A stretch of 43,566 bases of DNA from contig CAIWVW010000059.1 of the NCBI GenBank assembly GCA_903916255.1, positions 1-43,566 of the forward strand. Direction: 5' to 3'. Positions 1 through 43,566 of the stretch are shown one piece after another; position 1 is the first letter of the stretch, and each line of letters begins with the position of its first letter. A program made the translations under genes and the position numbers. Source of the DNA: an uncultured Bacteroidota bacterium. Its GTDB lineage: Bacteria; Bacteroidota; Bacteroidia; JABEUT01. The notes under the pieces are model-generated. The model saw only the letters and a list, made by a program, of their open reading frames with translations. It was not told where the DNA came from and did no database searches.

Positions 1-195
1 AAATTCGAGCATTGAAATTTCGGAAACCAATATTATCATCGACTTGGAGGACGGACGGTTTTTTATTTCAAACACACGGCTAACAGCCGCCTCATGGGTA
101 GCATCGCAGCCAATACCCCAAATGGTATCGGTAGGATAAAGGATGGTTCCTCCTTGCTTTAAAACACGAATGGATTGTTTTACTTCATCAAACAT
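1..195 (-). CDS. Sua5/YciO/YrdC-family protein, probable threonylcarbamoyl-AMP synthase (N-terminus, cut by window edge)
   Basis: Reading the minus strand from an ATG at 195 gives 65 residues that run off the window start. The segment QGGTILYPTDTIWGIGCDA followed by KNRPSSKSM is the N-terminal signature of the Sua5/YciO/YrdC fold. These enzymes make threonylcarbamoyl-AMP from threonine, bicarbonate and ATP for the t6A37 modification of tRNA. The conserved Lys/Arg/Lys cluster (K-x-R-x3-K) that binds substrate is visible at about residues 46-51. The gene lies downstream of the three TMTC-like genes on the same strand, after a 62-bp gap that holds a dispersed repeat. The C-terminus is not in the window, so a short TsaC/YciO type cannot be told from a full Sua5. 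Confidence 0.85.
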   Translation of the reverse strand, partial: MFDEVKQSIRVLKQGGTILYPTDTIWGIGCDATHEAAVSRVFEIKNRPSSKSMIILVSEISMLEF

Positions 196-224
196 CGACT
201 CTTAAATATTAATCATATAAGGTA

Positions 225-250
225 AGATTGCTTCGTTCCTCGCAATGACG
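225..250 (-). repeat. Dispersed repeat, CATTGCGAGGAACGAAGC family (copy 1)
   Basis: The 26 bp here are the exact reverse complement of 33314-33339. On the minus strand the core reads CATTGCGAGGAACGAAGC. Similar sequences are known as intergenic repeats in many bacterial genomes. This copy fills most of the 62-bp gap between the Sua5-like gene and the first TMTC-like gene. Confidence 0.85.
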
Positions 251-257
251 TATTTCA

Positions 258-2519
258 TTAACGAGTGGCTCTTTGCAGTCTTGCCAAATACTCAGCCGGA
301 ACAGGAGATTTATTCTGATTAGCCATCAAAGCATACTTCAATGCATCCGATTCGCGGTGAAGTTTATCATACGCAGTAGAAAGATTAAACATACACTCTC
401 CATTGTTTGGCTGAAACTCCAATACCTTCAAATAATCTTTTACAGCCATTTCCGCATTGCCGCCATTAAGGAAGCAGTTGCCCTGCATCATATAATTAGA
501 TGGGTCCTTAGGTAGTTTCTGAATAAGCTTTCCATAATGGATAACAGCATCATTTAATTGACCCACCTGCATTTCGGTACGGGCAACTTCCATTAATACC
601 CCATCTTGTGTGGTATCCAATTTGTATGCCTTTCTGAAATTAGCCAGGGCAATATCGAATTTCCCAAGATTGGCATACGTTACACCAAGGTTGTTATAAA
701 TGGTGGCATCGGTACTGTCATATTTAATGGCCATAGCAAAACAGTATAGGGCAGAATCGATTTGCTTGCGCATACCGTAAATATTGCCCATGTTGCGGTA
801 AACTCCGGCTTGGTCGGTATGCAACCGTATCAACGTAGCATAAGGAACATATGCTTTATCATATTTGCCGCTGTCGGCAAGGTAGTCGCCCAAGTTTAAA
901 TAAGGTAACTGCGAGGTTTCATGACTCTTTACTATTATATCGCCCCAAAAAGTTTCGGGGTTGTGCCATACCAATGTTCGTTCATAGCACATGTAGCCAA
1001 ACGTTGCACAAATAAGTCCCAGCCCGCCTTGTATGGCAACATGGTAACTTTTGTTTTTGTACCATAGCCAGTGAGCCATGTAAACAAGCAGAAATATCAA
1101 CCCGAAATAAGAGACATAACTATACCTGTCGGACATGATGGTAGTTCCGGCCGAAAGGAATTGCAAAATGAAAACCAGATTGGCAAAGTAAAACCCGATG
1201 CTGAATAAGGCAACCCTGAAGAGGTCATTGTTTTTGCGGGTTAGTATAAGCGGAATAGCGATAATTGCAAGGGCACAAAAGGGAGCGGCATAATAGAACG
1301 TGGGTAGGAAGTGGTCGCTTGTAAGCCCCGGATAAGGATAATACCCACATAGGTTAGAAGGAACGAAAGCATCGACCGTGTACATAGTAAATGCATAACT
1401 CGATATGAGCAGTTTTTGAATTACAGAATATCCATGCGTGAAAACGACTGTGTTATGCCCTATTTCGAGTATAATGGATTGCAAACCCGATAAAAAACAA
1501 ATTATCCAAAACGCCCATTTTTCAAGGCCCAGTTTAAACAAAGCTTTTGTTTCCCTTACCAGCCATGACCCAGTTTTGGGCATGAACATCAGGTCGCGCT
1601 TTAATAATAAATCAACAGCTAAAATAGAGAGCGGAAAAGATACCGCCATCGGTTTAGAAAATAGTGACAGCAGGAAAAACTCCAGCACATAAAAAAGTTC
1701 GATTCTAAATTTCTTGAATTTAGCTTCCGCCAGAATAGCCCCTGAAAGCAGAACTAAAAAGACAATAAATATCATCGGTATCCAAACGGAATAGTTATGG
1801 CTTTTAAGGGCAAAATCAAGCGTAAATTCTTTCAAACCGAAAATCCCCCAGACGCAACCAAGCGCCAATGCTATATTCAGGTAAAGCATCCATCTGAATT
1901 TGGCACCTTCGGTATATCGCACGTACATGATAAGCCCAAGGAAATAGAAAACGGAATACATTACGTCCTTACGCTCGGCAACCCATGCCACTGATTCCAC
2001 ATGCATAGGATGTATACCATGAATCAGCGAACCGACAGCCACCAGCCAGGGAATAGCCCTAATCGTTTTATAGCCCACCTTAATCATGGCATCCATTAAG
2101 GTTTTAGTAAAAAAGAATATGATGATTGCATTTAAAATATGCAGCAGCACTTGTGTGAAATAATAACCTTCCGGGTTAAGTTGCGAGAATTGGTAGTTCG
2201 CCGCATAGGTAAGCATGGTAAGCGGATGATAATAGTTCAGCGTAATGTCGTGAAACAACATATTATAGACATTAGACGCAGAGAAAGAAGTGATATATTT
2301 ATCTTTAGTAACATAAATCCAGTCGTCCCAATTAAGAAACTGGTTGTGGAGCGTATAGTGAAAACAAATAAAGGTAATAATGGAAACACCTGCAAGCAGC
2401 ATGAGATTCATGTCGCGGCTATTCATAGAAGATTGCTTAACCTGAACCTGTTCTCTTGGTTTTGCAGCCGTTGGATTAGCTCTTTTAGGAATATTTTTCT
2501 TCTGATTATTCATCGTCAT
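258..2519 (-). CDS. TMTC-like GT-C membrane glycosyltransferase with C-terminal TPRs (paralog 1)
   Basis: 753 residues: a basic cytoplasmic tail (1-38), many hydrophobic segments to about residue 530, then about six TPR units to the C-terminus. Conserved motifs are NWDD in the first extracytoplasmic loop (D65-D66), HPLTM (98-102), an HPMHVESVAW block ending in ERKD (170-185), FSKP (287-290) and SDRYSY further on. Their order matches the eukaryotic TMTC O-mannosyltransferases (GT-C fold plus TPRs), where the first-loop acidic pair is the expected catalytic site. By analogy it would move a sugar from a lipid carrier to exported protein; donor and target are unknown. It is last of three tandem paralogs, 10 bp after paralog 2. 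It has about 60 extra residues (roughly 205-285), including one or two hydrophobic segments, between ERKD and FSKP that the other two lack. Confidence 0.8.
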   Translation of the reverse strand: MTMNNQKKNIPKRANPTAAKPREQVQVKQSSMNSRDMNLMLLAGVSIITFICFHYTLHNQFLNWDDWIYVTKDKYITSFSASNVYNMLFHDITLNYYHPLTMLTYAANYQFSQLNPEGYYFTQVLLHILNAIIIFFFTKTLMDAMIKVGYKTIRAIPWLVAVGSLIHGIHPMHVESVAWVAERKDVMYSVFYFLGLIMYVRYTEGAKFRWMLYLNIALALGCVWGIFGLKEFTLDFALKSHNYSVWIPMIFIVFLVLLSGAILAEAKFKKFRIELFYVLEFFLLSLFSKPMAVSFPLSILAVDLLLKRDLMFMPKTGSWLVRETKALFKLGLEKWAFWIICFLSGLQSIILEIGHNTVVFTHGYSVIQKLLISSYAFTMYTVDAFVPSNLCGYYPYPGLTSDHFLPTFYYAAPFCALAIIAIPLILTRKNNDLFRVALFSIGFYFANLVFILQFLSAGTTIMSDRYSYVSYFGLIFLLVYMAHWLWYKNKSYHVAIQGGLGLICATFGYMCYERTLVWHNPETFWGDIIVKSHETSQLPYLNLGDYLADSGKYDKAYVPYATLIRLHTDQAGVYRNMGNIYGMRKQIDSALYCFAMAIKYDSTDATIYNNLGVTYANLGKFDIALANFRKAYKLDTTQDGVLMEVARTEMQVGQLNDAVIHYGKLIQKLPKDPSNYMMQGNCFLNGGNAEMAVKDYLKVLEFQPNNGECMFNLSTAYDKLHRESDALKYALMANQNKSPVPAEYLARLQRATR

Positions 2520-2529
2520 TTAAAAACTA

Positions 2530-4680
2530 TTACCCTCCTGATTTTGCCAATTTTTGCAGTTCCGGCAAATAGGTGTCGGCCAGTTTAAACCCATATTGCT
2601 GCGCCCGTTGGGCATATTCTATCGCCTTCGAATACTGTTTCTGCGCTTTATAGGCAAGCGATAAATCAAACAAGCAACCATTATTTTTCGGATTGGCATT
2701 TATCTCCCGCATAAAATCATCGATAGATTCCTTCATTTTGCCCATATTAAATTCAGCTATTCCACGTTTAAAATAGTAATCGTGGTTATTGGGGTCGATA
2801 GCAATAAGGCGGTTGTAATCGGCAACTGCGGCAGGGTAATCCTTCACTCCATCCAAATAGGTATAGCCTCGGTTTTCAAGCAATTTTTGGTTCGTGGAAT
2901 CCATGTGAAAGGCATGGTTGTAATCGCGCATGGCGCTATCGTTAAAACCCATACGGGAATAGGTAATAGCCCGGTCGAGGTAAGTGTCGAAATTCTTACT
3001 GTCAAGCGATAAAGATTTGGTATACTCCTCCAACGATTTTTTATAATTATTTCGTATTGCCCAAATATTTCCGAGATTGCTGTAAACCCCGGCATCTTTG
3101 CTTTTTATATTCTCCAATACCACATAATTCATATAGGCGCTGTCGTAATCGGGTGGAGTTTTATCCTGCACATAATAATTGCCTAAGTTTTTATATGCCG
3201 TTTCTACCCCCTGATGGACATGTATTACATATTGCGAATGGCCGGGATTATAAACCGTATCGATAGTTGCAGGGTACTTTTTAATAACATCCATCCACAA
3301 TGTTTTAGTGCTGTGCCAAACCTCTGTACGTGCCTCGCATAAGTATGCATACATGCATGAATAGGCCACCAAAAATATAATCACCGGTGTTTTTAAGGCA
3401 GGCACTTTATTCATTAAATAATAGGCAAGAAAAACGAGCATAAACACAAACCCGACATAAGAAGCATAGCTGTAACGGTCGGCCATAATAGACGGGCCTG
3501 AAGAAACAATCTGCAAAATGAATAATACATTGAAGAAGTAATATCCAAAACCAAATAACACAACCCTGAAAAAGTTTTCGCCCTGTTTGTAGGCAAAATA
3601 AAAAACCGAAACCGTAAGCAACACAGCTACTAAAGGGGCCAGGTAAAAATAATATGGCAGGTTATTTGCTTCGGTCAGTTCAGGATAGGGATAGAATGAA
3701 CAAAGATGAAAAGGTGCAAACAACTTACCGATATACATCAGGTAGTTTACACCCGCAAAGGAGATATGCTGAAGCATTGTAAATACGGTGGAAGAGGTAA
3801 TAGAGCCGCTTTCCTTCTGTAATATGAACGTATATATACCAAAGCAGAATGAGACAATTAAAAATGGTATTTTATTTATTACCAGTTTCCAGCCAACTAT
3901 AAATAGTTTTGAAATCAGGCTTCCTTCTTTGGGTTCAAACTGTTTGTCTCTTTTCAGTAAAATATCCAGTGCAAAAAGTGAAAGCGGGAAAACAACGGCT
4001 AAAGGCTTTGATACAAGTGCCAATGCAAAAAACAAAATTACCGATACCATTTGAATGGTTTTGCCTTCCATAATATAGCGTACATACATTATCATACCGA
4101 GCAGGTAGAAAACCAAATAAAGCACATCCTTGCGTTCGGCAATCCAAGATACAGATTCCACATGCATGGGGTGAATGCCGTGCCAGAGGGCACATAATCC
4201 GGCCAGATAAGGAATGCCCTGAATTTTTCCATAGCCTTTTTTCACCATGGCATTCAGGATAATAACAGAGAGATAGAAAATCAATCCGGTGTTAATTAAA
4301 TGCAATAAAATATTCACAACATAATAAGACTCGGGGCTCAAGCCTGAATACTTATAATTAAGAGCGATAGTAAGCATTGTAAGCGGATGGTAATATGCTA
4401 TACCGGCCGATGTCATTAATATGCTATGCAGATTAGCAGACAGGTTTTTTATGTAGGCGTTTTCGTAGATATATAAACCGTCATCCCAATTTGTAAATTG
4501 ATTATGCAGGGTAAGGTGGTAGCACCAGTAGGTTATTATCAAAATACCGCCCAGCAAAGCATAGTTGAGCCATACCGGATATTCAGGCAGAATGGCAACC
4601 TTCACTTTTGGAACCGGTTGGGCACCTTTTTGAGTTGTTTTGCCTGAAGGCTTGTTATATTTCTGGTTTTTACCACTCAT
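2530..4680 (-). CDS. TMTC-like GT-C membrane glycosyltransferase with C-terminal TPRs (paralog 2)
   Basis: 716 residues with the same plan as its neighbours: basic N-tail, about ten hydrophobic segments, then about six TPRs from residue 490. NWDD (D66-D67), HPLTML, HPMHVESVSW-AERKD, VSKPLAV and MADRYSY are all present, so the predicted active-site loop is intact. The TPR unit is typical (for example GVYSNLGNIWAIRNNYKKSL). In TMTC-type enzymes the TPRs lie on the extracytoplasmic side and may present the acceptor; that placement is inferred here. The gene sits 47 bp after paralog 3 and 10 bp before paralog 1, so the three are probably co-transcribed. Bacterial members are usually annotated only as tetratricopeptide repeat proteins. 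Confidence 0.8.
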   Translation of the reverse strand: MSGKNQKYNKPSGKTTQKGAQPVPKVKVAILPEYPVWLNYALLGGILIITYWCYHLTLHNQFTNWDDGLYIYENAYIKNLSANLHSILMTSAGIAYYHPLTMLTIALNYKYSGLSPESYYVVNILLHLINTGLIFYLSVIILNAMVKKGYGKIQGIPYLAGLCALWHGIHPMHVESVSWIAERKDVLYLVFYLLGMIMYVRYIMEGKTIQMVSVILFFALALVSKPLAVVFPLSLFALDILLKRDKQFEPKEGSLISKLFIVGWKLVINKIPFLIVSFCFGIYTFILQKESGSITSSTVFTMLQHISFAGVNYLMYIGKLFAPFHLCSFYPYPELTEANNLPYYFYLAPLVAVLLTVSVFYFAYKQGENFFRVVLFGFGYYFFNVLFILQIVSSGPSIMADRYSYASYVGFVFMLVFLAYYLMNKVPALKTPVIIFLVAYSCMYAYLCEARTEVWHSTKTLWMDVIKKYPATIDTVYNPGHSQYVIHVHQGVETAYKNLGNYYVQDKTPPDYDSAYMNYVVLENIKSKDAGVYSNLGNIWAIRNNYKKSLEEYTKSLSLDSKNFDTYLDRAITYSRMGFNDSAMRDYNHAFHMDSTNQKLLENRGYTYLDGVKDYPAAVADYNRLIAIDPNNHDYYFKRGIAEFNMGKMKESIDDFMREINANPKNNGCLFDLSLAYKAQKQYSKAIEYAQRAQQYGFKLADTYLPELQKLAKSGG

Positions 4681-4727
4681 TCAGCCTGCGAATTTACATT
4701 TTCCCCGAAAATATGCGTTTTCTTTTT

Positions 4728-6749
4728 TTAGGGAATATTCAGTCTTGCTTTAAGCAGTTTAATGTATTCGGCAGGAACATCATATTGCGCACTTTGTGCC
4801 AGTTCGGCATATTTATATGCGCTTTTAAAATCGCCGGCACGGTTATATGCTATCGATATATAAAACATACATTCCGAATCGTGTGGTGCAATTTGAAGAT
4901 TGTGTACAAAATCATCCATTGCATTTTTTGCATCTCCTTTGTCAAACTCAGCTACTCCTCTGTAGTGGTAATAACCCGGATTTGCCGGATTGATTTCTAT
5001 TGCCTTGTTATAGTAGTTTATGGAACTGTCGAACTGGTGAGCATTTAAATAGGTAAATGCAATGTTCCGCATCAGGATTTCTGAATTCGGATTGATATGG
5101 AATGAGTGACTATAATCTTTAACGGCAAGGTCATATTGGCCCATGGCCGAATACGTAATAGCCCTGTCGAGATAATTATTCGGGTCGTTACTGTCAATCT
5201 TTATTGCTTCCGCATAGTAAGCCAGCGATAATTTATACTCCTTTTTTGCGCCCAGCAGGCTGCCCATGTTGCAATATACCTGCGGGTCGCCGGTTTGCAA
5301 ATCGATAGCTTCTTTATAATTATCATAAGCCTTGTCCAAATTCCGGTGCTCGAAATAATAGTTACCCAAATTATTATAGGCTTTAATTATGCGGTGCGGA
5401 TATTGCTTTATTACATCAGTCCACAGGGTTTCTGAATTATGCCATACCAATGTTCTTTCGTAACAAAGGAAAGCGAACAAAAGCATGTAAACAGATACAA
5501 AAACCACTGTTATTATCCTGAATAATTCTCCTTTCAGAATAACTTTATAAATAAAATACGCTAAGGGAAAGAATACTCCAAAATAGGATACGTAACTATA
5601 TCGGTCTGCCATAATATTCGGCCCTGAGCCAATAATTTGGGAAACCATAACCATATTGAAAAAATAAAAACTGACACCGAAAAACACAATTCTGAAATCA
5701 TTTTTACCCGAGCGCCATGAAAGATATAAGGGAATACCAGCAACCAGTAAAGCAATAAGTGGAGAAAAATAAAATAAAACCGGCAATCCGCCCGAAGCAT
5801 TTGTAAACTCCGGATATGGGTAATATGCGCTTTGCGGGTAAGGAATAAACGCCTTAACAACATACATATAGAACCCGTAGGAGGCAAAAAGAAAGCGCTG
5901 AAATAAATTATAAACTTGATGTTCCTGCACAGCACCCGAGGCCTTCGCCGAAAAATAAGTCAACGCGGCAGACAAAACAAAAACGGTTATGAAAGGGACC
6001 TTTTCCCATAAAATTTTCTGGATGGAATCCCTTAAATCCCTTTTCAGCAAAAAATCTAATGCCAGCAATGAAAATGGGAACACACCTGCAATAGGCTTGG
6101 AAAGTAAGGAAAGAATAAAACACACAAACACCAAAAACAACCACTTATATTTTCCCGTTTTAACTTCCAGATAATGGATATAGACTATCATACCGGCGAA
6201 ATAGAAAAAGGCGTATAACACATCTTTTCTATCCGAAATCCATGAAACGGATTCCACATGCATAGGATGGATTGCATATGCCAATGTGCAGAAAAACGCC
6301 AACCATATCTTATAGTTTTGAATTTTAAATTTCGAGTTTTGAAGGGAAAAATATCCTTGCTTTTCTATAGCATCGAATAGCTTTAAGGCAAGGAAAAACA
6401 TGAGGCAACAATCCATTAAATGGATAACAATGTTGGTTACATAATAGGACTGTGGCGTTATTCCGGAAAAATGGTAATTAATGGCATATGATATCATCGT
6501 CAGCGGAAAATGATAATCGCCTGTTATATCATAAAACAACATCTTCTTAAGGTTGGCCGCTGAAAATGATTTTATAAAAATATTTTGAGGAACAAGGCGG
6601 GTATCATCCCAATTTGTAAACTCGTTATGAATGGAATAATGATAACATAAAAACGTAACAATAACGATACCCAAAGGCAAAGCCCATAATAAAACATGGC
6701 CTGTTCTTTTTTCCTTTGCAGGCTTATTTTGCTGGGGAGATACTTTCAT
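4728..6749 (-). CDS. TMTC-like GT-C membrane glycosyltransferase with C-terminal TPRs (paralog 3)
   Basis: 673 residues, the shortest and first-transcribed of the trio. NWDD (D48-D49), FPLTMISYAINY, HPMHVESVSW-SDRKD, LSKP and MADRYSY mark the GT-C core; six or so TPRs begin at about residue 440 (KAYNNLGNYYFEHRNLDKAY). Between the second hydrophobic block and HPMHVESV it has an insertion, QNSKFKIQNYK, that paralogs 1 and 2 lack. The peptide is the translation of a simple AT-rich repeat (see 6311-6345). The gene begins 14 bp after the dapD stop, suggesting read-through from the dapD promoter. A role in surface protein or polysaccharide glycosylation is inferred from family membership only. Confidence 0.8.
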   Translation of the reverse strand: MKVSPQQNKPAKEKRTGHVLLWALPLGIVIVTFLCYHYSIHNEFTNWDDTRLVPQNIFIKSFSAANLKKMLFYDITGDYHFPLTMISYAINYHFSGITPQSYYVTNIVIHLMDCCLMFFLALKLFDAIEKQGYFSLQNSKFKIQNYKIWLAFFCTLAYAIHPMHVESVSWISDRKDVLYAFFYFAGMIVYIHYLEVKTGKYKWLFLVFVCFILSLLSKPIAGVFPFSLLALDFLLKRDLRDSIQKILWEKVPFITVFVLSAALTYFSAKASGAVQEHQVYNLFQRFLFASYGFYMYVVKAFIPYPQSAYYPYPEFTNASGGLPVLFYFSPLIALLVAGIPLYLSWRSGKNDFRIVFFGVSFYFFNMVMVSQIIGSGPNIMADRYSYVSYFGVFFPLAYFIYKVILKGELFRIITVVFVSVYMLLFAFLCYERTLVWHNSETLWTDVIKQYPHRIIKAYNNLGNYYFEHRNLDKAYDNYKEAIDLQTGDPQVYCNMGSLLGAKKEYKLSLAYYAEAIKIDSNDPNNYLDRAITYSAMGQYDLAVKDYSHSFHINPNSEILMRNIAFTYLNAHQFDSSINYYNKAIEINPANPGYYHYRGVAEFDKGDAKNAMDDFVHNLQIAPHDSECMFYISIAYNRAGDFKSAYKYAELAQSAQYDVPAEYIKLLKARLNIP
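6311..6345 (-). repeat. AT-rich simple repeat inserted in TMTC-like paralog 3
   Basis: Two near copies of TTTTGAA-TTT-type units lie head to tail and translate on the minus strand as QNSKFKIQNYK. Both neighbouring paralogs lack these residues at the aligned place (GYKTIRAIPWL and GYGKIQGIPYL), so the segment was gained in frame. Confidence 0.6.
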
Positions 6750-6763
6750 CCAAAATTTAGTTT

Positions 6764-7579
6764 TTAAACCGGGACATGGTAATCCCTCAACACATCATTT
6801 AACGATGTTTTTGTATCGGTACTTTCTTTGCGCTTACCTATTATCAATGCGCAGTTAACATGATAATTCCCTGCCGGAAATTTCTTTTCATATGACCCCG
6901 GAATTACTACCGAGCGTGCCGGGACCACTCCCTTATATTCAATGGGGGTATCGCCGCTAACATCTATTATTTTGGTAGATTGGGTAAGCACTACATTTGC
7001 ACCCAACACGGCTTCTTTTTCAACGCGCACACCTTCCACTACTATACAACGGGAACCTACAAAACAGTTATCTTCAATAATTACGGGTGCAGCTTGCGGT
7101 GGTTCCAGCACCCCTCCTATTCCAACCCCTCCGCTTAAATGCACATTTTTACCAATTTGCGCACATGAACCTACGGTGGCCCAGGTATCAATCATAGTAC
7201 CTGTATCTACATACGCGCCAATATTTACATAGGAAGGCATCATGATAACACCCGGGGCCAGATATGAACCATACCTGGCAATGCCATGCGGGGCAACCCG
7301 AACGCCTCTGTCGGCATAATCCTTTTTAAGCGGTATCTTATCAAAAAACTCTATTTCCCCTGCTTCAATCTTTCGGGAGGTCTGAGTCATAAAATAAAGC
7401 AAAATTGCTTTCTTCACCCATTCATTAACCTTCCATTCACTTCCTGTTGGTTCTGCAACACGCAATAAGCCTCTGTCCAGCATGTCTATAACGCTTAATA
7501 TGGTACTTTTAGGTTCAAAATCCTTCAGCAACTCCCTGTTTTCCCAAACCCTATTAATAATTTCCATTTCTTCGCTCAT
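6764..7579 (-). CDS. dapD: 2,3,4,5-tetrahydropyridine-2,6-dicarboxylate N-succinyltransferase
   Basis: 271 residues from ATG 7579 (MSEEMEIINRVW). An in-frame ATG at 7615 lies upstream of the -7 box at 7599-7606 and is rejected. The enzyme succinylates tetrahydrodipicolinate using succinyl-CoA in the succinylase branch of meso-DAP/lysine biosynthesis, in the cytoplasm. The left-handed beta-helix with hexapeptide repeats is clear from about residue 95, with the family signature GVGIGGVLEPPQAAPVII and FVGSRCIVVEGV, and a short C-terminal tail. Length matches DapD (about 270). It appears to be the first gene of a minus-strand operon with the three TMTC-like genes 14 bp downstream; no functional link with them is obvious. 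ruvX diverges from it across 70 bp. Confidence 0.93.
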   Translation of the reverse strand: MSEEMEIINRVWENRELLKDFEPKSTILSVIDMLDRGLLRVAEPTGSEWKVNEWVKKAILLYFMTQTSRKIEAGEIEFFDKIPLKKDYADRGVRVAPHGIARYGSYLAPGVIMMPSYVNIGAYVDTGTMIDTWATVGSCAQIGKNVHLSGGVGIGGVLEPPQAAPVIIEDNCFVGSRCIVVEGVRVEKEAVLGANVVLTQSTKIIDVSGDTPIEYKGVVPARSVVIPGSYEKKFPAGNYHVNCALIIGKRKESTDTKTSLNDVLRDYHVPV

Positions 7580-7598
7580 ACCGTTATATTTATAATGA

Positions 7599-7606
7599 CA
7601 AAGATA
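7599..7606 (-). promoter_or_regulatory. -7 box TATCTTTG for dapD
   Basis: TATCTTTG on the minus strand matches the Bacteroidota housekeeping -7 element TAnnTTTG, 19 bp before the chosen dapD start. No good -33 TTG at the usual spacing is seen, so the call rests on the -7 box alone. Confidence 0.45.
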
Positions 7607-7634
7607 GGAAATCAATGCCTCTCCCAGCTAATGT

Positions 7635-7642
7635 TAACTTTG
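7635..7642 (+). promoter_or_regulatory. -7 box TAACTTTG for ruvX
   Basis: TAACTTTG ends only 7 bp before the ruvX ATG, so the transcript would begin at or next to the start codon (leaderless or nearly so). It is divergent from the dapD box 29 bp away. No clear -33 element is seen. Confidence 0.4.
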
Positions 7643-7649
7643 CATTTCC

Positions 7650-8087
7650 ATGAAAAGGATACTCGCCATAGATTACGGGACAAAACGCACAGGAATTGCC
7701 GTTACCGATACGGAACAAATTATTGCGTCAGGACTCACTACCGTTAACACGCAGGAGATTTTCAAATTTCTTAACGATTATTTAATAAAAGAAAAAGTGG
7801 AATGTGCTGTAGTTGGCGAACCTAAGAATCTTGATAACACACCATCGGAAAGCGCAGCTTCCATTAATGAATTTATTAAAAAACTGAAAATAAAGCATCC
7901 TGATTTGACCATATACCGGATTGATGAACGCTTCACTTCAAAAATGGCATTTCAGGCTATGATAGCTGGCGGAGTGAAAAAGATGGACCGACGTAATAAG
8001 GGCACCATAGATATGGTTAGCGCTGCTATTATCCTACAATCATTTATGGAAATGAAAAAAGGAGGCAATCTTCCTGCACCCATTTAA
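7650..8087 (+). CDS. ruvX: Putative pre-16S rRNA nuclease / Holliday junction resolvase-like protein RuvX (YqgF)
   Basis: 145 residues with an RNase H-like fold of the YqgF family. The first acidic residue is in ILAIDYGTKRTGIAV (D7); GEPKNLDNTPSE and IDERFTS (D-E near residue 92) follow, and the last acidic residue is in the C-terminal segment NKGTIDMVSAAIIL. Length is usual for the family (135-150). The family processes the 5' end of 16S rRNA in E. coli and was first proposed as a Holliday junction resolvase. It heads a plus-strand cluster: def starts 42 bp after its stop. Confidence 0.9.
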   Translation: MKRILAIDYGTKRTGIAVTDTEQIIASGLTTVNTQEIFKFLNDYLIKEKVECAVVGEPKNLDNTPSESAASINEFIKKLKIKHPDLTIYRIDERFTSKMAFQAMIAGGVKKMDRRNKGTIDMVSAAIILQSFMEMKKGGNLPAPI

Positions 8088-8128
8088 CTTAGATTTCAAA
8101 TTACTTATTAATTTTGGCCTTTTTAACT

Positions 8129-8716
8129 ATGATATTACCTATTGTTGCATATGGCGACCCTGTTTTGAAAAAGAAAGCGGTGGATATTACGAAGGATTAT
8201 CCGGGGCTTTCCACTTTAATTGCAAACATGTTTGAAACCATGAATGTTGCTTTGGGTGTTGGGCTTGCCGCTCCTCAGGTTGGGGTATCCATTCGTTTGT
8301 TTATTATTGATGGCTCTCCCTATGTTAAAAGTGATGATGATGACGAGGAGGAAGAAGATGAGGAAGGCCTTAAAAATTTTAAGAAGATATTCATTAATGC
8401 GCAAATATTGAAAGAAGACGGCTCGGAATGGAAATTTAATGAAGGATGCCTGAGTATCCCAACCATTCGGGAAGATGTTGAAAGGAAGCCGAACTTGAGA
8501 ATCCGGTATGTGGATGAAAATTTTGTGCAACATGAAGAAGAATATAGCGGGATAAAGGCGCGCATTATCCAGCATGAATACGACCATATCGAAGGGGTTC
8601 TTTTTACTGACCGCATAAACCCCTTGCGCAAACGCTTGTTAAAACGCAAACTAACCGACATTTCCAAAGGAATTGTGGATGTGAAATACAGAATGAAATT
8701 CCCTTTTAAAAAATAG
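8129..8716 (+). CDS. def: Peptide deformylase
   Basis: 195 residues from ATG 8129 (MILPIVAYGDPVL); a TTG five codons upstream is not needed. It removes the formyl group from nascent N-terminal fMet. All three metalloprotease motifs are present: GVGLAAPQVG, EGCLS (metal-binding Cys) and HEYDH (two His ligands and the catalytic Glu). Between motifs I and II is an acidic run of Asp and Glu at about residues 68-79, encoded by a GAT/GAG/GAA-rich tract (about 8332-8364) and not part of the core fold. fmt, which makes the formylated initiator it acts on, lies 24 kb away in the same window. The next gene begins 3 bp after its stop. Confidence 0.94.
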   Translation: MILPIVAYGDPVLKKKAVDITKDYPGLSTLIANMFETMNVALGVGLAAPQVGVSIRLFIIDGSPYVKSDDDDEEEEDEEGLKNFKKIFINAQILKEDGSEWKFNEGCLSIPTIREDVERKPNLRIRYVDENFVQHEEEYSGIKARIIQHEYDHIEGVLFTDRINPLRKRLLKRKLTDISKGIVDVKYRMKFPFKK

Positions 8717-8719
8717 ATT

Positions 8720-9322
8720 ATGAAAAAGTTATCAGTAATTAATAATCAGTGGCCAGTGGTCAGCCGAAAGGTCTTTTTAGTCCTTAGCTGCGGACTTTCA
8801 ACCATTGGTTTTTCCAGTTGTGGCGGCGGGACCAAAGGCACTGCCGGAAATTCTGACACCTTAAAGCAATCGTGCTTAAATTCCATTAAAGCAATGGAAG
8901 CTAAACTAAAAGCTACTATTAGCCCCGACCCGGTTGTCTATAACCAGGCTGTATCTACCTATTTAAAATTTGCCAACAATTTCCCCAATGATACCATGGC
9001 TCCCATGTGCCTATTCGATGCTGCCAACATATCTATGAGCTTAAATCAGTATCAGCGCGCTGTTAACTTATATGATTCTGTTAATGTAAAATATCCAACC
9101 TTTAAAAGAGCGGCCGATTGCATTTTTATTCGCGGCTTTATTTATGATGATAAATTAAAAGATACCGCTAAAGCGCGTGCCATGTATCAAATGGTAATCG
9201 ACAAATATCCGCATGACAGTTTGGCTTCCCAGTCTCGCGCAGCATTGTCTATTCTTGGTAAAAGCTACGATGAAATCATTAAGCAGTTTGAAGAAAAGAA
9301 CAAAGCCACCAAGAAGTCCTGA
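8720..9322 (+). CDS. TPR-containing lipoprotein
   Basis: 200 residues. The N-terminus has a hydrophobic stretch ending in a probable lipobox (GFSSC, C34) followed by Gly-rich sequence, so it is likely a lipoprotein. The rest is helical with tetratricopeptide-like units (NQYQRAVNLYDSVNVKYP and a KARAMYQMVIDKYP unit), resembling the BamD/YbgF-like class of envelope TPR proteins but too short for BamD. The n-region of the signal peptide carries the translation of a dispersed repeat (SVINNQWPVVS), see 8727-8763. It starts 3 bp after the def stop, so translational coupling is likely, and is followed by a strong bidirectional terminator. The function is not recognised. Confidence 0.75.
   Translation: MKKLSVINNQWPVVSRKVFLVLSCGLSTIGFSSCGGGTKGTAGNSDTLKQSCLNSIKAMEAKLKATISPDPVVYNQAVSTYLKFANNFPNDTMAPMCLFDAANISMSLNQYQRAVNLYDSVNVKYPTFKRAADCIFIRGFIYDDKLKDTAKARAMYQMVIDKYPHDSLASQSRAALSILGKSYDEIIKQFEEKNKATKKS
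8727..8763 (+). repeat. Dispersed CAGTGGCCAGTGGTCAG-type repeat inside a signal peptide
   Basis: The run of TTATCAGT, AATCAGT, GGCCAGT and GGTCAG units is typical of an intergenic repeat seen across Bacteroidota. Here it is coding and gives residues near 4-15 of the lipoprotein. A diverged copy is at 11419-11442. Confidence 0.55.
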
Positions 9323-9342
9323 TTTAGTTAATCAACTTCAAT

Positions 9343-9384
9343 AAAAAAACCTGAAGCATTTTTAATTTTGCTTCAGGTTTTTTT
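9343..9384. terminator. Bidirectional rho-independent terminator
   Basis: Perfect inverted repeat: AACCTGAAGCA pairs with TGCTTCAGGTT around a 10-nt loop, flanked by A7 on one side and T7 on the other. It serves the TPR lipoprotein (plus) and the DUF4412-like gene (minus), which converge here. Confidence 0.92.
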
Positions 9385-9404
9385 ATTTCCAGTCGGGTTC
9401 CGGC

Positions 9405-10082
9405 CTAATTGCCTCCGCCCATATTTTTCTGGGCATCCTGGAAAATTTCTTCCTGTGTCATCAGCTTATAGCCTTTAGGCGCTATAAATGTGTCATCGGA
9501 AACAGATTGTTTTTTCACATTGGTAGCCGACATTAATATACCCATTCCCGACCTCCTGATGGTAAATTCGAGCGGAAAGCCTTTCAAGCCTTTAAATTCA
9601 CCGCTTTTTACCGGCCCGGAAATAATGCCGTCTGCATAATATATATCCGAAGTAATAGATTGTCCCTGCGCATCAACAGAGGTTATTTGTGCTTTGTGGC
9701 ATGTGTAGCCGGCTATTTCTTTAGTTCCATCAACATATTTAAAATCGGGGGCCTTATCATCATCTTTTGCATCGTCGCGCTTAACCTGGTATTTGTTGCC
9801 GCCCATTTCTTCAATAACGATAGGCTTATCCGTTGATGTGTGGTCGCTGTAACTTGTAATTTTCATCATTCCCATATCGGAAACAGATTTTTCCTTTTCT
9901 CCTTTCAGATATATTTTCATACTGCTGCCCTGCATCATGGCTGCATATTGCGGGTTATCCACCGTAACGGAATATGTGATTACTCCTTCAAAATTAGTGT
10001 CGGTTGAAAGCTTCGGTGCAATAAATGACATAGCAGCCAATCCAATGGTAGCCAAACCTGCCATAAATGTTATTTTTCTCAT
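9405..10082 (-). CDS. Secreted DUF4412-like protein
   Basis: 225 residues with a cleavable signal peptide (MRKITFMAGLATIGLAAMSF then IAPK). The body resembles DUF4412/GLPGLI-like periplasmic proteins of Bacteroidota: FEGVITYSVT near the start, a central KEIAGYTCHKA, a tyrosine-rich DIYYAD, FKGLKGFPLEF, and an end FIAPKGYKLMTQEE. These families look like beta-rich lipid- or ligand-binding folds; no activity is known. It is a monocistronic unit between the terminator at 9343-9384 and a promoter that overlaps the serS 3' end. The TCHKA block holds the only cysteine of the mature protein. Confidence 0.7.
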   Translation of the reverse strand: MRKITFMAGLATIGLAAMSFIAPKLSTDTNFEGVITYSVTVDNPQYAAMMQGSSMKIYLKGEKEKSVSDMGMMKITSYSDHTSTDKPIVIEEMGGNKYQVKRDDAKDDDKAPDFKYVDGTKEIAGYTCHKAQITSVDAQGQSITSDIYYADGIISGPVKSGEFKGLKGFPLEFTIRRSGMGILMSATNVKKQSVSDDTFIAPKGYKLMTQEEIFQDAQKNMGGGN

Positions 10083-10105
10083 AGTTAAAGGTGTTTTATT
10101 TGATG

Positions 10106-10134
10106 CAAAATTATGTTATTTTCTGAAAAATCAA
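10106..10134 (-). promoter_or_regulatory. Promoter of the DUF4412-like gene (TTG-N18-TAATTTTG)
   Basis: On the minus strand TTG (10132-10134) and TAATTTTG (10106-10113) are separated by 18 bp, a good fit to the Bacteroidota -33/-7 consensus. The -33 element overlaps the last codons of serS, so this gene need not depend on serS transcription. Confidence 0.6.
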
Positions 10135-11402
10135 CTGATATAATCAAACTTGGTATACGGTATTAGTACCTCCGGAATTCTAACGCCTTTATCATCCTGA
10201 TTGTTCTCGAGCAGGGAAGCTACAATTCGCGGCAATGCTAAGGCACTTCCGTTTAACGTATGTGCCAGCGCAGGTTTATCTTTATCTTTTTTGTAGCGCA
10301 GTTTCATGCGGTTGCTTTGGAATGTTTCAAAATTGGAAACGGAGCTGACTTCCAGCCAACGCTTTTGTGCTGCCGAATAAACTTCCATATCGAATGTTAA
10401 GGCAGAAGCAAAACTCATATCTCCTCCGCAAAGTTTTAAAATACGAAAAGGCAGATTTAAACTCCTTAGCAAGCCTGCCACATAATCACGCATTTCTTCC
10501 AATGCTTTGTAAGATTCTTCCGGCATACGAATCTGAACTATTTCTACCTTGTCAAACTGGTGTAAACGGTTAAGCCCACGCACATCCTTTCCATACGAAC
10601 CGGCCTCACGGCGGAAACAAGGTGTGTATCCGCAATTTTTTATGGGCAATGTGGAAGCATCTACAACCATATCGCGATAGATATTGGTAATAGGAACCTC
10701 GGCGGTCGGAATGAGGTATAATTTATCTTCCCCTACAAAATACATCTGTCCTTCTTTATCAGGCAATTGGCCTGTACCAAAACCGCTATCCTCATTAATT
10801 AAAATAGGAGGCTCAATTTCCAAGTAGCCTGCCTCATGGGCTTTATCAAGAAAGTAATTTATAAGCGCCCTCTGTAGTTTGGCGCCTTTTCCTTTATATA
10901 CGGGAAATCCGGCGCCTGAAATTTTTACACCCAATTCAAAATCAATAATGTCATACTTTTTAGCCAGGTCCCAATGCGGCAACGCATTTTCCCCAAGTTC
11001 AGGAATTGCACCTTCCGTATGAAAAACCTCATTATCTTCAGGTGTTTTCCCGTTAGGTACGCTGGAATGCGGCATATTCGGAAGCAAAACGGCTTTTGTA
11101 TGCAGTTCTGTTTCTATCTTTTTTGTTTCTGCTTCAAGCAATGTAATATCTTCTTTCCATTGGGTGGTATTAGCTTTTAGCGCATCTGCCTCAGCCTTTT
11201 TCCCTGCCTTATATAATTCACCAATTTCTTTGGATGCTTTATTAAGTTGAGCCAAAATTCCATCGAGATTTGTCTGAGTGGAACGGCGTTTTTCGTCAAT
11301 GGCAAGTATTTCATCGATGACGGGTTTCGCATCAAAATTTTTAATTGCCAGACGGGAAATTACTTCTTCCGGGCTGCGGCGTATGTAGGATAATTCTATC
11401 AT
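10131..11402 (-). CDS. serS: Seryl-tRNA synthetase
   Basis: 423 residues, the usual length. It charges tRNA-Ser (and tRNA-Sec where present). An N-terminal antiparallel coiled-coil arm (about 28-105, rich in Lys/Glu/Ala) precedes a class II catalytic core with motif 2 (GYTPCFRREAGSYGKDVRGLNRLHQF, cited in part as FRREAG and RLHQFDKVE) and motif 3 (NGSALALPRIVASLLEN). The TAEVP loop for serine recognition is present (LIPTAEVPITN). ATG at 11402 is preceded by a 50-nt leader with a dispersed repeat. No T-box or other leader structure was seen. Confidence 0.96.
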   Translation of the reverse strand: MIELSYIRRSPEEVISRLAIKNFDAKPVIDEILAIDEKRRSTQTNLDGILAQLNKASKEIGELYKAGKKAEADALKANTTQWKEDITLLEAETKKIETELHTKAVLLPNMPHSSVPNGKTPEDNEVFHTEGAIPELGENALPHWDLAKKYDIIDFELGVKISGAGFPVYKGKGAKLQRALINYFLDKAHEAGYLEIEPPILINEDSGFGTGQLPDKEGQMYFVGEDKLYLIPTAEVPITNIYRDMVVDASTLPIKNCGYTPCFRREAGSYGKDVRGLNRLHQFDKVEIVQIRMPEESYKALEEMRDYVAGLLRSLNLPFRILKLCGGDMSFASALTFDMEVYSAAQKRWLEVSSVSNFETFQSNRMKLRYKKDKDKPALAHTLNGSALALPRIVASLLENNQDDKGVRIPEVLIPYTKFDYIS

Positions 11403-11418
11403 GTTCTATAAAGTTGTC

Positions 11419-11442
11419 ATTGGCCAGTTATCAGTAGTCATT
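11419..11442 (-). repeat. Diverged GGCCAGT repeat in the serS leader
   Basis: TTGGCCAGTTATCAGTAGTCA shares the GGCCAGT / TATCAGT units of 8727-8763. It lies between the serS -7 box and its ATG and would be in the 5' untranslated region. Confidence 0.45.
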
Positions 11443-11457
11443 TAATACTTATGAGAG

Positions 11458-11465
11458 CAAAAGTA
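11458..11465 (-). promoter_or_regulatory. -7 box TACTTTTG for serS
   Basis: TACTTTTG on the minus strand, 55 bp upstream of the serS ATG. A TTG lies 24 bp further upstream, slightly wide for the -33 element. Confidence 0.45.
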
Positions 11466-11502
11466 AAATAAATCCGGCTATTTCACCGACAACGGTACGC
11501 TG

Positions 11503-11871
11503 TCAACTGAGTACTTTTCTGGTAAAACTGGCAATCCAAATAATTCTCGACCATCGGAAAGTTACCGGGAAAAGTGCAAAAACCAAGGTAAGAATAATGA
11601 ATACGAGCACAGCGGGAGAAAAGTCCCACCAAAACATATTAACCGTATATAATAAGGTTATAAGCGCGGTTTGCAACCCATATGATACATACATGGCTCC
11701 ATAAAAATAACCTACTTCGCGCTCGAATTTTAAGTTGCAATGCGGGCAATGCTTATTCATCCGCAAGCCATTCTTTAAACTATACGGGTTATTGTTTTCA
11801 AATACCTGCCCAACATCGCACCGGGGGCATTTGTTGGCAATTGTGGCGTGTATGATATCGGTTATTCTCAC
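11503..11871 (-). CDS. DUF983 family membrane protein
   Basis: About 122 residues from a GTG at 11871; a TTG at 11904 gives 11 more residues but overlaps the -7 box at 11902-11909, so it should not be in the mRNA. The family pattern is clear: CPRCDVGQVF and a second pair CPHCNLKFERE form a four-Cys zinc ribbon, then EVGYFYGAMYVSYGLQ leads into two hydrophobic segments (about 70-110). It is predicted to be an inner-membrane protein. DUF983 has no established function. It is separate from serS (100 bp gap) and from the T9SS cargo genes. Confidence 0.85.
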   Translation of the reverse strand: MRITDIIHATIANKCPRCDVGQVFENNNPYSLKNGLRMNKHCPHCNLKFEREVGYFYGAMYVSYGLQTALITLLYTVNMFWWDFSPAVLVFIILTLVFALFPVTFRWSRIIWIASFTRKVLS

Positions 11872-11901
11872 GTTTGCAAGAGGAATAAATACATTAAAAT
11901 G

Positions 11902-11909
11902 CAAATATA
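11902..11909 (-). promoter_or_regulatory. -7 box TATATTTG for the DUF983 gene
   Basis: TATATTTG on the minus strand, 30 bp before the GTG start at 11871. No convincing -33 element. It decides against the TTG at 11904 as start. Confidence 0.4.
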
Positions 11910-11952
11910 CGTTACCGGCACATACTTATCATGGCTGAGACTTTCCTTAAAT

Positions 11953-11987
11953 AAAAAAATGGAAGATTATTAATCTTCCATTTTTTT
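11953..11987. terminator. Rho-independent terminator after the disrupted T9SS cargo gene
   Basis: A7 + TGGAAGATTA pairs perfectly with TAATCTTCCA + T7 around a minimal loop. On the minus strand it ends transcription of the gene finishing at 12025; the A/T flanks make it bidirectional. Confidence 0.9.
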
Positions 11988-12024
11988 ATTTTACCAAAGG
12001 GGTTCCTTCGTACAATTATTCTTC

Positions 12025-15000
12025 TTACCTTATCAATTGCAGGAAACCATCCCTCTTATATGTATTACCCTGGCACGTACCTGTAACTATATAATAATAT
12101 ACTCCATCCGGTGCATTGCCTCCGCCTTCGGTAGTTCCTGTCCAGTAACTGTTAGGGTCGGTCGAGTTGAACATCTCCTTGCCCCAGCGGTCATAAATTA
12201 TTATAGACCAGGCACTCATGTTTTCCGTTTTTATGTAGAATACATTATCCAATCCCAATGAGCCTTTATTATTTGGCGTAAATACGTTCGGCACAAAAAA
12301 GTTAAAGCATGGCACATCCACTATAATTGTAACAAGCCTCTCTACCTGGCAGCCTACCGAATCGGTTCCGGTAACAGTGTATGTGGTGGTAACTGTGGGT
12401 GTTACTTTTACCGTATCGCACCACGGAGGGTTTAAACAAGTTACAGGCGGTGCCCATGTGTAGGAAGCCAAGGTCTTGCCAAAAGCTCCTATAATGGTAT
12501 CATTCCCTTGCAATATAACTTTATCGCAGCAAGCCGCAAGCGGAGGACTGACAGGAGTTATAGTAGTTGTTTTAAAAGTAGTGCAGCCATCAGATACCGT
12601 AAGCGTATAGGTTGTAGACACACTGTCTGTTACCGTTATGCTGGAAGATGTTTCTCCGCCAGGCTCCCACAAATAAGTAAGAGACCCCGTACCTGTGGCA
12701 TTTGCAGTAAGCACCACAGGTTGGTTGGCACAAGTTAAACTTGGAGGATTTACAGTAACTTTAGGTGCAGCCCTTAATGTAATTGTAAAAGTAGTTGTAT
12801 CAGCACAACCCAGAGAATTAAAGGCAATCAAAGTAATGGTTGAATCAGCATCAATGTTTTTGGTAATATACTTTGTACCAGTAGAACCGTTGCTCCACAA
12901 ATAGGTTGTTCCTCCGCTGGCAAATAAAGTATCCGTTTTACCTAAACATTTCCATGCAGTTCCTTTAATTACGGGCTTTGGAAGCGGAACTACTTTTACC
13001 GTGTAAGGTAAATGCAAGGTATCGCATTTGCCGTAAACAGTTGCCGTGTAGGTGGTAGAAACTGTATCGCTTACATTTATTGACGAGGTGGTAGCTCCGG
13101 TGCTCCATTTGTATGTTCCTGTACCTCCAGTAATATTAGCAGATATTACGACAGGGCTATTCGGGCAAACAGAATCGACATTTGAATTTATTGTGGCTGT
13201 AAGCGGTTTTATTATTCCGATTTTTACGGTAGCCGAATCTCTGCAGGAACCGTAAGCAGCGTAAAGGGTGTAGGTAGTAGGTACGGTAGGGCTAACAATA
13301 ATTACACTCGTGGTGCTGTGGTTAGACCACAAATAAGTTGAGCCGCCGCTTCCGGTAAGTTTCACGGTATCGCCTGCACAGGTAGAATCTTTGGATGGCC
13401 TGATAGCTGCAGCCGGAGAAACTATATGAACGGTGAATGTTGTATCATGAAAACAATCTCCATTATTGGACGTAAGCGTAAAAGTTTGCGTACTGCTAAT
13501 CACTTTCACAATAGAAGTGGTTGTTGCACCCGTACTCCACGAATAATTATTTCCGCCAGAGGCGACTAATGTATCCGAATATCCCGAGCATACGGAATCT
13601 TTCCCTGTAATTACAGGTTTAGGTACAGCATACACTTTTATAGTAACCGTTGCTGCTGCATTGCACCCATTGGAATCAAACCCTACAACGGTATATGTAG
13701 TTGTTACCGTTGGCGTGGCTGTTGGATTCGGGCAAGTATTGCAAGTCAAACCTGAAGTCGGAGTCCAGCTATATGTTTTTACGCCGCTTGCCGTTAATGG
13801 AACACTGGCGCCATTGCATATGCTGTCTACCGCAGGCACAACTGTAATAGTTGGGGTAACCGGGTTTTTAAGTGTAATCGTTATAAAAGTTCTACAGCCC
13901 TCGCTATCGGATACGATACAGGTGTACGTACCTGCAATAAGCCCTGTATCTTTCTGGGTAGTCTCACCATTGCTCCAACTATAGGTGTAAGGAGGAATTC
14001 CACCGGTAGGATATGCTGTAATATTTCCTTTAGACAAAGCGCAGTTTGGATTAGTGTCTCTTGCAGTTACTCCATATCCCACTTTTCCGGTAATTATTAC
14101 CTGGGCCGAATCAAACCTGGGCGGACAAGAACCATCTGTTACCCTAACGGTATAAATACCTGCACACATTCCGGTATCTGTTTGGTTTGTGGAGCCATTA
14201 CTCCAACTGAATTGGAAAGGAGAAATGCCACAATTAATTGTAACCGTTGCTCTGCCGTCACATGCTGAACAGGAACTTGGATTGCCTGAGGCTGAAGAAA
14301 TAAGGCTTGCAAGCGGAGGAACGTTAATGGCGCATACAAATGAATCGCCGGCTGCATACAATAAATTATTCTGACCATACACCAAATCGTAAATAGTATT
14401 GGCAAGTTTTATGGTTGTATCCACCTGCATCGATGAATTGTAAACACGAACCGTATCCTGACAACCCAGGAAAATATCGTCGCATGGGCTTACAGCCAAC
14501 CCGCCCCAATCCGGTTTATTCTGGGATAAAATAACACTGCTAACAGCTATACTGTCATCCAATGTCCCCGTGTTTTTATAAAGTCGTTTTAAAGTGAGGC
14601 TGTTGGTTATATACAACCAATTCGGACTCACAGCAATTCCATCATACCCATTCGCTACATCATTACCGGAAGCAACATAACTGGGAACATTACTTTCCTG
14701 GAATCCAAAATTATCAGGAGTAATATAGTTTGTGGGAGCAAGAGAAGGCAGAGGAAGTGAAACTATAACATTATTAAAAACGGTTGGATGCGAAGCAGAT
14801 TGTGCTGTAGCCATATAGCAGACAAGTCCGGATGGGTCCGGTGCAATAAGAACTATGTCATGGAAAGGTGTAGTTGCACTCAAAATATTTACAGGCGTAA
14901 CGCTAATCATGTTCGTATCTAAAATACAAGCCTGATTATCGCCGGACGTTCCTCCCGCTCCAATAATAATGTTACCATAACATGGGTTGAACACAGCCCT

Positions 15001-15856
15001 CCAAAATTCATTAAGCTGAGTAGTTCCCGGAGATGTTCCGAGCAGCGCTCCCAAGGTATTAATTTTCATTGCCCTTGCCCCGCTACTATTAAAACCTTCC
15101 GTAATATAGGCTGTCCCTGAATTTCTGTTTACCGCAACATCCCCATAATATCCATATGTATCGAAGGCTGTAGCATTAAAAACCCAAAGCGGGCTGCCTG
15201 TGCTGCTAAACTTTTCCAACTGCAAAGGCATCCAGCTTCCGAAGGCATACACATTGCCATTATAATCGTAATCGATATCATAAGCCCTGTCGTATATCGA
15301 ACTATAGAGCGGGTCGGTACTCCAAGGGTCAATAACCAGTGTTTTGCTTTTGTCGTAATTCTCATTAATACTGAATGATTCTGTATTCCCGCTTACTTTA
15401 TATGAAACATCAATACTCCCTGAACCGCTGCTGTAATAGCTAACAGGGGCATGGTCTGTAATTTCGCCCACTTTGCTGTTGAAAACCACATTGCCTTCTT
15501 TATCAATTTTCAATCCACCGGCATTGGAATACTCCAGTTTTACTTTTGAAATATCAGCTCCCGGATGTAAAATAATAGCATATTCTATTCCCTGCTTTCC
15601 ATTGGGAAAAGTATATTCCAAATCGATTCCCGGATAAATATCTTTATAGGTTATTTTTTTGAAAATATCCGTTTTAATAAAGTCGCTTTTTCCTTTAGGA
15701 TATGTATAATAATAGTTCAATTTACCGGCGCTTTCCAAAGTAACGGAAGAATTGGCAGCTACCCAGTCAGAATGCATTGTGTGAACCACAGGAGGAGGCA
15801 AATTTTCATCCGGGTCTTTTCCTGAAGATGCTTTCCCTTTCAAGGGAAATTCTTTG
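12025..15856 (-). pseudogene. T9SS type B cargo protein, C-terminal fragment (gene split by IS1595-family insertion)
   Basis: Open for 1274 codons from the insertion point; there is no start or signal peptide, and TAG follows a few bases inside the element. The order is: rest of a DUF7948-type N-domain (IYPGIDLEYTFPNGKQGIEY, to about 170); a repeat region that may form a propeller (about 175-515); two SprB-type repeats (SPFQFSWSNGSTNQTDTG and PPYTYSWSNGETTQKDTG); about seven Cys-paired Ig/PKD-like repeats (ICNGASVPL, VCSGYSDTL, TCAGDTVKL and so on); and a type B sorting domain (VPNVFTPNNKG, IIYDRWGKEMF, APDGVYYYIV, GFLQLIR end). Removing 15857-18332 and one target copy joins it in frame to 18334-18624, giving 1371 residues. 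Without a Sec signal this part cannot reach the T9SS. Confidence 0.93.
15849..15856. repeat. Target-site duplication ATTCTTTG (left copy)
   Basis: Directly abuts the left inverted repeat and is identical to 18333-18340. Eight base pairs is the known duplication length for IS1595-family elements. Confidence 0.95.
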
Positions 15857-15878
15857 GGTAACTACTTACATTGTGGGA
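15857..15878 (+). repeat. Left terminal inverted repeat of the IS1595-family element
   Basis: GGTAACTACTTAC then ATTGTGGGA; pairs with 18311-18332 read in reverse complement (…CTTTATGGGA) with two mismatches. Confidence 0.93.
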
Positions 15879-16051
15879 TAGGGTAAAAGTCAGTATTATA
15901 TCAAATAATGATGAAGTAAAGTAAAAAATAACTATTTTTAGGTTGTGTTTATTTATGGTGTAATTTTGGAGAAACAAAATTATCCAAGGGATGCCAAAAG
16001 GATTTTACAGAATACCCAAAGTTAAAACCTCTGATATACTATGGATATATA

Positions 16052-16282
16052 TTACTGTTTATTCTCAAGCAATTTTTGAATTTTTCTTTCCAATTCCGGA
16101 TGGCAAACATCCCAAGTTATTTTTTTTGATTCTTTATGGACTTGGATATTATATGCTTTTTTATGGCATATATCACATTCTGTTTCATTCAGAATTTTCG
16201 CCCTTCTTTCGGATTCTTCTTTCACTTTTTTCATAAAAGCATCCGTTTGTGCTTTTATTTTCCTATTTACTTCTGAAAACAT
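16052..16282 (-). CDS. Small Cys/His protein carried by the IS element
   Basis: 76 residues from ATG 16282: a charged, probably helical N-half (VNRKIKAQTDAFMKKVKEES) followed by CDICHKKAYNIQVH and VCHPE, that is C-x2-C-H with a later C-H pair, which looks like a small zinc-binding unit. Family not recognised. The complementary strand is also open (15991-16236), but the Cys/His pattern and charged composition favour the minus-strand reading. It is divergent from the transposase gene across 166 bp. It might regulate the element or be pure cargo; neither is shown. Confidence 0.5.
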   Translation of the reverse strand: MFSEVNRKIKAQTDAFMKKVKEESERRAKILNETECDICHKKAYNIQVHKESKKITWDVCHPELERKIQKLLENKQ

Positions 16283-16317
16283 GGTCGGTTAATTTAAAGC
16301 GTTAGCGACTATGGCAA

Positions 16318-16347
16318 GGGGGTAGGTTTACGAGACCTGCCCTTTTA
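16318..16347 (+). terminator. Terminator-like hairpin upstream of the transposase gene
   Basis: GGGTAGGT (16320-16327) pairs with ACCTGCCC (16335-16342) with one G-U pair, around a 7-nt loop and followed by TTTTA. No plus-strand gene ends here. Its position fits the insulating hairpins some elements use to block transcription coming in from the flanks. Confidence 0.4.
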
Positions 16348-16401
16348 TCATTTACAAAGATAATTATTTCAGTGTGAATATTTATTTTCAAATTTAGGTA
16401 G

Positions 16402-16428
16402 TTTGTGGGACTTATTATGTTACCTTTG
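16402..16428 (+). promoter_or_regulatory. Probable transposase promoter (TTTG-N15-TACCTTTG)
   Basis: TACCTTTG (16421-16428) fits the -7 consensus and lies 20 bp before the ATG. The upstream TTTG is closer than usual (15 bp). The -33 region contains TTGTGGGA (16403-16410), an 8-mer also present in the left terminal repeat. Confidence 0.5.
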
Positions 16429-16448
16429 CCGCATCAAATTTAAACGCT

Positions 16449-17408
16449 ATGACTTTTAATTTCAAATCGGTAATAGAACTTTTAGACCATTTTAAGGATG
16501 AGCAAACTTGCAGAGAGTTCTACGAACAACAACGCTGGGGCGGCTCTCCCGTATGTCCTCATTGTGGAAGCACTAAAGCACCTTACAAAACAAATAGAGG
16601 CTTTAAATGCTCTGAAAAACTTTGCGCTAAAAAGTTTACCGTTACCGTAGGGACAATATTTGAGCAGTCTCATATCCCTTTGCGTACATGGTTTGCAGCT
16701 ATCTACCTAATTACAGCCCATAAAAAAGGTATTAGTTCCGTGCAATTAAGTAAAGACTTAAACATAAGCCAAAAGACCGCATGGTTTTTATTGCACCGAA
16801 CACGGGAAATGCTAAGGAACAAAAAGCCTGTAATGCTTAATAATAACGTGGAAATTGACGAAACATATATTGGTGGCAGAGAGAAAAATAAACACGCTAA
16901 TAAGAAAACTCCAAAGGATTACAGAACTACTGCGGAAAAGATAAAATCCAATGCCGGAAGGTCGTTAACTGATAAGGCAGTTGTATTGGGATTAGTGGAA
17001 CGGGATGGTAAGGTAATTGCTAAACTTGTGCCGGATGCACGGGCAAAACATCTTATCCCTATTATTGAAAAGCACGTTGCTAAAGGCTCTAATATGCTAA
17101 CGGACGAATGGTATGCTTATGGACAATTACATTTAAAAGGATATAGCCATAAAACAATACAGCATAATCTTAAAATATACGTCCAGGGTGAAGTTCATAC
17201 CAATACAATAGAAAACTTTTGGAGCGTTTTAAAACGTGGCTTATATGGCATCTATCATTATACAAGCAAAAAGCATTTAGATAGATACTTGGATGAGTTT
17301 TGCGCCCGTTACAATACAAGGGATTTGACCGGAGCAGAAAGATTTGAAAAATTCTTGCAAGAAAGTGAAAGTAGGTTATCGTGGAAAGACCTTGTAAATG
17401 CTGCATAA
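16449..17408 (+). CDS. IS1595 family transposase (ISXO2-like)
   Basis: 319 residues. The N-terminal zinc ribbon of the family is clear (CPHCGSTKAPYK … FKCSEKLCAKKFTVTVGTIFE, about 36-76), then a helix-turn-helix stretch (ISSVQLSKDLNISQKTAWFL). The DDE-like catalytic domain starts at VEIDETYIGG (first Asp), with the second Asp in MLTDEWYAYG and the last motif NTIENFWSVLKRGLYGIYH followed by KKHLDRYLDEF. Nothing appears truncated or shifted, so the enzyme should be active. It moves the element by cut-and-paste or a related route; the 8-bp target duplication seen here agrees with the family. It is expressed from its own promoter inside the element. Confidence 0.95.
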   Translation: MTFNFKSVIELLDHFKDEQTCREFYEQQRWGGSPVCPHCGSTKAPYKTNRGFKCSEKLCAKKFTVTVGTIFEQSHIPLRTWFAAIYLITAHKKGISSVQLSKDLNISQKTAWFLLHRTREMLRNKKPVMLNNNVEIDETYIGGREKNKHANKKTPKDYRTTAEKIKSNAGRSLTDKAVVLGLVERDGKVIAKLVPDARAKHLIPIIEKHVAKGSNMLTDEWYAYGQLHLKGYSHKTIQHNLKIYVQGEVHTNTIENFWSVLKRGLYGIYHYTSKKHLDRYLDEFCARYNTRDLTGAERFEKFLQESESRLSWKDLVNAA

Positions 17409-17423
17409 TAATTCGTATCTTTG
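17392..17423 (+). promoter_or_regulatory. Candidate promoter TTG-N21-TATCTTTG at the transposase 3' end
   Basis: TTG (17392-17394) and TATCTTTG (17416-17423) lie at the end of the transposase gene, pointing into the 90-bp gap before the convergent HEPN-like gene. No open reading frame follows, so a product would be non-coding. Confidence 0.4.
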
Positions 17424-17507
17424 CAACGGGAAATTTCCTATTGCAATTTATAAAGAGATGTTTTAAAGTAGGGAACACCCCTGAAATTTAACATCTCTTT
17501 ATATGTT
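17424..17507 (+). ncRNA. Candidate small structured RNA of the IS element
   Basis: Two hairpins follow the promoter-like sequence: TTGCAA (17421-17426) pairs with TTGCAA (17441-17446), with GGAA/TTCC inside; then a 13-bp perfect stem (17450-17462 with 17490-17502) encloses AGGG/CCCT. The transcript would be about 80 nt and antisense to the last codons of the HEPN-like gene. The second hairpin alone could simply be a bidirectional terminator, so the RNA is a proposal. Confidence 0.3.
17450..17502. terminator. Long-stem hairpin between convergent transposase and HEPN-like genes
   Basis: ATAAAGAGATGTT pairs perfectly with AACATCTCTTTAT over 13 bp, with a 27-nt loop that can fold further. It overlaps the stop codon of the minus-strand gene. 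The T-run after the stem is weak on both strands. Confidence 0.5.
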
Positions 17508-18095
17508 ATTTTCCGTTACTGTTAATAATTCTTGACCCACTCCACAAAGGATTTTAAAGGAACTTTCAAAATCCCCCTTAAATTTATCTAATTTCTTAAA
17601 ATCAAATTTTTCAGGCTGTTTGTTTATTTGCTTCCCAATTATAGTTTGAACAAATAATTGAATTTCTCCGGTTTCTAAATCGCTATTTTCCCAATCTAAT
17701 TTCAGATGCGCAAACACATTCCGCATCCCTATTAATCTCCTTATCGTAGATATGAAATTTGGACTTTTCTTACCCCTTCCTGTTAATTTATTTTCTGTTA
17801 AATATTTTTTGCAATGGGTTTCTATCAAAAGAGCCAAAGCCTCGAATTTTAGAGATAAATTCATATTAAGCCTTGAAAAGAAAAAAGCCCGAAATTCATT
17901 TAATCTATTATCAAATCCCTCAATAGATTGCATAGTAGGGATGGGAAATGTACCCGTTGTTTCTCGGAAATAATAGCATAGTAAATAGAAGTCTATTGCG
18001 TCTTCTAAGGAAACTATATCGTGTATTACTTGTCCCCTATAATAAGCACATAGTTCATCTACATTACTTATTTCAATAGAAAGTTTTTTTGCCAT
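17499..18095 (-). CDS. HEPN-like domain protein carried by the IS element
   Basis: 198 residues, mostly helical. The segment RRLIGMRNVFAHLKLDW contains RN-V-F-A-H, an R-x4-H motif with a polar residue after Arg, as in HEPN-superfamily RNases; SLKFEALALLIE upstream fits the second helix of that fold. The pattern also resembles MltR-like HEPN proteins that are not known nucleases. No partner antitoxin is recognised; a basic 42-residue peptide is encoded divergently 26 bp away. Possible roles are element-borne toxin, defence cargo or regulator; none is proven. ATG 18095 is preceded by TATTTTTG at 18100-18107, very close to the start. Confidence 0.6.
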   Translation of the reverse strand: MAKKLSIEISNVDELCAYYRGQVIHDIVSLEDAIDFYLLCYYFRETTGTFPIPTMQSIEGFDNRLNEFRAFFFSRLNMNLSLKFEALALLIETHCKKYLTENKLTGRGKKSPNFISTIRRLIGMRNVFAHLKLDWENSDLETGEIQLFVQTIIGKQINKQPEKFDFKKLDKFKGDFESSFKILCGVGQELLTVTENNI

Positions 18096-18117
18096 AATTC
18101 AAAAATAATTATATTTG
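18088..18117 (+). promoter_or_regulatory. Near-consensus promoter TTTG-N18-TATATTTG
   Basis: TTTG (18088-18091) and TATATTTG (18110-18117) have the same 18-bp spacing as the strong promoter at 29856-29885. It overlaps the start of the HEPN-like gene and drives the 42-residue peptide gene, whose ATG is 4 bp after the -7 box, so the message would be leaderless or start inside the gene. A minus-strand TATTTTTG (18100-18107) overlaps it, so the two promoters would compete. Confidence 0.55.
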
Positions 18118-18121
18118 CATT

Positions 18122-18250
18122 ATGGTAAAACCGAAAGCCAAAAAGAAAAAGAGAGCAAACAAGTATGACACTAAGTTAGCAGTAAAAGGCACATTCTTAG
18201 AAGTCATACAAGCCTCTCTATTACCGGATATTAAGGCAGAAAAGCCTAAA
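18122..18250 (+). CDS. Small basic peptide carried by the IS element
   Basis: 42 codons from ATG 18122 to TAA 18250: a Lys/Arg-rich start (MVKPKAKKKKRANKY) and a short amphipathic segment (GTFLEVIQASLLPDIK). Small ORFs with a lysine-rich start are common in Bacteroidota and often unannotated. It diverges from the HEPN-like gene with overlapping promoters, which would fit a regulator or antitoxin, but no family is recognised and it could be non-coding. Confidence 0.45.
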
Positions 18251-18310
18251 AAGAGTAAAAAGGCGTAAAAACGCAAGTATTCTTTAATTCAATAACTTAT
18301 CCGTATTTAG

Positions 18311-18332
18311 TCCCATAAAGTAAGTAGTTACC
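18311..18332 (-). repeat. Right terminal inverted repeat of the IS1595-family element
   Basis: Read on the minus strand it begins GGTAACTACTTAC then TTTATGGGA. It matches the left end at 20 of 22 positions. Confidence 0.93.
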
Positions 18333-18624
18333 ATTCTTTGTATTGGTAAACAATTCCATGTGCTGTAAAGTATACCCATACACTACCTAATTGGGCCGCA
18401 TACAATATTTTATCATTCCCGGGAATGGCTCCGTCAAACTGTCCTTTATTGGCAATAAAAACCTGGTGGTCGAAAGGCGTAGTTTTCCATTTAACATGGT
18501 AATCTTTTTTATTTTTCACCCCTTGTGAAGATGAGTTGCCCTTAGCATTTACAGGCTTTTGCGCATATGCGCCACCCGACAAAAAGAATAGAACACATAC
18601 TGCAATTAAATAACCGTTTTTCAT
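18328..18624 (-). pseudogene. T9SS type B cargo protein, N-terminal fragment (gene split by IS1595-family insertion)
   Basis: From ATG 18624: a Sec signal peptide (MKNGYLIAVCVLFFLSGGAYA), then HQVFIANKGQFDG and ILYAAQLGSVWVYFTAHGIVYQYKE, the opening of a DUF7948-type domain. The frame enters the right terminal repeat and stops after one foreign residue (W) at 18328. The ancestral continuation, EFPLKGKASSG, is found at the other side of the element. The present product would be a 98-residue exported stub. The upstream in-frame extension to 18708 runs through the promoter and is not used. Confidence 0.93.
18333..18340. repeat. Target-site duplication ATTCTTTG (right copy)
   Basis: Identical to 15849-15856 and directly next to the right inverted repeat. 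Confidence 0.95.
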
Positions 18625-18675
18625 TTGGCTGGTATTAGTTGGTAATTGGTATATAGAACGGTAGTGTAAACGACT

Positions 18676-18708
18676 CAAAGCTAAGGAAAAAAACTGCAAT
18701 GCCGACAA
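18676..18708 (-). promoter_or_regulatory. Promoter of the disrupted T9SS cargo gene (TTG-N22-TAGCTTTG)
   Basis: TAGCTTTG (18676-18683) with TTG at 18706-18708 on the minus strand, 52 bp before ATG 18624. It shows the gene had its own promoter separate from its upstream neighbour, which ends at 18710. Confidence 0.5.
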
Positions 18709-18709
18709 T

Positions 18710-21448
18710 TTAACGTATTAACTGCAAAAACCCCTGCTTTTTATAGTTGTTTCCCTGACAAACTGCGGTAATGACGTAGTAATAAACCCCATCGGGAGCA
18801 TTTGCCCCTCCTTCTGTATCTCCGGCCCAGTAATTATCAGGGTTGGTCGATTTGAACATCTCCTTGCCCCAACGGTCGTAAATTATAATCGACCATGAAT
18901 CCATATTCACCGCTTTAATGTAAAACACATTATCCAAACCAAGACCACCTTTACTATTGGGCGTAAATACATTGGGAACGGTTACATTAAAACAAGGCGT
19001 TTCAACCTCAATAGTTATTATCCGTTCTACCTGGCAGCCTGCCGTATCGGTGCCGGTAACGGTATATGAGGTAGTTATTGTTGGAGTTACTTTAACAGTA
19101 TCGCATAAAGGATTTAAACATAGCACCGAGGGCTGCCATGCATAGCTCACAAGGCTTTTTCCGTATGAACCCAGTATAGTATCATCACCTGCTAAAATAA
19201 CTTTATCGCAGCAGGCTGTTATGTTTGGGCTAACAGGAGTAACTGTTGTGGTAACGGCTTTTACACATCCGTTGGAAACTAAAACGGTGTAGGTTGTAGC
19301 AACGCTGTCGTCTACAGTTATACTCGACGAAGTTTCTCCTCCTGGCGACCATATATACGTTACCGGCAAAGGGCTTGTAGCATTGGCGGTAAGCACAACC
19401 GGGCTATTTGCGCATGTTTGAACAGGAGGATTGATAGTTACCGTTGGTGTCGGATTTACTTTAATGGTAAAGTACGCTGAATCTTTACAACCAAGCGAAT
19501 TAAAAGTGTATACTTCAATAGTTGAATCGGCATCTATATTCCCGGTATAATATTTGGAGGAGGAAGTACCGTTTTGCCATAAATAAGTTCCTCCACCCGA
19601 AACGGTAAGAGTGTCTTTAGCTCCCAAACATTTCAGGCTGTTGCCGGTTATTATTGGTTTATCTAAAGGGATAATCAACACCTTTTGTTTTACTGAATCC
19701 ACCGCACAAGTTACTGTCGAATAAACAGTGTAGGTTGTGGTTGAATCGGGGTTAACTGTAATTGCACTGGTAGTAGCCCCATTGCTCCAAAGGTAGGCAG
19801 TTCCACCGCTTGCTGTAAGTGTAACAGATGCATTCGGGCAAAGCGTATCGGCAGTATGTGTAAGCGTTGTTTTTCCGGCAGATTTAACAAATACCGAAAC
19901 ATTTGCCGAATCGGAACAATATCCGTTTGATGCCGTAACGCTATATGTTTTAGTGATGTCCGGATTCACCCAAATACTATCTTTTGTCTGTCCTGTGCTC
20001 CACTTGAATGAACCTCCGCCAGCAGCAACACCTGCAATAAGCAATACACTATCTCTGGCACAAATGGTATCAGGCTTTGCGAGTATAGAAGGGACCGGTT
20101 TTTGAAGAACCACTACATTCAGCATTGTATCTTTTATACAACCTCCATCCGAAACACCCAATGTATATGTTTGCGAAACAGATGGCGTTACTTTAACAGT
20201 TGCAGTTGTTGCTCCCGTGCTCCATACATAAGTTCTGCCTCCGCTGGCAGTTAATGTTGAAGTGTCGCCAAGGCATATAGTATCTCTGAATACAGATAAG
20301 TGAATATGCGGCGCTGAATCGATTTCCACTACAAATGAAGCATATGTGGTATCATGCGGAGTTTGATTATCATATCCATATAAATCGATAACGTGGTATC
20401 CATAATTAGCCGGAGAACCCACAACTTTTATAATCAAACTATCGGTGGGTCCGGATGTATTTGAAAAAATAGACGACCCGGATAAATAAGGCGGAGAAAG
20501 GTTTGCCCAAACAGAATCTCCCTGAAGGGGCGAAAGAAAGTAAATAGGAATTAAAACCGAATCGCCTTCACAAATGCGAAAGGTATCGCAGGCGGAGATG
20601 CCAGATAAAAGTGGAGCAATGGTACCGGAGCATAAATTAAATAAAAATGACCTGTTGTTAAGCCAATATACCCCATCATAATGTGGTGCGGGTGGAAACT
20701 GCCCTACGTAGGCAGCGGTTGCGGTATCAAACAAACCAATTTGTAAAGACCTTATCCCATCACCTTCATTTGCTCCCACGTTGGCAGGGTCGCCGCCAAA
20801 ACCATGGTCATGGCTTAAACAATCGGGAGCAGGAGAATCTGCTCCTGTGGTCCACCCCATATTTTTATAACATATTTCCACATTATTGCCTTTTGGAAGT
20901 ATGGGGTCATTCCCGTTGGTTATAATTATTTGGAAGGTGTTTGTAGTATCATAATCCCCGTAAGCAGGATTACCGCTGCACCACAGCGGGCCTACAAAAC
21001 CAACGCTATCCCATTGAACTATTAAATGAGTGGAAGTAAGTTGATAATATACCGCATCGCTCGACGGGAACGCCGGATTTCCGGGTCTGGTATCCACGTC
21101 AGCCCAAAAGGCGGCAATCATAGGTATGTTATTATTGTAGGGAAAGGTATCAGCCGAGAATTGTGACAGTGCCTGATTAAATGTAATGTTCCCGTTGTTA
21201 TTAATAAAAACAGAATCCAGTTGTCTTCCCCAGAAACAAAACTTAAAAGGAAGGATTATTACCTGAGACGAACCATCGTCATTACGGTAATACGGAGGGG
21301 TATATCCCACAAACGGTACAACATGAAAACTGGTATCCCTTTCTTGCCAGCAATTACAAGCACTCTGCCCCTGCGCTTTATTATTTAAAACGAGCATAAA
21401 AACAAAGATGCCGACTAAAAAAGTATAAACCCTATTCACTTTTATCAA
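18710..21448 (-). CDS. T9SS type B cargo protein with nidogen-like domain and Ig/PKD-like repeats
   Basis: About 912 residues. There is no ATG start: TTG 21448 or GTG 21439, both just after a -7 box, begin a signal peptide (YTFLVGIFVFMLVLNNKAQG). An N-terminal nidogen-like (NIDO) domain follows (FVGYTPPYY, DSVFINNNGNITF, IPMIAAFWADVDTRP, NNVEICYKNMGW, about 45-270), then an Ig-like segment and about six Cys-paired repeats (ICLGDTSTL, ICARDSVLL, LCPNASVTL, KCLGAKDTL, TCANSPVVL, CCDKVILAGDD), each ending in a WSTG/WSNG-type strand. The last 90 residues are a type B sorting domain (VPNVFTPNSKG, IIYDRWGKEMF, GFLQLIR). It is predicted to be exported by the T9SS and kept at, or released from, the surface, as an adhesin or matrix component. 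Confidence 0.88.
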   Translation of the reverse strand: MIKVNRVYTFLVGIFVFMLVLNNKAQGQSACNCWQERDTSFHVVPFVGYTPPYYRNDDGSSQVIILPFKFCFWGRQLDSVFINNNGNITFNQALSQFSADTFPYNNNIPMIAAFWADVDTRPGNPAFPSSDAVYYQLTSTHLIVQWDSVGFVGPLWCSGNPAYGDYDTTNTFQIIITNGNDPILPKGNNVEICYKNMGWTTGADSPAPDCLSHDHGFGGDPANVGANEGDGIRSLQIGLFDTATAAYVGQFPPAPHYDGVYWLNNRSFLFNLCSGTIAPLLSGISACDTFRICEGDSVLIPIYFLSPLQGDSVWANLSPPYLSGSSIFSNTSGPTDSLIIKVVGSPANYGYHVIDLYGYDNQTPHDTTYASFVVEIDSAPHIHLSVFRDTICLGDTSTLTASGGRTYVWSTGATTATVKVTPSVSQTYTLGVSDGGCIKDTMLNVVVLQKPVPSILAKPDTICARDSVLLIAGVAAGGGSFKWSTGQTKDSIWVNPDITKTYSVTASNGYCSDSANVSVFVKSAGKTTLTHTADTLCPNASVTLTASGGTAYLWSNGATTSAITVNPDSTTTYTVYSTVTCAVDSVKQKVLIIPLDKPIITGNSLKCLGAKDTLTVSGGGTYLWQNGTSSSKYYTGNIDADSTIEVYTFNSLGCKDSAYFTIKVNPTPTVTINPPVQTCANSPVVLTANATSPLPVTYIWSPGGETSSSITVDDSVATTYTVLVSNGCVKAVTTTVTPVSPNITACCDKVILAGDDTILGSYGKSLVSYAWQPSVLCLNPLCDTVKVTPTITTSYTVTGTDTAGCQVERIITIEVETPCFNVTVPNVFTPNSKGGLGLDNVFYIKAVNMDSWSIIIYDRWGKEMFKSTNPDNYWAGDTEGGANAPDGVYYYVITAVCQGNNYKKQGFLQLIR

Positions 21449-21462
21449 GAATGAAGAATATT

Positions 21463-21496
21463 CAAAAATACGAAAAAGTAAACATGTTTTTTACAA
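21463..21496 (-). promoter_or_regulatory. Promoter of the nidogen-like cargo gene (TTG-N23-TATTTTTG)
   Basis: TATTTTTG (21463-21470) on the minus strand, 14 bp before the TTG start codon, with TTG at 21494-21496. It limits the gene start to 21448 or 21439. Confidence 0.5.
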
Positions 21497-21504
21497 GGCC
21501 CCTT

Positions 21505-24500
21505 CTATCTAATCAACTGAACAAATCCTTCTTTCTTATAATCAGTACCCTGACAGGTGGCATTAATAATGTAATAATACACTCCATCGGGCGCCTTGCT
21601 TCCTTCTTCCGTGCTACCGTTCCAGTATTGGCTTGGATTACTCGACATGAACATCTCCTTGCCCCAGCGGTCATAAATTATTATGGACCATGCAGAAAGA
21701 TTTTCAGTTTTAATATAGAATATGCTGTTTACACCGTTAGAGCCTGCATTGTCAGGAGTAAAAACATTTGGTATCGTTAAACCGATGCAGGGTAACTCTA
21801 CCATAACTGTTAATATTCTCTCTGTTTCGCATCCGAGGCTATCGGTTCCAATCACGGTATATGTAGTAGTAACAGTTGGCGTAGCTATAATATCCGGGCA
21901 TGTATCGCAATTGATTCCCGTTGAGGGAGTCCATTGATAATGTATAATATCTGCCCCGCTGGCATTAAGGCTTACAGGGTTCCCAGAAAATATTGCGGTA
22001 TCGCAGCAGGCATATATTTCCGGGTTCTCTACTGTTACTATGGTAGAAGAGGTGGCCTTACATCCATTTGAAACGGTAACGGAATAACTGGTAGTTGATG
22101 TTGGGGATACATTGATAGAATCAGTGGTAGCTCCTGTATTCCAAAGATACTTCCCTCCCCCGGTAGCCAGCAGTGTAATTGTTTTACCGGGACATATATT
22201 CCTGGGTGATGTAACGGTAATTACAGGCAATGAATCTACGGTAACAGTAACTTCGGTATCTTTACTGCAACCATTGCTAGTAACCGCCACCGTATATGTT
22301 ATGCTAGATGAAGGCATAACAGAAATAGTGCTTGATGTAGACGTATTACTCCATAAATAAGTACCACCACCGGTTACAGCAAGAGTTACTCCTTTCCCTG
22401 CGCAAATGGCCGTGTCGGGAGTTATGCTTACAACAGGTACAGGATTAACAGTGACGGTGGTGACGGTATCTTTTGCACAAAATCCATTACTTACACCCAC
22501 GGTATAGGTGGTAGTGGATAAAGGGATTACCATTATAGAACTTTCCGTAGAATTAGTACTCCATTTATAAGTTCCACCTCCGGTGGCTACAAGTGTAACT
22601 GCGCCACCAGTGCAAATTGCCGTGTCGGGAGTAATAGAAATAATGGGTGGGGGATTAATAAAAATACGAATACTGGTATCAGAACTGCACGTTCCGATAG
22701 ATGTGGAAAGGGAATACGTGGAATTTGCTACAGGCTTTACCCAAATGGTACCGGATGTAAAACTTCCGGGTGTCCACAAATAGCTTGTACCGCCACTGCC
22801 TGTAAGTTGGATACTGTCGCCAAGGCATGTAGAATCAGATGGAAGTGCAGTAATAATTGCTGTAGGTTGCGGTTTTACAAACACGGTTATTTTATTTGAA
22901 TCTTTACAACCATTCGCCCCAATCCCCACTAAACTATATGTAATGGTAGAGTCAGGAGTAACATTTGTAACACTACAAGTAGTGCAAGATAATCCTGTTG
23001 AAGGGGACCATGAATAAGTTGATGCACCACTCCCGTTTAGTGTAGTTGATTGCCCTTTACACAGACTGTCATTGGGAGGGGTTATGTTAATAGACGTATG
23101 GTTAACGTTAACTGTAACAGTTGCAAATCCTATGCAGCCGGGGCTTTTACCTGCAACAGTATAAACAGTACTAACAGTAGTGTTTGTTATTACAGAAGAG
23201 TCGGAAGAAGTATTTAACCCCTGCGAGGGTGACCAATAATAATTTACAGCCCCGCTGGCAGTTAGGGTTACACTATCTCCGGCACAAATTGTGGTATCTA
23301 TTGGTGAAACATGAATCGGAATAATGCAACAGGGATTCCAGCGTGCTACAAATGGAGCTTCAACTCCATAGGGCAATGTATCAACACCAAAAATAGTGGT
23401 ATCATATAAATCGCCACCAATATATATATACCTTCCCGCATGGTCAACCGCTACGCCGTCATTATCATCTTCTCCTCCCTCACCGGAAACTGAGCCACAG
23501 ACTACGTTACCTGAAGAATCAAATTGAAACAGGACGGTGGCGCTATGGGAAGCGGTATTCAAACTAAATGTATCCACCCCGTATTTTAATGTAATAGGTG
23601 GAGCACCTTGTCCATCCATTATGATAAAGCCACCGCCGGAGGGCAAGGTATCACAGGCAAGGGAATATCCGGTCCATGTACCTGTGCTTAGTGGAATTCC
23701 TTGCTTTGCCCAACGTAAATTACCCGAACTGTCATACCGGTTAAAGAATACATCTTCCTTAGGGTTTCTTACCGTATCTGCACCGAATGTTACTGACTTT
23801 GTAAAATTACCGGTAATATAGGCATTGCTTAAAGCATCTACACTGACTGAAACGCCCCTTGCATTAGAATTGCTAGAATTATTAAACGATTGTCTTGCCC
23901 AAAGGGCATTACCGTTTTTGTCATATTTGGCTATAAAGGCATTGTTAGTGCCTATTGTAGGATGCAATGTAATGGCGCCAAATTTCAAAGTATCATCAAA
24001 CCACCCGGTTATATAGGAATTCCCCGAATGGTCTAATGCAATAGAATTAGAAACCGGAAGGTAGCTTACACCTCTTCCGGTTGACTGGGCTGCCCAAAGG
24101 ACATTACCGTTAGGGGCATACTTTACTATATATACCTGCTGTTTACCTTCACCTGAATATTTCAGGGTATCTGTCCCGAAGATTACCGTACTATCAAAAG
24201 TACCGGTTACATATGCATTACCTGAAAAATCTGAAGCAACATCATTCCCGGCACAAAAATTGGTGGCAGTTGTTGTATTAGAAGATTTTTTTGCCCATAA
24301 TACATTACCGGTATTATCGTATTTAACAAGGTACATTTGACTGGTACTGCTATTTGCATTAACCAATGTATCTGTTCCAAATATCGCTGTATTGTTAAAA
24401 TACCCTGTTTCATATATATTGGAAAACCCATCTGTTGAGAGCCCCATAGATATGACATATTGATTGGGAATTCCTTTCGTTCCTTTTGCCCACATTACAT

Positions 24501-24762
24501 TCCCGTTAAAATCGTATTTAACCAGGTAGGCTCCAAATCCGGTGTATGAAAACACAGTATCGGTTCCAAATAATAAAGTATCAACTGACAATCCTGTTGA
24601 ATATACATTCCCGGCATGATCTACTGCAACGCAATGGTTGCCTAAAGGGTCTCCTTCACCATGTGGAGGTTCCGTATTCTCTCTAGCCCAATTCCATGAT
24701 TGTCCTGAAATATTTATGGTGAAAAAGAAAAAACTGATAAAAAAGAACGTAAATATTTTCAT
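21505..24762 (-). CDS. T9SS type B cargo protein with seven SBBP-type propeller repeats and Ig/PKD-like repeats
   Basis: 1085 residues. Signal peptide (MKIFTFFFISFFFFTINISG), then seven repeats of about 60 residues (about 25-470), each with a DHAGNVYSTG-like strand, an LVKYDFNGNVMWAK-like strand and an FG-x-DT element (LFGTDT, IFGTDT, IFGTDT, KFGAIT, TFGADT, KYGVDT, IFGVDT); seven is the right number for one closed beta-propeller. About six Ig/PKD-like repeats with paired Cys follow (ICAGDSVTL, LCKGQSTTL, TCLGDSIQL, ICTGGAVTL, ICAGKGVTL, ICPGKTITL). It ends in a type B sorting domain (IPNVFTPDNAG, IIYDRWGKEMF, GFVQLIR). No catalytic motif is seen; a surface-binding or adhesion role is likely. 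Confidence 0.9.
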   Translation of the reverse strand: MKIFTFFFISFFFFTINISGQSWNWARENTEPPHGEGDPLGNHCVAVDHAGNVYSTGLSVDTLLFGTDTVFSYTGFGAYLVKYDFNGNVMWAKGTKGIPNQYVISMGLSTDGFSNIYETGYFNNTAIFGTDTLVNANSSTSQMYLVKYDNTGNVLWAKKSSNTTTATNFCAGNDVASDFSGNAYVTGTFDSTVIFGTDTLKYSGEGKQQVYIVKYAPNGNVLWAAQSTGRGVSYLPVSNSIALDHSGNSYITGWFDDTLKFGAITLHPTIGTNNAFIAKYDKNGNALWARQSFNNSSNSNARGVSVSVDALSNAYITGNFTKSVTFGADTVRNPKEDVFFNRYDSSGNLRWAKQGIPLSTGTWTGYSLACDTLPSGGGFIIMDGQGAPPITLKYGVDTFSLNTASHSATVLFQFDSSGNVVCGSVSGEGGEDDNDGVAVDHAGRYIYIGGDLYDTTIFGVDTLPYGVEAPFVARWNPCCIIPIHVSPIDTTICAGDSVTLTASGAVNYYWSPSQGLNTSSDSSVITNTTVSTVYTVAGKSPGCIGFATVTVNVNHTSINITPPNDSLCKGQSTTLNGSGASTYSWSPSTGLSCTTCSVTNVTPDSTITYSLVGIGANGCKDSNKITVFVKPQPTAIITALPSDSTCLGDSIQLTGSGGTSYLWTPGSFTSGTIWVKPVANSTYSLSTSIGTCSSDTSIRIFINPPPIISITPDTAICTGGAVTLVATGGGTYKWSTNSTESSIMVIPLSTTTYTVGVSNGFCAKDTVTTVTVNPVPVVSITPDTAICAGKGVTLAVTGGGTYLWSNTSTSSTISVMPSSSITYTVAVTSNGCSKDTEVTVTVDSLPVITVTSPRNICPGKTITLLATGGGKYLWNTGATTDSINVSPTSTTSYSVTVSNGCKATSSTIVTVENPEIYACCDTAIFSGNPVSLNASGADIIHYQWTPSTGINCDTCPDIIATPTVTTTYTVIGTDSLGCETERILTVMVELPCIGLTIPNVFTPDNAGSNGVNSIFYIKTENLSAWSIIIYDRWGKEMFMSSNPSQYWNGSTEEGSKAPDGVYYYIINATCQGTDYKKEGFVQLIR

Positions 24763-24795
24763 GCTATTAGAATACGCTATCAGTTAATATTTACA

Positions 24796-24803
24796 CAAAA
24801 ATA
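24796..24803 (-). promoter_or_regulatory. -7 box TATTTTTG for the propeller cargo gene
   Basis: On the minus strand, 33 bp before ATG 24762, with TTTG 14 bp upstream (tighter than usual). Confidence 0.45.
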
Positions 24804-24881
24804 ATAAAAAACAGACACAAAGGAACTAACTTTACAGTTGAATAGCTTGAAACTATAATTTTATCAAAAAACTTCAAAGTA

Positions 24882-27800
24882 TCATCGAATCAACTGAAGG
24901 AAACCATCCTTCTTATAGTTAGTACCCTGGCAGGTTGCATTGATTATGTAATAATACACTCCATCCGGTGCATTGCCTCCGCCTTCGGTAGTTCCTGTCC
25001 AGTAGCTGTTCGGGTCTGTCGATTTGAACATCTCTTTACCCCAACGGTCAAATATCAATATGTTCCAGGCATCCAGGTTTGTGGTCTTTATATAAAAAAC
25101 ATCATCTAAACCCAGAGAACCTTTATTATTTGGAGTAAATACGTTCGGTACCGTAAAACTGAAACAAGGTATATCGACTGTTATAGTTACCAATCGTTCT
25201 GACTGGCATCCTAATGAATCGGTTCCTATCACCGTGTAGGTTGTAGTTACTGTTGGAGTGGCAATAACCGTAGAACAGGTATCACAATTTAAGCTGCCGG
25301 ATGGACTCCATAAGTAAGTTTTTATTCCCTTGCCGCTGGCTATTATCGTGGTATCATTTCCAATCAATATAATCTTATCGCAACAAGCACTCAGGCTCGG
25401 CTGGTCCGGCGAAATGGTTGTCTGAACACTACTAGGACAGCCGTTAGATACAATAACCGTATACGTTGTTTTTATTGTATCATTCACCGTAATGCTTGAG
25501 CTGGTCGCTCCTCCAGGCTCCCATAAATAGGTATAAGGGCCCGTACCTGTTGCATTGGCGGTAAGCGTTACCGGACTTCCTCCGCATGATACTGCTGGAG
25601 GTATTGGCTTAATGGATGGCTTGGTTCTTTCGGTAATTGTAAAATGTGTTGTATCCGGGCAACCCAATGCATTAAAAGCAACAAGCGTAATGGTAGAATC
25701 CGCATTAATAGGCCCGGTGAAATACGAAGTTTTGGTGCTTCCATTACTCCAAACAAAGGTAGTTCCTCCGCTTACAGTCAGGGTATCTTTCGCGCCAAAA
25801 CATTTCCACGCAGTCCCTTTAATTACGGGGTTTGCCAGCGGTATTACTACTACTTCTTTGGTAAGTTTTACCGTGTCGCAACGCCCGTATACCGTGGCTG
25901 TGTAGGTTGTAGTTATTGTATCACTCACATTTATTGATGAGGTTGTCGCGCCGTTACTCCATTTATATGTTACCTGCCCTGCGGATGGTGTAATAGTAAT
26001 TGATGTAATACCATGCGGGCATACGGTATCATTCACGGCTTTTATAGAAGCAGTTGTTTTAGCCAGAACGTTAACAGTGGAAGATAGGGTATCAGCACAT
26101 GAATTATTGGAAACAATAAGTGTATATGTTTTTGTAATTGCAGGCACAACTTTTATACTGTCATTTGTCTGGCCTGTACTCCATGTGTATTTTCCACCGC
26201 CCGAACCAATTAACAGAACTGTATCACCGGCGCAAACTGAATCAGGAACTGCTTTAATTGTGGCAGCCACAGTAGAGCCCACATAAACAGTATCCGTAAG
26301 CGTATCCCTGCATCCGGAAGTGCCACCAATAAGTGTATATGTAGTTGTTACCGTTGGCGAAGCCGTAGGGTTAGCGCAAGTATTACAGGAAAGAGTTGCA
26401 GTTGGTGTCCACCTGTAATTAGTAGCACCTGAAGCAGTTAATATAACGGAACCTCCATTACAAATAACCGGATTCATTGGAACTATTGAAAGTGTAGGTG
26501 TAGCGGTTACAGTTATAGTTATTGTTGTGGAATCAGTACATCCGCCGGGCGCAATCCCAACCACTGTATATGTTGTGGTTGCTGTAGGAGTAGCGGTAGG
26601 TGATGGACAGATACTACAACTTAAACTGGAAGACGGGCTCCAAATATAGGCTGAATCATCGCTGGCGAAAAGTGTTGTGCTGGCTCCTTCACAAATTGTA
26701 GGGGCACTGGTTGAAACAAAAGGAACAGGCGCACCTACTGTTATAGTAACGGTTGTTGAATCGCTGCAACCGCTGGTGCCAGATACTACCGTATAGGTAG
26801 TTGTTACGGTTGGGCTTGCAATAGGGTTCGGGCAGGTGTTGCAGGATAAGCTGAGCGCCGGCCTCCAAACATAATTAATTCCACCTGTGGCTGTTAACTG
26901 AACATGCCCTCCGGGGCATATCTGCGCACTTGAAGGACTTACGGATAATGTACCTTTGGGGTTTACTACAACCTGCACCGTATCTTTTCCTATAGTACAA
27001 CCGATATACCCTACCACAGTATATGTTGTAGTAGCATTCGGTGAAGCTTTCGGGTTCGGGCAGTTAGTGCAACTGAGACCTGTTGCAGGTGCCCATATAT
27101 AAGAACTATCGCCAAAGGCAGTCAATTGAACACTGTCTCCCTGGCAAATAGTATCTTTCGGGGGAGATATGCCAACTGTATTGGTTGCAATAACCGTTGG
27201 TGTGCATGTTTGGCAATTGGTATTTTGCCAATACAGCCCTGCAAGTACCCAGGAATAACAATCGCCACCATCATTGGTATAAACGGAATCGTAAGTGGTG
27301 GTTTGACCCGCTGTTAAAGGTGTGGTGACGGTACAAAAATTATAAAACGAATTGGGAAATATACCGGTAGAGCCATTGTAAGTTTCCGTATTGGTTGGGC
27401 TCACATTATCCTGCATATCGGCAAGTATACAAAACGCCTGGCCGGTAGGGGTTGAATTACATACGTCAAATCCGGAAAAATGCTGCCCGTGGCCAGGCCC
27501 ATTCGTAGTAAAAAGGCCATCATACAAAACAATACTGCCGCTATAGGAAGCACTTTTATCGACATATATTACCACGAACGTAATTCCATCAATTGCCCAA
27601 GCAGTAATTCCGGTTCCGCTTAAATCGATAGTATAATTTCCACCACCGCTTATACAGCTTGTAACGTCTACGCGATATGCAATAGTACCTGTTTCGTTCC
27701 AGCATTTAGGTCCTGCCGTTCCTATGGAATCAGCTGAATAATTAAAAACTCCGGCTGTGGGGTTAGTAATAGTAACAGATGCAGGGTTAGCAGCATAGGC

Positions 27801-28151
27801 CGTTTGATAAGAACCATTAAAATATAAAAATGCCTTTACTACCGAATCTACAGAACATGCACTGAGTGTTAATGGAACTGTAGCAGGAATTCCTGTACCG
27901 GGAGGGGTTGGATAGCGTGTAGTTACCTTTACGGAAGTTTGTTCCCAGTTTAATCCGCAAACATTTTGAAGGACATATGATTGGGCTAATCCTCCGGAAC
28001 TGTCGGGAGGAAGGGCTTTTCCAGTTTTATAATTAGAATTTATCCGGGAACCCTTAATTCCATCATTCTTTCCGTCATGACAAGTTGCACATTGGGCATG
28101 AACCCTTATTATCGCTATCGATAAAATAAAAAGCAGCGTAATTTTTTTCAT
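24882..28151 (-). CDS. T9SS type B cargo protein with DUF3344-like N-domain and nine Ig/PKD-like repeats
   Basis: 1089 residues. Signal peptide (MKKITLLFILSIAIIRVHAQ), then CATCHDGKNDG at the mature N-terminus. The domain to about residue 310 (VVKAFLYFNGSYQTA, AYRVDVTSCISGGGNYTIDL, AIDGITFVVIYVD, GSIVLYDG) resembles DUF3344-like exported beta domains. Nine Cys-containing repeats follow, the first five with CNTCPNP-x-ASPTVTTTYTVV-type ends. The C-terminus is a type B sorting domain (VPNVFTPNNKG, LIFDRWGKEMF, GFLQLIR). DNA at its 3' end is almost identical to that of the disrupted gene (about 24959-25005 versus 12100-12146). The CATCH is a CxxCH, but no cytochrome fold is visible. Confidence 0.88.
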   Translation of the reverse strand: MKKITLLFILSIAIIRVHAQCATCHDGKNDGIKGSRINSNYKTGKALPPDSSGGLAQSYVLQNVCGLNWEQTSVKVTTRYPTPPGTGIPATVPLTLSACSVDSVVKAFLYFNGSYQTAYAANPASVTITNPTAGVFNYSADSIGTAGPKCWNETGTIAYRVDVTSCISGGGNYTIDLSGTGITAWAIDGITFVVIYVDKSASYSGSIVLYDGLFTTNGPGHGQHFSGFDVCNSTPTGQAFCILADMQDNVSPTNTETYNGSTGIFPNSFYNFCTVTTPLTAGQTTTYDSVYTNDGGDCYSWVLAGLYWQNTNCQTCTPTVIATNTVGISPPKDTICQGDSVQLTAFGDSSYIWAPATGLSCTNCPNPKASPNATTTYTVVGYIGCTIGKDTVQVVVNPKGTLSVSPSSAQICPGGHVQLTATGGINYVWRPALSLSCNTCPNPIASPTVTTTYTVVSGTSGCSDSTTVTITVGAPVPFVSTSAPTICEGASTTLFASDDSAYIWSPSSSLSCSICPSPTATPTATTTYTVVGIAPGGCTDSTTITITVTATPTLSIVPMNPVICNGGSVILTASGATNYRWTPTATLSCNTCANPTASPTVTTTYTLIGGTSGCRDTLTDTVYVGSTVAATIKAVPDSVCAGDTVLLIGSGGGKYTWSTGQTNDSIKVVPAITKTYTLIVSNNSCADTLSSTVNVLAKTTASIKAVNDTVCPHGITSITITPSAGQVTYKWSNGATTSSINVSDTITTTYTATVYGRCDTVKLTKEVVVIPLANPVIKGTAWKCFGAKDTLTVSGGTTFVWSNGSTKTSYFTGPINADSTITLVAFNALGCPDTTHFTITERTKPSIKPIPPAVSCGGSPVTLTANATGTGPYTYLWEPGGATSSSITVNDTIKTTYTVIVSNGCPSSVQTTISPDQPSLSACCDKIILIGNDTTIIASGKGIKTYLWSPSGSLNCDTCSTVIATPTVTTTYTVIGTDSLGCQSERLVTITVDIPCFSFTVPNVFTPNNKGSLGLDDVFYIKTTNLDAWNILIFDRWGKEMFKSTDPNSYWTGTTEGGGNAPDGVYYYIINATCQGTNYKKDGFLQLIR

Positions 28152-28165
28152 CCGGTATTTTTTTA

Positions 28166-28173
28166 CAAATTTA
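28166..28173 (-). promoter_or_regulatory. -7 box TAAATTTG for the DUF3344-like cargo gene
   Basis: On the minus strand, 14 bp before ATG 28151. No clear -33 element. Confidence 0.4.
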
Positions 28174-28303
28174 GGAATTCTACAGATAAAACCCTGAAGA
28201 AAGCATTAAAACAATACTATTAAAACCTATTAACGTAAAGAAGAACGTTCCAGTATACTATTACGGAGAATCTTACCAACAGGTTGGGCTGCCGGTAAAC
28301 TAT

Positions 28304-29677
28304 TTATTCCACAACTATTTTACCCTGGCCAACAGTAACCCCTTCACCATTTGTAACCCTGTATAAATATATCCCTGCCGGGTTATTCGCGAAATTAATG
28401 AGATTGTAACCCTGAACAGCGTGAAGGGTCTCGGTCAATACCTTTTCTCCTAGCATGGTATATATTTCAATTATTGGCAAAGATTCTTCTCCGCCAACCG
28501 GCGGACTAGAATGACAAATCACCGTGAAAAGTCCCTTGTTGGGATTGGGATAAAGACTTACATCTCCAACACTATTTTGAATTTCTTTAACGCCAAGGCT
28601 CGTTCCGCCCCAAACTGCAATATCAACAGCATTTGCTTTTCCGGCAACAGTAAATATTCCACCGGCATATAAAGCGGAATCCAACACAGCAAATGCATCT
28701 ACCGTATTATTAATCCCTTCGGCGCTTACAGTATCCCAAACTGTTCCGTTCCAGGCAGCAATATTATTTACCTTCAGGCTGCCTGATTTACTAAATGTGC
28801 CACCTGTATACAGCATTCCATTGAAAACATAAAAAGCATCTACACCTACCCCGCCGGATATTCCTGCACCCACAGCAGACCAGGTTGTACCATTCCAGTC
28901 AGCAATATAGCTTGCGGAAACTCCTCCGGCAACCGTAAATTCACCACCCACATATAAATTACCGCTATATGCCTGCAAAGCAAAAACAGGATTATTTGTA
29001 CCCGAGCCTACCGCTGTCCAACTTGTGCCATCCCAGCAGGCAATATTACTTACTGCTGTTTTTCCTGCACGTGTAAATTGTCCTCCGGCATATAATTTGC
29101 CATTATAAACAGCAAGTGTATTTACACTGTCATTTATTCCGGAAGAAACTGAATCCCATTTTGTGCCATTCCAACAAGCTATATTTAACGCCGGAATTCC
29201 ACCTGCATGGCAAAATGCCCCTGCAACATATAATTTGCCATTATATACAGCCATCGCATCGGCCCATCCGGTACCATTTCCACAATTTTCAAGGCCTTGT
29301 GTGCTTACCGTATCCCAATGACTGCCATCCCAAACGGCTATATTATTGGCTGGTAAGCCTTCTGCGGCAAAAAAAGCGCCCGCAGCATATAGCTTCCCAT
29401 TAAACACACAAAGTGCCCCAACATAATTTTGGCCACCTGTAAGCCCTCCTCCTACACTATCCCATGCTGTTCCATTCCAGCGGGCCATATTGTTGGTTTG
29501 CACACTGCCAAAGGAATAAAACCAACCACCCGCATATAATTCGCCATTGTAAACAGCTTCAGCCAGTATTCCATAATCGCTGCGGATAGGAGCCCCTACA
29601 GGATACCATGCCTGTGCAAAACTGTAAATAAAAACTAAAAAACTAAAAATGAACGAGAGTATTATTTTCCGAATCAT
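28304..29677 (-). CDS. T9SS type A cargo protein with kelch-like/propeller repeats
   Basis: 457 residues from ATG 29677; an ATG six codons earlier (29695) is nearly at the predicted transcript start. A signal peptide (IRKIILSFIFSFLVFIYSFA) is followed by seven repeats of about 45 residues, each with LYAGG-F and NNIA-W-GT-WDSVG-type strands, a likely beta-propeller. The last 80 residues are a type A sorting domain (VSLYPNPNKGLFTV … IEIYTMLGEKVL … GIYLYRVTNGEG). Inside it a segment SSPPVGGEES, encoded by a palindrome, separates strands that are normally close. It is exported by the Sec then T9SS route; substrate or partner unknown. Confidence 0.87.
   Translation of the reverse strand: MIRKIILSFIFSFLVFIYSFAQAWYPVGAPIRSDYGILAEAVYNGELYAGGWFYSFGSVQTNNMARWNGTAWDSVGGGLTGGQNYVGALCVFNGKLYAAGAFFAAEGLPANNIAVWDGSHWDTVSTQGLENCGNGTGWADAMAVYNGKLYVAGAFCHAGGIPALNIACWNGTKWDSVSSGINDSVNTLAVYNGKLYAGGQFTRAGKTAVSNIACWDGTSWTAVGSGTNNPVFALQAYSGNLYVGGEFTVAGGVSASYIADWNGTTWSAVGAGISGGVGVDAFYVFNGMLYTGGTFSKSGSLKVNNIAAWNGTVWDTVSAEGINNTVDAFAVLDSALYAGGIFTVAGKANAVDIAVWGGTSLGVKEIQNSVGDVSLYPNPNKGLFTVICHSSPPVGGEESLPIIEIYTMLGEKVLTETLHAVQGYNLINFANNPAGIYLYRVTNGEGVTVGQGKIVVE
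28490..28505 (-). repeat. TCCGCC-AACC-GGCGGA palindrome in a T9SS sorting domain
   Basis: Perfect 6-bp stem with a 4-nt loop, translated as part of SSPPVGGEES. CCGCCA/TGGCGG palindromes like this are common as dispersed repeats in Bacteroidota. Confidence 0.55.
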
Positions 29678-29705
29678 ATGTGTTATTTTAAACATTTCAT
29701 GGAAA

Positions 29706-29713
29706 CAAATATA
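29706..29713 (-). promoter_or_regulatory. -7 box TATATTTG for the type A cargo gene
   Basis: On the minus strand, 28 bp before ATG 29677 and only 10 bp before ATG 29695, which favours the inner start. Confidence 0.4.
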
Positions 29714-29855
29714 TTACTATACGGAACAGTATAATTAAAAATATTTTTCAGTTGTTCACTTTACAATTTGAAAAACACACCTGCACAATTATGTTGGCGT
29801 TACTCCATATAACCATAAAATCCTCTAAACTTCAAAAAATATAACACGATTTTAG

Positions 29856-29885
29856 TTTGCTGTAAATAAAACAATGTTACATTTG
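29856..29885 (+). promoter_or_regulatory. Consensus promoter TTTG-N18-TACATTTG
   Basis: The best match in the window to the Bacteroidota -33/-7 consensus. It lies 51 bp before the ATG at 29937, with an A-rich stretch (eight A) just before the start codon. Confidence 0.7.
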
Positions 29886-29936
29886 ACCAACAATTAAAAT
29901 CACTACCTCATAATTCAAAACTAAAACTAAAAAAAA

Positions 29937-30302
29937 ATGGAAAACACAACACAAACACCCGCACCTGCTCCAGGCGGCTCATGGAAGGTAATGGGCATTC
30001 TTTCAGTAGTAATCGGAGGATTGAGTATTTTATTCTCATTTATCCCATGCCTGGGAGCTTATGCAATGTATACCGGCGGCTTTGCCACTATTTTGAGCAT
30101 TATTGCTTTAGTATTGGCGAACAGTGCAAAAGCACCAAAAACCATGGCTATTATAGGCTTGGTAATCTCGCTTCTTTCGGTGGGTATAGGTGTATGGCAG
30201 TATAAAAAATTAACTGAAGTTGGTAACGTTTTGAAAAGCGGAGCCGACCAATTCCAACACCAAATGGATTCGACCTTAAAGGCTGATTCCGCAAAACACT
30301 AA
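29937..30302 (+). CDS. Small DUF4190-like membrane protein
   Basis: 121 residues: a Pro/Ala/Thr-rich N-tail (TQTPAPAPGG), three hydrophobic segments (about 17-36, 42-62, 69-87) with a GGLSILFSFIPCLG core, and a polar, probably helical C-tail with KSGADQFQHQMDS. The pattern resembles DUF4190-like small membrane proteins, but the match is loose. It has a strong promoter and is translationally coupled to the next gene, with stop and start overlapping (TAATG). Function unknown. Confidence 0.7.
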   Translation: MENTTQTPAPAPGGSWKVMGILSVVIGGLSILFSFIPCLGAYAMYTGGFATILSIIALVLANSAKAPKTMAIIGLVISLLSVGIGVWQYKKLTEVGNVLKSGADQFQHQMDSTLKADSAKH

Positions 30303-30700
30303 TGCGAAGCAGTTACCTGCTTTTCAATACAATAATTGCCGCTATTTTAGCGGCAATTATTGTTTATTGCGGTATTTATCCCATTTTTGGACATGCCGCC
30401 GTTAAATGCGTGGTTGAACAGGCCACAGGCCATCCGTGTATCGGTTGCGGCTTGACAAGAGGCATCCACCAGGCTTTATTATTTCAATTCGACAAAGCCC
30501 TGTTATGGAATTCGAATTCCCTTTTAATCTTAGCTTTCTTGGTTATTACAGTTATACTTCGTGGAATAACGAGCCTTCTGGTTTTAAAAACAATAGCAGA
30601 AAAACGCTTGCGCGTTATACTCTTCATTGATTTAGCCTTTTCAATTTGCCTGTATTTATATTGCTTCAGGCATTTCTTTACAAACCAAATTCTAAAGTAA
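30302..30700 (+). CDS. DUF2752 family membrane protein
   Basis: 132 residues, four hydrophobic segments. The family signature HPCIGCGLTRGIHQALLFQFDKAL is present as GHPCIGCGLTRG (about 41-52), with a Cys pair in C-x2-C-G-L-T-R. DUF2752 proteins are small inner-membrane proteins of unknown function. It overlaps the previous gene by one base and converges directly on the ureohydrolase gene with no gap. Confidence 0.85.
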   Translation: MRSSYLLFNTIIAAILAAIIVYCGIYPIFGHAAVKCVVEQATGHPCIGCGLTRGIHQALLFQFDKALLWNSNSLLILAFLVITVILRGITSLLVLKTIAEKRLRVILFIDLAFSICLYLYCFRHFFTNQILK

Positions 30701-31738
30701 CTACGAGTTGGATAGGGCTGCCAGGTTCGACATTTTATAAAGCAACCGTGCTCCTACGTTAGCATCCCACTCATCATCGCCGGGAGCCACTTCATTAATA
30801 TCGAATGAAATAATTTTCCTGCCCGATTCCACTACCTGTTCTATTAAATAAACAGCCTGGTGGAATTCCAGTCCGCCGGGGACCGGAGTGCCTGTGTGCG
30901 GACAAAGCTTCGGGTCGAGGCCGTCAATATCAAAACTTATGTAAACATTCTTGGGCAACTGGCTGATAATATTCTTCACAATTTCCTGCCAGGTTGAGCC
31001 ATTATACATTTTATCTTTCATAGATTTATCGGAGAATAAACGCACCCTTCCTTTGGAATCATCTATCAGCTTCTTCTCTCCTTGCGAAAAATCGCGGATG
31101 CCAACCTGAACAAGCCTTTCCATATTTTTTATTTTCAACGCATTGAACATTATGGATGCATGAGAATAGGTGAAGCCCTCGTATGCATTCCGCAAATCGC
31201 AATGTGCATCCACATGTAATATTCCAAACGACTTGCATGATTCTGAAACCGCTTCCATTAGGCCGAGCGGCGTACTGTGGTCTCCGCCAATTAAACCAAC
31301 AATTTTATTCCTTTTCAAAAACTGCAAGGACCTTTTCTTTATCCATTTCCGCAAATCATCACACCCTTTATTAACTTCATCGCGTATTTTGTGCATGGCT
31401 TTGGTATCCGCTTTGCCTTCCACAAACGCATCTATATAAACCTCCGCCTTCTTTCTAAGAGCTATATTTTTCTTTTCAATATCTGTCGGAAACTTATCCA
31501 TAGCAATGCCAATGTTCCAGGCATCGGGAATGTTTTCATCAAATAAATCTACCTGGCAGGAAGCATTTAATATCGCTTTCGGCCCTTTGGAAGCTCCGGT
31601 TTGGTATGACACTGTAACATCCCACGGTATAGGCAGCGCCACCACACGGGCATTTTCAACCGTATATGGTAATCCAAATAAAGAACCCACAGCAGCAGGT
31701 GCATCAGGGTCAAATGTTGGAATCGTTTTTTTGCTCAT
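30701..31738 (-). CDS. Agmatinase/arginase-family ureohydrolase
   Basis: 345 residues with the binuclear manganese site of the family: GGDHSTPLG, HVDAHCDLR and SFDIDGLDP, plus HTGTPVPGG and the catalytic-site loop SFDINEVAPGDDEWDANVGAR. These enzymes split a guanidinium or formimido group with water: agmatine to putrescine, arginine to ornithine, or formimidoylglutamate to glutamate. Motifs do not decide among them. No hut genes are near, so agmatinase-like is the safer name. A long N-terminal region before the first motif (about 150 residues) is typical of the Bacteroidota type. Confidence 0.85.
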   Translation of the reverse strand: MSKKTIPTFDPDAPAAVGSLFGLPYTVENARVVALPIPWDVTVSYQTGASKGPKAILNASCQVDLFDENIPDAWNIGIAMDKFPTDIEKKNIALRKKAEVYIDAFVEGKADTKAMHKIRDEVNKGCDDLRKWIKKRSLQFLKRNKIVGLIGGDHSTPLGLMEAVSESCKSFGILHVDAHCDLRNAYEGFTYSHASIMFNALKIKNMERLVQVGIRDFSQGEKKLIDDSKGRVRLFSDKSMKDKMYNGSTWQEIVKNIISQLPKNVYISFDIDGLDPKLCPHTGTPVPGGLEFHQAVYLIEQVVESGRKIISFDINEVAPGDDEWDANVGARLLYKMSNLAALSNS

Positions 31739-31756
31739 AGATTATCATTAAAGTGC

Positions 31757-31764
31757 CAAAAATA
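31757..31764 (-). promoter_or_regulatory. -7 box TATTTTTG for the ureohydrolase gene
   Basis: On the minus strand, 18 bp before ATG 31738. It overlaps the T-tract of the HU terminator, so the T-run may serve both. Confidence 0.35.
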
Positions 31765-31793
31765 AAAAAGTCCCCCCGAAGAGAGACTCTTTT
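31764..31793 (-). terminator. Rho-independent terminator of the HU gene with a UUCG loop
   Basis: On the minus strand AAAAGAGTCTCTC pairs over 13 bp (three or four wobbles) with GGGGGACTTTTTT around a TTCG tetraloop closed by C-G, followed by ATTTTTG. It lies 20 bp after the HU stop. Confidence 0.75.
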
Positions 31794-31813
31794 ATTTTTT
31801 CAAAAAAAGTAAA

Positions 31814-32086
31814 TTACTTTACTTTGGATGCTAACTCCGCGCCAGCTTTGAATTTTACTACTTTCTTAGCAGCAATCTTGATAGCTTTTCCGGTTTGTGG
31901 ATTGCGTCCATTACGGGCAGCTCTCTTGGCTACTGAAAAGGAACCGAAACCTACAAGAGCGATTCTGTCGCCTTTCTTGAGAGCTTTGGTTGCTGAAGTG
32001 ATGAATCCATCAACTGCACGTGCAGCATCAGCTTTGGTGATTTTCGCCTCACCGGAAATGGCATCGATTAATTCTGCTTTGTTCAT
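31814..32086 (-). CDS. HU family DNA-binding protein
   Basis: 90 residues, the standard HU length, starting [20 protein letters not shown]. The beta-arm sequence is [14 protein letters not shown], with the conserved Arg-Asn-Pro that intercalates into DNA, preceded by LVGFGSFSV and followed by [11 protein letters not shown]. It is a nucleoid protein that binds and bends DNA as a dimer. It is followed by a strong terminator and is probably a single-gene unit. Confidence 0.94.
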
Positions 32087-32166
32087 TTTGTATAAGTTTT
32101 ATTGGTTAATACGAATGCGAATATATTATAATATCTCAATACACACGCATGTTTCCAAGTTAAAAT

Positions 32167-32192
32167 ACCCCAAAATTGTTGATAAATGGGGT
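32167..32192 (-). terminator. Hairpin downstream of fmt
   Basis: ACCCCA pairs with TGGGGT across a 14-nt loop, followed on the minus strand by ATTTTAA. It lies in the 158-bp gap between fmt and the HU gene. Confidence 0.4.
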
Positions 32193-32244
32193 GTTTTGTT
32201 AATAACTCACCCCGAAAAGGGCATTTTATATGGGTTTTTGGGGC

Positions 32245-33222
32245 CTAATTTATTTCATTTACTATCTTCCAGCCATCTTCCTGTAACTTAAATCCTCGTA
32301 AAAAATCAGCCACTGGCATGGTTTTTCGGCCTTCCAACTGCAATTCGGTAATTTCTAAAGCCACATCATTGCATCCTATATATATATGTACGCCGTCCTT
32401 TACAGTGAGTTTGCCGGATGGCAGTATTACATCCGATTTAACAATTGAGGCATATATTTTAAAAGTAAGCTTTTTACCTTCCTTGTTTTGCAATACTGTC
32501 CATGCCGCAGGATAGGGGCTTAATCCCCGGATAAAATTACGGACCTGTTCGGCGGGTTTGTTCCAGTTAATACAGCAGTCTTGTTTGAAGATTTTGGGAG
32601 CGGGGTTTTGTATATCCCCGGCATAAAAACTCTGAGGCAATCTTGCATGAATAGAAGCAGATATAGTGGTATCAATACTTTCAACTAACAAGGCTGCCCC
32701 AATTTCCTTAAGTCTATCATGTAATTCCCCAGCAGTATCATCTTCTTTTATGATTTCAGTTTTTGACCTAATTAGGTCGCCCGTATCAATATGTTCATTT
32801 ATATAGAAAATTGAAACCCCTGTATACTTATCACCATTTATAATAGCCCAATTGATAGGTGCCGCCCCCCTATAATTTGGAAGAAGAGAAGCATGAAGGT
32901 TAATGGTTCCCATTTTAGGCATCTTCCAGACCACCTCCGGCAGCATCCTAAAAGCCACTACCACAAAAAGGTCTGCATTCAGTTCTTTTAACTGATTGAT
33001 GAATCCTACATCCTTTAGTTTCTCCGGTTGCAAAACAGGAATGTTGTTTTTTACGGCATATTCCTTCACTGCTGATTGTTGCAATTTTAAGCCACGGCTG
33101 GCGGGGCGGTCGGGGGCAGTGACTACTGCAATTACTTTATGTTTGCTGTTTACTAATGCATCCAAACTTGCGACCGCAAATTCAGGTGTGCCCATAAATA
33201 CTATGCGAAGACTATTTTCCAT
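32245..33222 (-). CDS. fmt: Methionyl-tRNA formyltransferase
   Basis: 325 residues. It transfers formyl from 10-formyl-THF to initiator Met-tRNA. The N-terminal Rossmann-like domain starts RIVFMGTPEFAVASLDAL and holds the active-site block HASLLPNYRGAAPINWAI (Asn/His/Asp set: N in INLHAS, H, and D in IDTGDLI). A C-terminal OB-like domain binds tRNA (about 205-325). Length is near the usual 310-320. Its product is the substrate of the deformylase encoded at 8129-8716. No operon partner; a compound repeat lies upstream. Confidence 0.95.
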   Translation of the reverse strand: MENSLRIVFMGTPEFAVASLDALVNSKHKVIAVVTAPDRPASRGLKLQQSAVKEYAVKNNIPVLQPEKLKDVGFINQLKELNADLFVVVAFRMLPEVVWKMPKMGTINLHASLLPNYRGAAPINWAIINGDKYTGVSIFYINEHIDTGDLIRSKTEIIKEDDTAGELHDRLKEIGAALLVESIDTTISASIHARLPQSFYAGDIQNPAPKIFKQDCCINWNKPAEQVRNFIRGLSPYPAAWTVLQNKEGKKLTFKIYASIVKSDVILPSGKLTVKDGVHIYIGCNDVALEITELQLEGRKTMPVADFLRGFKLQEDGWKIVNEIN

Positions 33223-33249
33223 TAGTTGCTATAATAATTTATTAATTGG

Positions 33250-33339
33250 GTAAGGTTGCTTAGCAAAACCTTACAATGACGGTTGGAGCCCGACTGGCAA
33301 TAAAATGGGATTCCGTCATTGCGAGGAACGAAGCAATCT
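33250..33339. repeat. Compound palindromic repeat with CATTGCGAGGAACGAAGC family copy 2
   Basis: Three parts: a hairpin GTAAGGTT / AACCTTAC (33250-33257, 33267-33274, 9-nt loop); an inverted pair CAATGACGG (33274-33282) with CCGTCATTG (33313-33321); and the 26-bp segment 33314-33339 that is repeated inverted at 225-250. It lies between fmt and a glycosyltransferase gene, both on minus. Confidence 0.8.
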
Positions 33340-33361
33340 CTATAACTATGTAAACTTATAC

Positions 33362-34564
33362 TCATTTAGTATTCCTAATTATTTCTTCCAGTTTATTGTT
33401 CTCGGCATCCCAGCTATAGTTATTAAGTACAAAATAGTACCCGCTCTGCCCAATCATTTTGCCTTTGTCTTCATAAAAAATAAGGTCTTGGATATGCCGC
33501 GCATACTCCTCCGGAGTATCCGCAATTAAAATACTTTCGCCGTTAACTGCCTTTAATGCATTATTTGCAAGTGTGGATGTTATGCAGGGAATCTTCAATG
33601 CCATTGCTTCCAATAATTTATTTTGCAAGCCAATACTCATAAACATAGGCGCGACGAGCATTTTCGCTTTGGCAAAATTCTCGCGTATATCCTCCACCCA
33701 TCCGCTTACTGTAACATAGTTAGAGGCAAGCGCCTTTACTTTAGCCGAAGGATTTGCACCGGAAATCAAAATCTTTAAGCGTGGGTAATTCTTTATAACG
33801 ATAGGGGCAATAGTATTTACAAGGTATTCCGCACTTTCAATATTGGGCGGGTAATTCATATTTCCGTTAAAAATAATATCATATTCTTTCAGGTGGTTGA
33901 GTGGTTTGAAAAAGTGTGAACTCACTCCGTTGGAAATTACCGATATTTTATTTTTTTCAAGATGCTGAATCAAATCTCTGTCTTGCTCTGAGATGATTAT
34001 TTTATTATCGAAGCAATTAAAAATTCTTGATTCATACTTTACTAACCTCTTATACTCCGCACTGTATAAGGGTTTCAAATAAAAAGGAATCTTAGGTAAC
34101 CGCCGTTCAATTCCTTTGGAAAATACATCCATATAGTCCAATGTCTTCGGAATTTGCTTGTACTTTTTCGCAAATTCAGATGTGCGAATTAATTGGCAAA
34201 AAATATGGTCGGGCTTATATTCTGAAATTATTTTATCGATTTGCTTTTGAGCAGAATGCGAATAGAAATAACCAACCTGCCAGGGTATTCTTGTGAAAGT
34301 GGTTCTGACTAAATTCAAAATTACTCTGAATTTCGATAACCTGAAAATTACAACCTCCTTACAAAACTCTTCCAGATGTTTTATTTGCGAAGAGTGAACA
34401 TGTTTATCACTTAAAGCAAACAATACAACCTCATGATGCTTCGCCAATCCTTTAATCTGGTGGTAGGCCCTCAGCTTATCACCCTTTTCAAGCGGATACG
34501 GAAATCGTGATACTATGTAAAGAATTTTCAATTTCTGTAATTTTATTTCCGTTTCAAAATACAT
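33362..34564 (-). CDS. Glycosyltransferase family 4-like protein
   Basis: 400 residues with a GT-B fold: N-half starting LKILYIVSRFPYPLEKGDKLRAYH (cited in part: SRFPYPLEKGDK), which resembles the TIGR03087 sugar-transferase group, and a C-half with FNGNMNYPPN, VSGWVEDIRENFAKAKMLVAPM and GLQNKLLEAMALKIPCITS, the GT4 nucleotide-sugar binding and E-x7-E-like region. It overlaps the upstream glycosyltransferase gene by 22 bp if ATG 34564 is used; a TTG eleven codons in would remove the overlap. It should transfer sugars to a surface polysaccharide or glycan in the cytoplasm. Donor and acceptor unknown. Confidence 0.82.
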   Translation of the reverse strand: MYFETEIKLQKLKILYIVSRFPYPLEKGDKLRAYHQIKGLAKHHEVVLFALSDKHVHSSQIKHLEEFCKEVVIFRLSKFRVILNLVRTTFTRIPWQVGYFYSHSAQKQIDKIISEYKPDHIFCQLIRTSEFAKKYKQIPKTLDYMDVFSKGIERRLPKIPFYLKPLYSAEYKRLVKYESRIFNCFDNKIIISEQDRDLIQHLEKNKISVISNGVSSHFFKPLNHLKEYDIIFNGNMNYPPNIESAEYLVNTIAPIVIKNYPRLKILISGANPSAKVKALASNYVTVSGWVEDIRENFAKAKMLVAPMFMSIGLQNKLLEAMALKIPCITSTLANNALKAVNGESILIADTPEEYARHIQDLIFYEDKGKMIGQSGYYFVLNNYSWDAENNKLEEIIRNTK

Positions 34565-35748
34565 TCATTATAAAACGCTAAAAGCTTTGAACTGGTTTTT
34601 GTTATATCGTAATTTTCCGCCACAAACTTACGGGCATTGTTTCCAAGGCTCTGCTTCAATTTATCATCCGAAAGGCATCTATTCACAGCATCTGCAAATT
34701 GCTTCGGGGTATCTGCCACCATCACATCTTTTTCAAAATCACACGCTATTCCTTCAATACCCACGCTTGTTGTTATTATGGGCTTCCCAAAGGCCATTCC
34801 TTCCAGAATTTTTATCCTTACTCCGCTTCCTGCAAGTAAAGGTACAAGCATAATATCATATTGCTGCATAAAAGATTTGGCATCCATCACCTCCCCGTGA
34901 GATACCGTGTTTTTATAGGTATTATTTCGCAGCCATTTGGGCATATTTCTGCCGGCAATATGAAATTGTGTGCTGGGGAAAGAGCCGACTATTTTAATCC
35001 ACACATTTTTAAAAAACCATTCCATGCCTTGAAGATTGGGCAACCAATCGAGCGCACCGATATAAAATATAGAATTTGGAAATTTAGTTGCCTGTGGATT
35101 ATACTTTGACAAATCCATTCCAAAAGGTATAACAACCATCGGAGCCTTGCACCCTACAATTTTAAACACTTCCATATCTTGCCCTGTAATTGCCGCAATT
35201 CCGTCCACCAACTTCACAACTTTTTCTTCATATTCTTTTAATTGTTTCGTTAGTTTTTTCAAATACCATTTCTTTAATCCGCTCTTCTCTTCCGATGCCA
35301 TTTTCTGCCATATCTGCCATTCCACATTATGCGTCCGCAAAATTATGGGAGCATCCGTATTTTGCCTAATACTATCTAGATAAGGGGTAAGGTACAGCCC
35401 TTCCAAATGAATTATATCGTATTTTCCATTTTGAAGAATTTGAATGAGTTTCTGGTTGAATGCTTCCGACTCAAAGCGAGATATATTGTATGACTTACCA
35501 GAGAAAAGTCCTTTTAAAGCACCAACAGGTTTTACCGAAGTATCTACTTCAACCAACTCTAATAGTCTTTCTTTCCTGAATTTATCCGGAATAGTATTTA
35601 TATCAGCAAAATGCTTTTTGGTATTCATCGCAAGCATCTTCACCTCGCAGCCTGCACTCAGCAATCCTTCTGCAATCGCATTTATTGCAATAACCCCTCC
35701 GTCTTTTTCGGGATATGGAATTTTATTGCAAAGCATTAATACCTTCAT
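34543..35748 (-). CDS. Glycosyltransferase family 4-like protein
   Basis: 401 residues, GT-B fold. The N-domain begins MKVLMLCNKIPYPEKDGGV; the C-domain has FYIGALDWLPNLQGMEWF, DIMLVPLLAGSGVRIKILEGMA (GSGVRIKILEGMAFGKPI is the GT4 signature with E in position) and VAENYDITKTSSKL near the end. It is paired with the other GT4-like gene and lies 31 bp after folB, so the three are probably one transcript. The two proteins are related in fold but clearly diverged, which suggests successive steps of one glycan. Confidence 0.84.
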   Translation of the reverse strand: MKVLMLCNKIPYPEKDGGVIAINAIAEGLLSAGCEVKMLAMNTKKHFADINTIPDKFRKERLLELVEVDTSVKPVGALKGLFSGKSYNISRFESEAFNQKLIQILQNGKYDIIHLEGLYLTPYLDSIRQNTDAPIILRTHNVEWQIWQKMASEEKSGLKKWYLKKLTKQLKEYEEKVVKLVDGIAAITGQDMEVFKIVGCKAPMVVIPFGMDLSKYNPQATKFPNSIFYIGALDWLPNLQGMEWFFKNVWIKIVGSFPSTQFHIAGRNMPKWLRNNTYKNTVSHGEVMDAKSFMQQYDIMLVPLLAGSGVRIKILEGMAFGKPIITTSVGIEGIACDFEKDVMVADTPKQFADAVNRCLSDDKLKQSLGNNARKFVAENYDITKTSSKLLAFYNECILKRK

Positions 35749-35779
35749 TGGCGCGGATGGAAAAATCCAAAATTAAAAA

Positions 35780-36130
35780 TTATAACTCCACAACCACACT
35801 CACCATATCTACTTCTCCGCCTATTGGTGGATTCTTCTTAACCACTTCAACAAACAGGTGTTCGACCGGAGGGAACGCACTTTTCAAATTTTCGGCTATT
35901 CGCTTTGCCACAGGCTCTATTAAATTAGAACGGACAGCCATTTCCTTTTTTACAATTTGGTAAACCTGAACATAATCCACTGTATCTTCCAATTTATCCG
36001 TTTCGGTAGCTTTTGTAAAATCACCGTGAAGGGAAATATTTACCACATATTCTCCGCCAATAACAGCCTCTTCAGGCATACAGCCGTGATAAGCGTAAAT
36101 CCGTATTCCCCTGATATTTATTGTATGCAA
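35780..36130 (-). CDS. folB: Dihydroneopterin aldolase
   Basis: 116 residues from a TTG start at 36130 (TTG CAT ACA ATA AAT); no ATG or GTG is suitably placed, and the -7 box at 36147-36154 limits the start. It is the tetrahydrofolate pathway aldolase that gives 6-hydroxymethyl-dihydropterin and glycolaldehyde. Visible features are IRIYAYHGCMPEE (with the Tyr and Glu of the active site near 12-22), DYVQVYQIVKKEM and VEVVKKNPPIGGEVD, with the conserved Lys near 100. The PPIGG segment is native to the family here. First gene of an operon with two glycosyltransferases. Confidence 0.9.
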   Translation of the reverse strand: MHTINIRGIRIYAYHGCMPEEAVIGGEYVVNISLHGDFTKATETDKLEDTVDYVQVYQIVKKEMAVRSNLIEPVAKRIAENLKSAFPPVEHLFVEVVKKNPPIGGEVDMVSVVVEL

Positions 36131-36146
36131 AATCTTTATTTTGTGA

Positions 36147-36154
36147 CAAAACTA
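36147..36154 (-). promoter_or_regulatory. -7 box TAGTTTTG for folB
   Basis: On the minus strand, 16 bp before the TTG start, leaving a leader of a few bases. No clear -33 element. Confidence 0.4.
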
Positions 36155-36238
36155 ATGATTTATCAGGTTGAAATTTGAAAGAAAAACATTACTTACTCAA
36201 TTCTCCTTATATTTAACCACCAGATAACTTACTTAACT

Positions 36239-37225
36239 ATGACATCCAGAAGAGACTTTATAAAAAAATCAGCATTCGCATCAGCATTTGTACTTGGCGG
36301 CTTGCCAAAATTTGGGAAAGCGAAAGCCCTGACCTACTCCACTAATGTAAGAAAGCCGATTGTACTATCTACATGGGGCCATGGTATCCCGGCCAATGAT
36401 GCCGCCTGGAAAGTATTATCAAGTGGAGGAAGGGCATTGGATGCCGTTGAGCAAGGCGTAATGGTTACCGAAGCCGACCCCAAGAATACCAGCGTAGGGT
36501 TAGGCGGCACCCCGGACCGTGACGGGCATGTAACCCTAGATGCCTCAATTATGGATGAAAAAGGCAATGCCGGTTCTGTAGCATTTCTGGAACACATCCT
36601 CCACCCTATTTCGGTTGCCAGAGCAGTTATGGAAAAAACCCCGCATGTCATGCTAGTTGGAGAAGGAGCCTATCAATTTGCACTTGAAAATGGCTTTAAA
36701 AGGTCTGCACAGGAAATGTCGCCGGAAATGAAAGTTGCATGGGAAAAGTGGAAAACGGAAAACCATTATCAACCTGTAATAGATAAAAACAACCACGATA
36801 CAATAGGTATGGTGGCTATGGATGCAAACGGTGATGTTTCCGGTTCATGCACCACCAGCGGCCTGGGTTGGAAAATAAGGGGTCGCGTGGGCGACTCCCC
36901 CATTATTGGGGCCGGTATGTACGCCGATAATGAAGTTGGGGCTGCCTGTGCTACAGGTTTAGGTGAAGCCGTAATTAAAATATGCGGCTCACACCTGATA
37001 GTTGAATTGATGCGCAATGGCAAAACCCCACAGGAAGCCTGTGAAGAAGCCGTAAAGCGGATTGCAAAAAAACAGAGCAACTATAAAACCTTCCAGGTCG
37101 GTTTTCTTGCCCTCAATAAAAATGGAGATATCGGAGCTTACGCCATAGGAAAGGGATTCAATTATGCTTTGGCAGTAAATGGTGAAAACAAGTTATTTGA
37201 TTCAGATTATTTGGTGAAGGAGTAA
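36239..37225 (+). CDS. Glycosylasparaginase (N4-(beta-N-acetylglucosaminyl)-L-asparaginase) with Tat signal
   Basis: 328 residues. The N-terminus has the twin-arginine motif SRRDFIKK with a hydrophobic stretch (ASAFVLGG) and FGKAKA, so it is likely exported folded by Tat. The Ntn-hydrolase motif is HDTIGMVAMD; autocleavage should fall before T188, the new nucleophile. The beta chain has CTTSGLGWKIRGRVGDSPIIGAG and YADNEVGAACATGLGE. The family splits the GlcNAc-Asn bond of N-glycopeptides (or acts on isoaspartyl peptides or asparagine). Glycan-degrading Bacteroidota often encode it. Monocistronic; a palindromic repeat follows the stop. Confidence 0.9.
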   Translation: MTSRRDFIKKSAFASAFVLGGLPKFGKAKALTYSTNVRKPIVLSTWGHGIPANDAAWKVLSSGGRALDAVEQGVMVTEADPKNTSVGLGGTPDRDGHVTLDASIMDEKGNAGSVAFLEHILHPISVARAVMEKTPHVMLVGEGAYQFALENGFKRSAQEMSPEMKVAWEKWKTENHYQPVIDKNNHDTIGMVAMDANGDVSGSCTTSGLGWKIRGRVGDSPIIGAGMYADNEVGAACATGLGEAVIKICGSHLIVELMRNGKTPQEACEEAVKRIAKKQSNYKTFQVGFLALNKNGDIGAYAIGKGFNYALAVNGENKLFDSDYLVKE

Positions 37226-37230
37226 CATTA

Positions 37231-37306
37231 TGCCACAGATTTCACAGATTGAAATACCCGGTGAATGCAAATTATATTGCGAATTTAATCTGTGAAAACT
37301 GCGGCA
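37231..37306. repeat. CACAGATT inverted-repeat element
   Basis: The arms (37231-37250 and 37287-37306) are 20 bp, pairing at 18 positions (CCACAGATTTCACAGATT against AATCTGTGAAAACTGCGG), with a 36-bp AT-rich spacer. GCCACAGATT-type repeats are known intergenic elements. It may also end transcription from the glycosylasparaginase gene. Confidence 0.7.
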
Positions 37307-37360
37307 ATTTTCCATTTTTCAATACTTATTAACATCACACTAAAAAAGAGCACGAAAGAC

Positions 37361-37368
37361 TAACTTTG
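37361..37368 (+). promoter_or_regulatory. -7 box TAACTTTG for dnaE
   Basis: Identical to the ruvX box, 35 bp before ATG 37404. No clear -33 element. Confidence 0.4.
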
Positions 37369-37403
37369 CAATCCTTAAAAAATTAAGGGCTACAAAGAGA
37401 CTT

Positions 37404-40400
37404 ATGCCGGACTTCACACACCTACACGTACATACTAAATATTCCTTACTGGACGGGGCTTCCCAAGTAACCCCGCTGATGAAAAAAGCCAAGGAAAATG
37501 GAATGAAAGCCATTGCCATTACCGACCACGGCAATATGCTTGGCGTTCCTGAATTTTGTGCCGAAGCGGAGAAGATGGATTTGCTCCCGATTATTGGTTG
37601 CGAGTTTTATTTAGCACCCCGCAGCCGGTTCGATAAAACAAAAGTGGAAGGCAGCGAGGAAAAGAATTATTACCACCAATTACTTCTTGCAAAAAACCCC
37701 ATTGGTTATAAAAATATCTCAAAACTTTGTTCCTTTGGTTTCATAGATGGCTACTATTACAAACCAAGGATAGACAGGGAACTAATCAAGCAATATAAAG
37801 AGGGTTTAATCGCAACAACATCCTGCCTTGCCAGCGAGGTAAACCGCACCATTATTGACAAAGGCGAAGAAGCGGGGGAAAAAGTATTCCTCGAATGGAG
37901 GGAGATTTTCGGCGAAGACTATTACATAGAGCTCCAGCGACACGGCATTGATGAGCAGAATATTTGCAATGAAATTCTCAAAAAGTGGAGCAAAAAATAC
38001 AATGTAAAAATCATTGCTACGAACGATGTCCACTATGTAGACTTACAGGATGCGGAAGCGCAGGATATTCTGCTTTGCATACAAACAGGTAAAGATTTCA
38101 GCGACCCTAAACGGATGCGTTTCGATAATGACCAGTTCTTCTTTAAGACACAGGAGGAAATGAACCATTTGTTTAAGGATAGCCCTGAAGCGATTGATAA
38201 TACTGGAGAAGTAGTCTCCAAGATTGAAAAAATTAGTTTAAAAAGGGCCCTGCAACTTCCGGTTTATAATTTGCCGGAGGGGTTCACGACGGCAGATGAT
38301 TATCTGCGCCACCTTACAATTGAAGGTGCCAAACGGAAATACCAAAGCATAACCGAGGAAGTCCGCAACCGGATTGAGTTTGAATTAAGCGAAATAAAGA
38401 TTACCGGATACGCCGGATACTTCCTAATCGTTCAGGATTTTATTGCAGCAGCCAAGCGGTTAGATGTATGGGTAGGCCCCGGACGTGGCTCTGCGGCCAG
38501 TTCCATTGTTGCATATTGCACAGGCATTACAAATATTGACCCTGTTGGATATAATTTGCTTTTCGAGCGGTTCCTAACATCCGAGCGGGTTTCCATGCCT
38601 GATATAGATATTGACTTTGACGATAAAGGCCGTGAAAAGGTTATTCAATATGTAGTTGATAAATACGGGCGCGAGCGGGTTGCGCAGATTGTTACCATCG
38701 GAACGATGGCTGCCAAAAGTGCCGTAAAAGATGTGGCACGTACTTTGAAAGTTCCTTTACAGGAAGCGAACCGGTTAACCAAATTGATTCCTTTTCAGGC
38801 CAAAGATTTGGCGGATGCCATTGACAAGTCAAAAGAATTGTCGGACATATTAAAGGAGAAAGATACCGACCTTGGAAAGACATTAAGGCTTGCAACAGTA
38901 TTGGATGGAACCGCTCGCCAGACGGGTATACACGCAGCAGGAATTATTATTGCACCAGATGACATAAAGGAGTTCCTGCCTGTGCTTACAAACAAAGACT
39001 CTGAACTTTATATTACCCAATATGAAGGCCAGTTTGTTGAGAAAGTCGGAATGTTAAAGATGGACTTCCTCGGACTGAAAACCCTTACCATCCTTAAGGA
39101 AGCGATAGCACTTATTAAGAAAACAAGGGGCATTGAAATAGATGTTGATAAAATCCCGATTGACGATAAAAAAACCTACGAACTATTCCAACGCGGTGAA
39201 ATGATTGGCGTGTTCCAGTTCGAGTCGCAGGGAATGCAGGCTTATTTAAAGGAATTAAAGCCGACCAATATTGAGGACCTTATTGCCATGAACGCCCTTT
39301 ACCGTCCGGGACCTATGGATGATATTCCTTCCTATATTCTGCGGAAAAACGGTAAAGAAAAACCGTATTACTTTCATCCGCTTGCGGAAAATATCCTGAA
39401 ACCCACCTTTGGCGTTATAGTATACCAGGAACAGGTGATGCTTATCTCGCAAGTGATGGCGGGCTTTACCCGTGGCCAGGCCGATATGTTGCGTAAAGCA
39501 ATGGGTAAAAAAGACATGGCGCTGCTGGCAAAACAAAAAGACCAGTTTATAAGTGGCTCCATTGCAAAAGGCGTGGATGAAAAAGTCGCTAATGAGTTAT
39601 TCGATAAGATGGCGAAGTTTGGCGGCTATGGCTTTAACCGTGCGCACGCTGCGGCATACTCTGTGTTGGCATACCAAACAGGTTACCTGAAAGCCAACTT
39701 CCTGCCGGAATATATGGCATCGGTGCTCACCAACAGTATGGGTGATATTGAAAAACTTACCTTCTTTATTGACGAGTGCCGCAAAATGGGCCTCACTGTC
39801 CTTGGGCCGGATTTAAATAAGAGTGAACACATATTTTCTGTTACACCAAAAGGGGAAATAAGTTTTGGATTAGGTGCAGTGAAAGGTGTTGGCGAAGCAG
39901 CCGTAGCCGCTATTGTAGCAGAGCGCGAAACCAACGGGCTATTTAAAGATGTATATGATTTAATGAGCCGGGTTAATCTGCGGAGCGCGAATAAAAAGAC
40001 CTTTGAAAGCCTTATCATGGCAGGCGCTTTCGACTCGTTGGGGACAGCGCACCGTGCACAATACTTCCACCAGGAGAATGGTAAAGCATCATTCCTCGAA
40101 GCACTAATCCGGTTTGGAAATGCCGTGCAGGATGCAAGCACACAAGGACAAAATTCCCTCTTTGGAGAGACCATAGACAGTTCTGTTTCCAAGCCTGTAC
40201 CCGTTATATCTGCCCCGTGGAGCCGCATTGAACTCATCAATAAAGAAAAGGAAGTGGCAGGGTTTTATATCTCCGGGCATCCGTTGGATGATTACAAATT
40301 TGATATTGATAATTTCTGCACCGTAAAATTAAATGCGCTGGAAGACCTCACCCCTTTTAAAGCAAAAGAGATTTCCATTGCAGGAATAGTTACGGAAGCG

Positions 40401-40865
40401 GCTCACCGATTGACCCAGGGCGGCAAACAGTTCGGCAGTTTTTCGCTGGAAGATTATTATGGGAAAATATCGATGATGCTATGGCAGGACGATTACCTGA
40501 AATGGAAACATTATTTGGAAAACGGACAGTTTTTATTTGTAAAAGCGAAGGTGAGCAACCGATTTAATACGGAACAGCTGGAATTAAAAGTCACGCAGAT
40601 TTATTTACTCAACTCGATACGTGAAAAGTACTCGAAGAGCCTGACACTTCAAATACCGTTGAAAGATGTTTCGGCAGATATGGCAAAATATATCAGCGAT
40701 ATTACCAGCGGCTCACCGGGAGTTTGCAGCCTGAAGATTGCACTATTCGACCCGGAAGATAATATGAGTGTGGAACTGATATCTAAAAAGATACGCTTCA
40801 ACCTGAGTAATGATATTATTAATCAGGTGCAAAAGATGAACGGCGTAAGTATGAAGCTTAATTAG
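37404..40865 (+). CDS. dnaE: DNA polymerase III subunit alpha (DnaE type)
   Basis: 1153 residues. It is the replicative polymerase. The N-terminal PHP domain has its metal ligands: HLHVHTKYSLLDGA, ITDHGNMLG, GCEFYLAPR, YYHQLLLAKN and NDVHY, so unlike the E. coli protein it may keep a PHP-type exonuclease. The palm acids are PDIDIDFDDKGRE (D400, D402) and KMDFLGLKT (D554). After the fingers (RPGPMDDIPSYI, GYGFNRAHAAAYSVLAYQTGYLK) come the HhH region (GLGAVKGVGEAAV) and a C-terminal OB domain (ISIAGIVTEAAHR, FSLEDYYGKISMMLW). Length is near the E. coli value (1160). It converges on the next gene with 9 bp between. Confidence 0.97.
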   Translation: MPDFTHLHVHTKYSLLDGASQVTPLMKKAKENGMKAIAITDHGNMLGVPEFCAEAEKMDLLPIIGCEFYLAPRSRFDKTKVEGSEEKNYYHQLLLAKNPIGYKNISKLCSFGFIDGYYYKPRIDRELIKQYKEGLIATTSCLASEVNRTIIDKGEEAGEKVFLEWREIFGEDYYIELQRHGIDEQNICNEILKKWSKKYNVKIIATNDVHYVDLQDAEAQDILLCIQTGKDFSDPKRMRFDNDQFFFKTQEEMNHLFKDSPEAIDNTGEVVSKIEKISLKRALQLPVYNLPEGFTTADDYLRHLTIEGAKRKYQSITEEVRNRIEFELSEIKITGYAGYFLIVQDFIAAAKRLDVWVGPGRGSAASSIVAYCTGITNIDPVGYNLLFERFLTSERVSMPDIDIDFDDKGREKVIQYVVDKYGRERVAQIVTIGTMAAKSAVKDVARTLKVPLQEANRLTKLIPFQAKDLADAIDKSKELSDILKEKDTDLGKTLRLATVLDGTARQTGIHAAGIIIAPDDIKEFLPVLTNKDSELYITQYEGQFVEKVGMLKMDFLGLKTLTILKEAIALIKKTRGIEIDVDKIPIDDKKTYELFQRGEMIGVFQFESQGMQAYLKELKPTNIEDLIAMNALYRPGPMDDIPSYILRKNGKEKPYYFHPLAENILKPTFGVIVYQEQVMLISQVMAGFTRGQADMLRKAMGKKDMALLAKQKDQFISGSIAKGVDEKVANELFDKMAKFGGYGFNRAHAAAYSVLAYQTGYLKANFLPEYMASVLTNSMGDIEKLTFFIDECRKMGLTVLGPDLNKSEHIFSVTPKGEISFGLGAVKGVGEAAVAAIVAERETNGLFKDVYDLMSRVNLRSANKKTFESLIMAGAFDSLGTAHRAQYFHQENGKASFLEALIRFGNAVQDASTQGQNSLFGETIDSSVSKPVPVISAPWSRIELINKEKEVAGFYISGHPLDDYKFDIDNFCTVKLNALEDLTPFKAKEISIAGIVTEAAHRLTQGGKQFGSFSLEDYYGKISMMLWQDDYLKWKHYLENGQFLFVKAKVSNRFNTEQLELKVTQIYLLNSIREKYSKSLTLQIPLKDVSADMAKYISDITSGSPGVCSLKIALFDPEDNMSVELISKKIRFNLSNDIINQVQKMNGVSMKLN

Positions 40866-40874
40866 GAGTTTTTC

Positions 40875-41618
40875 TTACCAATCCCAATCGACCCGGTAGG
40901 CATTGCCGGCAATAGGATTGTCGACCGTCCAGATAAGCGAAGTAGAGTCAGTTTGATAATGTAACGCTTGCCCGTCAATAACCCGGAAATCATCGCGGTT
41001 GTAAAAAAAGGAAGTGCTGAACCTGAACCTTCTGCCCATTTTATTTTTCGGGAAATCAATTCGCAAAACCATTCTTTGGGTAGGAAGCAAAATACCCATC
41101 GAACACCAATTGGTAACCGTATCGGTAAATCCCTGGTACCTTACCGACTGTATATTGGCCTGAAATTGTTTATCAATCATCTCCCTTGAAACATCCAAAA
41201 TAGCCAGCTCCTGATTTTTAATTATTCCCCACCACTCGAATTTCAAGTCGATGGACTTTTGAACTATCGGGTGAGACTGCGATGTAAACTTAGGGTCGGA
41301 GCCGGAAGACGTGGCCAGTATACAAAATTCGTTGCCCTCATCCCTGATTTTTTTCACCGTATACCAATCTGAAAATATGGCCTTGCCCGATAAATCATCG
41401 GGATTTTTTGAAATAGTAGGTGTCCATTTTGTTAAATCGACGGTACGTTTAGCTTCCAATACCAGAAAGTTTGGAAAAGCACGCTCCAACGTATTCCAAT
41501 GGAATTTACTCCAAATGAAATCCTTTACACCCAAAGAAACCGCAACAGATATAATGGCAGTAATAACTACTACTATAATTGTATTCGACTTGGAAAATCC
41601 GCTTCCTTTTTCTGTCAT
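40875..41618 (-). CDS. Membrane-anchored hypothetical protein
   Basis: 247 residues. A polar N-tail (MTEKGSGFSKSN), one transmembrane helix (TIIVVVITAIISVAVSLGV, about 13-31), then a soluble domain, probably outside the cytoplasm. The domain is rich in aromatic strands (FEWWGIIKNQELAILDV, WCSMGILLPTQRMVLRIDFP, RVDWDW at the end). No family or catalytic motif is recognised. It is convergent with dnaE and upstream of a repeat-rich gap. Confidence 0.75.
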   Translation of the reverse strand: MTEKGSGFSKSNTIIVVVITAIISVAVSLGVKDFIWSKFHWNTLERAFPNFLVLEAKRTVDLTKWTPTISKNPDDLSGKAIFSDWYTVKKIRDEGNEFCILATSSGSDPKFTSQSHPIVQKSIDLKFEWWGIIKNQELAILDVSREMIDKQFQANIQSVRYQGFTDTVTNWCSMGILLPTQRMVLRIDFPKNKMGRRFRFSTSFFYNRDDFRVIDGQALHYQTDSTSLIWTVDNPIAGNAYRVDWDW

Positions 41619-41679
41619 AATGAACTACTAACAGCCAAATATAGACTTTTTATAAATAAACGGTACTGATTTCGGATTT

Positions 41680-41826
41680 TCAACACAGAGCGCGCAGAGT
41701 GAACAGAGCCTCACGGAGAAATTGCATTTACTTTGTGCACTTTGTGAAAACTTGGTGTACTTTGTGGTGAAGAATACATAACCACAAAGGACAGAAAGGA
41801 AAGACACACAGAGGGGCACAAAGGAA
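41680..41826. repeat. ACCACAAAG / ACTTTGTG dispersed repeat region
   Basis: Multiple degenerate units: CTTTGTGCACTTTGTG and CTTTGTGGT on one side, ACCACAAAGGACAGAAAGG and GGGGCACAAAGG on the other, so the two halves are inverted. ACCACAAAGGCACAAAG-type repeats are common between genes in Bacteroidota. Part of the 339-bp gap 41619-41957, which holds no gene I can support. Confidence 0.7.
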
Positions 41827-41850
41827 ATGCCCGATAGGGACAACCCGAAT

Positions 41851-41880
41851 TACATATGGAGCATCCCTACGGGACGCAAA
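41851..41880. repeat. GGAGCATCCCTACGGGACGC repeat
   Basis: A short palindrome-centred unit (CCCTACGGGA) of a type seen repeatedly between genes in Bacteroidota. Only one copy is in this window, so its repeat nature rests on general knowledge. Confidence 0.4.
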
Positions 41881-41932
41881 AATGCGCGGGGATTAATGTG
41901 GATTGCCAAGCGGGGGTTTTTATAAAAATTAT

Positions 41933-41940
41933 TATTTTTG
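41933..41940 (+). promoter_or_regulatory. -7 box TATTTTTG for the PD-(D/E)XK-like gene
   Basis: 17 bp before ATG 41958, in an AT-rich stretch. No -33 element at the usual spacing. Confidence 0.4.
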
Positions 41941-41957
41941 TACAATAAAATAAGTCT

Positions 41958-42836
41958 ATGCCCAAAACAAATTCTGAACTCAAGAAAAAAATTTTAGAAG
42001 ATATTAAAAAAACTGGATTTGTTTCTGAGCTTAAAACTATTTCTTTATTAATTGATAAAGGTTGGAAAACTGAACATAGTGAAACTTTTGAAGATAAAGA
42101 TGAAAATAAAAGTCGAGAAATAGACGTATTAGCATCTAAGGTTGAGTATGTAAAAGAATTAGGGTTTCGTCTTACCATTAACTTAGTTATTGAAGTAAAA
42201 AAAAGTGATAAACACTGGATTATCTTTTCTTCTAAACGCCGTATAAGAGGTTTGGGGTGGCGAATTATGAATAGAACATATAATACAAGAATGGATGGAA
42301 CAACATTATTCGGCCCACGAATAATTGATTCGAAAAGTCCTCGCGAAACTATTGAATTGGTAGGTAAAGCTTTCCATGAATTTAATAAAAGCCCAAACGA
42401 AAAGTCAAATATCTATGGTGCTTTAATTAGCGTTAGTAAAGCAGCAATGTATTTTAGAGACCGATTTAATGATGGCAAACCACTTAAGAACTTTGCGCCC
42501 GAAGAGGAAACTAGTGTTTCAATTTATTTACCAGTAGTAGTGTTAGATGGTCTTCTTTTCGAAGTTTGTACTGTGAATAAAGGAAATATTAAATTGAAAG
42601 AAAAGGATTTTATCCCCACGGAATTATCGTATTCTTCTCCAAATTATAAAAACGAAATGTACGCTTCCGATTTATTCCCAGACATAGTTACTTACAAAGG
42701 ATTAGGAACTTACTTAAATACTATTGAAAAATGGAGATTAAATATGTTTTTGGAAATGACAGAGTCATTAAAAAAAGTTGGAAAAAAGCCCGCCAGGTGG
42801 TATTTGGAGTTTCTTGAGATAGCAAAGAAAGTATAA
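41958..42836 (+). CDS. Orphan protein with PD-(D/E)XK nuclease-like N-terminal domain
   Basis: 292 residues. The N-terminal part fits the PD-(D/E)XK core: GFVSELKTISLLIDKGW (possible helix with E19), FEDKDENKSREIDVLAS (E-x-D) and LTINLVIEVKKSDKHWIIFSS (E-x-K), with alpha-beta spacing as in restriction-type and Mrr-like endonucleases. The C-terminal half (about 130-292) is not recognised. Coding sequence is visibly more AT-rich than dnaE, which hints at transfer. There is no methyltransferase or specificity gene next to it in the window. It could be a solitary nuclease, a DNA-repair or defence protein, or inactive. Confidence 0.6.
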   Translation: MPKTNSELKKKILEDIKKTGFVSELKTISLLIDKGWKTEHSETFEDKDENKSREIDVLASKVEYVKELGFRLTINLVIEVKKSDKHWIIFSSKRRIRGLGWRIMNRTYNTRMDGTTLFGPRIIDSKSPRETIELVGKAFHEFNKSPNEKSNIYGALISVSKAAMYFRDRFNDGKPLKNFAPEEETSVSIYLPVVVLDGLLFEVCTVNKGNIKLKEKDFIPTELSYSSPNYKNEMYASDLFPDIVTYKGLGTYLNTIEKWRLNMFLEMTESLKKVGKKPARWYLEFLEIAKKV

Positions 42837-42940
42837 TAGATGCTTGTTACTATAGAAATTTTGCAAAAAAGAAGCAATGAGAGTATCCCCTTTTTAACAC
42901 TTTTTATCACCCTCCCCTATTTTTGCTATCTAAATGCAAC

Positions 42941-42948
42941 TATCTTTG
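42941..42948 (+). promoter_or_regulatory. Candidate -7 box TATCTTTG upstream of porX
   Basis: TATCTTTG with TTTG 15 bp upstream (42922-42925) in the 300-bp gap 42837-43136. It would give a leader of about 180 nt before porX. A second possible -7 (TATTTTTG, 42918-42925) overlaps the -33. The rest of the gap holds only the hairpin at 43061-43080. Confidence 0.3.
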
Positions 42949-43060
42949 TACTTCTTCGTTTAAGATAACCGAGGATATTCTAAAAACCACAGAACTATAC
43001 AGTATCTCTACTAAGACATTTGAACCTGCACTTTTGACGCGATAAAGCACAAAAGAAATG

Positions 43061-43080
43061 CCTTCCCCGCTTGGGGAAGG
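43061..43080. repeat. CCTTCCCC-GCTT-GGGGAAGG palindrome
   Basis: Perfect 8-bp stem with a 4-nt loop, followed by GAAAGG. CCCTTCCCC/GGGGAAGGG palindromes are frequent dispersed elements in this phylum. Its position in the likely porX leader could affect expression. Confidence 0.6.
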
Positions 43081-43136
43081 GAAAGGTAAGGGCAAATGTT
43101 GTGGTTCTCTTTATTAACTTTACAAACTTATAATCT

Positions 43137-43566
43137 ATGAGCATGGACAAAATCAGTATCCTTTGGGCAGATGACGAAATAGACCTTCTGAAACCCCACC
43201 TGTTATATTTGAATGAAAAAGGTTTTAATGTAAAGACCGTTACCAATGGCAACGATGCAGTAGATGAGTTTGGCAAGGCCCCCTTCGATTTGGTGTTCCT
43301 CGATGAGAACATGCCCGGCCTCTCCGGTTTGGAAACGCTCGGCAAAATTAAAAACCTGAACCGCAATGTTCCTATTATAATGATAACGAAGAGCGAGGAA
43401 GAAGCCATTATGGACAACGCCATAGGTTCCCAAATCTCCGATTACCTGATTAAGCCCGTAAACCCCGGACAGATTTTGCTTTCTATAAAGAAGAATATAG
43501 ATAAGAACAGGCTCATCAGCGAAAAAACCACGAGCAACTACCAGCAAGATTTCCGCAATATAAGTA
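43137..43566 (+). CDS. porX: PorX-type response regulator of the type IX secretion system (N-terminus, cut by window edge)
   Basis: 143 codons from ATG 43137 (MSMDKISIL; ATG 43143 also possible). It is a CheY-like receiver: acidic pair WADDEIDLL, phospho-acceptor Asp in FDLVFLDENMPGLSGLETL, the Thr in MITKSEEEA and the Lys in DYLIKPVNPGQILLS. After the receiver comes SEKTTSNYQQDF, as in PorX, whose PglZ-type effector domain would follow beyond the window. PorX with PorY regulates T9SS genes in Porphyromonas and Flavobacterium. The five T9SS cargo genes in this window fit that setting, though no direct control is shown. Confidence 0.9.
   Translation, partial: MSMDKISILWADDEIDLLKPHLLYLNEKGFNVKTVTNGNDAVDEFGKAPFDLVFLDENMPGLSGLETLGKIKNLNRNVPIIMITKSEEEAIMDNAIGSQISDYLIKPVNPGQILLSIKKNIDKNRLISEKTTSNYQQDFRNIS

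Follow-up and report, generated by a model that had tools for sequence, protein, structure and literature searches.

The window, the 43,566-nucleotide stretch of DNA analysed here, comes from an uncultured Bacteroidota bacterium and contains a 2476 bp transposable element of the IS1595 family that lies within a gene for a predicted T9SS-type secreted protein (Table 1). A preliminary description of the DNA had placed an insertion of this family here, and its boundaries were confirmed to the base. The flanking 8-bp duplication is perfect (8/8 match), the 22-bp inverted ends are imperfect as claimed (20/22 complementary), and both ends begin with GGTAACTACTTAC, in agreement with the terminal inverted repeats (TIRs) beginning GG that are typical of the family. 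That inverted ends matching at 20/22 positions, a perfect 8-bp duplication and, between them, an IS1595 transposase should coincide by chance is not credible. The element has a GC content of 33.7%, compared to 40.4% for the window, and the genome holds only one full-length copy of it. Its earlier treatment as a simple insertion sequence did not hold, since the 198-aa and 48-aa open reading frames inside the ends, a HEPN-like passenger and a tiny lysine-rich gene, are both conserved elsewhere; a bare insertion sequence is thereby ruled out and we read the element as a transporter IS (tIS), one that also carries probable passenger genes between its ends.

Table 1. Features of the element and of the gene that it interrupts.
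Feature	Position	Strand	Basis
tIS of the IS1595 family, with probable passenger genes	15857-18332	+	TIRs, exact 8-bp target site duplication (TSD), IS1595 transposase
TSD ATTCTTTG, left copy	15849-15856	none	read directly
TSD ATTCTTTG, right copy	18333-18340	none	read directly
Left TIR GGTAACTACTTACATTGTGGGA	15857-15878	+	same kind of end in related elements
Right TIR TCCCATAAAGTAAGTAGTTACC	18311-18332	-	20/22 complementary to left TIR
Predicted host gene, T9SS-type secreted protein (DUF7948, SprB repeats, CHU_C)	12025-18624	-	rejoined, 1371 codons
N-terminal remnant of host gene, ends YQYKEW	18341-18624	-	stop from element end
C-terminal remnant of host gene, without ATG or signal peptide	12025-15856	-	in-frame stop at 15864
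76-aa ORF with C-x2-C, divergent from transposase, possibly coding	16052-16282	-	ORF list
Transposase, 319 aa, zinc ribbon and DDE domain	16449-17408	+	PF12762, PF12760 and NF033547 matches
HEPN-like passenger, 198 aa, convergent with transposase	17499-18095	-	eight-member family, motif, structural matches
TATTTTTG, predicted -7 box for HEPN-like passenger	18100-18107	-	same 4-nt spacing as tiny-ORF box
TATATTTG, predicted Bacteroidota -7 promoter box for tiny ORF	18110-18117	+	consensus and spacing
Tiny Lys-rich accessory ORF, 48 aa, KYDTKLAVKGTFLEVIQAS core, beside right end	18122-18268	+	conservation, purifying selection, unbiased association

The interrupted gene

Removal of the element and one copy of the repeat joined positions 12025-15856 and 18341-18708 of the minus strand into a single open frame with zero internal stops. 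From the ATG at 18624 this frame has 1371 codons and reads ...YQYKE/FPLKGK... across the joint, which reproduces the split gene and the restored frame proposed earlier. The N-terminal half terminates at YKEW* because the element end contributes TGG TAA, and the C-terminal half meets an in-frame TAG within the element and retains only a TTG as a start. Pfam DUF7948 matched the separate halves over profile positions 1-35 (N-terminal half, short of the gathering cut-off) and 56-214 (C-terminal half), while the rejoined protein matched positions 1-214 of 214 (E 1.7e-48), bearing out the complete domain that had been assigned to it. The type B sorting domain named in the preliminary description was supported by CHU_C (PF13585), well above its cut-off (56.9 bits, cut-off 27), while TIGR04131, the type B sorting family, scored slightly below its own (33.3 bits, cut-off 35). 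The T9SS component SprA (TIGR04189) was observed in the genome at G000:C31 (2392.6 bits), as were dozens of paralogues of the host gene. A role of the host protein as an adhesin is suggested solely by its SprB repeats (PF13573).

The closest relative (G002:C113) contains at the same locus the uninterrupted gene that had been proposed as a check on the insertion, a syntenic orthologue of 1371 aa (L049:4167-8282) whose 60% identity is too distant to exclude drift of either half since the insertion. All homologues compared (26/26) continue through the insertion point and none ends naturally at YQYKEW. The intact repeats, intact transposase and undamaged halves make a recent insertion plausible, and it may conceivably be polymorphic, as had been suggested. 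An old, fixed loss without visible decay, or a reversible on/off switch acting by precise excision, is unlikely. Circular forms have been reported for the IS1595-family element ISApl4 (PMC12561309), and the host gene belongs to a large family of paralogues that could benefit from variation. Set against both versions are the perfect TSD, the intact transposase and the fully open reading of both halves, and against a switch that nothing in the sequence indicates regulated excision. Transposon excision also seldom leaves exactly one TSD copy, which we counted against the switch. That the two halves are independent genes flanking an old element, the N-terminal part ending naturally and the C-terminal part being a separate protein, agrees with their appearance as separate ORFs in the ORF list but has almost no probability left, as the rejoined frame equals the orthologue in length and restores the full Pfam domain, every homologue crosses the site, the TSD is exact, the C-terminal half lacks a proper start, and the orthologue in G002:C113 refutes it.

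We found that an IS1595-family transposon entered the gene of a large T9SS-secreted surface protein, generating the 8-bp duplication and putting the gene out of function. The insertion itself is a routine event; only the contents of the element stand out, and its HEPN-like passenger and conserved tiny gene are more informative than the split gene.

Transposase and related elements

The transposase matched PF12762 (DDE_Tnp_IS1595; E 9.1e-42, 143 bits, cut-off 27), PF12760 (N-terminal zinc ribbon; E 1.3e-9, 38.3 bits, cut-off 25.4) and the NCBIfam IS1595 model NF033547 (E 1.7e-61, 207.8 bits, cut-off 75), and the catalytic motifs DETYIGG, TDE and NTIENFW were intact in the alignment. The IS1595 family, with the groups ISPna2, ISH4, IS1016, IS1595, ISSod11, ISNwi1 and ISNha5, is characterized by the DDE_Tnp_IS1595 domain, ends beginning GG and 8-bp target duplications, and the N-terminal zinc ribbon is absent only in the IS1016 group (PMC8101967). 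The window element has the catalytic domain, the zinc ribbon, the GG ends and the 8-bp duplication, so its earlier assignment to the family stands. Unlike the family as described, with a single transposase gene (PMC8101967), it has two further genes between its ends, one of which, the tiny ORF, shows conservation from element to element. The 76-aa ORF had no significant family match in profile searches.

A total of 60 related elements, 1.5-6.0 kb in size, were delimited by inverted ends and exact 8-bp duplications, the duplications being a criterion of their selection. Non-transposase ORFs were observed in 59 of the 60. Ends of the same kind as in the window element (GGTAACTAC/GGYAACTATATAC...GGGA) occur in related elements. 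Three sister elements have the same ends and each its own exact 8-bp TSD, namely L051 (3385 bp, TTATAAGT), L052 (1506 bp, TTTTTACT) and, in the same genome, C134 (4329 bp, TTTACCAA). The place of the HEPN-like gene is taken by other cargo in sister elements, which fits a passenger role.

The tiny ORF and the HEPN-like passenger

The tiny ORF lies on the same strand as the transposase and recurs in 35 loci, in 32 of which it is on the transposase strand and downstream; it was inside the ends in all 22 delimited cases. Its conserved core includes positions other than lysine (KYexKLxIxGTfdDVLKaSv), and differences by codon position indicate purifying selection (4/2/21 for L071 versus L070 and 7/7/28 for L080 versus L078). 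An unbiased survey across 395 Bacteroidia genomes returned 22 matches, a small sample, of which 17 adjoin an IS1595 transposase; the remaining five have no transposase nearby, one of them lying in a transposase-free element bounded by TIRs and a TSD. Two weak matches among the 22 (L182 and L183) are located outside IS1595 elements and may represent an unrelated basic family. On the transposase tree, possession of the tiny ORF is clustered, requiring 11 changes compared to 32.7 when shuffled, with none of 500 shuffles as low. No convincing match to the tiny ORF was found in Pfam or PHROGs.

Upstream of the tiny ORF is a candidate -7 box, identified by the Bacteroidota consensus and spacing (PMC6847099), that would put the transcript start on the ATG and so yield a leaderless transcript. 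Such a box was observed for 16 of 35 tiny ORFs, versus 1 of 120 cargo ORFs and 1 of 60 transposases. Its association with the transposase, the constraint on its coding sequence and its predicted leaderless promoter mark the tiny gene as a conserved transposase companion in one Bacteroidota IS1595 branch. It appears to be new to the literature, where passenger-carrying IS1595 elements are already known; the literature searched, which gave tIS precedents but did not extend to the founding paper (Siguier et al. 2009), nowhere refers to such a partner ORF.

The HEPN-like passenger belongs to an eight-member family that occurs with IS1595 elements and in which R20, G21, E31, K83, R125, N126, A129 and H130 are invariant. 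Its RNxFAH motif (R125-N-V-F-A-H130) has the form of the HEPN RX4-6H catalytic motif. The window passenger itself had no Pfam match and did not reach the score of the curated HEPN profile, and two relatives matched HEPN_RiboL-PSP below its cut-off (20.3 and 15.3 bits, cut-off 28.4). An AF2 model built from a six-row alignment had a pLDDT of 68 and was used in place of a single-sequence model (pLDDT 39.7), which was set aside. Its five best VIA matches (7ae6, 6m6u, 6m6w, 7bxo, 5yep) are all HEPN toxins or their complexes, at Z 7.1-6.3 and approximately 11-13% identity, where a Z below 8 may mean merely a common helical arrangement. Used by itself, Foldseek returned nothing below E 0.001 for this model, and a sequence-profile search of the PDB found no relative. 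PADLOC returned no match for the passengers of the window, no homologue of the passenger was found in plasmid, phage or viral collections, and among the element ORFs scanned none matched a nucleotidyltransferase (MNT antitoxin) at the curated cut-off. Taken together, the motif, the sub-threshold Pfam scores and the model give moderate support to membership in the HEPN group, and the protein may act as an RNase.

The predicted promoters of the two genes diverge within 26 bp, and the genes themselves are divergent and 26-33 bp apart in both the window and the C134 element, with leaderless-type promoters on both in the window. This arrangement would suit a toxin-antitoxin addiction module with the tiny ORF as antitoxin. 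We consider such a module improbable, because it is the transposase, and not this cargo, that the tiny ORF accompanies: many elements with a tiny ORF carry no HEPN-like gene, and Mucilaginibacter elements place the two genes on opposite sides of the transposase. Lysine codons are AAA and AAG, and a short, lysine-rich frame could arise by chance close to the right end, the DNA being A-rich (34% GC), but the conserved non-lysine core, the fixed strand and side relative to the transposase, the third-position bias across successive pairs and the promoter statistics (16/35 versus 1/120 control ORFs) rule this out, leaving it scarcely any probability.

Discussion

Our reading, held with high confidence, is that insertion of an IS1595-family tIS split the gene of a T9SS-secreted protein, and that the element carries HEPN-like cargo and a conserved companion tiny gene. 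The tIS concept has been described before (PMC3129680), and tISCpe8 and MTnSag1/tISSag10 likewise have passenger genes and an IS1595-type transposase between their ends (PMC5704250). These two are mobilizable by conjugation, and tISCpe8 is a lincomycin-resistance element, whereas the window element has HEPN-like cargo and a tiny lysine-rich companion; no gene for antibiotic resistance or for mobilization was identified in it. Among Tn3-family transposons with toxin-antitoxin passengers, TnSod9 also carries a HEPN-type gene, as HEPN/MNT (PMC7157771), but its transposase is unrelated and the HEPN-like gene of the window has no adjacent MNT antitoxin gene. The modelled passenger resembles HEPN toxins (MntA-HepT, HEPN/MNT) and the MtlR fold in being mostly helical, in its RX4H motif and in its top structural matches, and differs from them in its low identity, Z below 8, missed Pfam gathering score and lack of a nucleotidyltransferase partner.

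In the mechanism that we consider most likely, the transposase would cut at the GGTAAC ends and insert the element through joining with an 8-bp stagger. The tiny basic protein would be produced from a leaderless transcript of its own and would bind DNA or the transposase, thereby assisting or regulating transposition, a role to which we give roughly even chances. The HEPN-like protein may be a toxin- or anti-phage-type cargo that helps the element persist, a possibility that we rate somewhat lower. The host gene would be lost as one product, leaving an N-terminal fragment without the sorting domain and a C-terminal fragment without a signal peptide or a good start, and the paralogues in the same genome would make this loss tolerable. 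More tentatively, one Bacteroidota branch of IS1595 could be a two-protein transposition system, in which a DDE transposase and a basic partner of 36-57 aa with a leaderless transcript are accompanied by a variable slot of toxin- or defence-like cargo (HEPN-like, RhuM, KilA-N, SocA, GmrSD).

Among the Bacteroidota relatives of this element, what pipelines call an "IS1595 family transposase" is in most cases just the part that shows of a cargo transposon, 2-6 kb long and bounded by defined ends. The tiny companion gene is short enough for many gene callers to miss. If that gene encodes a transposition cofactor, it offers a testable handle on the control of these elements. The list of cargo points to a possible role in the spread of toxin- and defence-type genes, and the two-protein reading, if true, would make these elements a widespread and overlooked class of small cargo transposons.

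Insertion into the host gene

The insertion itself is confirmed as an ordinary event, in which an IS1595-family transposon split a gene for a T9SS-type secreted protein, and re-reading of the target-site duplication (TSD), the ends and the rejoined frame showed that every coordinate given in the preliminary description was correct. The element has a GC content of 33.7% against 40.4% for the window, and both TSD copies could be read in the window sequence. Its transposase contained the IS1595 zinc-ribbon and DDE domains, with scores well over curated cut-offs, and its catalytic motifs were intact in an alignment with relatives. A 76-aa ORF with a C-x2-C pair, of uncertain coding status, was observed between the left end and the transposase, and family searches with it gave no significant match.

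Coordinates of the element, its host gene and related loci (L, surveyed locus; C, contig; G000, the window's own genome; TIR, terminal inverted repeat)
Feature	Location	Strand	Remarks
Host gene	12025-18624	-	split by element
TSD copies	15849-15856, 18333-18340		ATTCTTTG
Element	15857-18332		2476 bp; ends GGTAACTACTTACATTGTGGGA / TCCCATAAAGTAAGTAGTTACC, complementarity 20/22
76-aa ORF	16052-16282	-	
Transposase	16449-17408		
HEPN-like passenger	17499-18095	-	198 aa
Tiny ORF	18122-18268	+	48 aa, Lys-rich
Upstream tandem run	18710-29695		
Upstream neighbours	24882-28151, 28304-29695		
Second complete element, own genome	L185:5409-9737 (G000:C134:35408-39736)		4329 bp; ends 21/22; TSD TTTACCAA
Remnant, own genome	L055 (G000:C35 near 37777-38701)		
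Element with tiny ORF, transposase absent	L168:1113-4659		TIR/TSD-bounded (18/22, TAATTTGG)
Basic ORFs of 50-53 aa	L182:4004-4162, L183:3851-4000		

Rejoining the flanks gave a single open frame of 1371 codons, as had been proposed, and DUF7948 was restored to one complete match (E 1.7e-48); apart, the halves had covered profile positions 1-35, with a score short of the gathering threshold, and 56-214. The uninterrupted gene sought among relatives was found on contig C113 of G002, the closest relative searched, as an orthologue of 1371 aa with 60% identity across its length; it adjoins orthologues of both upstream neighbours, with two tandem paralogues fewer in between than in the window. A natural end of homologues at the insertion point, a gap-prone loop of DUF7948, was not observed, as 26 of the 26 homologues alignable over this point continue through it. 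Loss of the host gene product has a simple basis: the first bases of the element complete TGG TAA, which terminates the N part at YKEW, and the C part, interrupted in its frame by a TAG at 15864 within the element, is left with TTG as its only start and without a signal peptide. A young insertion would fit the intact repeats, transposase and halves, and the G002 orthologue is too distant to date it.

SprA was found in the window's genome, and a type IX system therefore exists. Residues 1-681 of the joined protein were matched by 138 stretches in the same genome, and since many related proteins are present, the loss of one such secreted protein is probably tolerated. The tandem run upstream of the split gene contained three more CHU_C proteins and one Por_Secre_tail protein; as G002 is without two of its members, this cluster grew or shrank via tandem duplication.

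Passenger genes and sister elements

Two further ORFs inside the ends of the element have relatives elsewhere. The motif YRG...E...K...RNxxAH of the passenger was common to eight related proteins, every one from a locus with IS1595 transposase sequence, and an unbiased search of 395 genomes returned four HEPN-like proteins including the window's, all four within IS1595 elements or adjoining a transposase remnant. Two relatives matched HEPN_RiboL-PSP with scores under the Pfam cut-off, and the five best VIA matches of an AlphaFold model (six-row alignment, pLDDT 68) were HEPN toxins or their complexes (Z 7.1-6.3), while Foldseek alone gave nothing significant for this model; for these reasons we label the predicted protein HEPN-like and not a proven member. 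No MNT partner was present. The passenger and the tiny ORF are divergent and 26 bp apart in the window, and a predicted promoter box lies at a distance of 4 nt from the ATG of each.

The transposase of the second complete element in the same genome was 68% identical to the window's, and that element's version of the passenger was 29% identical. It also contained a Lys-rich tiny ORF whose core is the same as in the window's, alongside genes for a STAS-like DUF4325 protein, a HATPase protein and a protein of 321 aa with no Pfam match. Two more genomes of this genus have elements of 3385 and 1506 bp, each with its own exact 8-bp TSD, in which the tiny ORF occurs with different cargo or none. In the L055 remnant a transposase fragment adjoins a third HEPN-like copy.

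Survey of related elements

From 80 loci of a named genome collection and further genome regions we delimited 60 elements (1.5-6.0 kb, median 3.36 kb), requiring ends that start with GG and match at 15 or more of 22 bases, together with an exact 8-bp duplication. The survey samples relatives of the element and not the whole IS1595 family, because the 80 loci were the best matches to the window's transposase. Besides the transposase, 59 of the 60 had an ORF of 120 aa or more and 53 had one of 150 aa or more, with cargo families including P63C, RhuM, KilA-N, SocA/Panacea, GmrSD and RadC; part of the cargo matched candidate defence models in PADLOC. In a sister branch without the tiny ORF the second gene begins within the transposase end, e.g. 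ATGGATAA, where it starts 8 nt before the end of the transposase stop. This overlap was found in at least 14 elements (including L089, L092, L095, L103, L111, L114, L118, L135 and L137) with a second gene that differs between them (P63C, KilA-N or RhuM), and there appears to be one fixed translational-coupling start with unrelated cargo swapped in behind.

The tiny ORF

With a profile derived from four elements, the tiny ORF was recruited in 35 distinct survey loci (E <1e-5); in 32 of them it follows the transposase on the same strand, and in all 22 delimited loci it is inside the ends. In the opposite test, the profile alone gave 22 matches in 18 of 395 Bacteroidia genomes; an IS1595 transposase was found within 4 kb of 17, against a chance expectation that we estimate at ~1% from the six IS1595 matches in the window's own 3.7 Mb genome, and one further match was within a TIR/TSD-bounded element without transposase. 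Presence of the tiny ORF was strongly clustered on a quick tree of 99 transposases that includes several long rows (11 changes vs 32.7 in shuffles). The L168 element, situated in an NHL-repeat gene whose end resembles a type IX sorting tail, is a non-autonomous relative that struck another gene for a secreted protein. The L182 and L183 ORFs resemble the tiny ORF in their core and have a perfect leaderless box, but had no transposase within 4 kb and are possibly a separate chromosomal family.

Changes between tiny-ORF pairs were concentrated in third codon positions (e.g. 4/2/21, 10/2/26, 7/7/28). Among the tiny ORFs, 16 of 35 had a TAHHTTTG box ending 3-5 nt ahead of the ATG, whereas the frequency was 1 of 120 for other cargo ORFs and 1 of 60 for transposases; given the published spacing of 4-5 nt from this box to the transcript start (PMC6847099), the transcript would start at the start codon. 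Leaderless mRNAs account for just ~5.5% in Flavobacterium psychrophilum (PMC9723704). Pfam and PHROG searches gave no convincing match, and we infer that the product is a putative transposition accessory or regulator.

Comparison with known systems

IS1595 elements are described as having one gene, for the transposase, between ends that begin with GG, and as flanked by 8-bp duplications (PMC8101967), whereas the window's element has two more ORFs inside its ends. Like the tIS members tISCpe8 of Clostridium perfringens and tISSag10 of Streptococcus agalactiae (PMC5704250; PMC3129680) it carries passengers, but it has in addition the conserved tiny partner gene, of which no description was found in the literature searched, provisionally, as the founding IS1595 description was not covered. 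The element is an IS1595 transposon that carries cargo together with a small, conserved, putative accessory gene. Passengers in tIS were already known, as was HEPN cargo in transposons, with HEPN genes among the passengers of the Tn3 family (PMC7157771); the new part is, provisionally, the conserved tiny partner gene.
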